A stretch of 58,171 bases of DNA from contig JABURP010000038.1 of assembly GCA_014762645.1 (NCBI GenBank), positions 29,458 through 87,628 on the forward strand. Reading direction: 5' to 3'. Shown in pieces: positions 1 through 58,171 of this stretch. The DNA comes from Crocinitomicaceae bacterium (GTDB lineage Bacteria > Bacteroidota > Bacteroidia > Flavobacteriales_D > Crocinitomicaceae). A program made the position numbers and the translations under genes. The notes under the pieces are model-generated. The model had not been told where the DNA came from and made no database searches. It worked only from the letters and a program-made list of their open reading frames with translations. The first letter of the stretch is position 1, and the number at the start of each line of letters is the position of its first letter.

Positions 1-2
1 AA

Positions 3-1163
3 ACACATACCAGTACCCTTACTTCGGTTGATGGTTGTGATTCGATTATTGTGACAACCCTAACGGTCAATCCTACTTACAACCTGAACGAGACGGCCAG
101 TATCTGTCAAGGACAAACCTATACATATCCGGATGGATCAACAGGAACAGTAACCGAAACTCACACCAGTTTACTTGCTTCAGTAGATGGTTGTGACTCA
201 ATTATTGTGACAAATCTTACGGTGAACCCTACTTACAACCTGAACGAGACGGCCAGTATCTGTCAAGGACAAACCTATACATATCCGGATGGATCAACCG
301 GTACAGTTACCGAAACGCATACAAGTGTGTTGACGTCTGTAGATGGATGTGATTCGATTATCGTGACAAATCTTACAGTGAACCCTACTTACAACATGAA
401 CGAGACAGCTAGTATCTGTCAAGGACAAACGTATACATATCCGGATGGTGCAACCGGTACAATTACTGAAACGCATACAAGTGTGTTGACCTCAGTAGAT
501 GGTTGCGATTCGATTATTGTGACAAATCTTACGGTGAACCCTACTTACAACATGAATGAAACAGTCAGTATTTGTCAGGGAGAGACGTACACTTATCCAG
601 ATGGATCAACTGGAACAGTATCTGAAGTTCACACCAGTTTATTAACATCCGTTGATGGCTGTGACAGTACTATTATTACTACACTAGATGTCATTATTGT
701 GGATAATACAGTTACGGTAAATGGATCCACATTGGAAGCGAATGCTACCGGTGCAACCTATCAATGGGTAGTCTGTGATAATGAACTTGCTGCAATTGAC
801 GGAGCAACGAATCAAACTTTTACTCCTTCGTCAGGTGCCGGTAATTATGCGGTTATTGTTACTGAAGGGTCTTGTGTAGATACATCTGATTGTATTTTGT
901 TGGATCCTACAGGGCTGGAAAATGTAGATCCTTACAACATCTCTATTTATCCGAACCCTACAACTGAAGACCTTCATATTTCATGGAATGGAACAATAAG
1001 CTTTGTTAGGATAACTGATGCAAGAGGAAGATTGCTGTACGAATTGAATGTACAAAACACAAAATCTATCGACATTAACGTAGGTCTATACGAAGATGGC
1101 GTGTATTTTATTCATCTTTATACAGATGATGGAATTGTTGTGAAGGATGTGATAAAACAATAA
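3..1163 (+). CDS. T9SS-exported repeat protein, 3' part (5' end outside window)
   Basis: The reading frame is open to the left edge of the window, so this is only the C-terminal part of a larger protein; the GTG at position 51 is not its real start. Four tandem copies of a 52-residue unit are visible, each with SICQGQTYTYPDG followed by a SVDGCDS element, giving two Cys per unit that could form a disulfide. The last copy is diverged. The final ~75 residues, beginning ISIYPNPT and ending in VIKQ, match a type A T9SS C-terminal sorting domain, so the protein is probably exported through the outer membrane and anchored or released at the surface. Repeats of this sort occur in SprB-like adhesins and other Bacteroidota surface proteins; the ligand cannot be read from the sequence. 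Confidence 0.85.
   Translation, partial: THTSTLTSVDGCDSIIVTTLTVNPTYNLNETASICQGQTYTYPDGSTGTVTETHTSLLASVDGCDSIIVTNLTVNPTYNLNETASICQGQTYTYPDGSTGTVTETHTSVLTSVDGCDSIIVTNLTVNPTYNMNETASICQGQTYTYPDGATGTITETHTSVLTSVDGCDSIIVTNLTVNPTYNMNETVSICQGETYTYPDGSTGTVSEVHTSLLTSVDGCDSTIITTLDVIIVDNTVTVNGSTLEANATGATYQWVVCDNELAAIDGATNQTFTPSSGAGNYAVIVTEGSCVDTSDCILLDPTGLENVDPYNISIYPNPTTEDLHISWNGTISFVRITDARGRLLYELNVQNTKSIDINVGLYEDGVYFIHLYTDDGIVVKDVIKQ
57..680 (+). repeat. Four tandem 156-bp coding repeats
   Basis: Copies begin at about 57, 213, 369 and 525, with exact 156-bp spacing (for example aacctgaacg at 81 and 237). Positions 72-142 and 228-298 are identical over 71 bp. The fourth copy is more diverged. The array probably continues to the left of the window. 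The near identity of neighbouring copies suggests recent duplication or gene conversion. Confidence 0.9.
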
Positions 1164-1208
1164 TAAAGAAGGGATTTGGTTGTAAATACTTTATTGAGCA
1201 GATTTTAC

Positions 1209-1859
1209 TTAACAGCCACAAAGTTCAAGTACAACTACTTTCTTCTTCTTTAATTCTTTAAGAATAGCATATACTTCACGCGTTTGTGGAAGTCCCTCTC
1301 CTGGTGACTGCTCATATAGTTCAGCTAGTTTGTTCAGCTGACTTTGTACGTCTGTATTTTTGGTGAAATGGTACACTTCTAATCGACATCCTATTTCATT
1401 CCCTATCGGATAAGACTTGTGGTAAATTTCTTTACTGATCCAGGAGGTATCTGCTAACACAAGTGGCGTCAGCACCTCTATTCCATAGGCTATGCGGCAC
1501 CAACTATCGAATAATATCACATCTTTCATTTGCTTAGGGTTAAAAGTTTTGGCTGATCCATGCAAGATCTCGTAACTGTGCATGCTGAATGAAGCATTCT
1601 TTGCCAGTATTTCCTGATCTTTAATTTCACCGTAAATTGTAATTTCATCCAGGCTGTAATAATACTTCTCAAAGACGGCCTGAAACTTGTCTGAATCATA
1701 GTAGGATGAATCAAGGTTCTGTCCCCAATACTCAGTGGGTAAATAACCATGGAATCTATCTCCATTATATTCAAAGATTATTTCCATAATACATTCACCA
1801 CCCATACTAAATACAGTATTTGTAAGAAAAATTACCGATAGTAGAACTAGTTTCATCAT
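1209..1859 (-). CDS. Hypothetical secreted protein, 216 aa
   Basis: I do not recognise a family. The N-terminus (MMKLVLLSVIFL) is a short basic stretch followed by a hydrophobic core ending near VFSM, which fits a signal peptide, so the product is probably periplasmic or outer-membrane associated. The rest is a mixed alpha/beta sequence with several Cys residues, including two near the C-terminus (ELCGC). It contains a late Lys-rich segment (ELKKKKVVV). It is convergent with the upstream T9SS repeat gene (45 bp apart) and divergent from the beta-propeller gene that follows. ATG codons at 1859 and 1856 are both possible starts. Confidence 0.65.
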   Translation of the reverse strand: MMKLVLLSVIFLTNTVFSMGGECIMEIIFEYNGDRFHGYLPTEYWGQNLDSSYYDSDKFQAVFEKYYYSLDEITIYGEIKDQEILAKNASFSMHSYEILHGSAKTFNPKQMKDVILFDSWCRIAYGIEVLTPLVLADTSWISKEIYHKSYPIGNEIGCRLEVYHFTKNTDVQSQLNKLAELYEQSPGEGLPQTREVYAILKELKKKKVVVLELCGC

Positions 1860-1985
1860 CTTATCAATAAAGGTAAATCAATAAGAATGTAAAAGTGTAA
1901 TGATGAAAGTGTTAACAACAACACATTTATTATTCGCGACAGTAGGTTTAGCTTTTGAGTGAATTCTCTAATTTTCATTACCGTT

Positions 1986-2010
1986 TGTCAAATCAGCATT
2001 GACAGGCCTG
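1986..2010. promoter_or_regulatory. Inverted repeat TGTCAA-N7-TTGACA overlapping CAGGCCTG
   Basis: In the divergent intergenic region, TGTCAA at 1986-1991 and TTGACA at 1999-2004 form an inverted repeat with a 7-base spacer. It is followed directly by the 8-bp palindrome CAGGCCTG (2003-2010). It lies about 45 bp upstream of the beta-propeller gene start. It could be an operator, but a short inverted repeat of this kind also arises by chance. Confidence 0.25.
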
Positions 2011-2054
2011 TGTTTTGTCCGTATCTTACTGGTTGAATTTCAATTGATTTGAAC

Positions 2055-3461
2055 ATGTATAGATTTGCTCTCATTTTACTTTTTATACCGGTTCCTCTTT
2101 TGGCCCAAGATATTGTCAGGGCTGAACAAATAGCCATTGGCAAAGGCTGCCGTGTTACTCAAATGAAAACCGACAAGGATGATAATTTCTACGTAACGGG
2201 TTATTTAATTGGCAAAGCCGATTTTAATCCATCCGGTAAATCCATGGAGGTTAGTACTAAAAACACACGTGATATATTTATTGCCAAATACAATGCTGAC
2301 AATGAGTTACAGTGGGTAAATCAGGTGCGTCAACGTGAAAAATTTGCCAATACCTGGGCATTTTTAGATGTAGATCCTGCGGGAAATGTTATTGTGGGAG
2401 GGTCATTTGAAAAGGGGTTACTTATCGGTGAAGAAGAAGATCAACAAATTGCCACTTTTGGACGGGAAGACATTTACATATTAAAGATGAGTCCTGCCGG
2501 ACAAACCTTGTGGTGGAAGCATGTTGGCGGATTACACATGGATATTGTCAGTGCCGTAAAAACCAATTCGAAGGGAGACATATTCGTAACTGGGCAGTTT
2601 TCAGGTCCGGTAGATTTTGATCCCGGGAAAGGCAAGTCAATACTTCAGGCTGAATCGCAAAACGTATTCGTGGCTAAATACACAGCTGACGGGCAATTCG
2701 GGTGGGTTCGACACATTTCTGAAAGCAATAACCAACCTGGTACGGCACCACAAATTATTATTGATCAGCAAGATCAAATTTATATCGCTGGACAGTTCAA
2801 CAACAATCCCAATTTTGATGCCGACAAAGGAAAATATGAGTTTAGATCGGCAGGAATAAATCCGCACCTATACCTGGCTAAATATAATGAAGAGAGTGAT
2901 TTACAGTGGGCCCGAAGATTGAATATCGAAGGACGGCCGAAAGGCTCTTCGGTCAGCGCAATCAATATATCAGAAAATGGTAACATCTACCTAACTGGAA
3001 GGGTTCTGCAACTCACTATTGATGAAAAAATGGACCCGGATCATCAGCCTATGAACGCTTATGCCTGCTGTTTTAATCAAAAAGGCGAACAACTTTGGGG
3101 AACGATAATGAGTTCTGAAGCTCAAAGTTTTTCCAATGCAATATGTGTAAACGGAAACAATGATATCATCCTGGCAGGAGGCTTTGAAGGCTTTTTCAAC
3201 CTGGAGAATGGCCAGCAAATGGTGAGCAATGGTGTGGATGCCGTTTTGATTAAGTTAGACAAAAATGGAAAAGTCACGACAGCCGTACAAGTGAGTGGTG
3301 ATGGTGAACAAGGATTTGAGTGTCTTGCACAAAGAAATGATGGAAAACTACTTGCTGTAGGCACATTCAACCTTCATTCTGATATCTACACCCTTAAAAA
3401 GCTACGAACCTATAAGGATGAGATCGATAGTAATTTTCCTTTGGCCGTTATCGTAGATTAA
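2055..3461 (+). CDS. Secreted SBBP-type beta-propeller protein
   Basis: The protein has a clear signal peptide (MYRFALILLFIPVPLLAQ) and then repeated ~50-60 residue units with the pattern D-x-x-x-N-x-Y-V-T-G followed by F-I-A-K-Y-x-x-D-x-x-x-x-W. Examples are DDNFYVTGYLIGKADF with IFIAKYNADNELQW, and GDIFVTGQFSGPVDFDPG with VFVAKYTADGQFGW. This is the SBBP (seven-bladed beta-propeller) repeat pattern common in Bacteroidota secreted proteins. No T9SS sorting tail is visible. I chose ATG at 2055; an in-frame TTG at 2049 adds only two residues. It probably has a binding or structural role; there is no evidence of an active site. Confidence 0.8.
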   Translation: MYRFALILLFIPVPLLAQDIVRAEQIAIGKGCRVTQMKTDKDDNFYVTGYLIGKADFNPSGKSMEVSTKNTRDIFIAKYNADNELQWVNQVRQREKFANTWAFLDVDPAGNVIVGGSFEKGLLIGEEEDQQIATFGREDIYILKMSPAGQTLWWKHVGGLHMDIVSAVKTNSKGDIFVTGQFSGPVDFDPGKGKSILQAESQNVFVAKYTADGQFGWVRHISESNNQPGTAPQIIIDQQDQIYIAGQFNNNPNFDADKGKYEFRSAGINPHLYLAKYNEESDLQWARRLNIEGRPKGSSVSAINISENGNIYLTGRVLQLTIDEKMDPDHQPMNAYACCFNQKGEQLWGTIMSSEAQSFSNAICVNGNNDIILAGGFEGFFNLENGQQMVSNGVDAVLIKLDKNGKVTTAVQVSGDGEQGFECLAQRNDGKLLAVGTFNLHSDIYTLKKLRTYKDEIDSNFPLAVIVD

Positions 3462-3474
3462 GCAGTGCGATTGA

Positions 3475-4080
3475 TTAGATTGTCTTCAACCAACCCGTAA
3501 GACTTTTACGTTGAATTTTGGACGTCAGCACTTCGTGCTCCAGTTCGCTTGAGAAGAAGACAACTCTTCCGGGAACAGGTTCAATGCAATGTTTCGAATC
3601 TGTATAAATCACCAACTCCCCACCATCACCGGGGTTCCAGGAATCATTAAGATAGATTACCAGGGAAAATTTTCGTTGATCACTACTGGTAAACTGGTCT
3701 TTGTGCCTCTTGTAAAATGAACCGGGTTCATAAACGGCATAATGAAATTCATAAGAATCTATTCCTGCGAAACACGTACGATTTAGGTAGGCCACAAATT
3801 CATCCAGTCGTTTAAAAAAGCTTTGTTCCACAAGCACGGCGCTCTCTTTACTCAACCATAAAATTTGATCACTCCTAATATCTGAAACTCTGGTGAGATT
3901 AAATTGGTCACCAATACCAGCTGGTTGAAACCTGTCCGCTTCGTAGCGTTTCATTAAGGCTTCACGCAAAGACACAACCTCAAGCGCTGAAAACAAGTTA
4001 TCTACACTACCAAAACCATAATTCAAAAGGTTCTGGATCATTTCTTCGAAAACTGCCGTTTGTTCTTCTACTACCTGCAT
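3475..4080 (-). CDS. 2-oxoglutarate/Fe(II)-dependent oxygenase (prolyl 4-hydroxylase-like)
   Basis: The C-terminal half has the double-stranded beta-helix dioxygenase pattern. RHKD gives the iron ligands H126 and D128 (HxD), GGEL follows at 153-156, the distal His is H182 (ELEHEV), and R191 (QRKSL) is in the place of the 2-oxoglutarate-binding basic residue. This combination is typical of SM-20/prolyl 4-hydroxylase-like enzymes acting on proteins or small molecules in the cytoplasm. No signal peptide is seen. Its stop lies 13 bp from the convergent beta-propeller gene. The substrate cannot be predicted. The upstream region carries a double GAATTCTG motif shared with the gene at 5250-5600. Confidence 0.8.
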   Translation of the reverse strand: MQVVEEQTAVFEEMIQNLLNYGFGSVDNLFSALEVVSLREALMKRYEADRFQPAGIGDQFNLTRVSDIRSDQILWLSKESAVLVEQSFFKRLDEFVAYLNRTCFAGIDSYEFHYAVYEPGSFYKRHKDQFTSSDQRKFSLVIYLNDSWNPGDGGELVIYTDSKHCIEPVPGRVVFFSSELEHEVLTSKIQRKSLTGWLKTI

Positions 4081-4111
4081 GTGTTAATTTCTGCAGATAA
4101 AAGTACACCGT

Positions 4112-4133
4112 GAATTCTGTAGGAATTCTGAAG
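4112..4133 (-). promoter_or_regulatory. Double GAATTCTG motif upstream of oxygenase gene
   Basis: On the plus strand this reads GAATTCTG-TAG-GAATTCTG-AAG, a direct repeat 32 bp upstream of the oxygenase ATG. A closely similar arrangement (GAATCTG-TAGA-GAATCTG-AAG) lies at 5641-5661 upstream of another minus-strand gene. The match in repeat, spacing and flank suggests a shared regulatory site or promoter element. No regulator is identified. Confidence 0.35.
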
Positions 4134-4271
4134 CAAATCAACCGTATGGTCTGCTCCTTATAAGAGTTAATAAGAGAATTGCTTTGGAACATTAACAACT
4201 TAAACAGATACGGCTGCATTACGTTGATTACGTGATTATTATTCTCATTCAATTAAATAATTGAATCAACT

Positions 4272-4311
4272 AAAAAAGCACCTGAGTTATCTATAATAAC
4301 TTCAAGTGCTT
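4272..4311 (-). terminator. Rho-independent terminator of the cold-shock gene
   Basis: Read on the minus strand, a hairpin with arms AAGCACTTGAAGTTAT and ATAACTCAGGTGCTT (one bulge and one mismatch) is followed by a run of T. It lies 32 bp beyond the stop of the cold-shock-domain gene. Confidence 0.75.
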
Positions 4312-4342
4312 CATACATTGTAATATGTTTGCCAGGAAGGAC

Positions 4343-4786
4343 CTAAGCGATTTTCTTCACCTTTACCGCGGCCATACCTTTTTGTCCGGGTTCAAGTTCA
4401 AACTCAACTTTATCTCCTTCTGTAATTGGTTCACGACAATTATTCATGTGCACAAAGAATGACTCTTGTGAACTTTTGTCCTTAATAAAACCGTAAGCTT
4501 TATCGTGATTAAAGAAAGTAACTTTTCCTTGATGGATCGGATCTTCTTCTACCCTGTCTTCTTTTTTAGGAATACCTAACTCAATGTTTTCAGCTTTTAC
4601 TTCTGTTTTCTTCTTTTCGTCAGGAGGAGTATCAACGATTACTCCATTTTCATCTACATAAGCGATCATGTCGTCGAGGTCACCACCTTTATCTTGTGAC
4701 TTTCGTGCTTCTTTTCTCGCTAATTTTTCCTTTTTCTTTTGGGCCTTCTTTTTTTCTTTTTCTTTTTTACTAAAACTGTCTGCCAT
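4343..4786 (-). CDS. Cold-shock-domain protein with lysine-rich N-terminal extension
   Basis: Residues 86-147 are a complete cold-shock (OB-fold) domain with RNP1-like KAYGFIKD (96-103) and RNP2-like SFFVHM (109-114), which bind single-stranded RNA or DNA. The domain is preceded by ~85 residues absent from classic ~67-residue CspA. The first 33 are extremely Lys/Glu-rich (SKKEKEKKKAQKKKEK) and are probably a disordered or helical nucleic-acid-binding tail. The next stretch is acidic. A CSD with a basic N-terminal tail is known in Bacteroidota. The protein is probably cytoplasmic, an RNA chaperone. It is monocistronic with its own terminator. The 180-bp leader contains the 12-bp palindrome TTAGAATTCTAA at 4874-4885. 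Confidence 0.85.
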   Translation of the reverse strand: MADSFSKKEKEKKKAQKKKEKLARKEARKSQDKGGDLDDMIAYVDENGVIVDTPPDEKKKTEVKAENIELGIPKKEDRVEEDPIHQGKVTFFNHDKAYGFIKDKSSQESFFVHMNNCREPITEGDKVEFELEPGQKGMAAVKVKKIA

Positions 4787-4968
4787 AAATTTATATTCGT
4801 AATTATCTATTGAAGATTTCCAGTGATTTAAATAGAATATATCCTCCGAAACACTTCAATAAGCAGGACAGAATTAGAATTCTAACTCAAATATGATTTT
4901 ACTTAATAGGTGCTACAAAGCTACGGGTAATCTCTGAGAAATGCCATTGTTATTGAAAATTAATCCGT

Positions 4969-5223
4969 TTACCTGGCTTGTTTCATCACTAAATCTCTTT
5001 TTGGAAAGGTGAGATCACTCAAGATTAACTCGTCTTTGTCACCGACAGAAACAACAAAGTAGCGCACCTTAAATAGAGTTCCGACATACGTATTATTTCT
5101 CAGGTCATATTCATAAACCAAAGAGTTGTTCGCTTTTTTAAAGCAATACCTTTTACCATTTTCATCTTCAAAGCAATACTGCTCCTTAATGTATCCGGAA
5201 TAATACATATTTACCTCTTTCAT
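4969..5223 (-). CDS. Hypothetical protein, 84 aa
   Basis: This is a small protein of unrecognised family, without signal peptide or membrane segment. It is rich in Tyr and charged residues, and the middle (FEDENGKRYCFKKANNSLVY) reads like a short beta-strand-rich domain. An ATG start at 5223 is present. It is 26 bp downstream of the acidic protein gene at 5250-5600 on the same strand, so the two are probably co-transcribed. The intergenic stretch 4787-4968 after it is the leader of the cold-shock gene. Confidence 0.6.
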   Translation of the reverse strand: MKEVNMYYSGYIKEQYCFEDENGKRYCFKKANNSLVYEYDLRNNTYVGTLFKVRYFVVSVGDKDELILSDLTFPKRDLVMKQAR

Positions 5224-5249
5224 AAGGTTAATTTTGGTGGTGTTAAGTA

Positions 5250-5600
5250 CTAATCTTCTAAATCATCTGTGTCCTCATCAAATGAGTCATCCGCGATATT
5301 ATCATGATCGATAGATGAATCATCATAAGACTCCACATCAGCTACATCTTCTCCAACATCCTCTGCATCAACTATCTCAGCCTGAATTGAATTTCTTCTT
5401 TCCGACATCAATAGTGAATCAATATTAACCAGGTAATAGTAATCATCTGTATCAAGTGCTACAGCATTATACGTATTACCATCACGCGGATCTTTAAATT
5501 GCGTAATAAAAGAATCAAATCCATTTTGATAAGTAGCCATCAAGAGCTTTTTTAGCTCGTTGTTTAGGTTTTGGTACTTTATGATCTTTTTAAGTTTCAT
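5250..5600 (-). CDS. Hypothetical protein with acidic C-terminal tail
   Basis: I chose the ATG at 5600 (MKLKKIIKYQNL); the frame extends to a GTG at 5621. Unknown family, 116 residues. The N-terminal ~65 residues are mixed, with a basic amphipathic start and an aromatic segment (DTDDYYYLVNID). The last ~50 residues are dominated by Asp and Glu (DDSSIDHDNIADD onward). No signal peptide. An acidic tail of this type can mediate protein contacts or mimic nucleic acid, but nothing shows which. It probably forms a two-gene unit with the 84-residue protein downstream. A double GAATCTG motif lies 40 bp upstream. Confidence 0.6.
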   Translation of the reverse strand: MKLKKIIKYQNLNNELKKLLMATYQNGFDSFITQFKDPRDGNTYNAVALDTDDYYYLVNIDSLLMSERRNSIQAEIVDAEDVGEDVADVESYDDSSIDHDNIADDSFDEDTDDLED

Positions 5601-5640
5601 GGTACTAATAATTTGCTTCACTGGAACAAATTTATAGCAT

Positions 5641-5661
5641 GAATCTGTAGAGAATCTGAAG
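5641..5661 (-). promoter_or_regulatory. Double GAATCTG motif upstream of acidic protein gene
   Basis: The plus strand reads GAATCTG-TAGA-GAATCTG-AAG, 40 bp upstream of the ATG at 5600. It resembles the motif at 4112-4133 except for single-base insertions and deletions. It also sits in the divergent region shared with the adenylate cyclase gene, so it could act on either side. Confidence 0.35.
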
Positions 5662-5739
5662 AAATTCTATATTTATTTTATTGCTAATATTTGTCAACAT
5701 CATCTTTCCTCATGTTATAATTTTCACTATTTTCAGGCT

Positions 5740-7026
5740 ATGAAGACAGGCATGATTAAACTCTTCCATACCGGTTTACTGGTATTCTCACTGGTGTGTA
5801 GTACAATTGCCTTTAATCAGTCTTCATACGATCTGTTTAAAGAAGGTAAATCATTGCGTGCCGAAGGAAAAAAGAACAAGGCCATCCGGAAATTTGAAGA
5901 TGCCTTAATAAAAGCTGAGAACGAGAGAAACAGAGAAATGCAGATGAGTTGCCACATTGAGTTGGCCGAGCTCAAAGACAATGTCATTAATTACAAAGAA
6001 GCATTGGATCATTACAAGGCATTTACAGATCTGTACAAAAAACAAATGTCTGACAAGAATAAAGAATTGACAGATTCTGTTGTAAACCTTGAAACTGAAG
6101 TAGAAGAAAATCTGGAGCAGATACAACAAAAAGAGCAGGCCATTGATTCATTGACCACTGAGCAACTGCAATCCCAATTATCTATAAAAGACCTTGAGCT
6201 TGACAATCAGGCCAAAAAAATTGAAATTCAAGATTCCCGAAACCGAAGAAACATCCTGATCTGGGCCATAGTATTTATAATTGTTGTTCTTGGATTTTTT
6301 GGACTTGAATACACGCGCAAAAGGAAAACAAACAAAGCGCTGCGAACAAAAAACTACCAGATAGCGAAGGAGAAGGAGAAATCAGAAGAACTCCTGTTAA
6401 ATATCTTACCCCAGGTCGTTGCAGATGAGTTAAAGAAACGTGGCAAGACGACACCACATAAATTTGATGTTGCTACTGTTATGTTTACAGATTTTAAAGG
6501 CTTCACGAAGTTTTCAGAAAGACATACACCAGAAGAGTTAGTCAACAAGATCGATCAGTATTTTAGTACGTTTGACAAGATCATGACAAAACATGGTGTT
6601 GAAAAAATCAAAACAATCGGAGACGCATATTTATGTGTGAGCGGTATTCCAGAAAGCCATCCTGATCACGTGAAGAACATGATCAATGCAGCTTTTGAAA
6701 TCCGTGACTATGTAGAATCTACCTTTTCTGAAGAGAAAGAATCGGCCCTACAAATGCGTATTGGCATTCATACAGGCCCACTTGTCGCAGGAGTTGTTGG
6801 CTCACGCAAATTTGCCTATGACATTTGGGGAGACACAGTAAATGTAGCGGCCCGAATGGAACAGTCAGGTGAAGCTGGTCAAATCAATGTTTCAGAGACT
6901 ACCTATAATGCCGTCAAAGATGACTTTGTGTTTGAGTATCGCGGTGAGGTAGATGCCAAAAACAAAGGAAAGATGAAGATGTACTTTGTCAAAGAAAAGG
7001 TCGCAAAAAAAGCCGAACCCGTTTAA
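5740..7026 (+). CDS. Membrane-bound class III adenylate cyclase with helical sensor region
   Basis: This probable adenylate cyclase makes cAMP from ATP. An N-terminal signal sequence (to about residue 25) is followed by a predicted periplasmic TPR-like and coiled-coil region (28-168). One transmembrane helix follows at 171-189 (NILIWAIVFIIVVLGFFGL), then a short coiled linker (NILPQVVADEL) and the catalytic domain (~243-417). Catalytic residues look complete: metal Asp D251 (FTDFKGF) and D295 (IGDAY), adenine-specifying K291 and D361, and transition-state N368 and R372 (VNVAARME). The K/D pair argues for ATP rather than GTP. The layout suggests a periplasmic signal is relayed to the cyclase. 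It stands alone, divergent from the acidic protein gene. Confidence 0.88.
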   Translation: MKTGMIKLFHTGLLVFSLVCSTIAFNQSSYDLFKEGKSLRAEGKKNKAIRKFEDALIKAENERNREMQMSCHIELAELKDNVINYKEALDHYKAFTDLYKKQMSDKNKELTDSVVNLETEVEENLEQIQQKEQAIDSLTTEQLQSQLSIKDLELDNQAKKIEIQDSRNRRNILIWAIVFIIVVLGFFGLEYTRKRKTNKALRTKNYQIAKEKEKSEELLLNILPQVVADELKKRGKTTPHKFDVATVMFTDFKGFTKFSERHTPEELVNKIDQYFSTFDKIMTKHGVEKIKTIGDAYLCVSGIPESHPDHVKNMINAAFEIRDYVESTFSEEKESALQMRIGIHTGPLVAGVVGSRKFAYDIWGDTVNVAARMEQSGEAGQINVSETTYNAVKDDFVFEYRGEVDAKNKGKMKMYFVKEKVAKKAEPV

Positions 7027-7069
7027 AGGCTCGACTTTTCCCCATGAAAAAATAAAATTATTTGATCAA

Positions 7070-8620
7070 CTATGTTGTTTGAGGATGAAGTCCCTGCCCC
7101 AACCACTTTCTTCTTTTGATAAAGAAGATAAACAGCATCAATCCTAATACACTACTGAGAATCCCAATTTTCAATCCTCTGTTGGGATCGTTGTTATCTC
7201 CCGGAAAGACAGGTGGCACAATCTCGTGCTTCTTCCCACCATCTACCTTATAAATGAGCGTAGGATCTTCCAATTTATCATAATACTCCGTTACATAATC
7301 TTTGTATTGCGCAGTATTCCACGAAGTAAGCTCATGAAGATTTTCCAGTTCATCCGCTCGTTGTTTTACTTTTCGCGCGCAGTATTTTTGGCCTTCATCA
7401 CAACTCAAATCCCCTGTTGCCGGATTCGTCAAGATATACCGGGCCTGAAAATGTTCTTTGTTTGGCGTAACGTGAAATTGAAGATCCTGAGGATGTGTCT
7501 CTCTGGAATAACGCACATGCAATCTAGTGAAAAACACGTCAGAACTTGCCTGTCCGTTTTGAACAGCCCAATCTACGCCCGCTTCTAATAGATCGGTGTA
7601 AATTGGTGGTGGACCGACACAAGGATCACACTTAACTCCAGGAAATTGAGGAGAGATGTTCCAGGCATACTCAAGAAAAATGGCTTCTTTGTCTTCGCTG
7701 GCATGGGCTTTCTCAAAGAGATCCACATAAAACTTACCGAATTTATCACGAATAAAAAGTGGAACATTTTCATTCGTCGGAATCTTTGCAGTTCTGTAAT
7801 TTGTGCACTCTACTCTACCCTTTTTGGTTAGCGCATAAACGATCATATCCTGCTCGCCACTGGCATTGGCCATTCCCAAACGAATTGGCAGCATAAATTT
7901 GTCGGATTCATACGTTATTTGTAATGGTCTCAAGGTGCGTGAACCCTCACCTTCCGGAACGTCAATATACTTCTTCACATTGCTAATCCCTTGAATTTTA
8001 TCCAGTTTCTCTACATTGACTTTCACCACGAAGAACTTCATATCGTTCTTAATATAGGGTTCAAGTACTTCCTCAGCATCATCAGGAATTTTATACCCAT
8101 TATCAATTAACCAATGTTTTAAACCACCGGATTCCTTTGCTGACAATATAAGTATATCGTATTCTTCCACACTGTATTTGGCTTCAATAGTGACTTTATA
8201 TTTTTTCTCAGTGCTTCCACTACTAATGCTATTTATTGAAGTTGGTGCCATAGAATAGTCTGCAGACAACATTAATTCGTCAACATCATAGCGCATACAT
8301 GGATTTGAATCATAATACTCTACCAATCTTGGCCCTGAATAAGCATCCAGTTTATTAAAAAGCTCCGGTTTGGCAATTTTAATATCGTTTCTTTTAAGAA
8401 CGGTGGGCACCGGAACTACCATGGCAAAATCCTTTACATCACCTGTAAAGTCATTAGACATGGTAACTGTAGTTTTGTCTCCATCCCTCACTAAAATTAT
8501 CTGTGAAGTTTTATTGAAGAGTTTAGCATCTGCCTTTGCCACGTAAAATCCGCAAAAGGAGGATCCGTTAAAGGCAATGGCCGCAATTAACAATGTCAGT
8601 AATAGCATTTGTTTTTTCAT
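7070..8620 (-). CDS. DUF2330 family envelope protein
   Basis: A signal peptide (MKKQMLLLTLLIAAIAFNGSS) precedes FCGFYVAKADAKLFNKTSQI, the characteristic start of DUF2330 proteins. The following text (MVVPVPTVL, with LVEYYDSNPC further on) also fits that family. Near the C-terminus a single membrane helix (LKIGILSSVLGLMLFIFFI) is followed by basic residues, so the ~450-residue domain should face the periplasm with a C-terminal anchor. A Cys-rich stretch (FPGVKCDPCVGPPP) may bind metal or form a disulfide. Function is unknown for the family. It begins 11 bp downstream of the RnfD-like gene on the same strand, so both probably form one operon. Confidence 0.85.
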   Translation of the reverse strand: MKKQMLLLTLLIAAIAFNGSSFCGFYVAKADAKLFNKTSQIILVRDGDKTTVTMSNDFTGDVKDFAMVVPVPTVLKRNDIKIAKPELFNKLDAYSGPRLVEYYDSNPCMRYDVDELMLSADYSMAPTSINSISSGSTEKKYKVTIEAKYSVEEYDILILSAKESGGLKHWLIDNGYKIPDDAEEVLEPYIKNDMKFFVVKVNVEKLDKIQGISNVKKYIDVPEGEGSRTLRPLQITYESDKFMLPIRLGMANASGEQDMIVYALTKKGRVECTNYRTAKIPTNENVPLFIRDKFGKFYVDLFEKAHASEDKEAIFLEYAWNISPQFPGVKCDPCVGPPPIYTDLLEAGVDWAVQNGQASSDVFFTRLHVRYSRETHPQDLQFHVTPNKEHFQARYILTNPATGDLSCDEGQKYCARKVKQRADELENLHELTSWNTAQYKDYVTEYYDKLEDPTLIYKVDGGKKHEIVPPVFPGDNNDPNRGLKIGILSSVLGLMLFIFFIKRRKWLGQGLHPQTT

Positions 8621-8631
8621 AATTCATTTAT

Positions 8632-9498
8632 TTAGATTTCATTCATTTTAATTATTGATCCGTGATGGACTTTTACTTTTTTGATTGGTTTTATCCACTC
8701 GAATTTGGTTTGTGGGAACACTTTGTCCAGGAGCACTGTAAGTGGGGTCATAAAGAACAGTATCCAAATTGGCGCAGTATAAATTTGTACCCAATTGGTG
8801 AGAAAAAAAGTGGCTCCAGCCAATATCAGTGACCAGATCACTCTCGACTTTCTGGCATTGGGAATGGTCATTGGGTCGGTAATCATAAAAAAGGCAAACA
8901 GCAATAAGGTTCCACTGGAAAACTTGTGAAACAAGACATCCATTTCCCAGCCCTGGTAAACAACCGTTCTGAAATATTCCATTAAAAACAGGCTTCCCAA
9001 GAATACAATGGAAGTTTCGAGTCGACCTATTTTAAAGAGAATAATTCCGCCTAGCACCGACAAGGCAAAAAGAAAAAGTGCACTACTACCCCACTGTCCG
9101 GGTGATATCCAGGCATCCTGAAACACGAGGATGGAAATGATAATACCGAAATTAGCCGGGTTGAAAAGGTGTTTATTCTTGATTCGAATGACAAATTTAC
9201 TGGAGATGGCCAAAACAGCCGCCAATATCAAGGTTAACAATGAGGTTGACTTCAATAACAAACATAAGCCCAAGGCCGTGATCAAGGCACTTTTCCAACT
9301 ATTGTACTTTCCGCCAGTAATTTTCGTCCATATCATTTGCGTTCCAACGGTAGAACCAATTACTGATACAATTTGTAGCGTTGAAACCTCCCAACTCAGT
9401 TCGTTAATTCCATAATATAGAAAGATGCTCAAATACAGAATCTGCATGTGACGCGCATCTTCATAAAGGAATTTGATTGATGATAACCATTCTTTCAT
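8632..9498 (-). CDS. Orphan RnfD/NqrB-like integral membrane protein
   Basis: The 288-residue polytopic protein has about eight to ten hydrophobic helices and the landmarks of the NqrB/RnfD family: SALITALGLCLLL (70-82), NPANFG (113-118) and FAFFMITDPMTIP (201-213). In Rnf and Na+-NQR complexes this subunit carries a covalently bound FMN and takes part in ion-coupled electron transfer. I cannot find the usual SGAT flavin-attachment motif, and no other Rnf or Nqr subunit is nearby. The protein is therefore either a flavin-free relative or a stand-alone transporter or electron-transfer component. It is the first gene of a likely operon with the DUF2330 protein. Confidence 0.75.
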   Translation of the reverse strand: MKEWLSSIKFLYEDARHMQILYLSIFLYYGINELSWEVSTLQIVSVIGSTVGTQMIWTKITGGKYNSWKSALITALGLCLLLKSTSLLTLILAAVLAISSKFVIRIKNKHLFNPANFGIIISILVFQDAWISPGQWGSSALFLFALSVLGGIILFKIGRLETSIVFLGSLFLMEYFRTVVYQGWEMDVLFHKFSSGTLLLFAFFMITDPMTIPNARKSRVIWSLILAGATFFLTNWVQIYTAPIWILFFMTPLTVLLDKVFPQTKFEWIKPIKKVKVHHGSIIKMNEI

Positions 9499-9695
9499 TA
9501 GCTTGTACTTAAGTGATTCAAAAACATCAACTTTTCCATAATTAACAGAAGAAAAACCTGTGTTTCACTGAAGCATACAAACCAATATTTAAATGGTTCA
9601 AAAAAATATTATGCCCAACGTATTGTATGTAGTCAGGAAATTAAATTTTGTGATTCTATACATTAAGAAACCACAGATGGAAGACCTACCACAAT

Positions 9696-9731
9696 AAAAA
9701 AAGCTCCAACCGGAAGATTGAAGCTTTTTTT
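9696..9731 (-). terminator. Terminator of the small lipoprotein gene
   Basis: Arms AAAAAAAGCTCCAA and TTGAAGCTTTTTTT pair with one mismatch around a short loop, giving T runs in both directions. The hairpin lies 16 bp beyond the stop of the lipoprotein gene. The stretch 9499-9695, upstream of the RnfD-like gene, holds no recognisable gene and is presumably its promoter region. Confidence 0.8.
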
Positions 9732-9746
9732 ATAAAATCAAGTATC

Positions 9747-10172
9747 TTATTGCACCTGAATCGTTTCGCAACCTCCTCCGGTTGCGCTCCAAGTGTCGGA
9801 TATGAGTAGATTGTCATTTTGATCTCTTAGCTCCCAAATATAATCTTTGGTAGTTTGTGTTCCCATATTCTTTGAAGCGTTAATCGTTCCTGCATCAGCA
9901 CAATCTGGCTTAGTTACCCAATAGTCAGTAACAGGATAACTATCTACGAATACATCCCCCACATAAAGGTTTAAGGAAGTTACACCTGCATTTTCCCAGG
10001 CCAAAGATTTACTCTGTTGATACCAAAGTGTCAGTGTACCTTTATAAGTGCAATCACCATTGTCCTTTGTTGCTCCGGAATCGTAATTGGATGCATTCAC
10101 ATCCATACAGCCTTTGTTGCATGAATAGATCATGAAAACCGCCGGGATTAAAAGCCATACTATCTTTTTCAT
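9747..10172 (-). CDS. Lipoprotein with GCxDxxAxNY-type motif, 141 aa
   Basis: I chose the ATG at 10172 because it begins a lipoprotein signal (MKKIVWLLIPAVFMIYSC) with the lipobox Cys at residue 18; the longer frame to 10256 would run into the preceding gene. Directly after the Cys is GCMDVNASNYDSGATKDNGD followed by CTY. This matches the motif GCTDxxAxNYxxxAxxDDGSCxY that recurs in secreted proteins of Bacteroidota and other marine bacteria. The remaining ~100 residues look like a beta-sandwich of unknown function. It lies 52 bp downstream of the class V aminotransferase-like gene. Confidence 0.7.
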   Translation of the reverse strand: MKKIVWLLIPAVFMIYSCNKGCMDVNASNYDSGATKDNGDCTYKGTLTLWYQQSKSLAWENAGVTSLNLYVGDVFVDSYPVTDYWVTKPDCADAGTINASKNMGTQTTKDYIWELRDQNDNLLISDTWSATGGGCETIQVQ

Positions 10173-10224
10173 TTTATTAAGTTTAGTTGAGGCAATATAC
10201 GACAGATTTCGTCTGCACCAATTA

Positions 10225-11487
10225 TTAGCCTGCCATTTTTTGTAAGGCTTCCACAAGCATATCTAACTCATCTGTAGAAGTATATAAATTTGGCGTAACA
10301 CGTACTCCATGAACATTAGGCCTTTTAACCCGCACTACATGAATTTTATACGTATCCATTAGTTCTAACTCCATATCCCTGGCAGTCATTCCCTCAATGA
10401 GAACATTGGCTATTGCACCGTAGCGGCCTTCATCCCAAGGTGTGTTTAGAATAATCTTTGGATGATCCTTCACCTTGTTGGTCCAGTATTCTTTTAGAAA
10501 CTTCAACCGTGATGCTTTACGCTCTCCTCCTAAAGCGTTGTGAAAATCTATCGCATTCGAGATACCCAAATCAACGTGTACTGGCTTAGTTCCGGTATGA
10601 TTCAGTCGCATTATATCATCTTCAGGTAGTTCTCTCTCGCCAAACAAAGGCCAAAGATTCTTGATCTTGTCTTTCTTTACATACAAAAATCCCGCTCCTA
10701 AAGGAGTGCTGAGCCATTTATGTAGGCTTGTACCAAAGTAATCACAATTGAGATCAGACACTTTAAAATCAACGTGAGCAAAGGAATGTGCACCATCCAC
10801 CAATACCTCTACTCCATGTCTATGCGCCATGTCACAAATCTTCTTAACCGGAAGTACATGTCCTGTAATATTGACCATGTGGCAAATCATTAGTAATTTG
10901 GTCTTCTTCGTGATCTGCGCTTCATAAAGGGAAACGATTTCATCATCATTTTTAGGGTGATTTGGTAGGGATACAAGTTTATTGACGATCCCATACCGGT
11001 TTTCCATCAACTTAAACTGATTGAGCATGGCACCATAATCTTGTTCAGCCATGATCGCCTCATCTCCTTTCTTCCAGTGAATTCCACTGATCACCAAATC
11101 AAGAGCTTCAGTAGAGTTTCTGGTGACTACAATTTCATCTGTAGAACAACCCGCCAGATCAGCTAATTTTTGACGAATTTCTTCATGTTTATCATGCATC
11201 AACTTTCTCATGTAAAATGATGCGTGAAGGTTGACGTATTTGACGTGTTCGAGGTAATGGTTCATGGTTTCTTCTGGCATCAGGCAATAGTAACCGTTTT
11301 CGAGATTGATGTAGTCGGATTTTAATTTATACCCTTGACGAATTTTAGCCCAAAAGTCTTCATCTTCGGCAAGTTCATCCAAAGGAATGTGTGCCACCTC
11401 CTCTGTCATTTTAGCCAGGAGATCAATAGAAGCCAATGATCCCGCCGTAATTAGTGATAATTGTTTTAAGAAGGTGCGTTTATCCAT
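10225..11487 (-). CDS. Class V PLP aminotransferase/epimerase-like protein
   Basis: This fold-type I PLP protein resembles isopenicillin N epimerase and cysteine desulfurase-type (class V) enzymes. The Schiff-base lysine is K257 in SLHKWLSTPLGAGF. D231 in VLVDGAHSFAHVD should contact the pyridine nitrogen, and EIVVTRNSTEALD (119-131) forms the phosphate cup. The N-terminus MDKRTFLKQLSLITAGSLA resembles a Tat leader with Lys-Arg instead of Arg-Arg, so export to the periplasm is plausible but uncertain. Similar Tat-tagged members are common in Bacteroidota. The substrate is unknown. It is upstream of the small lipoprotein gene and could be co-transcribed with it. Confidence 0.85.
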   Translation of the reverse strand: MDKRTFLKQLSLITAGSLASIDLLAKMTEEVAHIPLDELAEDEDFWAKIRQGYKLKSDYINLENGYYCLMPEETMNHYLEHVKYVNLHASFYMRKLMHDKHEEIRQKLADLAGCSTDEIVVTRNSTEALDLVISGIHWKKGDEAIMAEQDYGAMLNQFKLMENRYGIVNKLVSLPNHPKNDDEIVSLYEAQITKKTKLLMICHMVNITGHVLPVKKICDMAHRHGVEVLVDGAHSFAHVDFKVSDLNCDYFGTSLHKWLSTPLGAGFLYVKKDKIKNLWPLFGERELPEDDIMRLNHTGTKPVHVDLGISNAIDFHNALGGERKASRLKFLKEYWTNKVKDHPKIILNTPWDEGRYGAIANVLIEGMTARDMELELMDTYKIHVVRVKRPNVHGVRVTPNLYTSTDELDMLVEALQKMAG

Positions 11488-11573
11488 AATGAACTAGTTT
11501 TGAGCTGATTTAAAGGTAATTAAATGAGTGGAAAGTCTATATCTTTGATGATGAAAATAATCAACTAGCTTAA

Positions 11574-11951
11574 ATGATAACTGCTCTTGTATTGCTTCCT
11601 TTCCTACTTTATTTAAGTTGGATATCCAGAAAGAGTCCCAATTTAAAGGTTATTCTGGCCGTTAATACTGGTATTTTTCTTCTCCCTATCATACTAAATG
11701 ATGAGGGAGCAATGGCGGCTATCATATTGACTTTCTTCTGGTTTTGCTGGTTGATAATGAAGGACGTACAAGGTGGCAAGTTAAAGTTTTGGAAAGGAAT
11801 TGGCATTTCTGCAGCATTTTTTTTGGTAATGGTTATGATTGGAGAAAGTACAGGGAAAATGTTTTCAATTTATTATCTCATTGGTTATCTGCCAATACTC
11901 ATATTCCCCTTTTATTGCCTTTTATACCGGTCTGAAAACAAGGAAGATTGA
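11574..11951 (+). CDS. Small integral membrane protein, 125 aa
   Basis: The family is not recognised. Four hydrophobic helices are evident (around residues 2-17, 24-42, 47-63 and 75-120, the last probably two helices), with a short acidic C-terminal tail (SENKED). No catalytic motifs are seen. It is divergent from the aminotransferase-like gene (86 bp apart) and 125 bp upstream of the DUF2911 gene, so it is probably transcribed on its own. Confidence 0.55.
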   Translation: MITALVLLPFLLYLSWISRKSPNLKVILAVNTGIFLLPIILNDEGAMAAIILTFFWFCWLIMKDVQGGKLKFWKGIGISAAFFLVMVMIGESTGKMFSIYYLIGYLPILIFPFYCLLYRSENKED

Positions 11952-12076
11952 TTGTTCTATTTATTTACCGCTTATGTATTATATGCATGAAAGATGAACA
12001 GAAGTTTTAACCTCTTGTTATCTTTATAAAAGTTTAAACATCTAAATCAACTTAGAACCTTTAAAAATTTGAGAGA

Positions 12077-12928
12077 ATGAAGAAATTAATACTATCACTT
12101 AGTTTATCAATGCTAATAACATTCCCTGCTCTGTCTCAGGTGAAATCCCCACAACCAAGCCCAGCTGCAGAAGTACATCAGACAATTGGCCTATCGAACT
12201 TTAAAATATCTTATTCGCGTCCTGGCGTTAAAGGCCGAACGGTGTTTGGTGATCTCGTTCCTTATGGAAAAGTATGGAGAACCGGAGCAAACAAAGCTGT
12301 ACAATTTACTGTTGACACAGATATTAAAGTTGAAGGTAAAGAGCTTAAAGGAGGACATTATGCGCTATTCACAGTTCCCAATAAAGACAGTTGGGATGTT
12401 ATTTGGTACGAAGAGACAGAAATTTGGGGAACACCTTCTGAATGGGTAGATTCACTTGAAGCACTGCGCGTAAATGTCAAAACTCAATCCTTAAGCAACC
12501 TGGTTGAGTCATTTACGATTGCCTGGGAGGATGTGAGTAATGGCAAATCCGGAATTCTAAGCCTGTCCTGGGAGAAAACCAAAGTAAGTCTTAAAGTGGA
12601 GGTACCTACAGACGAGATAGCTCAAGCCAGCATTGAGACAACTATGGCCGGACCAACACATTCTGATTATTACAGAGCCGCTTCTTACTATTTAGAAGCT
12701 GGTAAAGACCTTAAACAAGCGCACGAGTGGATTTCTAAAGCTTGTGAAATTCGCGGTGAAGAAGCTTACTGGTACTTCAGAAAGAAAGCCCTTATTGAAG
12801 CGGAATTAGGAATGTATAAAGAAGCAATTGCATCAGCAGAAATATCACTAAAAAATGCAAAAGCTAAAGGCAATGACGATTACGTCAAAATGAACGAAGC
12901 GTCAATTGCCGAATGGAAAAAGAAATAA
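12077..12928 (+). CDS. DUF2911 protein with C-terminal TPR-like helices
   Basis: A signal peptide (MKKLILSLSLSMLITFPALS) is followed by the DUF2911 domain. Its hallmarks are ISYSRPGVKGRTVFGDLVPYG at about residues 44-64, then KVWRTGANKAVQF and HYALFTVP. The domain covers roughly residues 30-170. Residues ~190-283 are amphipathic helices resembling one or two TPR units (SYYLEAGKDLKQAHEWISKA). The protein is probably periplasmic. DUF2911 has no known function, although it is widespread in Bacteroidota. A strong terminator follows at 12952, so the transcript is probably monocistronic. Confidence 0.85.
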   Translation: MKKLILSLSLSMLITFPALSQVKSPQPSPAAEVHQTIGLSNFKISYSRPGVKGRTVFGDLVPYGKVWRTGANKAVQFTVDTDIKVEGKELKGGHYALFTVPNKDSWDVIWYEETEIWGTPSEWVDSLEALRVNVKTQSLSNLVESFTIAWEDVSNGKSGILSLSWEKTKVSLKVEVPTDEIAQASIETTMAGPTHSDYYRAASYYLEAGKDLKQAHEWISKACEIRGEEAYWYFRKKALIEAELGMYKEAIASAEISLKNAKAKGNDDYVKMNEASIAEWKKK

Positions 12929-12951
12929 GCTAAACGACAATTCTTTTAATC

Positions 12952-12992
12952 AAGCCTGTGTTCCTGTACTTCATGGAATACAGGCTTTTTTA
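12952..12992 (+). terminator. Terminator of the DUF2911 gene
   Basis: Arms AAGCCTGTGTTCC and GGAATACAGGCTT (one mismatch) with a ~10-base loop are followed by a T run. On the opposite strand it overlaps the symporter stop codon and lacks a T tract, so it serves the plus strand only. Confidence 0.8.
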
Positions 12993-14687
12993 ATCAATCA
13001 CCAATTCACCGGATTTATTGGAGTTATCAAATTGCTGAATAATAAGAGCGGCGAACACTACAATTGAACTACCAATGATATTATAGAGCAAATAACTCAA
13101 TTCCAGTGTGCCGTAAACCGTCATGAAATGAAGGATCAACACACACCCCTGACCTATTAATGCTGCAATCAGCGTAGCTCTGGCCTGAACACGTTTAAGG
13201 AAAAACGCCAGAAGGAACACCCCTAAAATGGTCCCATAAAAAAGTGATCCCAGTATGTTCACCAATTGAATCAGATTTTCAACGAGTCCTGCTGATAGCG
13301 CAATAATAATAGCCAGAATACCCCATCCAACCGTCAATAATTTACTGATGCGTAGGTCTTTTTTATCATCATCTGATTTTGACCAGAACTTCTTATAATA
13401 ATCAATGGTAGTGGTTGATGCCAGTGCATTCAACTCTCCTGCTGTTGAAGACATGGCGGCAGAAAAGATGACCGCTAACAGAAGGCCGATTAACCCATGC
13501 GGTAAGAAATTTAAGACGAAGGTCAGAAAAATATAATCCGAATCCTTGTCTTCATAGCCATCATCTAATTCTAAAACTCTGGATTTATAAGCTTTTCTCA
13601 ATTCCAGTTGCCTTTTTTGTAGTTTTCGGACACCTGAATATCCAGCATTTGATCGATCATCAGAGATTGATAAAAGCTCTTTTCTTTTCATATCATACAC
13701 TGAATTATACTCAGACTCAATGCTCTGTAATTCAACATCTTCACTCAGGTTAATTTCAGTAGCAGTTGAATTAAAAATAATAGGCGGTTTATTAAACTGA
13801 AATGCCACAAAAAGCATGGCTCCAACAAAGAGGATGAAGAACTGCATTGGAATCTTCAGCAAGCCATTAAACATAAGTCCAATTCTGGACGCTTTGAGGC
13901 TTTTTCCGCCTAGATAACGTTGAACCTGCGACTGATCCGTACCGAAATACGACAAGAAGAGAAAAACGCCCCCGGTTAGACCGGAAAACAAGGTATAACG
14001 ATTACCGGGATCTATAGACAGGTCTATCACTTCCATTTTACCCATGTTACCGGCAATATCAATTCCTTCTGAAAAGCCTACGGAATCAGGAAAACTTTGT
14101 ACGATATAATAAAAAGCAAAGAACATTCCCGCCATGATAACCGCCATTTGCCATTTCTGGGTAAGCGATACAGCCTTACTTCCTCCTGAAACAGTATAAA
14201 CGATTACGAGTCCGCCAATTACTATACAGGTTAGTTGAAGGTTCCACCCAAGTATGGTTGAAAGTATAATAGCCGGTGCATAAATTGTTATCCCAGCCGC
14301 CAAGCCCCTTGAAACAAGGAATAAAAAAGCAGTTAAAGCGCGCACTCTGACATCAAAGCGTTGTTCCAGGTACTGATAGGCCGTGTAAACCTTTAGGCGA
14401 TAATAAATGGGTAAGATAAAAACGGATATAATGATCATGGCTATGGGCAGGCCAAAGTAAAATTGCACAAAGCCCATTCCGCTTTCATAGGCCTGACCTG
14501 GCGTTGAAAGAAAAGTGATTGCAGAAGCCTGAGTGGCCATAATCGAAAGCCCGATAGTCCCCCAACTGTCCGTATTATTTCCTTTAAGATAACCTTGAAG
14601 ATTACTGCTTTTACGCGTACGCCAGGCGCCATAAATCACAATTACCAATAAAGTGGCAAGCAATACTCCCCAGTCTAATAAACTCAT
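12990..14687 (-). CDS. Sodium:solute symporter (SSS family)
   Basis: The polytopic 565-residue protein has about 13 hydrophobic helices. Its start (WGVLLATLLVIVIYGAWRTRK), the STPGQAYESGMGFVQFYFG segment and the internal VYTVSGGSKAV element (residues ~159-169) are typical of the SSS/SLC5 family, which imports solutes with Na+. A hydrophilic insertion between helices (about residues 310-375, rich in Lys/Glu/Asp) is longer than in many family members. The solute is unknown. Coupling to the PIG-L deacetylase gene suggests an amino sugar, sugar acid or deacetylation product. Its ATG overlaps the TGA of the microprotein gene by four bases (ATGA). Confidence 0.88.
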   Translation of the reverse strand: MSLLDWGVLLATLLVIVIYGAWRTRKSSNLQGYLKGNNTDSWGTIGLSIMATQASAITFLSTPGQAYESGMGFVQFYFGLPIAMIIISVFILPIYYRLKVYTAYQYLEQRFDVRVRALTAFLFLVSRGLAAGITIYAPAIILSTILGWNLQLTCIVIGGLVIVYTVSGGSKAVSLTQKWQMAVIMAGMFFAFYYIVQSFPDSVGFSEGIDIAGNMGKMEVIDLSIDPGNRYTLFSGLTGGVFLFLSYFGTDQSQVQRYLGGKSLKASRIGLMFNGLLKIPMQFFILFVGAMLFVAFQFNKPPIIFNSTATEINLSEDVELQSIESEYNSVYDMKRKELLSISDDRSNAGYSGVRKLQKRQLELRKAYKSRVLELDDGYEDKDSDYIFLTFVLNFLPHGLIGLLLAVIFSAAMSSTAGELNALASTTTIDYYKKFWSKSDDDKKDLRISKLLTVGWGILAIIIALSAGLVENLIQLVNILGSLFYGTILGVFLLAFFLKRVQARATLIAALIGQGCVLILHFMTVYGTLELSYLLYNIIGSSIVVFAALIIQQFDNSNKSGELVID

Positions 14688-14797
14688 CCGGCGTAGTAAT
14701 TAGTGATTAGTAGATAAAGCACTATTTGCACTCCCAGGAAAAGGATCAATCCAATATACCAGGCCTTCCAGTTCGTATTGTCTTTCTCCTCATTCAT
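14684..14797 (-). CDS. 37-residue single-pass membrane microprotein
   Basis: This short frame begins with ATG at 14797 and ends with TGA at 14684. It overlaps the stop of the PIG-L gene by eight bases (ATGAATGA) and the start of the symporter by four (ATGA). The product has a charged N-terminus (MNEEKDNTNWKAW), one hydrophobic helix (YIGLILFLGVQIVLYLLI) and a short tail (TNYYAG). The head is acidic, the helix is about 18 residues long, and there is no lipobox. Its fit between two coupled genes indicates that it is translated. A role as a small accessory subunit of the symporter is my inference; small partner proteins are known for some secondary transporters. Confidence 0.75.
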   Translation of the reverse strand: MNEEKDNTNWKAWYIGLILFLGVQIVLYLLITNYYAG

Positions 14798-17243
14798 GGT
14801 TATAACTCAGAATATTGGCAAATAAACGGTAGGCACCTTCTACCCCTTTTGGAAGTTCTCTAAAGAATGAAATACCGGTATACACAAATTGTCCTTTGCC
14901 GTGTTTCATTACAATTAATGCCCCGTCAACCGGTTCTTCTCCCTGATCATGCCAGGACAAAATTGGCGTATACGCATCCGACCATTCGCCTGCAAAGTAT
15001 AGCCCTCTTTCCTGGACCCAGCCGTCAAAATCTCTATTGGTAATTTTGTTAGGCAGGTTCAATATTGGATGATCTTTTTCAAGAAAAACAACTTCTGCGT
15101 CTTCTTCCGTTACGCGGTTTCGTGACAATTTAAAAGGTGCAGGTCCAAACTCTTCGTCTCTTATTGAACGGGAAGCTGTGTTGTACTGCATTATTAGATT
15201 CCCTCCGCTTTCAACATAGTCAAACAGCTTTTCATGGTGATTAAACAATTCGGAATGAACATTATAGATACGAATACCAAGTACAACGGAATTAAATTCA
15301 GAAAGATCTACATCTGGCAAATCAGCAACAGTGAACTCCTTCACTTCAAAACCTAGTTGCCGAATAGCTTCCGGAACTGCATCATCCACTCCTTTTATAT
15401 AAGCAATTTTACCGGGATTTATCTTTACATCCAGCTTAACACATGGCATTTCGGATGGTAAAAGCAAAGTTTGCGTTGTAATGTGAGGATAATCAATTTC
15501 CTGTAAGGATCGGATTTTCTCTTTAGAACTGGACGTAAGGGTAATCACACCTTTAACCGCATTTTCAGTGGCTTTTACAACAAACTCCACCCACTTTTCA
15601 CTGTGCTTATCTACTAACGCTACTGGAATTTCGCGTGGTGTAATTTGCCAACCTTTGGGTGCCTTCACATACAAATAATCATTCAGGCTATCCGCAAAAC
15701 TATGAATGCGCAGTCGAACCGTTTTTTGCTCACCTTCCTTTACTATTAAAATATCATTCTCAAAATTTGCTGTAAACGTTGGCGTACAGATCATATCACG
15801 CCTTTTTTCTCCGAAGGAAGGATCGCGCCACTTGTACTCAACAGGCCTTTGAATATCAATCGTTCGACCATTCACTGTAATGTGAAAGTTAGCTTGTAAT
15901 GTCGGTTCACTTTCAGGTTGACCAATTTTAGCCTCATCCTTTACAACAAATCTATCTTCATAAGGATGAAGTAACCAGTACGGGTTGGTATACTCGGCTT
16001 CAAAGGCCTCTTCAAAATCCATTTCAATTTGCTGTCCTGCCTTCATTACCAGTTTTTCAGCTATCATATTCTTGCCATTAACGCCAAACGCATCTACTGT
16101 CAATTGTAGCGGTGACCGGTTAATTATATTAAGCGTCAACGGCACTTTTTCTTCCTGAACAAATGAATAATCATCTCCTACTACTTCAATATACAGACCT
16201 AAACAGTTTACAATGATCTCGTTGCACAGATTTAGTTTTTCTTCTTTAAAGGGGGAGTCAGGTAACTTTTCAAGGCGTTTATTGATATACAACAGATCCT
16301 TTAGATTGGATGCCGGCTGAACAAAATCAAAACTTGCCAGTAATTTTTCCAGGCGATTCTCAAATGTTTCGTCAATTATATCTGTCCAGGTTTGATGGGA
16401 CTTTTCAAAGAAAGAGGTAGTAATTTGTTCTCCTGCCAAGTGTTCAAAATATTCAAGTCTCGAACCCCGTTCCAGAATTGCCCCAAATCCCTGGCATTTA
16501 TGTTGGCTACGGGCAATCGTCCCTATTTCGTTATAAGACATCCCCAATTGTGGACTATAACCACCGATATCTTTTACAAAGTACTTATCCGGGTATTTTT
16601 TAGCACTATCTGCAATTGATTTCATCCACCAATAAGAGGTATTCCAGTATAAAGAGGTGGCTTTCCATGCCCCGTATTTCTCAACTTGTTGAGGAAGATA
16701 ATCAGGATCTGCCGCTTTTTCAAATGCTTCAATAGCAAGAATTGCAGAGGCGGTATGGTGCCCGTGTCCTCCCCGGCTATCCGGAGGAAAGCGAGTAATA
16801 ATAATATCAGGGCGAAATTTACGGATGACCAACACCACATCCGACAGAATCTGTTCTTTGCCCCATTTTCTGAATGATTCTTCTGCGTATTTTGAATAAC
16901 CAAAATCTACGGCACGCGTGAAAAATTGTCTGGCACCGTCGTACGATCTGGCCGACAGTAATTCCTGGGTGCGCAAAACACCAAGTTTTTCACTCAGTTC
17001 ATTACCAATGAGGTTTTGACCGCCATCCCCTCTTGTCAATGACAAATACGCCGTTTCAGCTTTTTCACCCAGTGATAGATAGGCCAGTAACCGTGTGTTT
17101 TCATCATCAGGGTGTGCTGCGATATACAAAACCCGATTGAGCGAATGTAATTTTTGTAAATCAACGTAAATCTCTGAAGCCCTTTTATTAGCGAGCAGAG
17201 ACAGGTTGGCGATAAGTAATGTTAAAGTGATTAAGTACTTCAT
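14790..17243 (-). CDS. Large secreted PIG-L family deacetylase
   Basis: A signal peptide (MKYLITLTLLIANLSLLANK) precedes a GlcNAc-PI de-N-acetylase (PIG-L/LmbE) domain at about residues 30-260. The zinc/catalytic motif is AAHPDDE (H44, D46, D47) and the distal metal His is in GGHGHH (H160-H163). PIG-L enzymes remove N-acetyl groups from N-acetylglucosamine conjugates. The remaining ~550 residues include Ig-like/NEW3-type beta domains (about 350-620) and a C-terminal region (about 630-817) resembling a glutamine-amidotransferase-like fold. This long architecture is found in Bacteroidota. It is the first gene of a tight three-gene operon with the microprotein and the SSS transporter. Confidence 0.87.
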   Translation of the reverse strand: MKYLITLTLLIANLSLLANKRASEIYVDLQKLHSLNRVLYIAAHPDDENTRLLAYLSLGEKAETAYLSLTRGDGGQNLIGNELSEKLGVLRTQELLSARSYDGARQFFTRAVDFGYSKYAEESFRKWGKEQILSDVVLVIRKFRPDIIITRFPPDSRGGHGHHTASAILAIEAFEKAADPDYLPQQVEKYGAWKATSLYWNTSYWWMKSIADSAKKYPDKYFVKDIGGYSPQLGMSYNEIGTIARSQHKCQGFGAILERGSRLEYFEHLAGEQITTSFFEKSHQTWTDIIDETFENRLEKLLASFDFVQPASNLKDLLYINKRLEKLPDSPFKEEKLNLCNEIIVNCLGLYIEVVGDDYSFVQEEKVPLTLNIINRSPLQLTVDAFGVNGKNMIAEKLVMKAGQQIEMDFEEAFEAEYTNPYWLLHPYEDRFVVKDEAKIGQPESEPTLQANFHITVNGRTIDIQRPVEYKWRDPSFGEKRRDMICTPTFTANFENDILIVKEGEQKTVRLRIHSFADSLNDYLYVKAPKGWQITPREIPVALVDKHSEKWVEFVVKATENAVKGVITLTSSSKEKIRSLQEIDYPHITTQTLLLPSEMPCVKLDVKINPGKIAYIKGVDDAVPEAIRQLGFEVKEFTVADLPDVDLSEFNSVVLGIRIYNVHSELFNHHEKLFDYVESGGNLIMQYNTASRSIRDEEFGPAPFKLSRNRVTEEDAEVVFLEKDHPILNLPNKITNRDFDGWVQERGLYFAGEWSDAYTPILSWHDQGEEPVDGALIVMKHGKGQFVYTGISFFRELPKGVEGAYRLFANILSYNHE

Positions 17244-17330
17244 AGTTCAAGGATCAACAAAACTAAGGATTTATTGTGTTAATCCTGTTACCGTTCATCC
17301 AGGCTATAAAGTTGAGGAAAGAATAAGAAC

Positions 17331-18248
17331 TTAACGAATTAAAGTGGACAGAAACAACATGATCTCACTCATACATTCATTGCAGTCCAAAAACCCAAAA
17401 TGATCCATATTATCCAGGCGCTTAAGGTGATTATTCAAGCCTATAGATGCTGCCCTTTGATGTATGAGTCCAGAGCCTTGTGTAAGCACCTTTGTAGTAC
17501 CAGCAAACCCTTCATTATAAGGTACAATATCATCTGCAGTACCGTGAATTGAAAACAAAGGAGGTTCATTCTTATCTACCATATCTGCTTGGAGTAAGGA
17601 GCCGGCAATGTTTATCACACCATGAATTTTTGATGGATACCCGGGATTACCGCTTTTACCTTCTAATCCTCCCTGTTTCTGAATATATTCTAACATGGGA
17701 GTTCCTCCCATTTTGATTATATCTTCTTTGGTATTGGCGTAAGCATAATGCAAACTTGTGATAGCTCCTGCTGAATAGCCCCCAATAAATATATTATCGG
17801 TATTAATTCTGTATTTGTTTTGGGTAGCAGCATCTTTATAGAAATACCTTACTGACGCTTTCATATCGGCAATAGCATCTATTACGGCACGCTTTGCCAC
17901 ATAAAATGAATCGTCCACGACATCAATCAATCGGTAATCGATCGTGACAGCAACGAAACCTGCTCTGGCCAGCGCCATGCACTCTTCATGAAAATCACTT
18001 TTATCTCCAATAAAAAAGTATCCTCCATGTCCCAGAACTACCAGAGGCCTTTCTTTCATAGTATCACCTACGGGTTGATATACATCCATATACAGTTCTT
18101 CCAGCACACCTCCCTGGGTGTAAGCAGAACCATAAAGCACATTAGTTTCGACTTCAACATCATTAAAAATCTCTGATTTGAAGCGGTCGTTATTAGCAAA
18201 TACAACCGCAGAGAGTAGACAACAGAAAATTACAACATAGGTTTTCAT
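17331..18248 (-). CDS. Secreted alpha/beta hydrolase (carboxylesterase-like)
   Basis: A signal peptide (MKTYVVIFCCLLSAVVFA) is followed by an alpha/beta-hydrolase fold. HGG at 74-76 is the oxyanion-hole motif, GYSAG gives nucleophile S159, HGTADDIVP gives the acid (D239 or D240), and MDHFGF gives H283. This triad layout fits the BD-FAE/esterase-lipase group acting on carboxylic esters, possibly acetylated or feruloylated polysaccharide. It lies 88 bp upstream of the PIG-L gene on the same strand and could be co-transcribed, which would link two deacylating enzymes. Periplasmic location is expected. Confidence 0.85.
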   Translation of the reverse strand: MKTYVVIFCCLLSAVVFANNDRFKSEIFNDVEVETNVLYGSAYTQGGVLEELYMDVYQPVGDTMKERPLVVLGHGGYFFIGDKSDFHEECMALARAGFVAVTIDYRLIDVVDDSFYVAKRAVIDAIADMKASVRYFYKDAATQNKYRINTDNIFIGGYSAGAITSLHYAYANTKEDIIKMGGTPMLEYIQKQGGLEGKSGNPGYPSKIHGVINIAGSLLQADMVDKNEPPLFSIHGTADDIVPYNEGFAGTTKVLTQGSGLIHQRAASIGLNNHLKRLDNMDHFGFLDCNECMSEIMLFLSTLIR

Positions 18249-18319
18249 AGGCTCAGGTTTAAGGGTTATTCACCAGTCCTTCTTTAATAAACGCTATTAT
18301 TTTAAAATTATGCGAAACA

Positions 18320-18348
18320 AAAAAGTCTGACCGGTGGGGTCAGACTTA
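18320..18348 (-). terminator. Terminator downstream of the SRPBCC gene
   Basis: Perfect 10-bp arms AAGTCTGACC and GGTCAGACTT flank a GGTGG loop. Read on the minus strand the hairpin ends in a T run. It lies beyond the 34-codon fragment that follows the SRPBCC stop. Confidence 0.85.
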
Positions 18349-18370
18349 TAATGCAATTCTAATTAAGAAG

Positions 18371-18475
18371 TTACTTCACAGCAAAATGGATTTGAGTTTC
18401 CAATGCAGATTCTTCCGTATCTGTTGGGCTGTTCAGGTGTATTTCGATTAGATCAACTCGTTTGATGTGTTCAAA
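18371..18475 (-). pseudogene. 34-codon open frame without start (possible gene remnant)
   Basis: After four consecutive in-frame stops (TAA TAA TAA TAG) that end the SRPBCC gene, the same frame reopens for 34 codons starting FEHIKRVDLIEIHLNSP and ends with TAA at 18371, before the terminator. No ATG, GTG or TTG begins it. Its composition is protein-like, so it may be the tail of a decayed or truncated gene; a chance open stretch is also possible. Confidence 0.35.
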
Positions 18476-18484
18476 CTATTATTA

Positions 18485-18886
18485 TTAATTCTTCCCGTAA
18501 TATTCAGTCATGGGTTCAAAATAATGCTGTTTCCATCCTTCTGAGTATTTTTCTCCATCACCGTCCGGAAGATTGGATTGCGTGATGACAACTTTAGTCA
18601 TATTTTCCTCTAATTCTTCCAACCATACTTCAAGTTTAGAATGCTCAGCATCTTCTGGAAACTCTGCTGTACGCCAGGTTTGAAAGATTCGCTTGTTTTT
18701 CTCCAATTGTAAATTGGATCCTGATATATACCCGTCCCAGGCAGTGAAACGTGTCTGTGGTTCTTTGGATATCTGTGCATATCCGCCAGTCATTTTGGTG
18801 TGTCCGTCTGATGACAACCAATCTTCATAAATTCTTGCAGCACTTGCGGGGATAATTGCTTCTACTTTTAGCATGTCCATGATCAT
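18485..18886 (-). CDS. SRPBCC/AHSA1-like protein
   Basis: The 133-residue product matches the Bet v1-like SRPBCC (activator of Hsp90 ATPase homologue 1-like) pattern. VEAIIPASAARIYEDWLSS is the first strand and helix, RFTAWDGYISGSNL is the central turn, RIFQTWRTAEFP follows, and the long C-terminal helix region is SEGWKQHYFEPMTEYYG. Such proteins bind hydrophobic ligands in a cavity; the ligand is unknown. No signal peptide, so cytoplasmic. Several start codons are possible (18886, 18880, 18874), all with the same domain. A perfect terminator-like hairpin separates it from the VOC gene upstream, so it has its own promoter. Confidence 0.8.
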   Translation of the reverse strand: MIMDMLKVEAIIPASAARIYEDWLSSDGHTKMTGGYAQISKEPQTRFTAWDGYISGSNLQLEKNKRIFQTWRTAEFPEDAEHSKLEVWLEELEENMTKVVITQSNLPDGDGEKYSEGWKQHYFEPMTEYYGKN

Positions 18887-18995
18887 ATTTTTTGCAGCAT
18901 TGAATTTACGAATTCTCTCAGAACAATCACAAAAATGAACAGGTTATATCATGGTAAATAATTGACCTAAAACGACTTCAATCGTTTAAAATATA

Positions 18996-19028
18996 AAAAA
19001 GAGCACAAAGAAAAAATGTGCTCTTTTT
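18996..19028. terminator. Bidirectional terminator-like hairpin after the VOC gene
   Basis: Perfect 12-bp arms AAAAAGAGCACA and TGTGCTCTTTTT surround a 9-base A-rich loop. The hairpin lies 21 bp beyond the VOC stop and 110 bp before the SRPBCC start, and should end the minus-strand VOC transcript. Confidence 0.85.
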
Positions 19029-19048
19029 ATTGAGATAAATATCGCGAT

Positions 19049-19459
19049 TCAGTATTTATTTCTTTCTTCTGGATTATCACTTAAGTATTGAACAAATTCA
19101 AACTCATTCCCGTCATCATCCACGAAGTAATCACGGATCCTGAACTCCTCTACCTGCTTAGGAAAATCCCTTCTAAACCCGTTAGCAAGTAAACGATTGG
19201 CTATCTCTTCTACATCATTAACAACAAAACCAAGGTGATTAATGCCTGAATTGTTATAGTTCTTTTGGATTTCTTGCTGTTCAATAGCTTCGTTAATGGC
19301 CAGATATGTTTCCTCGTTGCCTAGATGTATCCACTTTCTTCCGTTGCTCTCACCCCCACCTCTAATTTCAAATTCCGGAAATGCTGTTTTGAAAAATTCG
19401 ATTGAACGCTCAAGATTATTTACAGTAATGTTGGCGTGTTCTAAATATAATGTATTCAT
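19049..19459 (-). CDS. VOC family (glyoxalase/bleomycin-resistance-like) protein
   Basis: Two paired beta-alpha-beta-beta-beta halves are visible: LEHANITVNNLERSIEFFKT with WIHLGNEETYLAI, and NHLGFVVNDVEEIANRLLANG with RDYFVDDDGNEFEFVQYL. This is the vicinal oxygen chelate fold. Likely metal ligands are H8 and the late Glu in EFEFV. The family includes glyoxalases, dioxygenases and antibiotic-binding proteins; the sequence does not say which. It is cytoplasmic and monocistronic, with a strong hairpin after it. The 92-bp upstream region separates it from the lipoprotein gene at 19552. Confidence 0.82.
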   Translation of the reverse strand: MNTLYLEHANITVNNLERSIEFFKTAFPEFEIRGGGESNGRKWIHLGNEETYLAINEAIEQQEIQKNYNNSGINHLGFVVNDVEEIANRLLANGFRRDFPKQVEEFRIRDYFVDDDGNEFEFVQYLSDNPEERNKY

Positions 19460-19551
19460 GATTTAAATATTTTTGATTCAGAACAAATATCTGAACAGAA
19501 AACATATAAATCAAATCGATAATATTTAACTAAGTATAGATTTATACTATA

Positions 19552-20331
19552 CTAGTAAACTATTTTGAAATCATCTAACTCGACAACTTCACCATTTTTG
19601 GATATTGTCACCTCTTGTTGTAACAAGGTACTTCCTCCGTTAACGGTATCCTTTGTATACACATACACCTTATAGTCTCCCTTCAACAAGCGTTCAAACT
19701 TATACCCGCCGGCCTCCCCGGTTTCCTCACTATCATCATAAACTGAATTATCACCATACACTATATAGACATCAACATCATGCAAAGGCATCTCTGACGA
19801 CAGCACCACATCTTTACCTTGTTGAACAATGTCTATATTAAAAGGAGATGTCATGTCTTCGGCATCCGGACAGACCCCTCCTTCGCTGCTTGTGATTTGT
19901 AAAATATCATTTTGTAATGCTAACATAAAGTCAGAAGTAACGCTCTGAATAGAATCCTTTGTATGGGTAGCTATATCCAGGTTTGAGTCAGAATAATTAA
20001 ACATTACCTCAATACCAGTTCTGCCTTGTAAACCCGGGTCACCATTTGATATCCAGTTAGGGTTGTGATACCAGATATAGTAGTACTTATTCAAATCTGG
20101 ATGGTTCAACAACCAATAGTCTCCATGTTCTACGAGGCTGCCGTTAGTAAATGTAACGGCTGTTATTTCCGCTCGTGCAAAATCGTGATCAATACCTACC
20201 ACATTTCCTGTGATCATTGCTGTTCCTCCTGTACCTGCTGATTTATTACAACTGGCTATTATTGCACTGAGTATGATGACCATTGTCAAAACACTACTGC
20301 TTGATAATTTTTTCGTTTGTGACTTTTTCAT
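19552..20331 (-). CDS. Lipoprotein of unknown function, 259 aa
   Basis: The N-terminus has a basic stretch (MKKSQTKK), a hydrophobic core and the lipobox IIASC (Cys at residue 28), so it is probably a lipoprotein. The central region has no recognised domain. The C-terminal ~90 residues (PLHDVDVYIVYGD, then GGYKFERLLKGDYKVYVYTKD) resemble a prealbumin- or Ig-like beta-sandwich repeat. The ATG at 20331 lies inside the 3' end of the CotH gene, giving a 38-bp overlap in another frame. The alternative ATG at 20283 would remove the overlap but lose the positive n-region. The tight arrangement implies co-expression with the CotH kinase-like gene. Confidence 0.72.
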   Translation of the reverse strand: MKKSQTKKLSSSSVLTMVIILSAIIASCNKSAGTGGTAMITGNVVGIDHDFARAEITAVTFTNGSLVEHGDYWLLNHPDLNKYYYIWYHNPNWISNGDPGLQGRTGIEVMFNYSDSNLDIATHTKDSIQSVTSDFMLALQNDILQITSSEGGVCPDAEDMTSPFNIDIVQQGKDVVLSSEMPLHDVDVYIVYGDNSVYDDSEETGEAGGYKFERLLKGDYKVYVYTKDTVNGGSTLLQQEVTISKNGEVVELDDFKIVY

Positions 20332-22498
20332 TGTTTAAATATAAATTCAGTGTATAAATTCCGGCTGTCAAGGCAGATAAATCCAAAGTGAATTGATTTC
20401 CTTGTGTAAATATACCCGTTTGTACAATTCTACCAGAAATATCATTCAATTCCCACTTGATATTGCTCACAGGTTCAGAAAATTGGAGTTGAAGGTAATT
20501 TTGTGTCGGATTTGGAAAAATCCTTGTGTTGATTGTGTTTTGGTTCACAGCGAGGTTAGGACAAGACCCGAACATATTGGCATCCATCCAGTTGATGCGA
20601 TCAACAACCCATGTTTTTAGATAGTCAATCTCTTCCTGATACGTATTCCCAACAAAATTATTGGGCCAAACATACATACCCAGTATTTGCCATCTTGAAA
20701 AATTTCGATCTGCAGCATCCTCTAAATAAAACGCCAATTCATCTATATAGGTCAAAATGCTATCCGTATGCAATTCATCCTGGCGCAACTCCTGCCATCT
20801 GCAATTAAGTGCGTAGGTGAAATCGGGGTCCTCAACAAATCTGTTCCAGTGAAACGGGTTATTCAAAGGACCTCCATTACCGCAAACATCATTGAAATAT
20901 ATCTCCCATCCTGTAGTTTGACCACCCTGACAGTAATTGGCGTTTCCCCACGCCAGATTAAAATCCCATAAGGGTCCTGCTTTAAGTTTGCCACCGTCAC
21001 TAATATGTTCTTTGTGGTAGAACGTACTAATGCGATATCCATCCACATTTTTACTAATTTCATTAATGATCATAAAATCAATAAAGGAAGGCACGTCAAT
21101 GTAAGCCTCATAACCAAGAACAGGATCCGAAAAATTTGGTCCATCAAGGGCATATTCAAAATCAGTAATATAATTCTGTATATAGTTGAGTTGTAAAGGG
21201 TGTATGGTATCGATATCCGGATCATGCAGTTGATATCTGAGCTGACCGGTTGCCGGCGGTGCCTGCCCAATTGGAGAATTCCATGCTACAATCCCCCCAC
21301 CGGTGGTCTTATCAATTTTCACAATGTATCCACCCGAGAGTTCATTCCCAATCGTATCTGCATATTCCAGTTTATCAACATTCACCCTTCCAGGATTTTG
21401 TTTGATACGTTCGGTTAAAACATAAACTCCCATGTACTCGTCATTCAGTATCAGTTCACACAATTTAGTTCGTGGAGAATAGTTGCCCAGATCATTGCCT
21501 AACTTATAGGTCAAAACATTTCTGATCAACGATTTATCAGAATATGGCGCAATGAGCGCCCAGTCATTATCTGCTGGCCAGTTGAATATAGAAACATTAT
21601 AGTTGGAGCTATCAGGTCCCCGGGTTTCAATTGCGTAAGGTTTCTTTGGAAAACCCTGGGAAGATGAGCCTCTGCGTTCAATTCCTATATCGCCGTAAAA
21701 CTCATTGAACGGATCGTTCACATTATTCATCACCCCGTCTCCGTTATAGATTATACCCATTTCAGCATTAATTTTTGGTTCATCTGGAATTGTAGCACCA
21801 TTATCCGTATTAATAACAACGATAGGTAAGTTTGATTCGGTAAAAATTATCGGCGGTTCAAACCAACCTGGTGTTGCGGAGTAATTGGTAACCGCAGACT
21901 TTATTCCAACATGTAAAAAAGCGCGTGATGACAAATCACTGGAGCCAGCCGCTTCATTATGGGTTTGAACCGCAAGCACATTTGAACCTAAATTAAGAAC
22001 AGAGTCTAAAAATGCTTCACTCATTGCAAATTGATAAGGATACAAACCCTGATATGCTTCTGCTTCATGTAACCCAGATGCCAATTGGTTATAATCGGGT
22101 TGTACATTTCCGACCATCATTTGCCGCGTAATCTCAACTCCATTGAGATAGGCAACAAAACCGTCATCAAAATCCATGGTTAAGGCTGCTGCTGCAATGT
22201 CTGATGTATCTATAATATTGAAAGTGATTCTATGAAAAACTGAAACTGTTCCATTGGGGAGTATGGTATTGTCATCCCCGTCTCCGTAACCAAAACCTCC
22301 AGGACCAGTATTCCATGAAGCTGTGGAAAAACCAAGTGTATTCCATGCGGGATCTACCGTTGACGTTGGCACGATATATTTCCAGGTATCTGTTTCATAA
22401 ACAACTGTTTCCCAATGATCAATACCTGATTGAGCACGGACATTCTGGAAACTTGATATTCCAGTGATTATACATAAAACAACGAGTAGTCTTAACAT
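20294..22498 (-). CDS. T9SS-exported CotH kinase-like protein
   Basis: After a signal peptide (MLRLLVVLCIITGISSF) comes an N-terminal beta-sandwich (about 30-200) with FDDGFVAYLNGVEI, then the CotH domain (about 220-560). Conserved features are SDKSLIRN, the MGVYVLTERIK segment and the acidic WDFNLAWGN motif near residue 505. CotH proteins are atypical secreted protein kinases that phosphorylate spore-coat proteins in Bacillus. The last ~80 residues (RIFPNPTQNYLQLQF to EKIIKQ) are a type A T9SS sorting tail, so the protein is expected at the cell surface or outside the cell. It overlaps the lipoprotein gene by 38 bp. Confidence 0.85.
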   Translation of the reverse strand: MLRLLVVLCIITGISSFQNVRAQSGIDHWETVVYETDTWKYIVPTSTVDPAWNTLGFSTASWNTGPGGFGYGDGDDNTILPNGTVSVFHRITFNIIDTSDIAAAALTMDFDDGFVAYLNGVEITRQMMVGNVQPDYNQLASGLHEAEAYQGLYPYQFAMSEAFLDSVLNLGSNVLAVQTHNEAAGSSDLSSRAFLHVGIKSAVTNYSATPGWFEPPIIFTESNLPIVVINTDNGATIPDEPKINAEMGIIYNGDGVMNNVNDPFNEFYGDIGIERRGSSSQGFPKKPYAIETRGPDSSNYNVSIFNWPADNDWALIAPYSDKSLIRNVLTYKLGNDLGNYSPRTKLCELILNDEYMGVYVLTERIKQNPGRVNVDKLEYADTIGNELSGGYIVKIDKTTGGGIVAWNSPIGQAPPATGQLRYQLHDPDIDTIHPLQLNYIQNYITDFEYALDGPNFSDPVLGYEAYIDVPSFIDFMIINEISKNVDGYRISTFYHKEHISDGGKLKAGPLWDFNLAWGNANYCQGGQTTGWEIYFNDVCGNGGPLNNPFHWNRFVEDPDFTYALNCRWQELRQDELHTDSILTYIDELAFYLEDAADRNFSRWQILGMYVWPNNFVGNTYQEEIDYLKTWVVDRINWMDANMFGSCPNLAVNQNTINTRIFPNPTQNYLQLQFSEPVSNIKWELNDISGRIVQTGIFTQGNQFTLDLSALTAGIYTLNLYLNNEKVTNEKIIKQ

Positions 22499-22552
22499 TC
22501 CCTATCCCCTGAGAGTAGACTAAGTTAATATTAAGACATGACATATCAAATA

Positions 22553-22582
22553 AAAAAGCCACCTTGCTTAAGGTGGCTTTTT
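22553..22582 (-). terminator. Terminator downstream of the 122-aa secreted protein gene
   Basis: Perfect 13-bp arms AAAAAGCCACCTT and AAGGTGGCTTTTT flank a GCTT loop, with T runs on both strands. The hairpin is 18 bp beyond the stop of the secreted protein gene and ends the pirin operon. Confidence 0.88.
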
Positions 22583-22600
22583 ATTTTATAATTTTCAGAA

Positions 22601-22969
22601 CTACAGCAGGCGAAATACTTTGGTAGTTTTCTTTCCACCACTACAGTCTATAAATCCTTTTTCACACAATTCATAAAACTTGAACTGTACAATATGTATT
22701 TCGTTCTCATATTCAAAGGTTACAACGCATAAGTCATCCGGACCTTCGATATATCCATTTTTATAAAAACGTTGAAAACGAACATTTTTCACGCCATTTG
22801 GCAGATTGATTCCTTTGATATTATCAAGGTTAAAATCACCATGCCGGCCATGAGCTTCACATTCAGGAAGAGGAATTACAACATTATCCGCTGCCATGGT
22901 TTTAACAGGCATTGCCATCATCCCCAACCCTAGTAAAATGCTATAAACTAAGAACTTTCTCCTTTTCAT
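22601..22969 (-). CDS. Small secreted protein, unknown function, 122 aa
   Basis: I chose the ATG at 22969 (MKRRKFLVYSILL); a TTG at 22978 would overlap the pirin stop. The first ~27 residues form a signal peptide with RR before the hydrophobic core, ending around MAADN. The mature protein is ~95 residues, with four or five Cys residues (for example ECEAHGRHGDFN and FIDCSGGKKT) and no recognised domain. It starts one base after the pirin stop, so the two genes are co-transcribed, and a strong terminator follows. Confidence 0.65.
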   Translation of the reverse strand: MKRRKFLVYSILLGLGMMAMPVKTMAADNVVIPLPECEAHGRHGDFNLDNIKGINLPNGVKNVRFQRFYKNGYIEGPDDLCVVTFEYENEIHIVQFKFYELCEKGFIDCSGGKKTTKVFRLL

Positions 22970-22970
22970 T

Positions 22971-23846
22971 TTAATCAAAATTCTCTGTTAAGATACCCAT
23001 TTTTCCGCTTTGATAGTCTAAAATGGCCTGTCTAATTTCATCTTCAGTGTTCATTACGAACGGACCATAAGTACTGACCTGCTCGCCAATTGGAACTCCT
23101 GAAAGCAGAATAAACCTGGTATCTTCGTTGGCTTGTACTGCAATAGACGTACCATCATTATTAAATAGGATCAGGTCCTTATTACCAAACTTTTTATCAT
23201 TAATCTGCAACTGACCATCCAACAAGTAGATAACAGTATTATAATTTTCAGGGATTTCATAGGTCTTTCGGCCATTACCCTGAATGTTAACGCGAAGAAT
23301 TAATACATCACTATAAGGCACGATTGGGCCTTTCTTTCCTTCCAATTCACCTGCAACAAGATATGTTTCAACTTTACCATCATCAGATGTAATCAAAGGT
23401 GTATCTTCTTTTTGCAGAGGTTGATAGGATGCTTCTTCCATTTTGTGTACTGCCGGAGCATTGATCCAAAACTGAATAATTTCAAATTCACCACCATTTT
23501 CGGCTAATTCTTTTTTTGGTCGTTCTGAGTGCACTATTCCCGAACCTGAATTCATCCATTGGGTGCCGCCTTCATCCACCACTTCTGAAGTTCCTAAAGA
23601 GTCGCGGTGATGAACCCCACCTTTAAAAATGAAGGTTACCGGTGAAAAGCCTCTATGTGGATGTGGCCCTACTCCTACTTCGCTTTGATGTTTACCTCCT
23701 TTAAGGTCATCTTTCCAATGATGAATTAGTAGAAAAGGGTCAATTTGATCAACACCTTTATACGGCAAAGCCTGATCTAAAATCGTTCCACCCATGTTGA
23801 TTTTGAAAGCTTTTGAATGATCTTTTATGGTTCTGTTCTTATCCAT
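22971..23846 (-). CDS. Pirin family protein
   Basis: A bicupin of the pirin family. The N-terminal cupin has the iron ligands in the expected places: H62 and H64 in PHPHRGF, and H106 and E108 in GIVHSERP. MNSGSGIVHSERP is the usual pirin signature. Bacterial pirins have been reported as quercetinase-like dioxygenases or redox-sensing regulators; the role here cannot be determined. The C-terminal cupin is complete (residues ~150-280). No signal peptide, so cytoplasmic. It is the first gene of a two-gene unit with the small secreted protein. Confidence 0.9.
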   Translation of the reverse strand: MDKNRTIKDHSKAFKINMGGTILDQALPYKGVDQIDPFLLIHHWKDDLKGGKHQSEVGVGPHPHRGFSPVTFIFKGGVHHRDSLGTSEVVDEGGTQWMNSGSGIVHSERPKKELAENGGEFEIIQFWINAPAVHKMEEASYQPLQKEDTPLITSDDGKVETYLVAGELEGKKGPIVPYSDVLILRVNIQGNGRKTYEIPENYNTVIYLLDGQLQINDKKFGNKDLILFNNDGTSIAVQANEDTRFILLSGVPIGEQVSTYGPFVMNTEDEIRQAILDYQSGKMGILTENFD

Positions 23847-23922
23847 AGTTTCAAAGATACAAAATATACATGTTTAAACATGCATATTTTATACATTAAC
23901 TATGCCCTTGTTATTCTGTGTT

Positions 23923-24669
23923 TTACAAAATACTTTTTGGATAAGTTGACTTATCGTATAGATTAATTTTATTGATAAAAAAGATATAATACCCCATTGT
24001 AAATACAGCAAATGAAGAGAAAATGTGCCACATAAAATGAGTTCCTTGCGGGAGAATATTTGGAAAAGGATTAGGGGTAGGATAATCAGATGCCCTACAT
24101 AATAAAGCCAGGGCAAGGAATAAAAAGGTCAGCACCACAAATCTCACTCTATAAAACTTGGTCTTAAATAGAATGATGAGTATTGGTGTAAGGAAGCATG
24201 CTCCCGTAAAGAAGTACCCCAGGTTCGGTGCTATATCGGTATTTTCAGCCGTCCTCATGATAATACCAATTAGCATAAACGCGGCAACATAAAACGCAAA
24301 GACTATGATAATTCCGAAATACCACCTCCTCACTACTCTTGTCCACAAATAGGTTGACAGCAAAATACTCATGGCCATAGCCGGCATAAAATCAAGGTAA
24401 AGGAAAATTGTTTCTGCTCTAAACGCATGAAAGAGTGTCGAACCTAATCCATTAAGAAATAACAAAGGAAGTAAAGCGACAATGATCAGATTTTGCCGGT
24501 ATTTTCCACGTAATTTCCAGATCCAAAAAATTACCGGAATAAAGAAAGCCAATGAGGAAAATGCGTTCCAGGGTTCCCGTATCATACAATCTGCATGAAA
24601 TTCATGGTACATAGGTCCGGGATCCATGATCAAAGAGTCTCTTACTGCTATTTCAAGGCTGTCCAGCAC
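23923..24669 (-). CDS. CREST-superfamily (alkaline ceramidase-like) membrane hydrolase
   Basis: The protein has about seven membrane helices and the CREST/ceramidase motif pattern. REPWNAFSSLAFF follows the N-terminus, then S77 and H81 in GSTLFH, D93 in YLDFMP, and H211 and H215 in HFMWH. In alkaline ceramidases and PAQR-type proteins, equivalent Ser, Asp and three His residues bind zinc for lipid amide hydrolysis. A bacterial member could act on sphingolipids or other amide-linked lipids of Bacteroidota, but that is inference. The start is probably the GTG at 24669; an ATG at 24627 is an alternative. It is divergent from the YdeI-like gene. Confidence 0.7.
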   Translation of the reverse strand: MLDSLEIAVRDSLIMDPGPMYHEFHADCMIREPWNAFSSLAFFIPVIFWIWKLRGKYRQNLIIVALLPLLFLNGLGSTLFHAFRAETIFLYLDFMPAMAMSILLSTYLWTRVVRRWYFGIIIVFAFYVAAFMLIGIIMRTAENTDIAPNLGYFFTGACFLTPILIILFKTKFYRVRFVVLTFLFLALALLCRASDYPTPNPFPNILPQGTHFMWHIFSSFAVFTMGYYIFFINKINLYDKSTYPKSIL

Positions 24670-24713
24670 GTGTCAAAGATAGTTAGTCTATCATGTTGAG
24701 CCTTCTGAATTGA

Positions 24714-25274
24714 TTGAAAAAAAACGATATTTACAGAGAACTTATTCACAATATGGATTACGAATTTAAAGGCAGTGTCGGATTTATAGAAGACGACACA
24801 TTAATGTGGAATTACCGGATTATGGTGCCTGATGCAATAGCAGATCAGTTTAGAGACACCGACAAACGAATAATATGTACAATAAATGATTCAGAAGTTT
24901 TGCACTGTGCATTAATGCCTCATGGTGATGGGCGCTTTTATATAATGACAAATAATGCTTTCAGAAAGAAATATGGTATTCACAAAGGAGATGAAGTGCT
25001 TGTCAAATTAAAAAAAGACACTTCTAAATACGGAATGTATGTACCGGATTTCTTTGAGGAGTTATGTTATCAGGACCCTGAAGGATCTGAATATTTTCAC
25101 CAATTGACAAAAGGGAAACAACGCAGTTTATTACATATAATTACAAAAGTAAAGAGTGAGCATAAACAACTTGAAAAAGCACTGGTTATATTCGACTTTC
25201 TAAAAAATATGCATGGAGAATTAGATTACAAAGCCCTAAATGAAGCGTTTAAGAACAACCGCTTCAAGAATTAA
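24714..25274 (+). CDS. DUF1905/YdeI-like protein
   Basis: The N-terminal ~95 residues resemble DUF1905 (MDYEFKGSVGFIEDD, MWNYRIMVPD, GDEVLVKLKKD). The C-terminal half resembles the YdeI/OmpD-associated helical domain (FEELCYQDPEGSEYFHQL, KGKQRSLLHIITKVKS). Proteins with this pair are linked to bacteriocin or antimicrobial-peptide tolerance in some bacteria, which is family-level knowledge only. The frame starts with TTG at 24714; the ATG at 24753 would still keep the whole DUF1905 domain. It is convergent with MgtC, with a four-base overlap of stop regions (25271-25274). Confidence 0.72.
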   Translation: MKKNDIYRELIHNMDYEFKGSVGFIEDDTLMWNYRIMVPDAIADQFRDTDKRIICTINDSEVLHCALMPHGDGRFYIMTNNAFRKKYGIHKGDEVLVKLKKDTSKYGMYVPDFFEELCYQDPEGSEYFHQLTKGKQRSLLHIITKVKSEHKQLEKALVIFDFLKNMHGELDYKALNEAFKNNRFKN

Positions 25275-25741
25275 TCCTTATCATTTCGGTGTTTGTACTT
25301 TCTATAAATCCAACGAAACACATAGTTTATAACTAATCCCAGTAAGGCTACACCAACTGCAAACACATAGAGTTTCATACCCACACATATACCAAGGCAT
25401 GCAGAAAGTAAAATAGTAGCTGCTGTTGTAAGATATTTGACCGCTTCTTTTGATTCGCTTTTGATCACCGTACCTGCACCAATAAAACTCACCCCAATTA
25501 CAATAGATTGGATTATACGAACAGGATCTGCTTTAATGACATCTCTCGTAAAGTGAAGATCAAAGTCTACAAGTAATTGTCTGGAAAGCATTACGATTAT
25601 TGCAGCTGAAGCTGCTATAACCATATTTGTTCTTAACCCGGCAGGCTTTCCCTTTGATTCCCGCTCAAAACCAATAACACCACCCAATACAGCCGCAATA
25701 AGAACATCCAGGAGACTCCATAATTGATCAATATAACTCAT
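25271..25741 (-). CDS. MgtC/SapB family membrane protein
   Basis: The short (156-residue) protein has four or five hydrophobic helices and the family signature GGVIGFERESKGKPAGLRTN at residues ~20-39, plus IGVSFIGAGTVIKS at about 77-90. MgtC proteins modulate membrane ATP synthase or growth in low Mg2+ in some pathogens; many bacterial members have no known role. Only the N-terminal membrane domain is present, with no C-terminal ACT-like domain. It is convergent with the YdeI-like gene and 49 bp upstream of the adhesion operon's last gene. Confidence 0.85.
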   Translation of the reverse strand: MSYIDQLWSLLDVLIAAVLGGVIGFERESKGKPAGLRTNMVIAASAAIIVMLSRQLLVDFDLHFTRDVIKADPVRIIQSIVIGVSFIGAGTVIKSESKEAVKYLTTAATILLSACLGICVGMKLYVFAVGVALLGLVINYVFRWIYRKYKHRNDKD

Positions 25742-25790
25742 GGCAAGTGTTTCTTAAAAGTTACGAAGAAATTTTAAATCAGGATGAGCC

Positions 25791-28082
25791 TTAATAGATT
25801 CGGATTTCAGCACGTCTGTTTAACGCATCATTGTTCTCGTCTACCAGCTGTGTTTCTCCATAAGCGTTGACAATAAACCTATCTTTTGGAAGCCCTTTGC
25901 TTACCAGGTATTCCACTACCCAGTCACCTCTTTTCTCAGAAAGAATGAGGTTATACTCATCAGAGCTACGGGCATCTGCGTATGCATTTACCTCTACTTT
26001 CAACGCCGGATTAGATTTTAAGAGGTCGTAGAGTTTTTTCAGTTTACCGAGATCTCTACTTTTTACATTACTCTTATTTGAATCAAAATAGACAACAACC
26101 AAATCATAATTTGTTCTAATAGATATATTTATACCCAATGAATCCTCCTGAACCTGAGTTAAATTATTTTCTGTATCAAACCCAAGTGGCTTGAAAATAA
26201 AGTAATCATTTTGACCTCTTCTGAGCTGGGCAATTTTCTTACCATTACGATCAAAAATGTAAAGTGTAAAGTCATCCAGATCAAAGTTTTCCTGATTCTC
26301 CTTCATTTTGAATAGTAGATTATCTCCTACCGGTAAACTTCTAAACCTAAACTTACCTTCCTCATCCGTGACTGTTTCTTCTATCAGAATACCTTCCTCT
26401 GTATACGCCTGTACAGTAAGACCTTGTTCAAATTTGGTGTCTATATTTTTATATTCAAAATAACCCGAAATTGTTTTTGTTTCAAGCTCAAATATTTCAT
26501 CCGTCTCCTGCATGACGGCCAATGAATTAGAGAAAGAAGGCTTTAGCTTGCGATAAGTGAATGTTCCTGATTCATCACTTTTTAATTGCGCAACTACGTT
26601 TCCTTTTTTATCAAAAATCAACAAAATCAAACCTTCGTTGTCTTCCGGTACGGTAAGAATATAGTTTTGGTCCATATCCAACTTTCGAAAATCGAAGTTC
26701 CCGTTATCATCCGTAAACGTTTGAAACTTCATTTCACCGTCTTCGTCTACCAGCAATACTTTAAGTTGATTCGGATATTCCCCAGGGTAATTTTCATAAA
26801 CAAACTGACCGGTAAGGTGTCCCTGATTCAACTTCAAATCAACCATATCTTCAGGAATCAATGCCAGCGTTCCACCTCTGTCATAACCTAACTTTTTATA
26901 GGAGAATGAACCGTTTTCATCAGAAACTAATTTTGTAACAGGATTACCGTCTTTATCATAAATCGTTAGATAAAGATCCATTTCTGTTTTAGCTTCAATC
27001 CTGTAATCTCCTTCATAATCAATATTGCTGAATTTGAAATTACCGCTATCATCCGTAGTTGTTTCCAGAATGATGTTGTCATCATCTCCTAAGATCATAA
27101 TATCCAGACCCGACGCAGAACTATTGATGGTTCGATAGGTGAATTTTCCTGCCAATTCATTGCGAACGGTCACCTTCTTTTCCATGTCAAAGTAGTAGAT
27201 GTCGTCATTACCAGATGAGTTATTGGAGTAAAAACCCTGGGTCATTCCGGAATTTACATACAGACCAAAATCATCTTCCGGGCTATTTAACCCATACACA
27301 GGCTTGGGTCCTTCCTGTGGTTGTGAAAATTGTTGCCAGTACACATCCAGTCCTCCTTCTCCTCCAGCCTTATCAGAAGCATAAAAAATAAAATCTCCCA
27401 CCACACACGGAAAAATTTCATTCGAAGTTGTATTCACGAAGTCAAGACTTTTTGGGGATGACCACATACCGCCCTTTAATTCAGAATAATAAATGTCCTT
27501 ACCGCCATCTTTACTCATGTCAGAAGCGAAGTACAATCGTTGGTTTTTAGAGTCATACGAAGGATGCCCAAAGGAGTGATTAATATCATTAAACGGCAAA
27601 CGCACAGGAGTTTGCCATGTTCTACCATCTTTTACACTCATGTAGAGTTGCGGACGGTATTTCTCTTTCTTTTTGCGCTTTTTCTTTTCAACTGTTTGAA
27701 CCTGGGTAAAAAACATGGTATCGCCAGTAACCGACAAACACATTGGACCTGTATGATTGTCTGTCATGAGTCTATTTGAAACCAGCTCAATGTCTTTGAT
27801 CTTCACGTCCGGACCTAAAGTTCCTTTTATCTTTCCTTCAAAAATATTGAGATGCCCTGCTCTTTTCCAGTTATTTTCACCCAGGTTGTGCATGTCGTAT
27901 TCACGACCAGAAGTAAAGTAAAAAGACTGTCCTGAAACGAAAGGGCTAAAATCACTTAAACGGGTATTAAGGTTGTCCACTTTAGCAGGCGTACATTCAA
28001 TCACAACTTCAACGATCTCATACGTTTGTGAGAAGCATTGAAATGACACGAGGATTAATAGTGATTGAAGAATTCTGATCAT
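25791..28082 (-). CDS. OmpA-family protein with PD40 propeller and carboxypeptidase-regulatory repeats
   Basis: After a signal peptide come a PD40/WD40-like propeller (residues ~45-280; for example SFGHPSYDSKNQRLYFAS and GDFIFYASDKAGGEGGLDVY) and then three ~110-residue repeats (about 290-640). Each repeat alternates TDDSGNFKF-type turns with a YDKDGNPV-LVSDENGSFSY unit, like carboxypeptidase-regulatory/SdrD-type beta domains. The C-terminus is a complete OmpA peptidoglycan-binding domain (~660-763; YFDSNKSNVKSRDL, then NAYADARSSDEYNLILS). Proteins of this type sit next to PorP/SprF in gliding or T9SS loci and can link envelope complexes to peptidoglycan. It starts three bases after the PorP/SprF stop. 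Confidence 0.87.
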   Translation of the reverse strand: MIRILQSLLILVSFQCFSQTYEIVEVVIECTPAKVDNLNTRLSDFSPFVSGQSFYFTSGREYDMHNLGENNWKRAGHLNIFEGKIKGTLGPDVKIKDIELVSNRLMTDNHTGPMCLSVTGDTMFFTQVQTVEKKKRKKKEKYRPQLYMSVKDGRTWQTPVRLPFNDINHSFGHPSYDSKNQRLYFASDMSKDGGKDIYYSELKGGMWSSPKSLDFVNTTSNEIFPCVVGDFIFYASDKAGGEGGLDVYWQQFSQPQEGPKPVYGLNSPEDDFGLYVNSGMTQGFYSNNSSGNDDIYYFDMEKKVTVRNELAGKFTYRTINSSASGLDIMILGDDDNIILETTTDDSGNFKFSNIDYEGDYRIEAKTEMDLYLTIYDKDGNPVTKLVSDENGSFSYKKLGYDRGGTLALIPEDMVDLKLNQGHLTGQFVYENYPGEYPNQLKVLLVDEDGEMKFQTFTDDNGNFDFRKLDMDQNYILTVPEDNEGLILLIFDKKGNVVAQLKSDESGTFTYRKLKPSFSNSLAVMQETDEIFELETKTISGYFEYKNIDTKFEQGLTVQAYTEEGILIEETVTDEEGKFRFRSLPVGDNLLFKMKENQENFDLDDFTLYIFDRNGKKIAQLRRGQNDYFIFKPLGFDTENNLTQVQEDSLGINISIRTNYDLVVVYFDSNKSNVKSRDLGKLKKLYDLLKSNPALKVEVNAYADARSSDEYNLILSEKRGDWVVEYLVSKGLPKDRFIVNAYGETQLVDENNDALNRRAEIRIY

Positions 28083-28085
28083 TAG

Positions 28086-29009
28086 TTACAGATAGCGTGG
28101 TGAAATAGTCTGTTGGTTTTTTAAGTTAAAATCAAATCCGAGAAAGACTTCATGTGATCCTTTATTATAATTCCCTAATTTATCATAATTCCAATCATAA
28201 GCATACCCTACACGCATGAAGTCTGTAATATTTATCTCTGTCAGGAACACAATATTTGAAGTATTTCTCAAGGAGAGTCCAAACCACACCCGTTTATAGA
28301 TCAGTGCAGATATGTTTAAATCAACATTTAATGGTGCTCCAAAAACAGCCTTTACGAGAAACGAAGGTTTCAGTATGAAATTTCTTTTAATCTCCCATAC
28401 GTATCCTGCGTTCAGCATAAAATGCCTTTTCAATGCCATGTTGGTGACAACGGAATCTGCGTAATCATCAAAATTGAACGTGTGTTTAGTCAAGTGGTTT
28501 GCCGACAGACCTGCATAGAACTTGGTCGCGTAATAATACATTCCAAAATCAAAGCTTGGAACCATAGCAGATTCGGTTCCGCCGATATCCAGTTGATCAT
28601 TATCTTCTTTAAAATTCAGCTGACTTCTATCTAGAATAGTATTGTAAATACCAGCACGTAAACCGAATGCCAGCTTACTTTCTTTAAATTTAATAATGTA
28701 CGCACCTGTTGCACCGGCCATAATATTTCTGGAGGGACCAATTTGATCATGTGCGAAGTTCACGCCCCACGCAATTCCGGATTCACCAGCTGGAGCATGC
28801 ATTGCAAACGACTGTGTTTGTGGCGCACCGGGCATACCTACCCATTGACTTCTGTGCAATAAAACCATGCTGTAAGATGTTCTGGAACCTGCATACGCCG
28901 GATTAATGGCAAATGGGTTAAACATGTACTGGCTGTAAATCGCATCTTGTTGTGCAAAAGACTGACAACTTAATACAATAAATATGAATAATACGATCTT
29001 TTTCATCAT
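28086..29009 (-). CDS. PorP/SprF family T9SS outer-membrane protein
   Basis: A signal peptide (MMKKIVLFIFIVLSCQSFAQ) is followed by QDAIYSQYMFNPFAINPAYAG, the classic start of PorP/SprF proteins. Amphipathic beta strands then alternate to the C-terminus. SprF in Flavobacterium is needed for secretion of the adhesin SprB, and PorP is part of the Porphyromonas T9SS; members act as outer-membrane partners of T9SS cargo with CHU_C tails. The gene lies between a giant CHU_C adhesin gene and an OmpA-family gene on one strand, the expected SprB-SprF arrangement, so it probably helps export or anchor the upstream protein. Confidence 0.92.
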   Translation of the reverse strand: MMKKIVLFIFIVLSCQSFAQQDAIYSQYMFNPFAINPAYAGSRTSYSMVLLHRSQWVGMPGAPQTQSFAMHAPAGESGIAWGVNFAHDQIGPSRNIMAGATGAYIIKFKESKLAFGLRAGIYNTILDRSQLNFKEDNDQLDIGGTESAMVPSFDFGMYYYATKFYAGLSANHLTKHTFNFDDYADSVVTNMALKRHFMLNAGYVWEIKRNFILKPSFLVKAVFGAPLNVDLNISALIYKRVWFGLSLRNTSNIVFLTEINITDFMRVGYAYDWNYDKLGNYNKGSHEVFLGFDFNLKNQQTISPRYL

Positions 29010-29142
29010 CCTAATTCATGGGTCTTAATCAGCTATTTAACTGCTTAATCGCCGATCAAAGATAAATAAATATGTTCCTTTTACTACAACCTTAACGAAA
29101 TCATCTTTACAATCAATTGTTGAATTCGTTCTGATCAATTAT

Positions 29143-32100
29143 TTACTTCATCACCTGTACCCAACCTGCCTGGTTTCTGGTTCCCCCTACTTCGACCACA
29201 TAGAAATAGGTGCCCGCCGGAACTGGTTTATTACCATTATTGGTTCCATCCCAGAATACGGTTGAATTATCATAATTTATCAATGTTTTAAGTTTATCTC
29301 CCCAGCGATTATAAATATATACCTGATTCTCTGGGAAACCTTCAATACCATCAATAATCCAAATATCATTAGTTCCGTCATTATTTGGAGAAAAGGCATT
29401 ATAAGTTTCCACGTAACATGAATCTTGAGGAAGAAGAACAACATCCAAAGTATCAGTCACAGCACAACCATTAACATCTGTTATTATCACGATAAACTCC
29501 TCAGAAGCATTAATATATGCAGAAGGGTTAGATAATGTTTGGTCATCTACAAGTTGTTCTGAATATTCCCAGTAGTAAGAATTACCACCAAAAGCCTCCA
29601 GGATTATGGTTGATCCCATACAAACGAACATGTCCGGTCCTGCGTACATTCCACTTAAATCCGGTGATAAATAATTCACGGAGTCTGCCTGGCTTTTACA
29701 GCCATTAGTATCTGTAGAAGTCAAATAAATATAGTTATCACCGGTAGCAATACTTAGTGGTGTAAACGTGGTTCCAGTAGCCACCGGGTTTGTCAGGGCA
29801 GGATCAGTATACCATTCGTACGTTAGGTTCACATCCGCATTTGTAGAGAGTGGTTCAAGCGTGTCATCAAGGCAATATATTGTCTGTGTTGCATTGATAA
29901 CCGGTGCGTTAGGCTGTGCGAGCATTTGTACATAATTCGTATCGATTCCCGCGCAAGTTCCCTGAGTAGTATAAACTACACCATACTGACCCGGCATACC
30001 AACTATGGCACCGGAAGCGGTATCAATTACGCCATTACCCAAAGTTAGCGACCATGTTCCGCCCGGTGTAACGGTAGTTATTGTTGGTGTCGTTCCGAAA
30101 CAAAAATCCGGATATGTAAAGCTCGGATCATCAAAATTAGCGGCAGTTACCGTTATGGTATCCTTTTCTTCACATACACCAACGGTATAAATTACATCAT
30201 ACGAATTACCAACGGTTGTATTTGACAGAACTCCTGTCAGTGAATCAATTGTGGCAGTACCGGCACCCGGTCCGAGATCCCACCAACCACCAGTGGTTGC
30301 TACAGAATCATATACAGCTGTATTACCAGGGCAAAAATCACTGAAGTAAAACGTTTCATCCACCACATCATTTACTTCTGTAATTTCAACATTAACTATA
30401 GATGAATAGCATCCTAGCGTGGTATCTGTAAGAACTAGTCCGAGTGTATCAGCGAATAAGCCTCCCAGACTTATAGAACCTCCATAATTTGTTCCTGAAT
30501 CGTAGGAATATTCATAAGCCCCTGTTCCGCCTGCTCCATTTGTTGGAATCGTATCGAAAACTACTGCTCCAACACCCATTCCACAGGTATCAGGGAATAC
30601 TTCATAATCAAACGGCAAAGGAGGACCAGCTTGCAGGGTAACATTTTGCGTAAGTACACAACCGTTCAGATACATAGCACCAACGGTATAACCACCCGGC
30701 AATAATCCGGTAAGTGTGTCTCCCTCATTCCCATAGGTCGACGTTAAGAAACCATCAATTGAAAAATAATACGCCTCAGGTGCAATAATTTCAATTTGTC
30801 CATCATTTGCTCCCAAACAGGTTTCATCAATAGTAGTTGGCAAATTGAACACTGGAGGGTTGGTAACAGTGTCTTGCAAAGAGAACTCCGAGGTGTTTCC
30901 AAGTACACCCGTAATTGTAGCTGTAATAACGGTACCTACTGGCAATACCTGCCCCAGGTCTATTGCAATGGTATCATAAGGTGATCCTGGATTGAAGATG
31001 TAATCTCCCAGATAGATTTCTCCTTCTCCATATCCTGATGGATCAGGGTTTGGATTTTTATAAACCTCAATGTGATATCCGGCAATCATGTTAGATGCAT
31101 AAAATTTAAAGCCGATATGCGTATTGCCACTACTGCCACAATTCCACGCGGATATGATTTCACACCTGTCTATTTCACCATTGTTTGCAAAAACATTGTT
31201 GTTGGCCGTGTCAATTGGTAAAACTGTATGATCTCCATTTATATCAATTCCTTGATTGGTATTATTATAAATACTATTTCCACCTACTACGGACCCGTAT
31301 GTATTATTCGCTATACCGAAGGTTGCTATTTCCACACCACTATTACAGTTTGTAATAACATTCATTGAATCAGAACCTGGTAAAAATGCACCAATCCAGG
31401 TGTTGTCTCCACCTTTTAATGAAACTCCAGCACTATCGATTGGAGCTGGGGAACCATCAGGTTTAATTCCAATACGGTTTCCAAGAATGGAATTCTGTTG
31501 TGCAGCTGCGATTAAGATACCGCTGAAACTGAAATCAGTAATACTATTCCCCTCACCAGGAAGACCTCCTCCGATTACATTCTTTTTTGCATTTGTTTGT
31601 ATGATTACACCAAAATTGGAATTGTACGTTGTTGATTCGTCAATCCCGAGACCAATAAAATTACCAGCCACCTGATTTGAATCTGTTCCTGCATCAGTTA
31701 TTATTACCATATTCGGAACATCACCTCCAATAATATTTTTCTGAGATGGAGTATTACCACCGATCAAATTAAATTTTGCACTATCACCTATATAGACATT
31801 TACGATTCCATTAGGATAACTGACATTTCCGGATAGATCCACCCCGAAAAAGTTACCTGCAACGGTATTACTTTCAGCACCAACACCCAGAATTCCAAGT
31901 CCAGCATTTGTATTTCCAGAGATAACATTCAAACCTGTCACGGTATTGTTAGATGCTCCGGGACCTAAAGCAATTCCATTCTGTTGGTCATTCACACCAT
32001 TAGTAACAGAACCTTGACCACCAAGATGATCGTTACCTATAAAGTTATTCTGGATAGTATTATTTGAAGAGCCTTCAATATAGATTCCTGTAGTGTTATT

Positions 32101-35100
32101 ATCCGTAATCACATTTTCAAAACCATTTCCTGAAACACCAATAGTGTTCCCGTTAGAATTGTTCTCCAGGTAAATGCCTTCCATAGTATTCCCCAAGTAA
32201 GAATCATTGTCCTTTGATAAACCAATATTATTTCCAGAGATCGTGGTGTTTGTTGCACCATCCAGGCGAATTCCTACATCACTACTAAAACAAATTACAT
32301 TACCTTCTTCGGCCAACCAGTCACCACCTATATAATTGTTATCCGAACCTACAATCATGATTCCTACCCCATTGGATGTACCTCCAAACACCTGATTTCC
32401 GGATGCTCCGGTTCCCAGAAAATTGTTCCGAATAAAGTTCCCGTTTGAATTGTTTTCTAAACCAATCCCCAACCAGGTATTGCCCGAAATAACATTTTGT
32501 TCATTCAGTGCAGGATTTCCAATATAGTTGTTCGTTGCCTGGTTTAAATAAATGCCTATCAGGTTGCCAAGTGGTGTTTGTCCGTCAGCCAAAATTCCAA
32601 TATTGTTAGAAGACAGATTATTTGAAGTAGATGAAATAATCACGACCCCAGTACTATCGTTTCCACTGATAATATTTCCTTCTCCAGCTGTCCCGCCTAT
32701 CGTGTGGGAACTACCACCGTCGATCACAATTCCAAACGAATTCCCTACAATTGGGCCGATTTCATTGTTTTGAACGTTGTTATTAGATGTATTCAAAATG
32801 GCTACTCCGGTCTGATTACCTGAAATTAAATTTTCATTACCTGCACCTGCGAGTCCTACATAGTTAAACTGGGCACCTGCATCTATACGAACACCGACAG
32901 TATTAGGAATACTTGCAGTTTCGGCAACATTTAAACCGATTGTGTTTCCTAAAACTTGGTTGTTGCTGCTCCCTGCCTCAATTATACTTACACCAATTAT
33001 GTTACCTGATATTACATTTCCTTGATGAGGGTTTGATCCACCGATTGCATTTGCACTCCCGCCATTCCGAATCATAATACCGTCTATCGCATTAGGTACA
33101 GCTGTCATCCCAGAAGTATCAGTACCTATGTAATTATTATATACAAATTGATTGGAAGCGCCGAAAATCTCAATTCCTGTTCCGTTACCACTAATGATAT
33201 TGCCTCCGGCAGAAACATCATTACCGACATAATTGTCTGTTCCGGCATCAGCTTCAAACCTAACTCCAACTGCCTGAACGGCTGGAGCGGTAGCCATGTT
33301 CGTAGCTTTATTAATTCCTATGTAATTGGCTGATATAACATTGTTGTTGGCACCTGTGCTTATCTGAACTCCATACGAAGCATTATCCATGATCACATTA
33401 CCGAAAGTACCCGGAGGCACCTCTCCAATTGTATTGTTAACACACGTGGCACCAGATAATTGAACTCCATTGAGTTGGTTTGAACCCAGACCTACCGTGT
33501 TTCCTAAAACGGAATTATTAGAAGCGTTGTCAATTATAACTCCAGTTTGTACATTACCAGCAATCACATTACCTGCCTGATCAAAATCACCGCCTATTTC
33601 ATTTTCACTCGCTCCCATTGTAACCTGAACACCGATTGGTTGAACATTTAGCGGACTGCCTGCATTATTAGGCCCTATGAAGTTGAATTTTACTTGATTG
33701 GTATCAGAATTTTCAATTATTATTCCACTACCTGAATTACCTGATATCACATTTCTAAAATTAGGATTACCGGATGATGCACCAATTAAATTGGCATCTG
33801 CACCATTTGTCAAACGGATCCCAGTCGCGTTTCCTGCTGGATTCAGTCCATCAGAAGACATCCCAATAAAATTACCAAAGATCGTGTTGTCGTTTGACGC
33901 ATCCAAAATAATGCCTTCAAGCGTATTATTGGAAATAATGTTGTTATAAGCTGAACTGGATGAATTGCTGCCACCAATACTGTTTGAACTTGAATTCAAC
34001 GCACTTATACCAATGTTGTTTGGCCCGGCATTGTCACTGGAATCTAAACCGATTCGATTGCCTAAAATAGTGGTGTTGGTGACACTATTCATTCGTATAC
34101 CATCATTCACACAATTAATAATAGTATTGCCGGTTGCTAAATTTACGTCTCCTATTTGCGTACCTGTTGGCCCATTTAAAAGTTCAATGCCATTTCCATT
34201 TTGGAAAGCTGCTGATCCCGAAATTTCACCTATGTAGTTCTGTCTAATAAATGTGTTGTCTGCTGTTCCAAAGACATTTATACCAGCAGTTCCACTGCCT
34301 ACAATGTGATTTGGTGTAAGTACACCTATTTGCGTAGCATCCGCATCCGTAATATGAATTCCATAAACAGCATTGCCGGCAGCATTTCCTGCACCATCAA
34401 CTCCTATTCTACAATTGTCGATCATGCAGTTATCTGCCAGGTCTGTATTAATCTCAATTCCGTCTTCAAGGTTATTGGCTATAATATTCAGGTATGCTGT
34501 GTTAGATGAACCAACCATTACACTAGCTGCTTCAATATAAATTCCGTCAAGGTTTCCCATACCAGCAAGGCTGTTGTTCACTCCTACTCCAATAAAATTT
34601 CCATCAATTACTGTATTTGAGGAAGTAACATTGATACCGGAAACCGTACTTGCACAGATATAGTTCTCTAAAGGAGATAAGCCACCTATTTGAACCTGGT
34701 GCGTGTTTGTTACAACAATTCCCGTTTCATTAGGCAGTGGAGACATTCCGTTTAGCGTTGTACCAATTCTGTTTGTGGTAATTTTAGTTCCCAAACCTGA
34801 TCCCTCCAATCGAATACCCGCAGATCCAACACCACTGTGAGCGCAAATTTGGTTACCTGAATTGGTAGCAGTACCTCCTATTTCAGTATCTGCACCATTA
34901 ACAACCAGAACTCCATTATTTAAGTTACCTAAGGGTGCTGTTCCATTGACATCCGTTCCGATCATATTACCATATACTGTAGTACTTGAGGAACTAGAAA
35001 TGAAAATACCTTCTGTTAGGTTACCACTAATAATATTTCCTTCACCTGTTGCTATATCCCCACCAATGGTTATTGTACCGCAAGCTTCAAGATAGATTCC

Positions 35101-37557
35101 GACATAATTTCCAAGGGTATCCAATCCAGTTGCATCTAAACCTATCCAATTCCCCTGAACAATATGAGATGATGCATTGTTTAACAGGATACCTGCTCCT
35201 CCTGTAGAATTATTACCCGATATTACATTTCCTGCACCTGCTGAACCAATCACACAGGTAGCAGCTGAACTTTCAATACGTATACCATTATTTGAATTTC
35301 CGACAGCAGCAGTTCCGGCATAATCTGTCCCTATATAATTCCCAATAATTGTAGTAAGCCCCGTTGTCAATTGAACTCTTATACCTTCCTGATTTCCCGA
35401 TACAATATTTGCTTCAGCTGCCGAAACTCCTCCAATTTGATTATTGGCATTTATGTTACTGTTAAACCAAATTCCATCTGGAGTAGAAGCTACGCCTATA
35501 GTACCAGAAGAATCCAATCCAATGAAATTTCCCTGAACAACAGTATTATTGGCTCCATAAAACCAAATGTTTGCTGTATTATTTCCAGAGATAATATTAC
35601 GTGTTTTAGGACCGGATGATCCACCAATTTGAATACCTCCTGAGTTATTCCCTAATTCGATACCATAAGCGTTTGGTGCTAACTGTGTTCCATCATACAT
35701 TACACCAATTTTGTTGTGTTGAATAACACCTGAACTGGCAGCATCTAGTCTAATTCCTGCTGAATTGTGATTTCCAATGACATTCCCTTCTAGGTATTTT
35801 GTTCCTCCTATAACATTAACTGTAGATTCATCAAGGATTCCAATATTCGTACTTACAGCGGATGTAAGGTTATTCATACCATCTGGAGCGATACCGATAA
35901 AATTGCCATAGATTAAATTACCTGAAGCACTAAGTGTAATATTATTTACTCCATTACCAGATATAACATTTCGTTGCCAGTGTTCTCCTCCCCCCACTTG
36001 ATTGCCATCATTTGAGATAAATATTCCATTTTGTCCATTAGGAACAGCAGCAAGCACAGCATCAAATCCAATATCACAACCAAAGACTTTACAATTGCTC
36101 ATGGAGATAGCAATACCATTATTATCAAACCCAGTGATTCGAAGACCTTGAACAATTGATCCGTTAACTCCACCAACTATACTGACTCCGGTTGTTAGCG
36201 TAGTTACGTTATTAATATTTATCGCTGGTTCACCTGGAGTAACTCCTGCAGTCAACGGCGCAGCAGGACCGGGCACAACAGAACCCTGTTGTGAAAAACC
36301 ATCTACAATATAATCTGAGGTTAATACATATCCTGCCGTTGGGGTAATAGCAAGTGGAGGGCCACCTGGAATATCAAATTCTACATAATTAATGGGGTCA
36401 AAACTTAAACTGAGTGCAGCTCCCAATGAACCTACCAGAACACCTCCGCCATTATTTACTACTCGAAGTTGCGTGAATTCACAAGCTCCGGCATCCGGCC
36501 TTCCAGTTGTTATGCCTCCAAATAAAATCCTTGGTGCACCTCGCAAATCTGTGGCTGCTATACCAGATGGGTTACCTTGATCAATAAATGTACTGCCGGA
36601 ATTGACAATCGTAAAATATTTCATGCCAAATCCATCTACCAAAACGGTATTTCTTAAGCCTGGAACAACACCTGTATGGTATTGATCCCCAGCTGTAGTC
36701 CAGCCTCCAAAATCTGATCCTGTATTTTGTTTAAATATGTTTCCTCCATTTGAGATAAAAGAGCAACATGTTGGTTCCATAAGTTGTTCTCCAACTCCAT
36801 TTCCTGCACCAGCATTATTTTGTAAATTCACGGTTGGCCCATTATCTGAAAATAACACCTGGCCCAATCCATTGGAAGATGTGTTTTCATAGAAGGTGTT
36901 ATTCATGACAGTTACCGTAGTATTTCCCTGGACATAAATTGCTCCACCATTATTTGTTGCATTGTTGCCCCAGAAAGTACAGTTTTGAATGAGGGTTTGT
37001 CCACTTCCAGCTACATGAATTGCACCTCCACTATCAGCTTTATTCTGGACAAAAGAACAATTTAAAATTTCAACATTCAAGCCTTGGGTCTCTATAGCAC
37101 CAGCAACCAGGCCCGAATTATCTATTCCATCAAAAAGGCAATGAACAATACGAACAGGTGCACCAGCGTTACCGGCAGATGAGAAAACATTAATGGCTCT
37201 AACACCTGGTGTACCATTGACAAAACCAACATTTTCAATACTGAAACCGGATGAATTTGTGATGTTAAAAAGACTTACTCCCGAACCCCAAGATGCAGAT
37301 GCTACGATTGAACAATGAGCAGCATGTGGTCCCATTAAGCGGACATTGGAAAGACCATCTACTGCAATTGGTGTTATAAGTTCAATGGTTCCTTTTACAT
37401 CTATGAGGACGGTGTCACCTGAATTGGCTACCTGAAACGCTCCTCGCAAGGTTCCCTGGCCTGAATCTCCTAAATCTTTTACTAAAATTACTTTCGCATA
37501 ACTCTCAACAGAGAGTACACATAAAGCAGTAATTAGTAGGTACTTCAGAGTTCTCAT
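29143..37557 (-). CDS. Giant beta-helix adhesin with CHU_C tail (T9SS cargo)
   Basis: I chose ATG at 37557 (MRTLKYLLITALCVLS), giving 2804 residues; a TTG at 37566 is the longest frame. The mature start (DSGQGTLRGAFQVANSGDT) and residues to ~340 form a pectate-lyase-like right-handed beta-helix. From about 370 to 2080 run about 25 helix repeats marked by N-x-I-G (NFIGLDSSGT, NYIGTDYAGT). Residues ~2230-2700 hold SprB-like and Ig-like repeats, and the last ~90 (SPNNDGTNDIWIIDG, RWGDKL) are a CHU_C type B sorting domain. It is predicted to be a large surface adhesin or passenger exported with the PorP/SprF protein encoded next. No polysaccharide-lyase active site is evident to me. Confidence 0.9.
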   Translation of the reverse strand: MRTLKYLLITALCVLSVESYAKVILVKDLGDSGQGTLRGAFQVANSGDTVLIDVKGTIELITPIAVDGLSNVRLMGPHAAHCSIVASASWGSGVSLFNITNSSGFSIENVGFVNGTPGVRAINVFSSAGNAGAPVRIVHCLFDGIDNSGLVAGAIETQGLNVEILNCSFVQNKADSGGAIHVAGSGQTLIQNCTFWGNNATNNGGAIYVQGNTTVTVMNNTFYENTSSNGLGQVLFSDNGPTVNLQNNAGAGNGVGEQLMEPTCCSFISNGGNIFKQNTGSDFGGWTTAGDQYHTGVVPGLRNTVLVDGFGMKYFTIVNSGSTFIDQGNPSGIAATDLRGAPRILFGGITTGRPDAGACEFTQLRVVNNGGGVLVGSLGAALSLSFDPINYVEFDIPGGPPLAITPTAGYVLTSDYIVDGFSQQGSVVPGPAAPLTAGVTPGEPAININNVTTLTTGVSIVGGVNGSIVQGLRITGFDNNGIAISMSNCKVFGCDIGFDAVLAAVPNGQNGIFISNDGNQVGGGEHWQRNVISGNGVNNITLSASGNLIYGNFIGIAPDGMNNLTSAVSTNIGILDESTVNVIGGTKYLEGNVIGNHNSAGIRLDAASSGVIQHNKIGVMYDGTQLAPNAYGIELGNNSGGIQIGGSSGPKTRNIISGNNTANIWFYGANNTVVQGNFIGLDSSGTIGVASTPDGIWFNSNINANNQIGGVSAAEANIVSGNQEGIRVQLTTGLTTIIGNYIGTDYAGTAAVGNSNNGIRIESSAATCVIGSAGAGNVISGNNSTGGAGILLNNASSHIVQGNWIGLDATGLDTLGNYVGIYLEACGTITIGGDIATGEGNIISGNLTEGIFISSSSSTTVYGNMIGTDVNGTAPLGNLNNGVLVVNGADTEIGGTATNSGNQICAHSGVGSAGIRLEGSGLGTKITTNRIGTTLNGMSPLPNETGIVVTNTHQVQIGGLSPLENYICASTVSGINVTSSNTVIDGNFIGVGVNNSLAGMGNLDGIYIEAASVMVGSSNTAYLNIIANNLEDGIEINTDLADNCMIDNCRIGVDGAGNAAGNAVYGIHITDADATQIGVLTPNHIVGSGTAGINVFGTADNTFIRQNYIGEISGSAAFQNGNGIELLNGPTGTQIGDVNLATGNTIINCVNDGIRMNSVTNTTILGNRIGLDSSDNAGPNNIGISALNSSSNSIGGSNSSSSAYNNIISNNTLEGIILDASNDNTIFGNFIGMSSDGLNPAGNATGIRLTNGADANLIGASSGNPNFRNVISGNSGSGIIIENSDTNQVKFNFIGPNNAGSPLNVQPIGVQVTMGASENEIGGDFDQAGNVIAGNVQTGVIIDNASNNSVLGNTVGLGSNQLNGVQLSGATCVNNTIGEVPPGTFGNVIMDNASYGVQISTGANNNVISANYIGINKATNMATAPAVQAVGVRFEADAGTDNYVGNDVSAGGNIISGNGTGIEIFGASNQFVYNNYIGTDTSGMTAVPNAIDGIMIRNGGSANAIGGSNPHQGNVISGNIIGVSIIEAGSSNNQVLGNTIGLNVAETASIPNTVGVRIDAGAQFNYVGLAGAGNENLISGNQTGVAILNTSNNNVQNNEIGPIVGNSFGIVIDGGSSHTIGGTAGEGNIISGNDSTGVVIISSTSNNLSSNNIGILADGQTPLGNLIGIYLNQATNNYIGNPALNEQNVISGNTWLGIGLENNSNGNFIRNNFLGTGASGNQVFGGTSNGVGIMIVGSDNNYIGGDWLAEEGNVICFSSDVGIRLDGATNTTISGNNIGLSKDNDSYLGNTMEGIYLENNSNGNTIGVSGNGFENVITDNNTTGIYIEGSSNNTIQNNFIGNDHLGGQGSVTNGVNDQQNGIALGPGASNNTVTGLNVISGNTNAGLGILGVGAESNTVAGNFFGVDLSGNVSYPNGIVNVYIGDSAKFNLIGGNTPSQKNIIGGDVPNMVIITDAGTDSNQVAGNFIGLGIDESTTYNSNFGVIIQTNAKKNVIGGGLPGEGNSITDFSFSGILIAAAQQNSILGNRIGIKPDGSPAPIDSAGVSLKGGDNTWIGAFLPGSDSMNVITNCNSGVEIATFGIANNTYGSVVGGNSIYNNTNQGIDINGDHTVLPIDTANNNVFANNGEIDRCEIISAWNCGSSGNTHIGFKFYASNMIAGYHIEVYKNPNPDPSGYGEGEIYLGDYIFNPGSPYDTIAIDLGQVLPVGTVITATITGVLGNTSEFSLQDTVTNPPVFNLPTTIDETCLGANDGQIEIIAPEAYYFSIDGFLTSTYGNEGDTLTGLLPGGYTVGAMYLNGCVLTQNVTLQAGPPLPFDYEVFPDTCGMGVGAVVFDTIPTNGAGGTGAYEYSYDSGTNYGGSISLGGLFADTLGLVLTDTTLGCYSSIVNVEITEVNDVVDETFYFSDFCPGNTAVYDSVATTGGWWDLGPGAGTATIDSLTGVLSNTTVGNSYDVIYTVGVCEEKDTITVTAANFDDPSFTYPDFCFGTTPTITTVTPGGTWSLTLGNGVIDTASGAIVGMPGQYGVVYTTQGTCAGIDTNYVQMLAQPNAPVINATQTIYCLDDTLEPLSTNADVNLTYEWYTDPALTNPVATGTTFTPLSIATGDNYIYLTSTDTNGCKSQADSVNYLSPDLSGMYAGPDMFVCMGSTIILEAFGGNSYYWEYSEQLVDDQTLSNPSAYINASEEFIVIITDVNGCAVTDTLDVVLLPQDSCYVETYNAFSPNNDGTNDIWIIDGIEGFPENQVYIYNRWGDKLKTLINYDNSTVFWDGTNNGNKPVPAGTYFYVVEVGGTRNQAGWVQVMK

Positions 37558-37698
37558 AAACAACAAGTAGTATTCTTAGCTATTGACGATAGCCGAACAT
37601 CCAACGTTGGTGTATCGCATAACTTATTTCATTCATACGCCTCTAATTTAACTATTTAAACGCTCAAAACTAAGGGAAAAGAAAATTCAAAAGGAAGT

Positions 37699-38223
37699 TC
37701 AATGGAAAATGACTTCTGTTGCACCGCCCATTCCGTATTCCACGTAAGGAGCATCATGATACTCCAGGGCAACTCCGTTCAGGTTTCTCAAATTATTCAG
37801 AAATTGATGGATTTCAGCTTTTAAGACACCTTCACCTTTACCATGAATGAGTACAATTCTTTTAGTATTATTTGCGATAGCTTTTTGTACAAAACCCCTA
37901 CAGATGTTCATTTGTTTAATGAGAATCTCATGGTTTGTCATATTTCGGTGATCATCTATCAACTCCTCTATATGCAAATCAATTTCAAAAGACTTCAGGA
38001 CATGCCCATCCTCTCTTAACTGGGCTTTGATCTTATCTTTTATTTCTTTAGCAAGCTCGATTTCGGAAAAGTTATAATCACCTTTGACCAAAACAAGTTC
38101 AGATTTCTGGTAGCTTCGTTCAAATCCAAATTCATCCTCAATAAGGACGTTGTTGCCATCAATTGTTTTGACAATACCTTTTATTGTATCTGCAATGACT
38201 GATACTTTATCGCCAGGATTCAT
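37699..38223 (-). CDS. Smr-domain protein (MutS2 C-terminus-like)
   Basis: A short N-terminal KOW/SH3-like segment (MNPGDKVSVIADTIKGIVKT) is followed by an acidic linker and a C-terminal Smr domain. The Smr signature is seen as EIDLHIEEL, then KRIVLIHGKGEGVLKAEI. Smr domains have nicking or RNA-binding activity. This small Bacteroidota form (DUF2027-like N-terminus plus Smr) lacks the MutS ATPase. The ATG at 38223 overlaps the stop of the site-2 protease by four bases (ATGA), so the two are translationally coupled. A TTG at 38235 is possible but less likely. Confidence 0.8.
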   Translation of the reverse strand: MNPGDKVSVIADTIKGIVKTIDGNNVLIEDEFGFERSYQKSELVLVKGDYNFSEIELAKEIKDKIKAQLREDGHVLKSFEIDLHIEELIDDHRNMTNHEILIKQMNICRGFVQKAIANNTKRIVLIHGKGEGVLKAEIHQFLNNLRNLNGVALEYHDAPYVEYGMGGATEVIFH

Positions 38224-39182
38224 TCTACTGACCAATAGGTTTCTATAATAACATCCAGGTTCAAATACAACAGCACCGAAGGCACGATAATCGCAGCTGC
38301 AAATAACAAGAACAGAAGGATTTGCTGAAATTTCTTCAGGTCTTTGATAATTTCGATTTTGAGCAACTGTCGCACCTGATCAACAATTAACTTCTCGTTC
38401 TCCCATAAGGACAAGTCATCAGGAATGATTTCTTTTATTTTGGGATTGTTCTCAAGAAAGATTCTTCGGATGGTCCAATATTCACGGTTTGACAGCTCCT
38501 GATACGGCTTCTTGTAATCAACATTGATCTCATCTAAATTTTCGTGAATTTTTTGATTTTTTTGAATACCTCTGACTTTTAACGACATGAAGAATCCAAA
38601 TATCATGATGATATAAATCTGTAAGAAGAAGCCTAATGCAATTAGCGCTAGTGAGCTAAATAAAGTAAAGTAAAGTTTAAACCTGGGGCTACTTGGAAAG
38701 AATAAAGCCTCAACAATATGTCCACCATCCAAAGGGTCAATAGGAAACAGGTTTAATAGATTGATGGATAAAAGAAGTAGCGACAATTCAAATAATAAAC
38801 CCAACTCATTTGCCTCAAGACAATAAATCATTCCAACCATCCCAAGAAGAATACCTGGTAATGGCCCCATTATGCTGATCCAGAATTTTTGTTTTTGAGA
38901 TACCTGAACCTTATCACCACTTACCATTGCACCAAAAATTGGAATGAATAGCATGTTAAGCGAACGGTAGCCAAATCGTTTCATCATGAAAAAATGACCC
39001 AATTCATGCAGTAACAGAATACCTGTTATCATTAAAATCAAAGCAATATCTTCAGAGAAAAGAAGTACAAAGACAGCAACAAACAACAACATAGAAAGAA
39101 TGGTCTTTACCCAACTCGACCTGTTGTCCTTCATCACAACTTCCGGTTTATTCGGAAATATATTATCGTCTCCTTCAAACAT
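38220..39182 (-). CDS. Site-2 protease-like M50 metallopeptidase
   Basis: The start at ATG 39182 avoids overlap with the divergent ABC gene at 39230; a longer frame reaches 39275. The 320-residue membrane protein has HELGH at 59-63 and NLFPIDPLDGG at 144-154, the zinc ligands of intramembrane M50 peptidases. No PDZ domain is seen. Such enzymes cleave membrane proteins, often to release transcription factors; the substrate is unknown. It is coupled by a four-base overlap to the Smr-domain gene downstream. Confidence 0.82.
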   Translation of the reverse strand: MFEGDDNIFPNKPEVVMKDNRSSWVKTILSMLLFVAVFVLLFSEDIALILMITGILLLHELGHFFMMKRFGYRSLNMLFIPIFGAMVSGDKVQVSQKQKFWISIMGPLPGILLGMVGMIYCLEANELGLLFELSLLLLSINLLNLFPIDPLDGGHIVEALFFPSSPRFKLYFTLFSSLALIALGFFLQIYIIMIFGFFMSLKVRGIQKNQKIHENLDEINVDYKKPYQELSNREYWTIRRIFLENNPKIKEIIPDDLSLWENEKLIVDQVRQLLKIEIIKDLKKFQQILLFLLFAAAIIVPSVLLYLNLDVIIETYWSVE

Positions 39183-39229
39183 TTCTACAAAATTACATAG
39201 ATTTTGGCAATTCTGGCTATTTTTAGCGG

Positions 39230-39883
39230 ATGCTTGTTGCAGAAGGAATATACAAAAGTTACGGCGATCTTCCAATTTTGAAAGGAATAGATTTAACGGT
39301 CGAAAAAAATGAAATAATATGTATTGTAGGAGCGTCCGGCGCAGGAAAAACTACGCTACTACAAATATTGGGAACATTGGATAAACCGGATCGTGGTAGT
39401 TTGCATCTTAACGGTGTGGATTTAATCTCGTTATCCGGTAAAAAACTTGCAGCATTTAGAAATCAGAAGTTAGGATTTATCTTTCAATTTCATCAGCTAC
39501 TACCTGAATTTACAGCGATAGAGAATGTAATCTTACCCGCTCTTATTGGTGATTTATCCAAAACGGAGTCCTTAAAGAAAGGACAAGAACTTCTAGATTT
39601 TTTGGGGCTGGGAGATCGGCTTGATCACAAGCCATCTGAGTTATCGGGAGGTGAACAGCAAAGAGTAGCTGTTGCGCGAGCGTTAATAAATTCCCCGGAA
39701 GTTATTTTTGCAGATGAGCCCTCTGGAAATCTTGATTCAAAAAATTCACAAGAATTGCACGAGCTATTTTTTCGGTTGAAGAAAGAGATGGGACAAACAT
39801 TTGTTATTGTAACGCATAATCCTGAGCTCGCCAATATGGCCGATAAAAAATACGAAATGAAGGACGGTATAATTGTGCGATAG
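39230..39883 (+). CDS. lolD: LolD-like ABC transporter ATP-binding protein
   Basis: A complete ABC ATPase of 217 residues with Walker A GASGAGKTT (34-42), Q-loop at Q86 (FQFHQLLPEF), signature LSGGEQQRVAVARAL (138-152) and Walker B VIFADEPSGNLD (158-169). The spacing and FQFHQLLPEF element match LolD/MacB-type ATPases, so its membrane partner would be a LolCE- or FtsX-like permease, which is not in this window. LolD powers lipoprotein release from the inner membrane. The gene stops at TAG and the next gene (DUF2400) starts in the following base, indicating an operon. Confidence 0.85.
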   Translation: MLVAEGIYKSYGDLPILKGIDLTVEKNEIICIVGASGAGKTTLLQILGTLDKPDRGSLHLNGVDLISLSGKKLAAFRNQKLGFIFQFHQLLPEFTAIENVILPALIGDLSKTESLKKGQELLDFLGLGDRLDHKPSELSGGEQQRVAVARALINSPEVIFADEPSGNLDSKNSQELHELFFRLKKEMGQTFVIVTHNPELANMADKKYEMKDGIIVR

Positions 39884-40636
39884 ATGACAATTACTGAAGT
39901 CAAAAATTTCCTGGATGAATCCGTTGAGAAGTACAATCACACTTCTTTTATTGAAGATGACCCTATTTCCATCCCCCATCAATTCAATAAAAAAGAAGAC
40001 ATTGAAATTATAGCTTTTATCGTGGCTATTATTGCCTGGGGCAATCGCAGATCCATTATTAAAAGTGGTAACACACTAATGGAAATAATGGAACATCAAC
40101 CGCATGCGTTTATTCTCAACTACTCGCCATTTGAATATGATTTTGTTCACCGAACATTCAACTCGGTTGACCTTGATTTCTTCTTTCGTTCGTTGAAGAA
40201 TATTTATGAAAACCATGGAGGGCTTGAAACGGTGTTTAATAAAAACTTATCGGCCCAGCAACGCATTGTACAGTTTAGAAATGTATTTTTGGAAGTACCA
40301 CATGAATCCAGAAGTCAAAAACATTTGGCCAACCCAATGAAGGGATCATCCGCCAAAAGAATAAACATGTATTTAAGATGGATGATACGAAAGGACAAAA
40401 AAGGAGTGGATTTTGGTTTATGGAAAGAGCACAAAATGTCTTCTCTATACGTTCCACTTGATGTACATACTGCTAATTCAGCCAGAGCTCTTGGCCTAAT
40501 TACCAGAAAGGCAAACGACTGGAAATCACTGGAAGAGCTAATGCAACATTTGCAGTCATTCTGCCCGGAAGATCCCTGTAAATATGATTACGCCTTATTT
40601 GGATTATCAGCTAACAAGGTTTTAACAAAATTTTAG
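39884..40636 (+). CDS. DUF2400 (TIGR02757) family protein
   Basis: The 250-residue product matches the TIGR02757/DUF2400 family by DDPISIPHQFNKKEDIEIIAF near the N-terminus, SSAKRINMYLRWMIRKDKKGV (about 155-175) and the late SLYVPLDVHTAN. The family is widespread in bacteria and resembles helix-hairpin-helix proteins in its SSAKRINMYLRWM part, so a nucleic-acid role is possible, but no function is established to my knowledge. It is cytoplasmic and directly abuts the LolD-like gene, implying co-transcription. The BatA-like gene follows 25 bp further on. Confidence 0.85.
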   Translation: MTITEVKNFLDESVEKYNHTSFIEDDPISIPHQFNKKEDIEIIAFIVAIIAWGNRRSIIKSGNTLMEIMEHQPHAFILNYSPFEYDFVHRTFNSVDLDFFFRSLKNIYENHGGLETVFNKNLSAQQRIVQFRNVFLEVPHESRSQKHLANPMKGSSAKRINMYLRWMIRKDKKGVDFGLWKEHKMSSLYVPLDVHTANSARALGLITRKANDWKSLEELMQHLQSFCPEDPCKYDYALFGLSANKVLTKF

Positions 40637-40661
40637 ATGTAAAATCACCATATTTGTTGCT

Positions 40662-42722
40662 ATGAATTTTGTCTACCCGAATTTTCTGTGGGCTTACTTT
40701 TTGATCGCAATTCCTATCATTATTCACCTTTTTAATTTTAGAAGGTACAGAACAGTCTATTTTTCACGGGTAAAATTCTTAAAAGAAGTAACCGAAGATT
40801 CACGTGCCGGTTCAAAACTTAAACACTTACTGGTCTTGGCAGCCAGGATACTCACCATAATCTGTTTAGTCACTGCATTTGCACAGCCGTTCATTCCCCT
40901 GGATGAATCTCAGAACACAGAGAACGTCACATCCATATATATAGACAATTCTTACAGCATGCAGGCCCAGGGTAAAGATGGCAACTTGCTCAACGAAGCC
41001 AAAAACAGGGCAATTGACCTGGTACGATCCCTCGACCAAAATGAAAAAATCAATCTGGTTACAACTGATTTACTATCTGTCCATCAACGTTTCTACTCTA
41101 AGTCAGATGTTGTTGATATGATTAAAGAAATTGACTTCTCCGCGAAATCAACTCCATTAAAAACAGTAATGAGCCTTCAAATTGATCTCATGAATGGACT
41201 CGAAGAAGAAGCCAATAATCGACTTTTTATTTTTAGTGATTTCCAGCAAACCAGCAACAATCTTGAGGGTTGGGCACAAGAAGAAGTGCCTACATTTTAT
41301 TACAAAGCTGTTCCAGAACAAAAAGGTAATGTTTATATAGATTCTGTATGGTTTATGACACCAGTACACCGCGTAAACACTCCTATTGATATACATTTCA
41401 GAATCTATAATAATTCAGATGATGAACAAATAGACCTTCCCGTTAATCTTAGCATTAACGGAAGTAATCCCGGTCCTAAAAGAATCACCATTCCTGCGAA
41501 TTCATTTGTGGATGATAAAATCACTTTTACAGATAGAGAACCTGGTATTCGATCGGGTGAATTGAGCATCAAAACAAGTCAATTATTCTTTGATGATGAG
41601 TTTTATTTTTCTTACGAGATTAAAGAAGAAGTTAAAATACTACTGATTACAGGCAAGGATGACCGAACAATTAATATAGAACAACTTTATGGCCTGGATT
41701 CCTATTATAACTGTCAAACCACTACCATTAGTAATGTTTCTCAGGAGGATTTTAACGGAAAGGAATTGATTGTACTTCAAAATGTAGATCAAATCCCATC
41801 AGGTATTAAAGACTTGTTGGATGATGCGCTTAAAAATGGTGCCTCCATTATGTTGATTCCAGGAAATGATCTGAAACTCAACAGCTGGAATCAATACATG
41901 TCCTCTCACAATTTACCGACCTTTATGAAAGCTGATTCAGTAAGATCATCTCTGAGTTATTTTAATTCAGCAGATCCACTTTACATTGGCGTATTTGAAG
42001 GTGATCCGGACAATTATAAATATGCAAAGGTGCATGCGGCTTATGATCTGTTTGTAGTTAATTCAAACAATTTTATCACACTGTTTGGAGTAAATGAAGG
42101 CAAGCCATATCTGTATTACTCCAAGCAATCTAATGGTAGAATTATTGTAATGGCTTCTCCACTGATGTTGCGCTATACTGATTTTCAAAATCACGCACTT
42201 TTTGCGGCTACAATGCTACGATTTGCTGAAACCGCCTCTTTTGAGAAGCCCCTGTATATGGAGATTGGCCAAATGTATAATTACCCATTGAATGTTGATA
42301 TTGACGAGAAAAACCCGATCCATCTTAAGAATGAGGAATTTAAAGTAGACGTAATACCACAGCTCATCAATACTAATTCTTCCCGCTCCATATCTTTTAA
42401 TCACCTGGAAGATAATATTTCACAAGCCGGAATATATGACTTGTCGAATGACGTGAATTTCAACGAAAAATTAGCGATTAATTTTAACCGAAACGAGTCT
42501 AAAACACAGCGATTTACAAAAGAAGAGATTGCCAACAATTTTACAGCTGCAGGCTGGGAAAATGCGCAGGAAATAGCTATTGATGAATCAGGAACAATAG
42601 AAATAAATGCGTTTAAAGCGAAAGAATACTGGAGAATTCTGCTAATTTTGGCACTGGTTTTTATAGCAGCAGAAATCCTTCTTTTGAAGTTGTGGAATTC
42701 AACCAATAAAACCAAAGGTTAG
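40662..42722 (+). CDS. BatA-like membrane protein with vWA-type domain
   Basis: The N-terminus ([20 protein letters not shown] followed by [11 protein letters not shown]) and the second helix (~55-78) match the aerotolerance BatA N-terminal region (TIGR02226). Residues ~85-230 resemble a von Willebrand A domain with DNSYSM in place of a DxSxS MIDAS motif. A long domain follows with an IELL-type helix near the C-terminus (~660-680), then a short basic tail. Such proteins are membrane-anchored with domains in the periplasm, in Bat-type envelope stress complexes of Bacteroidota. In many genomes this gene neighbours the degenerate dihydroorotase; here the next ATG is one base after its stop. Confidence 0.82.
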
Positions 42723-42723
42723 A

Positions 42724-43983
42724 ATGAAGATTCTTATAAAGTCTTGTAAAATTATTTCTCCGGACTCTCCTCATCACGGTAAAACAAAAGATATTCTTAT
42801 TCATGATGGTGTCATTGAAAAGATTGGTGACTCATTAAAGGAGAAAGTGGACGAAACAGTTTCCCACTCCAATATGCACGCTTCTATTGGATGGTATGAC
42901 TCTCGCGTTAATTTTTGCGACCCGGGTTATGAAATTAAAGAAGACCTGATTACCGGGTTAAAAGCAGCAGAAGCTGGCGGAATGACAGCTGTTTCTGTAA
43001 CACCAAACACTGAACCTACACTCAGTAATAAATCTCAGATAGAGTACATTTTGAACAACTCTTCTTTCTCTCCGGTGGATATTTATCCGTTTGGATCAAT
43101 CACCGCAGGGTTAAAGGGAAAAGAACTTTCAGAAATGTATGATATGTCACGTGCAGGTGCCATTGCATTTTCTGATGACAAAGCAGATATTTCTGCCGGG
43201 ATAATGTACAGGGCCCTACTCTATTCAAAGAATTTTAACGGATTAATTGTGAGCTTCCCTTTTGATCAATCATTGTTCGGTTTGGGGCAAGTGAATGAAG
43301 GTGAAGTTAGTGTTAGGACCGGTCTTAAAGCCATTCCTTCCATATCTGAATTCATACGAATTGAGCGTGATCTTGCCTTATTAAAATACACGGAGGGACG
43401 CCTCCATATATCGGGAGTATCTACCAAAGAAAGTGTACAACTCATACGGGAAGCAAAAGCCGCAGGCTTGAATGTAACAGCAGATGCTTTCGTACACAAC
43501 CTCGTATATAATGAAGGAGGACTGCTGGAGTTTGACGTAAATCTGAAAGTGTTGCCTCCACTGCGTTCAGAAGAAGATCGATTGGCGCTCGTTGAAGGTG
43601 TTAAAGACGGCACCATTGATGTTATTTGCTCAGATCACAGCCCTGAAAACACGGAAAGTAAAGATGTTGAGTTTGATCGATCGGCCTACGGAATAATTGG
43701 AACCCAGACATTGTTTCCATTACTTAATAAAGTTGGCGAACTCAGTCTGGACCAAAAAATTGCGGCGATATCAACCAAACCAAGAGCAATATTTGACTTG
43801 CCTAAACCTGAATTTAAAGAAGGCGAGCTAGCCAATCTTACCTTGTTTGATCCAGATGACACCTGGACCTTTTCAGAAGAAGATATAGCCTCTAAAGCAA
43901 AAAATACTCCTTTAGTCGGAGTTGAGCTCAAAGGTAAAGTACTTGGATTGTTGAATAACGGACTCTTATCAGTACTTGAGTAA
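42724..43983 (+). CDS. Dihydroorotase-like protein with degenerate metal site
   Basis: An amidohydrolase of the dihydroorotase (PyrC) type, 419 residues. The usual DxHxH at the N-terminus is replaced: WYDSRVNF has Arg61 and Asn63 instead of the two metal His. The HVST His is also replaced by Gly231 (HISGVST). H258 (FVHNL) and D304-H305 (CSDHSP) are kept. Related Flavobacteria proteins annotated as dihydroorotase show the same kind of loss. It may be catalytically weak or a non-catalytic partner of aspartate transcarbamoylase, as for some PyrC' proteins. The ATG follows the BatA-like stop by one base, and its stop overlaps the methyltransferase start by one base. Confidence 0.8.
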
Positions 43984-44570
43984 TGACTACTAAAAAGCAC
44001 AATAGAACATTTCTAAATACATTCCTTTCGGAACGTAAGCAAGTTGGTGCCGTGGCCCCTAGTTCGCGCTTTTTAGTAAATGCAATGTGCAATAAAATTG
44101 ATTTTGAAAGAGCTGACTGTATCGTTGAACTCGGACCAGGAACCGGTGTTTTTACAGAAGAGCTTCTTGCACGGGCAAAAGATGATTGTAAAATCATACT
44201 CATTGAATTGAACCGTACCTTTCATAAAGTCCTGAAGGATAGATTTAAGAACACTGACAGTCGGCTAATTATCCTGAACCGATCTGCGGATGAAATTGAA
44301 GATATCGTCAAAGAACACAATATTAATGATGTAGATGCAGTCTTGTCTTCACTGCCTTTGACAGTTATTCCTGAGATCATTAAAAAGAGGATAATAATTG
44401 GCAGTTACAATGTGCTGCGTCAAGGCGGCGTTTATGTTCAGTATCAATATTCCCTGAACGCACGAAGATTACTGGAACTGAAATACGGCAAACTTAAAGT
44501 TGGATTTGTTCCCTTTAATATTCCGCCGGCTTTTGTGTATACAGGAGTTAAGGAGTTGATGGAGAACTAA
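43983..44570 (+). CDS. Class I SAM methyltransferase (phospholipid N-methyltransferase-like)
   Basis: The SAM-binding motif VELGPGTGVFTEELL is at residues 48-62, with motif II near LIELNRTFHK (74-83). The leader (RTFLNTFLSERKQVGAVAPSS) resembles PmtA-type phospholipid N-methyltransferases and rRNA adenine dimethylase relatives. Residues ~115-125 (VLSSLPLTVIP) replace the catalytic NPPY-type element, which favours the lipid-methylating branch. It would be cytoplasmic, perhaps membrane-associated. The start codon shares a base with the dihydroorotase stop. Its last 23 bases overlap the convergent secreted-protein gene at 44548. Confidence 0.8.
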   Translation: MTTKKHNRTFLNTFLSERKQVGAVAPSSRFLVNAMCNKIDFERADCIVELGPGTGVFTEELLARAKDDCKIILIELNRTFHKVLKDRFKNTDSRLIILNRSADEIEDIVKEHNINDVDAVLSSLPLTVIPEIIKKRIIIGSYNVLRQGGVYVQYQYSLNARRLLELKYGKLKVGFVPFNIPPAFVYTGVKELMEN

Positions 44571-45543
44571 GTTCTGTTCCTCCCCATTCTATTACGACAA
44601 ACCCATCTCTATTTAATGGTTCATCAGGAATCGTTCGGTTCGGTACTGTGTCTATCTCGAAATCCAAACCACAAAAAACCAGATACACCCGGCGAATAAC
44701 ATCCGGTTTTGGAGTAACCTCAATAGTTCCGATAGTATTATCGTATTCTTCATCTAACATGAAATACACGAGATTATAGGTGTGTCGTTGCATCCGAGGT
44801 GCCCAATAGGTTATAAAATCGGCTGACTCTTTAGCGTTAAGCCCGAACATGGCTAATTCCTTTTCAAGAAAACTGACAACGGTGTCGGAATTTATGAATA
44901 GTCCGTAAGTTCCCAAATCAGAAACGGGAAAAAATCCAAACTGTTGATACTGTATAGGTCCTTCCCAAAAAAGATACGGGTACTCACGGTCTCCCTGCTT
45001 TAATGTTCCATCTGGTGACGCGGTAATATCCCAGCCACCGTTATATTCCGGATAGGAAGTTGTAATCTCGATTTTATCATCCATTTTAACCGTTACGTCA
45101 GTCTCTTTCTCCGGATATAGGTAGATTACTGGTTTCTCCGCTTCATAAATTACGCCCTGGCCTGCTCTGTCACTTGTTATAAAATTGATGGTCACCACAT
45201 GCTGACTTTGGAAATTGTAGTTCCAACAAACGATTTCCTTGTACTTTTCATGATAGAAGAAAATGGCAGTATCTCGGGCACTCACTTTCATTTCGTAATA
45301 CCCTGTATCGTTGGAAAGTGTGTGACTTTTTCGATTCAAGGTGGCGATTATTCCACCTGAAACAAATTCCTCTGAATACCCTTCCCAAACGCGACCTTTT
45401 ACAACACATTGCCCTTCAGGCACTGATTTGTCCTCAACATCTGATACCACATAGTAGGTATCTACCAGAATGGATTCTCCGAAGCCAATTGTTCCCCAAA
45501 GCAATGCTACTACAAGAATGATTTTATTTTTCGACATGGTCAT
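44548..45543 (-). CDS. Tandem secreted KPVIYLY/EWGG-family protein, copy 1 (distal)
   Basis: A signal peptide (MTMSKNKIILVVALLWG) is followed by a carboxypeptidase-regulatory-like beta domain (about 45-120; EGQCVVKGRVW and SNDTGYYEMKVSARDT). The conserved C-terminal domain starts at KPVIYLYPEKETDV and has TTSYPEYNGGWDI, REYPYLFWEG, FLEKELAMFGLN, ADFITYWAPRM, IEVTPKPDVIRRVYLVF and the final FVVIEWGGT. The domain is not one I can name; similar sequences seem widespread in bacteria. No sorting tail is seen. ATG at 45543 or 45537 overlaps the end of copy 2, suggesting translational coupling. Confidence 0.72.
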   Translation of the reverse strand: MTMSKNKIILVVALLWGTIGFGESILVDTYYVVSDVEDKSVPEGQCVVKGRVWEGYSEEFVSGGIIATLNRKSHTLSNDTGYYEMKVSARDTAIFFYHEKYKEIVCWNYNFQSQHVVTINFITSDRAGQGVIYEAEKPVIYLYPEKETDVTVKMDDKIEITTSYPEYNGGWDITASPDGTLKQGDREYPYLFWEGPIQYQQFGFFPVSDLGTYGLFINSDTVVSFLEKELAMFGLNAKESADFITYWAPRMQRHTYNLVYFMLDEEYDNTIGTIEVTPKPDVIRRVYLVFCGLDFEIDTVPNRTIPDEPLNRDGFVVIEWGGTELSSPSTP

Positions 45544-46534
45544 GAGTTAAAAATTCACAATTTGGTTTTTGAGTACCTCCCCATTCTACAAGCGTAAATC
45601 CTTCCCGATTAAATGACGGCAAGTGCTGGGATTCGTAGGATCTGCCGAGCTCATCCTGATCAAAGAGTGTAAAAATCATGTAAACCCTGCGCATATTTTC
45701 GGGGGCGGGATTCACCGCCATAGCTGAAATATGTGCTTCGTAGTCATCATCAATTACAAACTGAATGAAGGCATAATCCTTTTGAAGAAGTTTAGGTAAC
45801 CAAAATGTAATAAAATCGGTTTGTTCCGTTCTGTTTAACCCAAGACGCGTCAGAGAATTTTCAAGGAATTGTACAGCAGTATCGGTTTTGATATAAGAGC
45901 CATAAGGCCTGCTGTTCATCTTGTGATACTGAAGGTCAGCTGTTTCAGCTTCCCAGAATAAGTAGGGGTATTCCTTACCTTCTGATTGAATAACGTTTCC
46001 ACTTACATTAACTTCCCAGCCTTGATCCTGATTATACTGCGGATAAGTAAATACGATCTCTCCTTTAGGCTGAAATTTAATCGCTACGGTTTCGTCTTTT
46101 TCTGAATAAAGGTAGATTACTGGCTTATCCATAATCATCATGGAATAATCATCTACCAGGTAAAAGTTGATTTCAAATACATAGCGCTCTTTGAACTCAT
46201 ATTTCCAAATAACATGTTCAGAAAGTTCAGATTTAAAGGCAAAAAGCGAGGTATCATCTGCATCCAGCAATAATTCGTAATATCCTGAAGAATCCGTATG
46301 TGTGAACGCTTTTCTATCCGGAGTGCTTACCAGGACATTAGCAATAGGGTTCCCATTAGAATTATCTTTAAGTACATAGCCCGTCACTTTACACTTTCCT
46401 TCCGGTAAATCGTCCTGTGGATATATTTTGATCACCTCATGTCTACTTGGAGCGATTAATTTTTCAGGTATTCCTCTCCCGTATGAAGATGTTGTTAAAG
46501 CTGTGACAGCAAGGATGAACAGTAAGGATTTCAT
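45524..46534 (-). CDS. Tandem secreted KPVIYLY/EWGG-family protein, copy 2
   Basis: I chose ATG at 46534 because it begins a signal peptide (MKSLLFILAVTALTTSSYG); the longer frame to 46564 starts with GTG inside copy 3. The layout is the same as the other copies: regulatory-like beta domain (KCKVTGYVLKDNSNGNPIAN), then KPVIYLYSEKDETV, FTYPQYNQDQGWEV, KEYPYLFWEAE, FLENSLTRLGLN, TDFITFWLPKL, VNPAPENMRRVYMIF and GFTLVEWGGTQ. A 15-residue tail follows the EWGG motif. The three genes lie head-to-tail with small or no gaps, so they are one operon. Function unknown. Confidence 0.72.
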   Translation of the reverse strand: MKSLLFILAVTALTTSSYGRGIPEKLIAPSRHEVIKIYPQDDLPEGKCKVTGYVLKDNSNGNPIANVLVSTPDRKAFTHTDSSGYYELLLDADDTSLFAFKSELSEHVIWKYEFKERYVFEINFYLVDDYSMMIMDKPVIYLYSEKDETVAIKFQPKGEIVFTYPQYNQDQGWEVNVSGNVIQSEGKEYPYLFWEAETADLQYHKMNSRPYGSYIKTDTAVQFLENSLTRLGLNRTEQTDFITFWLPKLLQKDYAFIQFVIDDDYEAHISAMAVNPAPENMRRVYMIFTLFDQDELGRSYESQHLPSFNREGFTLVEWGGTQKPNCEFLTHDHVEK

Positions 46535-46544
46535 AACATTTAAT

Positions 46545-47525
46545 TTACTCAATAAGACTTCCACCCCATTCTACAACCGTAAAGCCTTTTCGTTCAAAAG
46601 AAGTTAATTCCTGTTCCTCTAAATCGAGGCCAGAATTCGGTGTATCAAGCGTTGCGCACAACATAAACACTCTTCTCATAGATTCCGGTTTTGGTGTAAT
46701 GTCAAGAGATGCTATTTGATCTTCATAGTCATCATCCACTACAAAATGAATCAGTGCAAACCTTCCTTTTTTCAGGATAGGCGCCCAATAGGTGATAAAA
46801 TCGGCTTTTTCTTTATCCAGGAATCCCAGTAGGGTAAGTTTCTCTTCTAAAAATGGAACAACAGATCCTGCGTCCACCATAAATCCGGTCATCTTTCCAT
46901 CTACAACAGGAAACGATAGTTTAGTCTCAGATTCCGCTTCCCAAAATAGATACGGATATTCCTTCTCTCCTATTTTAACACCACCTGTTTTCAAGACTTC
47001 TATATCCCATCCATCCTCATACCTGGGATAGGTAAATATGAATGTCCCTTTCGGGTCAAGCCGTACCGAAGCTTTTAAGTTTTTATCTGCGTACAAATAA
47101 ATCACAGGTTTCCGCTTCACCTGTTTATCGTACTCTTCCCTTACCTGATTCATGTAAACCTGCACAGCCACTCTGTGTCGGTCCTTAAATATGTAATCTT
47201 CAATCACCACTTCATTCCACCCTTTCTTGTAGAAATAAACAACGGAATCAGTAGCTGCTAATTCAACCCTGAACAAGCCATCCTTAGTGGTTCTCACCCA
47301 TGTATTTGAGGATGTACAACCAACTTTTACAGCAACAAGTGGATTATCACTGGAGAACATACTGACGCGGCCTTCCAGAATAAATTTACCTGAAGGAATT
47401 GATTCATCCAGTGTATCTGAAACAATTGAATATTCTAATGGAATGGGGCCGAGATCTTCCAAAGCAAAAACGGGTTTATTCGCTATTATCGTTAGCGTTA
47501 CAATACAAAACAGGATTGATTTCAT
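46545..47525 (-). CDS. Tandem secreted KPVIYLY/EWGG-family protein, copy 3 (proximal)
   Basis: A signal peptide (MKSILFCIVTLTIIANKPVFA) precedes a beta domain (residues ~45-125) that resembles a carboxypeptidase-regulatory unit (GKFILEGRVSMFSSDNPLVA). The conserved C-terminal domain (~138-322) has RKPVIYLYADKNLK, FTYPRYEDGWDI (164-175), KEYPYLFWEAE (188-198), VPFLEEKLTLLGF, ADFITYWAPIL, ITPKPESMRRVFML and GFTVVEWGG (314-322). It is the first gene of the trio, 48 bp downstream of the CarboxypepD-like gene at 47574, which may belong to the same transcript. Secretion to the periplasm or outer membrane is inferred from the signal peptide. No known function. Confidence 0.72.
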   Translation of the reverse strand: MKSILFCIVTLTIIANKPVFALEDLGPIPLEYSIVSDTLDESIPSGKFILEGRVSMFSSDNPLVAVKVGCTSSNTWVRTTKDGLFRVELAATDSVVYFYKKGWNEVVIEDYIFKDRHRVAVQVYMNQVREEYDKQVKRKPVIYLYADKNLKASVRLDPKGTFIFTYPRYEDGWDIEVLKTGGVKIGEKEYPYLFWEAESETKLSFPVVDGKMTGFMVDAGSVVPFLEEKLTLLGFLDKEKADFITYWAPILKKGRFALIHFVVDDDYEDQIASLDITPKPESMRRVFMLCATLDTPNSGLDLEEQELTSFERKGFTVVEWGGSLIE

Positions 47526-47573
47526 AGGTTATCATTTCAAAATGAAATACAGATCAATGTACGAAAGGTTCGC

Positions 47574-48296
47574 TTAAAATCCTTCTTTGACCTTTTTGAA
47601 ATGTTCAAACTTAGATTGAATATAAGTAATGAGTTCGTAATCTGTAGCGGTTTTCAAGAACTCCGTATTGAGATTAAGAAAGACAATAAACTCATCAAAT
47701 TCTTTTTCATCCAAGTCGATAATATCATGATGTACATAGAGTTGTAGAATCTCTTTAAGAATGTCTTTTTGCGAATCCATGTATTCCATTTCCGCAACTT
47801 TACGCTTTGTACGCTCACGTTTACTAAACGCCATATACAGGGCGGTAATCGGACTTTGAATAGCATTAGTCACAGTTACAACAGGTACCTCACGCTTAGC
47901 GATTTTAGATCGTTCTTCCTTTAACTCATCAAGTGTTTTTCTTGGTTTTACGATTACCTCTTCCCCCATATACTCTAATGATTCGAGATATAGGCTTATG
48001 GTGTACTCGTCTTGATACGTACTGTCTTTAAAGGAAAGGTAGATCGTTTTGTATCCTACCACAGAAATACCGATCTCGTGCTTCTTTTTTAGCGTTATGG
48101 AAAACGTTCCGTCATATTCACCAAAAATTCCTTTACCGAGTGTCTTGTTCATGACAACCAGGTTGAAAAAACCAACCGCATAAGTCGTGTCATACACTTG
48201 TCCTGTGACAGTGATCAACGAATCACTGTAATCTTTCTTTTGAGCCTGTAAACTCAATGACAGGAATAGAATTGGTATCAACAAAAAATACTTCAT
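47574..48296 (-). CDS. Secreted carboxypeptidase-regulatory-like domain protein
   Basis: A signal peptide (MKYFLLIPILFLSLSLQAQ) is followed by the start of a CarboxypepD_reg-like beta domain at ITVTGQVYDTTYAVGFFNLV, then FGEYDGTFSITLKKKHEIG and SVVGYKTIYLSF, typical of TonB-receptor-associated plug-like beta sandwiches. The second half (about 110-240) is helical and highly charged (LDELKEERSKIAKRE), a layout common among Bacteroidota proteins of unknown role. It lies directly upstream of the three KPVIYLY proteins on the same strand and could be co-expressed. It is divergent from mnmA. Confidence 0.75.
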   Translation of the reverse strand: MKYFLLIPILFLSLSLQAQKKDYSDSLITVTGQVYDTTYAVGFFNLVVMNKTLGKGIFGEYDGTFSITLKKKHEIGISVVGYKTIYLSFKDSTYQDEYTISLYLESLEYMGEEVIVKPRKTLDELKEERSKIAKREVPVVTVTNAIQSPITALYMAFSKRERTKRKVAEMEYMDSQKDILKEILQLYVHHDIIDLDEKEFDEFIVFLNLNTEFLKTATDYELITYIQSKFEHFKKVKEGF

Positions 48297-48400
48297 CAGG
48301 TATAAAGGAACAAAAATTACTCCAAATTTCCACGTTAAAGATTGTTAAGCATACGTTACTAAAACTTTGGCTGGATAGACGAACTATCAAACCTTCTCTT

Positions 48401-48408
48401 TAACTTTG
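48401..48408 (+). promoter_or_regulatory. Candidate -7 element TAACTTTG for mnmA
   Basis: TAACTTTG fits the Bacteroidota TAnnTTTG -7 consensus and lies four bases before the mnmA ATG at 48413. A TTTG at 48366 is too far away (31 bp) to be the usual -33 element, so support is weak. If used, the transcript would be nearly leaderless. Confidence 0.25.
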
Positions 48409-48412
48409 CAGC

Positions 48413-49588
48413 ATGAAAACAGTTGTTGTCGGGTTATCCGGAGGAGTTGATTCCAGTGTGGCCGCCTTTCTTTTAAAAGAACAAGGCTACAATGTAATTG
48501 GCATTTTCATGAAAAACTGGCATGACGAATCGGTAACGATTTCGGATGAATGCCCGTGGATAGATGACAGCCAGGATGCACTGCTTGTTGCCAATAAGCT
48601 AGGAATTCCTTTTCAGACACTTGACCTTTCTGCGCAATACAAAGAACGGATTGTAGACTACATGTTTGCAGAATACGAAGCAGGAAGGACACCAAACCCT
48701 GATATATTGTGCAATAGAGAGATCAAATTTGACATCTTCCTGAAAGAAGCTGAAAAACTCGGGGCGGATTTTGTGGCAACCGGTCACTATTGTCGAAAAG
48801 ATGTAACTGCAGATGGTTATTATAGATTACTTGCCGGTGCAGATCCGAATAAGGACCAGAGTTATTTTTTGTGTCAACTGACACAGGAGCAACTGGCAAA
48901 GGCGCTATTTCCTATTGGGCATTTACAGAAATCAGAAGTACGAAAAATTGCAACAGAACAGGACCTTGTTACAGCAGAGAAAAAAGACTCACAGGGACTC
49001 TGTTTTATTGGCAAGGTAAAGCTACCTGTTTTCTTACAGCAACAACTTGAACCAAAGCAAGGTAAGATTGTTGAGCTAAAGGATGACTTAAAGATATTTG
49101 AAGACTACAAAAAGATACTCAACTCCAAAGACTACAAACAACTTTCCAGGCCTTTTGAGTTTACGCCCGAACTCGGAAAGACGGTTGGAGAGCATCAGGG
49201 AGCGCATTATTTTACCATAGGCCAGAGGAAAGGTTTGCAAGTGGGCGGAACACCCCTACCTCTTTTTGTGGTTGGCACGGATGTGAAAGAAAATGTCATC
49301 TATACAGGACAGGGAGAAGATCATCCCGGGTTGAACCGGCAGGCATTATTCATTTCAAAAGAAGATATACATTGGGTTCGCGAAGATCTGGAAATGATAC
49401 CAGGGCAATCAAGAGGCTACAAAGTACGAATCAGGTATCGTCAACCTCTTGAAGAAGCTACGCTATATATGGAAGGAGATGGACTTTATATCTACTTTGA
49501 AAATCTTGTCAGGGGAATCTCTCCGGGTCAATTTGCAGCCTGGTACGAAAATGATGAACTTATCGGTTCAGGCGTAATTACCTCATAA
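48413..49588 (+). CDS. mnmA: tRNA-specific 2-thiouridylase MnmA
   Basis: MnmA makes 2-thiouridine at U34 of tRNAs for Lys, Glu and Gln. The PP-loop GLSGGVDSS is at 7-15. The two catalytic cysteines are C100 (PDILCNRE) and C197 (SQGLCFIG), matching the spacing of the E. coli pair. The [19 protein letters not shown] segment (residues ~262-278) and the C-terminal beta-barrel (~285-391) are complete. At 391 residues the length is slightly above E. coli MnmA (~370). Sulfur would come from IscS/Tus-type relay proteins or direct cysteine desulfurase transfer, not encoded nearby. Divergent from the CarboxypepD-like gene. Confidence 0.95.
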
Positions 49589-49614
49589 AAAAACGCCCCG
49601 GTCAACCGGAGCGT
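49587..49614 (-). terminator. Terminator of the 63-aa protein gene
   Basis: Arms ACGCCCCGGT and ACCGGAGCGT pair with one mismatch around a TCAA loop. On the minus strand the hairpin ends in six T. It overlaps the mnmA stop region and lies 30 bp beyond the stop of the small gene; the plus strand lacks a good T run. Confidence 0.75.
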
Positions 49615-49643
49615 CATTGTATTATAACCAAATAGCAAAAATG

Positions 49644-49835
49644 CTAGTTTAAACTGTAGTTGCCGATCATGTCAATAGGCTCAACGCGCGCATCTTCTGC
49701 CTGACCGGAAATGATATCCAATAATTCTGCGACTTCGGTAATGGAAAGTTTGGTACGTGCACCCATTACTCTATGTCTGTTCAATTTTTCCTGAGCCGAT
49801 CTGATGATCTTGTTCTTTATGTCATCTAAATTCAT
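49644..49835 (-). CDS. Hypothetical small protein, 63 aa
   Basis: An unrecognised small cytoplasmic protein, mostly helical and amphipathic (MNLDDIKNKIIRSAQEKLNR, then LSITEVAELLDIISGQ). No signal peptide, Cys or membrane segment. A terminator follows it on its own strand, and 233 bp separate its start from the large GAF gene in the other direction. That intergenic stretch (49836-50068) has no other gene and presumably contains both promoters. Expression is plausible because of the terminator. Confidence 0.6.
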   Translation of the reverse strand: MNLDDIKNKIIRSAQEKLNRHRVMGARTKLSITEVAELLDIISGQAEDARVEPIDMIGNYSLN

Positions 49836-50035
49836 GGTCCGTTGTTTTAATTACTGACGAGATACTTTACGCGAGTATTTCAAAAAAGGTTATCCCCATC
49901 AGTAAATTTCTATCTATATAAACGTCAATTCGTGTGCCAAAGGTTGGATTACAGTCAAAATACCACCCTTCATTTTTGTTAATTATATCACATATTAAAA
50001 CGATTGATGACCGCAGATTCTAGTTGAAAATAAAC

Positions 50036-50043
50036 TATATTTG
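50036..50043 (+). promoter_or_regulatory. Candidate -7 element TATATTTG for the six-GAF phosphatase
   Basis: TATATTTG matches TAnnTTTG and lies 25 bases before the ATG at 50069. I do not see a matching TTTG at the normal distance upstream, so this is a weak candidate. Confidence 0.25.
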
Positions 50044-50068
50044 AAAGACTTGCTCGCCTGCACTTACT

Positions 50069-53000
50069 ATGATCGAAACTACCGAAGCTATTGAGACGAT
50101 AGACGCCTCCAACAAGGAAGCATGGGAAATCGTTAGGGCTGAACCAGTAAAAACACTGGAACTCGCTCAGGAGAGTCTTGCCCGTGCAATTGAGTTGGAT
50201 TACCCAAAAGGTATTGGCTGGGCTCATGGCAATATAGGTGCGGCGTATACCTGGATGTCTGATTATGAAAAGGCTTTAGATGCCTGCTTCAAATCTATCG
50301 AAGTATTACTTGACATTGAGGATTACCAGCATGCCAGTCAAATCGAGTATTATCTTTCCATCATTTTCTATTTCCTTGGTGATTTTGAAAAGCAAATGAC
50401 GCATTCAAAAGCGTCCTATGATCTTGCCGAAAGAATTAATGATGAATTTGGTATGGCCAATGCCCTAAACGGAATTGGAACGGCTCTCTACACCAATGAA
50501 CGTAACGAAGAAGCACTGGAATCACTGCAGAAAGGATTGAAGATTGCTCAAAAAGTGAATGACAATCCGCTTCTTGCACGAATTAATGACGGAATTGGTC
50601 AGACGTACTATAACTTAAAACAATACGAAAAAGCATTGACCTATAAATTCAATGCGCTCGAACTGGTTAAAGCATCTGGTGTAAAGCAAACAGAATCATA
50701 CGCACAGGACGGAATTGGTGAAATCTATTCAAAAAAAGGGGATTATCCCAAAGCACTTGAGCATTTTCAGAACTCCTACAATATCAGAAAAGAAATGGGG
50801 TTCAGGGATGGCATGGCCAAGACGAAGATCCACATGGCAGAAACCTATCGTCTTGCGGGTGACAACCTCTCAGCAGTACAGGAATACAAAGATGCCCTGG
50901 CAATAGGGCAAGAACTGGAATCTAAAGAAATTGAATATAAATCCCATTTCGGCCTTTCTGAGTTATACGAAGACATGGGGAACCTTACCCTCTTCGTTAA
51001 GCACTTTAAATCTTATCATGCCGCCATGCAGGCGTTTAACGTTGAAAAAGAAGATAAGAAAGTTAAGGCTTTTGAACTCAAGGGAAGATTAGATCAAATA
51101 CAAAAAGAAAAGGAACAACTCGAACAAAAAAACGAGCAACTAGAATCGTATTTTAGAGATGTTCAGACACTCAGTAGCATTGGGCATGAAATCACATCAA
51201 CCCTGAACATTGAGGACATCTTTCAAATCATTTACGAGCGCATCAACTCATTGATGGATGCCACCGGAATCTTTATTGGAATCTGCAATCACGAAGAAAA
51301 TAAATTGCAGGTAAAACTCGCCATAGACAACGGACAAAAAGACGAATATTTTGAGCATTCTCTGGATGACAGAAAATTAGCAAATTACGCCGTCAAAACA
51401 GGAAAGGACGTCCACATTAATGATTATCAAAAGGAAATTAAAGACTACTACGAAGAAGGTGAAGATATCCTGCATACCGCACCAAATTCAGTGGTGATTA
51501 TACCGTTAACAGTTAAGGATAAAATTATTGGTGTATTGTTTGCCCAAAGTGGTAAAACAAATGCATTCTCCCAGCACCATGTTAACATCCTAAAATCATT
51601 TGCCAGTTATTTGTCCATTGCTTTGGATAACGCAACGCTCTATGAGCAAATGGATTCCAAAGTAAAGGAACGAACGGATGAGCTTGAAATCACCTATAAA
51701 AACTCAGAATTACTCAATAAAATTGGTCAGGAACTCATTTCAACGTTAGATTTTGAAGCAGTTTTTGAACGTTTTTATAAAAATGTCAATCAGCTGATGG
51801 ATGCCACCATTTTTGGAATTCGAATTCTTTCGGATGACAAAAAATCTGTCAACTACAAATATGAATACGAAAAAGGAAAACGGCTTGGCGACATTAGCAT
51901 TCCTATGGATAATGACAATAATTATTCGGTTGTCTGTATTAAAAGGAATGAGGTTATCCTTATCAATGACAATATTAAAGAACACAAGAAGTGGGTGGAT
52001 GAAATTATGGTGGTTGACGGAGAAATGCCTCATTCCCTCATTTTTGTCCCACTCATTCACGACGGTGAAGTTCTCGGAGTAATTAGCGTTCAATCTTTTG
52101 AGAAAAGTGCGTACAACAATTACCACGTAACAATTGTTAAGACCCTTGCCCAATACACTGTTCTCGCTCTTCAAAATGCAAGACGCTATGAGCTGATGGA
52201 GGCAAAAGTAATGGAGCGTACTTCCGAAATCACCAAAACGTACGAAAACACTAAGCTTTTAAGTGAAATTGGTAAGAGTATCACATCTCAATTGTCTGTT
52301 GAGCAAATTATCAAGATAACCTACGACAACATTAACAAGTTGATGGATGCTGAAGGTTTTGGTATCGGTATCCATATAAAAGACGAAGGGGCAATTGATT
52401 TTCCAGGATATATTGAGAGCGGTAAAAGGCTTGAAGGAGGATATTACAAGTTAGATGAACCCAACCGTTTGGCCTGTGTTTGCTTTAATCAAGACACGGA
52501 TATCATTATCAATAATTTTGAGGAAGAACACGAAAAGTGGATTGATAATTACGTTGCGCCAAAGATGGGTAAATCAGTTAGTTCTTTGATTTATCTTCCT
52601 ATACGTTCAAAAGGTGAAAAAATTGGTGTAATTACTGTTCAAAGTTTTAGCAACAATTCCTATTCTGACTACGAAGTAAACATGCTCCGTTCCATTGGTG
52701 TTTATACGGCGATAGCCCTTGACAATGCTACGCTCTACGAGAACATGGAGGACATGGTTAAGGAGCGTACAGAAGAAGTAGTTAGGAAGAAAGAGGAGAT
52801 TGAACAGACGTATGAAAACACCCGATTAATCTCACAAATCAATAAAGCTATATCCAGAAGTATTACGATCGAAGCGTTGATTGATAGCGTATATGAGAAT
52901 TGTAACAACCTAATGGATGCTACCGGGTTTGGAATCGGAATATATGATTCTGAACGGGAACGTATCATCATGAAAGGATACATTGAAAAAGGTGAAAAAC

Positions 53001-55249
53001 TCCCCGATTTTGAATATGATGTAAATGATGAACGTTTGGCTCCCTGGTGCTTTAATAATCAGCAAGAAATTTTTATCTCTGATTATAGCAAGGAGTACGA
53101 CAAGTATATTGCTGGAATGCAAGCACCTGTTTCCGGTAGAGATTCAGCATCCATAATTTATATCCCACTCTTCTCTAAAGAAAAGATTGTTGGAATATTG
53201 ACGGTTCAAAGCTTCGAAAAGCATGCCTACACCGATTATCACATGGACATCCTTCGTGGCCTGGCGGCTACCATTGCTGCAACCATTGAAAATGCCATGT
53301 TGTACGAAAGCCTTGAAGAAAAGGTAAAGGAACGTACAGCTGAAGTCGTGGCTCAAAAAGAACAAATTGAAAAAGCGGCGGAAAATACGCGATTACTGAG
53401 TGAAATTGGTAAAGACATTGCTGCAGAGTTATCTTCCGCCGGAATTATTGCTAAAGTATACGAGAGTATTAACAGTATGATGGATGCCAGTGTATTTGGA
53501 ATTGCACTTTACAAACCTGAGTCCCATACCCTACTCTTTACCGGTGCATTTGAAAATGGTCAGGCTTTGGATGACTTTTCTTATAGCGTAGATGAAGAAA
53601 AAATTGCCTCGATCTGTTTTCTAAAAGAACAGGAAATTGTCATTAACGACTGGAAAGAGGAATACAAAAAGTACGTTTCAAAGGAATATGATGCGAGTGC
53701 TGGTGAAATGCCTGAATCCATGATCTACCTGCCGTTGATCTCCAAGGATCGAAAAATTGGTGTAATTACGGTACAGTCATTTAATAAGGACAGTTACGAC
53801 CAGTATCACCTGGATATTTTAAGAACTCTTTCTCTTTACGTGGCCAGTGCGCTTGAAAACGCTAGTCTGTACGAAGATATGGAGGATCGCGTAAAAGAAC
53901 GTACTGTTGAAATAGAAAAGGCCTATGAGGATACCAAACTCCTTAGTCAGATTTCCAAAGCCATAGTTGAGTCTCTTGAAGTAGAGTCGATTATCAGCAG
54001 GGTTTATAAAAGCATTAACACGTTGTTAGATGCTACCTGTTTTGGTATTGGAATTTATAATGAAGATACCCAAACAGTTGATATGCCTGGATTTATTGAA
54101 AACGGCAAGGAACTGGATGGAGTGAGTTTTGATATGACCAATCCAAATCAGCTGGCTGCGGTCTGTTTTAATAATGATCAAGAAATCTTAATCTCCGATT
54201 TTGTAAAGGAATATAAAGAGTATGTTGCCGATATAGAAGCTCCGGTTAAGGGAGAAGGAACAAGTTCTATTGTTTACATCCCGTTGAGAACCAAAGACAA
54301 AGTTGTTGGAGTTTTAACGGTTCAAAGCTATGAAACTGCTGTTTATTCAGAGTATCACATGAGTTTGTTGCGTAGTCTGGCTACTACTGTTGCTACAGCT
54401 ATTGACAATGCCATGCTCTACGAAAATCTTGAAGACAAAGTGCGTGAACGAACGTTGGAACTCTCGCATCAAAAAGAGATTATTGAAGAGAAGAATAAGC
54501 ATATTACTGATTCAATACGGTACGCAAAACGGATTCAAGACGCCACATTACCAAGCATTGACTTGGTGCGTAGTTATTTGAAGGACTCCTTTGTATTGTT
54601 TAAACCAAAAGACATTGTATCCGGGGATTTTTACTGGGTAGAACAAGTTGATGACACCATCCTTTTTGCTGTGGTTGATTGTACAGGTCATGGCGTACCA
54701 GGAGCATTTCTAAGTTTGATTGGTCACAACAGTCTTAATCAGATTGTGAACGAGTTAGGTATTATGAAGCCTTCTGAAATTCTGTTTGAATTGGATAAGA
54801 TTGTATTCAAGACGCTACAGAACAATTTAGAGCACACGAATATCAAGGATGGCATGGACATGGCCATTTGTTCGCTTAATCTCAATACAAAACATCTGGA
54901 GTTTGCCGGTGCCTACAACCCACTCTACCTCATTCGTGACAATGAACTTACCGAAGTGAAAGGTGATAAGCTCGCTATTGGTAGCGGCGAAGTGCAAAAT
55001 CAGTATAAAAATTCAGGAATACAATTACAGGAGGGAGACCGAATCTATTTATTTAGTGACGGATACGCCGATCAGTTTGGTGGACCAAAAGGGAAGAAAT
55101 TCAAATATTCGCAATTTAAGGACCTACTTCTAAAAGTTCACCAAAAACCAATGATGGAGCAGCATAAATTACTCAATCATTACATTGAGGCCTGGCAAGG
55201 TGATCTGGAGCAACTGGATGACGTGTGTGTAATCGGGGTGAGAATTTAA
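50069..55249 (+). CDS. TPR, six-GAF, PP2C (SpoIIE-type) phosphatase, 1726 aa
   Basis: Cytoplasmic protein with no signal peptide or membrane helix. Residues ~20-340 are TPR units (ARINDGIGQTYYNLKQYEKA). Six GAF domains follow, starting near 373, 554, 736, 926, 1115 and 1297, each with an NLMDATGFGIGI-type element (the LMDA Leu at 395, 576, 758, 948, 1137 and 1319). They repeat at 181-190 residues, separated by coiled coils (KVKERTDELEITYKN). The C-terminal ~240 residues are a SpoIIE/RsbU-type phosphatase with metal-site Asp D1520 (SGDFYW), D1537 (VVDCTGHG), D1664 (FSDGYAD) and D1718. It is probably a signal-regulated Ser/Thr phosphatase; its target anti-sigma or other partner is not encoded nearby. 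Monocistronic in this window. Confidence 0.88.
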   Translation: MIETTEAIETIDASNKEAWEIVRAEPVKTLELAQESLARAIELDYPKGIGWAHGNIGAAYTWMSDYEKALDACFKSIEVLLDIEDYQHASQIEYYLSIIFYFLGDFEKQMTHSKASYDLAERINDEFGMANALNGIGTALYTNERNEEALESLQKGLKIAQKVNDNPLLARINDGIGQTYYNLKQYEKALTYKFNALELVKASGVKQTESYAQDGIGEIYSKKGDYPKALEHFQNSYNIRKEMGFRDGMAKTKIHMAETYRLAGDNLSAVQEYKDALAIGQELESKEIEYKSHFGLSELYEDMGNLTLFVKHFKSYHAAMQAFNVEKEDKKVKAFELKGRLDQIQKEKEQLEQKNEQLESYFRDVQTLSSIGHEITSTLNIEDIFQIIYERINSLMDATGIFIGICNHEENKLQVKLAIDNGQKDEYFEHSLDDRKLANYAVKTGKDVHINDYQKEIKDYYEEGEDILHTAPNSVVIIPLTVKDKIIGVLFAQSGKTNAFSQHHVNILKSFASYLSIALDNATLYEQMDSKVKERTDELEITYKNSELLNKIGQELISTLDFEAVFERFYKNVNQLMDATIFGIRILSDDKKSVNYKYEYEKGKRLGDISIPMDNDNNYSVVCIKRNEVILINDNIKEHKKWVDEIMVVDGEMPHSLIFVPLIHDGEVLGVISVQSFEKSAYNNYHVTIVKTLAQYTVLALQNARRYELMEAKVMERTSEITKTYENTKLLSEIGKSITSQLSVEQIIKITYDNINKLMDAEGFGIGIHIKDEGAIDFPGYIESGKRLEGGYYKLDEPNRLACVCFNQDTDIIINNFEEEHEKWIDNYVAPKMGKSVSSLIYLPIRSKGEKIGVITVQSFSNNSYSDYEVNMLRSIGVYTAIALDNATLYENMEDMVKERTEEVVRKKEEIEQTYENTRLISQINKAISRSITIEALIDSVYENCNNLMDATGFGIGIYDSERERIIMKGYIEKGEKLPDFEYDVNDERLAPWCFNNQQEIFISDYSKEYDKYIAGMQAPVSGRDSASIIYIPLFSKEKIVGILTVQSFEKHAYTDYHMDILRGLAATIAATIENAMLYESLEEKVKERTAEVVAQKEQIEKAAENTRLLSEIGKDIAAELSSAGIIAKVYESINSMMDASVFGIALYKPESHTLLFTGAFENGQALDDFSYSVDEEKIASICFLKEQEIVINDWKEEYKKYVSKEYDASAGEMPESMIYLPLISKDRKIGVITVQSFNKDSYDQYHLDILRTLSLYVASALENASLYEDMEDRVKERTVEIEKAYEDTKLLSQISKAIVESLEVESIISRVYKSINTLLDATCFGIGIYNEDTQTVDMPGFIENGKELDGVSFDMTNPNQLAAVCFNNDQEILISDFVKEYKEYVADIEAPVKGEGTSSIVYIPLRTKDKVVGVLTVQSYETAVYSEYHMSLLRSLATTVATAIDNAMLYENLEDKVRERTLELSHQKEIIEEKNKHITDSIRYAKRIQDATLPSIDLVRSYLKDSFVLFKPKDIVSGDFYWVEQVDDTILFAVVDCTGHGVPGAFLSLIGHNSLNQIVNELGIMKPSEILFELDKIVFKTLQNNLEHTNIKDGMDMAICSLNLNTKHLEFAGAYNPLYLIRDNELTEVKGDKLAIGSGEVQNQYKNSGIQLQEGDRIYLFSDGYADQFGGPKGKKFKYSQFKDLLLKVHQKPMMEQHKLLNHYIEAWQGDLEQLDDVCVIGVRI

Positions 55250-55276
55250 TCCATACGGCGCTTGACCGCATTCAAT

Positions 55277-56086
55277 CTAATTCCGGTATTTATAAGCATT
55301 CTCCTTCATATCTTTTCGGATACGATCCGCCCAATCTACCGTCAAATAAGGTAGCACAATAGAATCACATTGGCATAACGTCACTGGGATTATAGCTAAG
55401 CTCTGGGTGCCTTCAGAGGCAAAAATCTTAATACGTTCTGTTTTTCCATTGTGTGTAAAGCTCATGACTTTATACCCCCGAATCATTTTGGTTGAAGCAC
55501 CTCGATTGATAGATATCTCATTATCATTTAAGAACTGGATGTACTGATAAGGCTCAAATCCAAGGGAAGATATTTTTTTAAAGCCTTTAAATTGCTCAGT
55601 ATGAAACGTATCTAATTCAAACAGATGATGCACAGCAGATGGATTAAAGCCGTACTTGTCCAGTTCATTGAGTGTAGCGAAATCCACTTCCATACGTTCA
55701 TTGATAGAAGTAACTCTCGAATACATTTTTACAAATGTTTTATTGATAAAATGCATGGTGAATACCAGCGTATCTGCATTTTTACTGGTGAAATGATATT
55801 CTGTTTCCAGCACTTTATTTCCCAGGTTATGTTTGATCTTACCTGATTCAATCGTTATATCAAACTCATCTGACTTGGAATAAGGATAAAAATAAATCTT
55901 GAGTTTATCATGGTCGATAATGATAAACTCTTCATTGGGAAGAAAGAAATTCTTTCCGTCATACGATTCAGCATCCTGATACATGTCAATCCCCAACCAA
56001 TTACCATAAAGCGAATGCTTCAGGTTTTCCTGGCTATAAGTAGCTGTACTTACCACTATCAACAGACAAATAAATACGTTTCGCAT
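55277..56086 (-). CDS. Hypothetical secreted protein, 269 aa
   Basis: The ATG at 56086 begins a signal peptide (MRNVFICLLIVVSTATYSQ); an upstream frame to 56155 is less likely. The rest is beta-rich with charged segments and no family I recognise. One CxC occurs near the end (TLCQCDSIVL). It is preceded by another hypothetical secreted gene (56152) on the same strand, with 65 bp between, so both may share a transcript. Downstream it converges with the six-GAF phosphatase gene (27 bp). Confidence 0.62.
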   Translation of the reverse strand: MRNVFICLLIVVSTATYSQENLKHSLYGNWLGIDMYQDAESYDGKNFFLPNEEFIIIDHDKLKIYFYPYSKSDEFDITIESGKIKHNLGNKVLETEYHFTSKNADTLVFTMHFINKTFVKMYSRVTSINERMEVDFATLNELDKYGFNPSAVHHLFELDTFHTEQFKGFKKISSLGFEPYQYIQFLNDNEISINRGASTKMIRGYKVMSFTHNGKTERIKIFASEGTQSLAIIPVTLCQCDSIVLPYLTVDWADRIRKDMKENAYKYRN

Positions 56087-56151
56087 GAAAGTTTTTTTCG
56101 CAAATATAGCGTAGTCAGAATAATTATGTTGGATCGACACTAATAATAGAC

Positions 56152-56847
56152 TCAATCCTTTTCAAGAATTTGTGTCAGAAAGGTACCAAAACTCAAACTG
56201 TACTCATCAATCCACGCATTCTTAAAAGAACCTTTTATCATATTGAAATAAAAGAATTTAGGAAACATCCGCTCCTCCATTTTAAACGAGATTTCTGTTC
56301 CTCTTATCTTTGAACCCAGCGCAAGGGTGACGTCAGTTTTTGGAGGATAACTGTATTCTCGGTAAGTCAGTGCCCGCATTATAAAAGATTCATCCTGAAT
56401 TTCCACGTCATAACCATCAATATCCTGGTGATAGCCCAGGAATCCGAACAGATATACTTTATTATCTTTAAACAATTCAAGGTTTTCATTTCGGTTCTCC
56501 ATGCGAATCCAGTAAACAGAAATTTCAATGTACTTGTCTTTTCCAGATTTATAAATGTTAGATGCATTCACCTTAAAGCCATTAGCTCCAAATTGATTTG
56601 CCTTTTCTTTAAGTTCTTTGTAAGATTCACCGATCATGCCGCGAAGGACTGTATCAAACTCCACGCGAAGATCAGCCACCCATGTCAGGTTAGCGGAGTC
56701 AAAATCTTCGTGTACATAATCAAAATACCTTGACTTTCTGTATCGCTCATATTGATCATTGTACTTCAAGACATCAACATGCTGAGAAATACAGAAATAA
56801 GGCAGACAAAATAATATGGTTAAAATTACCTGCTTCATCATCCACAT
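56152..56847 (-). CDS. Hypothetical secreted protein, 231 aa
   Basis: A signal peptide (MMKQVILTILFCLPYFCIS) is followed by a ~205-residue domain of unknown family, starting in a basic, Tyr-rich region (YNDQYERYRKSRYFDYVHED). Two beta-rich patches (KYIEISVYWIRMEN and YSYPPKTDVTLALGSKIRG) are apparent. No catalytic motif stands out. It lies between the START-domain gene and the other secreted hypothetical, all on the minus strand. Confidence 0.6.
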   Translation of the reverse strand: MWMMKQVILTILFCLPYFCISQHVDVLKYNDQYERYRKSRYFDYVHEDFDSANLTWVADLRVEFDTVLRGMIGESYKELKEKANQFGANGFKVNASNIYKSGKDKYIEISVYWIRMENRNENLELFKDNKVYLFGFLGYHQDIDGYDVEIQDESFIMRALTYREYSYPPKTDVTLALGSKIRGTEISFKMEERMFPKFFYFNMIKGSFKNAWIDEYSLSFGTFLTQILEKD

Positions 56848-56915
56848 CCAACTGATTTATACGGGTAGAGTCTGCAAATAGTTAGCCAAAGTTTCCATTT
56901 AATGGTCCTTCTCGA

Positions 56916-57512
56916 CTACTTGAAAGCCTTCTTAATAGCGGAAAGTGTTTCGAATGGAGCATCAACCACAAATAAGTTGGCTACCCAGGCGGGTATATTG
57001 CCTGATGGATCCGTAAGGCATTGATACTCAATTTTGGTTTGTTCACCAATTTGTGAAAACCTCCAAAATCCTGAAGTATCCCCTACTCTTGTTACACCAT
57101 CTTTTTTAGGCTTAATACCGGTCTTGTCTTTGAACCATATTGTTGTCACATCTATTTCGTCTTGTCTTTCTATGCACATTTCAACAACTGCATCCCTGTC
57201 CTGAGTTGGCCACGGACAATCTATTCGATAATAAACCACCAGTTCATTCAATGACTCACGGGAAACAATATCAGATTCCAAACAATCCGGAAACCAGTTT
57301 ACATAATCCGTAATGTTTAATACCATTACTGCAACCTCTTTCCGCCTGGCTTTTACATAAGTTATTCCTTTGTACTCTTTGAAATCAGACAACGTTGTCT
57401 TTCGGGTATAGATTTTAATACCATCCTCATTCTTATCAAGTTTCCAGTCATCACCTGCTAACGAATAAAAACAATGACCCAACATTACGATCAATAGGAG
57501 TAATCTGCGCAT
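56916..57512 (-). CDS. START-domain protein, periplasmic
   Basis: A signal peptide (MRRLLLLIVMLGHCFYSLAG) precedes a START-like helix-grip fold (residues 22-198). Typical elements are DDWKLDKNEDGIKIYTRKT, LNITDYVNWFPDCLES, IDCPWPTQDRDAVV and GFWRFSQIGEQTKIEYQCLTDP-type strands (the last beginning GFWRF), ending in a helix (LSAIKKAF). START domains bind sterols, lipids or other hydrophobic ligands. The bacterial group to which this belongs is often a small exported START protein; the ligand is unknown. Starts and stops are clean. It is 68 bp upstream of the hypothetical gene at 56847. Confidence 0.8.
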   Translation of the reverse strand: MRRLLLLIVMLGHCFYSLAGDDWKLDKNEDGIKIYTRKTTLSDFKEYKGITYVKARRKEVAVMVLNITDYVNWFPDCLESDIVSRESLNELVVYYRIDCPWPTQDRDAVVEMCIERQDEIDVTTIWFKDKTGIKPKKDGVTRVGDTSGFWRFSQIGEQTKIEYQCLTDPSGNIPAWVANLFVVDAPFETLSAIKKAFK

Positions 57513-57558
57513 ATACAGTCAATTTTTACTACCTTCAATGTAATCAATCTATCTAACA

Positions 57559-57798
57559 ATGAAGTTGATTTTTATCATCTCGACCAGCATTTTGCTCTCA
57601 TCATGTATTAAAGCAAGTACCACTTGTAGCAATGAAGTAGTAGCGAGTCCTTGTATAGACATGAGTAATGTCGATACAAACACGGTATGTACAACTGATT
57701 ACGATCCCGTGTGTGGATGTGACGATAAAACCTACAGCAACAAATGTGAAGCTAAAAAGAAAGGCGTTCAGGCCTGGTCCCCAGGTGAATGTTGCTAA
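57559..57798 (+). CDS. Kazal-type inhibitor lipoprotein, 79 aa
   Basis: The N-terminus (MKLIFIISTSILLSSC) has a lipobox with Cys at 16, so it is probably lipidated at the envelope. Residues 44-79 form a Kazal-type serine-protease-inhibitor domain with DYDPVCGCDDKTYSNKCEAK, including the conserved C52, C54, Y59, N61 and C63; the last two residues (C78, C79) supply further Cys. It has no large extra domain. Kazal inhibitors protect against serine proteases; in bacteria their targets are usually host or predator enzymes or self-produced proteases. It is divergent from the START-domain gene (46 bp) and followed by a hairpin. Confidence 0.8.
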   Translation: MKLIFIISTSILLSSCIKASTTCSNEVVASPCIDMSNVDTNTVCTTDYDPVCGCDDKTYSNKCEAKKKGVQAWSPGECC

Positions 57799-57811
57799 TA
57801 GATAAATTGAA

Positions 57812-57834
57812 AAGGGGAGCTCTCGCTCCCCCTT
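57812..57834. terminator. Terminator-like hairpin between convergent genes
   Basis: GGGGAGC and GCTCCCC pair around a TCTC loop, with TTTT after it on the minus strand. It lies 13 bp beyond the Kazal gene stop and ~40 bp beyond the coiled-coil gene stop, so it can serve either gene, more clearly the minus one. Confidence 0.65.
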
Positions 57835-57874
57835 CTAGCTATGAAGTCATGGAGATCTCTCTCCAATCCACACC

Positions 57875-58171
57875 TTATTCAGTTAGCTCAGCGTACTCTT
57901 GTTCAGCTGCCGAGAATGCCTCATCAATTCCTTCTCTGATTTTATCCCACCAAACTTTGGTGTTGTCCTTGAATTCAGCCCAGTCTTCATCTGTCTGGTC
58001 ATCAATTTCTTCAAGTTTGTGAATCAGATTGTTCTTGTAGATTTTTAATGAGCTTTCAAGGGTTTGGACGGCTGACATCCATTCTCCCTCTACTTCGTTC
58101 TGTCGCTCTTTCATCTGAACCTCAATAATGTATAACGCATCATTGACCTGTTCAATTTCTTCAAGAATATT
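57875..58171 (-). CDS. Coiled-coil protein, partial (5' end beyond window)
   Basis: The frame is open to the right edge of the window, so the start is not seen and the ATG at 58114 is probably internal. The visible 98 residues are helical with heptad-like hydrophobics and many Glu/Lys (IYKNNLIHKLEEIDDQT, DWAEFKDNTKVWWDKIREG). There is no signal peptide in the seen part. The repeated WAEFK/WWDKI pattern resembles amphipathic apolipoprotein-like helical proteins; no function can be stated. A hairpin follows the stop. Confidence 0.6.
   Translation of the reverse strand, partial: NILEEIEQVNDALYIIEVQMKERQNEVEGEWMSAVQTLESSLKIYKNNLIHKLEEIDDQTDEDWAEFKDNTKVWWDKIREGIDEAFSAAEQEYAELTE

Follow-up and report, generated by a model that had tools for sequence, protein, structure and literature searches.

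Sensor-coupled PP2C phosphatases of partner switches are an already known kind of protein. The closest to the protein described here is SiaA of the Pseudomonas aeruginosa SiaABCD system, which has the nearest PP2C domain by sequence and fold, the same spacing of metal-site residues and a KVxERT helix just before the PP2C domain. Our protein differs from SiaA by TPR repeats and six GAF domains in place of SiaA's own N-terminal part and by the lack of a membrane-type hydrophobic stretch; moreover, its contig is without SiaB or SiaC and its genome without a GGDEF domain. RsbZ of Clostridioides difficile, which combines a tandem GAF unit with a PPM phosphatase of the general stress response, can be likened to it by description, although RsbZ has one GAF pair instead of three and no TPR repeats are mentioned for it. 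PMC12143880 deals with coiled-coil control of PPM phosphatases by various sensors and presents a predicted model of the tandem-GAF protein RsbZ.

The tandem GAF-A/GAF-B units of PDE2, PDE5, PDE6 and CyaB2 likewise consist of two unlike GAF domains in a fixed order with a long joining helix, whereas our protein carries several dyads in a row, has a phosphatase output and lacks an NKFDE-type motif. YF1-type photoreceptor histidine kinases share with it links that differ by whole heptads; PMC6798134 describes the linker lengths of photoreceptor kinases as heptad-dependent and proposes that consecutive sensors are joined by coiled coils. In our protein, the stepped links join successive GAF domains of one array, and the output is a phosphatase. 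DUF1987 is described as widespread in PMC8457831, whose authors hope that their data help to elucidate DUF1987 in other bacteria, and PP2C-STAS pathways are described for Campylobacterota in PMC9239204. The titles and abstract starts among the open-access literature matches listed contained nothing about a GAF array of this type and nothing on an expanded SiaABC network in Bacteroidota.

Here, we describe a gene on a 58,171-nt stretch of contig JABURP010000038.1 of a Crocinitomicaceae bacterium (referred to as the window), whose host genome (4.23 Mb, 128 contigs) is 98.99% complete. The encoded protein follows an odd-even pairing rule of its GAF domains, which is unusual.

Results

Domain organisation of the six-GAF phosphatase

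The gene consists of a single reading frame with an ATG start that fills the ORF and encodes 1726 amino acids; the open frame retrieved by the whole-genome search comprises 1734 residues from stop to stop, with zero internal stops. Pfam searches of the 1726-residue protein identified TPR_12, six GAF_2 stretches and SpoIIE. Each GAF unit also exceeded the GAF_2 cut-off when excised and searched singly (6/6, 45.7-67.7 bits versus 28.6), and the C-terminal domain belongs to the SpoIIE/PP2C family PF07228 with 77-81 bits versus a Pfam cut-off of 25. The original prediction had named fewer than six GAF folds or a frameshift dividing the frame into two genes as grounds for doubt; six domains were returned, and the uninterrupted frame rules out two genes. 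Pfam TPR matches fall within about residues 51-307, with TPR_12 matching as five stretches in residues 1-364. A scan for membrane-type hydrophobicity revealed no 19-residue stretch above a Kyte-Doolittle value of 1.7, so that the protein looks cytoplasmic, as had been proposed. The features are compiled in Table 1.

Table 1. Features of the six-GAF phosphatase gene (positions in the window)
Feature	Position	Strand	Basis
Whole gene: TPR - six GAF - SiaA-like PP2C phosphatase, 1726 aa	50069..55249	+	Pfam, ORF
N-terminal TPR region, residues 1-330, limits approximate	50069..51058	+	Pfam TPR
Helical stretch between TPR region and GAF1, residues 331-367	51059..51169	+	AlphaFold helix, residues 337-377
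GAF1, odd place, class A, first unit of dyad 1	51170..51661	+	
GAF2, even place, class B, second unit of dyad 1	51713..52207	+	
GAF3, odd place, class C, first unit of dyad 2	52259..52756	+	
GAF4, even place, class D, second unit of dyad 2	52829..53323	+	
GAF5, odd place, class E, first unit of dyad 3	53396..53890	+	
GAF6, even place, class D, second unit of dyad 3	53942..54439	+	
Helix from GAF6 end to PP2C, residues 1428-1493, candidate transmission helix	54350..54547	+	AlphaFold; constant GAF-to-PP2C gap
SiaA-like PP2C phosphatase domain, residues 1467-1726; acidic residues D1520, D1537, D1664, D1717	54467..55246	+	

The six-copy repeat is visible already in the DNA, with start-to-start distances of 543, 546, 570, 567 and 546 nt, which correspond to 181-190 codons and agree with the 181-190 residues given in the original prediction. 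Its view of the GAF domains as internal duplications is borne out by this repeat and by pairwise identities of 34-53% between the units at the protein level. These values indicate that the duplications are old; a recent duplication is ruled out by a DNA identity of only 57-65%. The motifs said to be shared by the units held only in part: LMDA is replaced by MMDA in GAF5 and LLDA in GAF6, and QSF by QSG in GAF1 and QSY in GAF6. The KVKERT linker is present but not specific, as KVQERT occupies the corresponding position in P. aeruginosa SiaA.

The gene mnmA is located next upstream in the window and in the related genomes G001, G002, G003, G010 and G025, and it was not found in the fetched stretch of G022. 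A 63-aa ORF (window 49644-49835, minus strand) lies upstream of the six-GAF gene and divergent from it. This ORF is kept upstream at full length in G001, G002, G003 and G022 and partly in G010 and G025, and it had no match at the loci L125, L127 and L129. Three tandem paralogous ORFs (44548-47525, minus strand) have matches near the six-GAF gene in four relatives, with copy numbers that are uncertain as the fetched stretches end there. The window also contains a 2807-aa ORF (29143-37566, minus strand).

GAF domains are arranged in odd-even dyads

A scan of genome contigs with the single window protein as query gave no matches; with alignment A1, it yielded at least 12 loci among the matches listed. 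Eight of these (L123-L130) carry these GAF domains and/or the phosphatase, and four (L131-L134) are weak partial matches belonging to other groups. L123, L124 and L128 were taken as identical with the proteins of G010, G022 and G003 and counted once. The final comparison comprised 21 proteins, namely the window protein, relatives taken as orthologs and six two-GAF paralogs. G045 was retained though it is without the TPR part, and the PP2C domain of L126 is cut by a contig end. All counts exclude L130, which lies at a contig edge, and L014/L027 of G055, whose frame is interrupted by a stop and which has two strong GAF domains and a weak one; L013 (G037, two GAF domains; L026 is its duplicate) was used neither for the tree nor for the links. 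The contig-edge protein G045b with three GAF domains was used for the 73 links described below, outside the even count and the tree of 92 units. Further GAF proteins, e.g. G003:C6:66511, G006:C237, G027:C55, G002:C214 and G045:C69, lie outside this analysis.

All 21 proteins contain an even number of GAF domains, which is 2, 4, 6 or 8. Six GAF domains occur in 9 of the 21 proteins, in at least two families, and are thus not unique to the window genome: orthologs with six were found in G001, G002, G003, G010, G022, G044, L125 and L126, and other relatives range from two (L129) and four (L127, G006, G027, G045) to eight (G025). On a tree calculated from the TPR and PP2C parts of 14 proteins without the GAF domains, the number changes at least four times, in even steps throughout. 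The even-number rule reflects few independent events; the heptad and parity rules are stronger.

In the best tree obtained for the 92 GAF units, a single tree with weak support (93/46) at its deepest forks, the odd/even label changes twice and the position itself 23 times. Shuffling the label within proteins gave a mean of 30.9 changes with a minimum of 21 (200 shuffles), flipping it within dyads a mean of 30.7 with a minimum of 20 (300 flips), and two other two-way splits of the positions required 13 and 18 changes. On this tree, units therefore shift along the array and hardly ever between odd and even places. The six GAF domains of the window protein are three repeated odd-even dyads.

The behaviour of whole dyads can be followed in several relatives. 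In L125/L126, unit 3 is the sister of unit 5 and unit 4 that of unit 6; in G025, units 5 and 7 both belong to class E and units 6 and 8 to class D. Units 3-4 of L127 match units 5-6 of G044, and L127 is without a dyad matching G044 units 3-4; L129 consists of classes A and B only. Class D, which always occupies even places, branches among the odd classes. Raw sequence identity gave a less strict picture: of 535 best matches at other positions, 404 retain parity, against 222 expected, and 131 cross it. Only two alignment positions separated odd from even units under a loose rule, neither of them cleanly.

Links between GAF domains change by heptads

The links were measured from an Asn at the end of a GAF unit (present in 95/95 units) to a mostly-Ile position at the start of the next one. 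All 73 links in 22 proteins have lengths of 31 (35 links), 38 (37 links) or 45 residues (one link, from G045b), without exception; those of the window protein are, in order, 31, 31, 38, 38 and 31 residues long. As a control, the distance inside the 92 GAF units takes every value from 151 to 156, with no steps. The alignment-based lengths replace those from domain envelopes, in which a scatter of one or two residues was seen. Measurement by regular expression left 15 links without anchors and returned off values of 32, 32 and 36, which are due to misplaced anchors, and the 42 of G045b. The gap between the last GAF domain and PP2C is constant in 14/14 proteins.

AlphaFold monomer models of GAF5-GAF6-PP2C and GAF1-GAF2, beginning at residues 1100 and 336, had mean pLDDT values of 80.7 and 82.3 and pTM values of 0.44 and 0.49, respectively. 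Parts of the former match solved GAF and PP2C structures (Foldseek, VIA-align), and the latter has the helix/strand order of GAF domains. In these monomer models, unbroken helices of 57 residues run across both modelled links, and a 66-residue helix, within which pLDDT dips to 56-66, leads into the PP2C domain. The links and the spine are probably a coiled coil. Tandem GAF-A/GAF-B proteins were among the top Foldseek and VIA-align matches for the GAF part; superposition of a dyad with the PDE5 tandem GAF (Z 22.0, 322 residues) had an rmsd of 10.6, which indicates a fit of the domains and not of the overall geometry. According to PMC1592074, signalling helices precede PP2C domains, and the prokaryotic inter-GAF coils known in 2006 are antiparallel, which calls for caution with a parallel model.

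Parity could merely record the history of the array if two-unit blocks were duplicated or lost a few times with no selection on pairing. Tandem duplication of such a block yields parity by itself, and the minimum of four count changes would all be even with a chance of about 1/16 if odd steps were as likely as even ones. We consider this explanation rather unlikely, as several separate events, those in L125/L126, G025, L127 and L129, keep whole dyads and all 73 links change by heptads only. It is also unlikely that the GAF domains form a mostly structural rod in which only one or two units bind ligands and the additional dyads serve as nearly neutral spacers drifting in number. The copy number of 2-8 among relatives and the shuffling of classes along the array would agree with such drift; the order inside the dyads is kept, however, the same number of six recurs in separate families, and invariant residues are present in every GAF unit of seven orthologs.

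The NKFDE motif is typical of cyclic-nucleotide-binding tandem GAF domains of the PDE/CyaB type. The pattern N[KR]-5..30-F-3-DE had no match in the 1726-residue protein, and on the basis of this motif the GAF domains were not assigned to that type. A Cys at GAF alignment column 77 is found in 76 of the 92 units of the 21 proteins and is absent from all eight class A units. This nearly conserved residue hints at a possible ligand or redox site.

The phosphatase domain is SiaA-like

A phmmer search of the PDB with the PP2C domain returned the SiaA entry 6k4e with an E value of 5e-44 over 273 residues, followed by RssB with 0.005. The NCBIfam SiaA model NF038263 matched the domain with 238 bits over model positions 384-657; the whole protein scored 234 bits against the SiaA equivalog cut-off of 700, the match being confined to the C-terminal part. 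Structural alignment of the PP2C model with VIA-align, in which absence from the list does not exclude a family, gave for SiaA a Z score of 29.2 over 238 residues (2.5 Å, 34% identity) and lower Z scores for RssB (22.0) and Rv1364c (21.4). The SpoIIE/RsbU-type phosphatase originally predicted is thus confirmed as a SpoIIE/PP2C domain, and an assignment to the RsbU type is ruled out by the greater similarity to SiaA in sequence and fold. The metal-site Asp residues are kept as stated, and the spacings D1520-D1537 and D1664-D1717 equal those of D457-D474 and D600-D653 in SiaA (numbering from PMC7647112). The genome's own RsbU-like protein on C93 showed the opposite behaviour, matching Rv1364c, RssB and, weakly, SpoIIE but not SiaA.

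A profile seeded with the window PP2C domain matched 43 ORFs in the fetched stretches of the same genome, including one 60-residue piece, one contig-edge ORF and the RsbU-like one, and Pfam SpoIIE gave 43 matches in the genome. Judged by these matches, the window protein appears to be one of about 40 related phosphatases in its Bacteroidota genome. GAF domains of the window type were found among these PP2C ORFs only in the window protein and in a second protein, encoded on C43, with two GAF domains. At another locus of the genome (L100, C7:9990-20416), five genes with a window-type PP2C domain follow each other on the same strand.

Candidate partners are encoded elsewhere in the genome

Profile searches for SiaC, DUF6272, STAS and HATPase_c_2 detected none on the window contig; for these families, the original statement that no partner adjoins the gene is right. 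The genome encodes 12 SiaC (PF09345) and 8 SiaB-type DUF6272 (PF19788) domains, all off the window contig, and none of 14 control genomes was positive for either family. The partners of the window phosphatase are probably encoded elsewhere in the genome, with these proteins as candidates. One of the SiaC proteins could be aligned with the P. aeruginosa SiaC structure over the NTSS stretch containing T68; at the T68 position, 11 of the 12 SiaC sequences have Thr or Ser and one has Ile, as judged by eye. One SiaB-like protein passes the SiaB family cut-off (166.7 versus 85 bits), and one SiaC protein lies below the SiaC equivalog cut-off (98.5 versus 150 bits).

No GGDEF domain was found in the genome at E 0.001, while 8 of the 14 control genomes were positive, which rules out a c-di-GMP output as in P. 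aeruginosa. The operon expected of a SiaA equivalog, which unites siaB, siaC and siaD, the last of these encoding a diguanylate cyclase, has no counterpart here, given a contig without SiaB and SiaC and a genome without GGDEF. Four of the 12 SiaC genes are located within 5 kb of a phosphatase gene, two of them near the same one; the nominal p of 0.026 is weak, and the cases are not independent.

Several arrangements of the putative partner genes were noted. At L083 (C93:42058-43016), a SiaB-like and a SiaC-like gene form a pair directly followed by another gene, which resembles coaE; the best SiaC and DUF6272 matches are neighbours in many relatives too. The ORFs L086 (C14:614-1687), L094 (C94:25955-27040) and L095 (C4:9328-10395) contain two DUF6272 domains per chain, and frames of 340-395 aa suggest such double chains in relatives also.

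Phosphatase and SiaC numbers correlate among related genomes

Gene numbers were compared in 59 related genomes including our own, with kinship handled by genus means (42) only. SiaC is present in 52 of these genomes, SpoIIE in 56 and DUF6272 in 53. In 54 of the 59 genomes, one SpoIIE match with an E value of at most 1.7e-35 lies in a frame of 391-437 aa resembling that of the RsbU-like protein, which was compared with the PDB for our own genome only; the SpoIIE number minus one was therefore used. This number correlated with that of SiaC (Spearman 0.84; partial on genome size 0.74; genus means 0.86) and of DUF6272 (0.71; partial 0.55). For STAS, whose counts include long, transporter-sized frames, the values were 0.33 and 0.12 (p 0.36). 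Restriction to the 51 genomes with a completeness of 90% or more gave partial correlations of 0.76 for SiaC and 0.22 for STAS. Because the 59 genomes are related, all these correlations are inflated.

Both phosphatase and SiaC occur in 49 of the 59 genomes, phosphatase only in one, SiaC only in three and neither in six. G006, G027 and G022 have at least 43, 35 and 35 SpoIIE matches, these counts of the richest genomes being possibly lower bounds, versus 2, 2 and 3 SiaC, and G006 and G027 have one DUF6272 each. Any link between phosphatases and SiaC would thus be many-to-few. In a phylum-wide sample, SiaC was found in 4 of 89 genomes including our own, which is too sparse for a correlation.

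It is very unlikely that the phosphatase instead acts on an RsbV-like STAS anti-anti-sigma factor and thereby frees a sigma factor from an RsbW-like kinase, as related phosphatases of other bacteria do according to PMC12143880: the genome does encode a stand-alone RsbW-like kinase (C2, 132 aa) and two stand-alone STAS proteins, which are possible alternative partners, but STAS numbers do not follow phosphatase numbers when genome size is accounted for, the window domain is nearest to SiaA, and a separate phosphatase of the genome matches Rv1364c and RssB but not SiaA, with a frame of this kind in most of the related genomes.

Discussion

We consider it fairly probable that a dyad-built and probably coiled-coil sensor rod sets the activity of a SiaC phosphatase in a SiaA/SiaB/SiaC-type switch. 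The single ORF, the six GAF domains, the SiaA-like domain, the dyads, the heptad links and the co-occurrence with SiaC were obtained from sequence and computation; a dimer, register-based signalling, the direction of control, SiaC as substrate, ligands and a role of the TPR region are inferred. The protein would be a soluble sensor phosphatase whose three odd-even GAF dyads follow one another along a spine that is mainly helical and probably a parallel coiled coil. We propose that, with links in whole heptads, signals from any dyad stay in a common helical register. The TPR end is probably a docking site for a protein. Binding of a ligand or partner along the rod would change the twist or packing of the spine, and the helix from GAF6 to PP2C would then move the catalytic switch helices and turn on the dephosphorylation of a SiaC-type phosphoprotein. 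SiaB-type kinases would phosphorylate this protein at the Thr or Ser matching SiaC T68, and the many phosphatases of the genome would converge on a smaller number of SiaC proteins.

The known target of SiaC is a GGDEF cyclase. As none was found in the window genome, the output of SiaC cannot be a GGDEF cyclase of this genome. More tentatively, the GAF dyads may be exchangeable cassettes on a register-locked coiled-coil rod, with many such phosphatases acting on a SiaC/SiaB switch that works without GGDEF and has another SiaC output. A lineage could then add, drop or swap whole sensor pairs with the coupling kept.

The results point to a large SiaA/SiaB/SiaC-type network in uncultured Bacteroidota, with about 40 phosphatases and 12 SiaC domains in one genome. 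If the proposed mechanism is true, long sensor arrays would evolve with signal transfer intact by keeping their sensors in odd-even pairs and their links in heptads.
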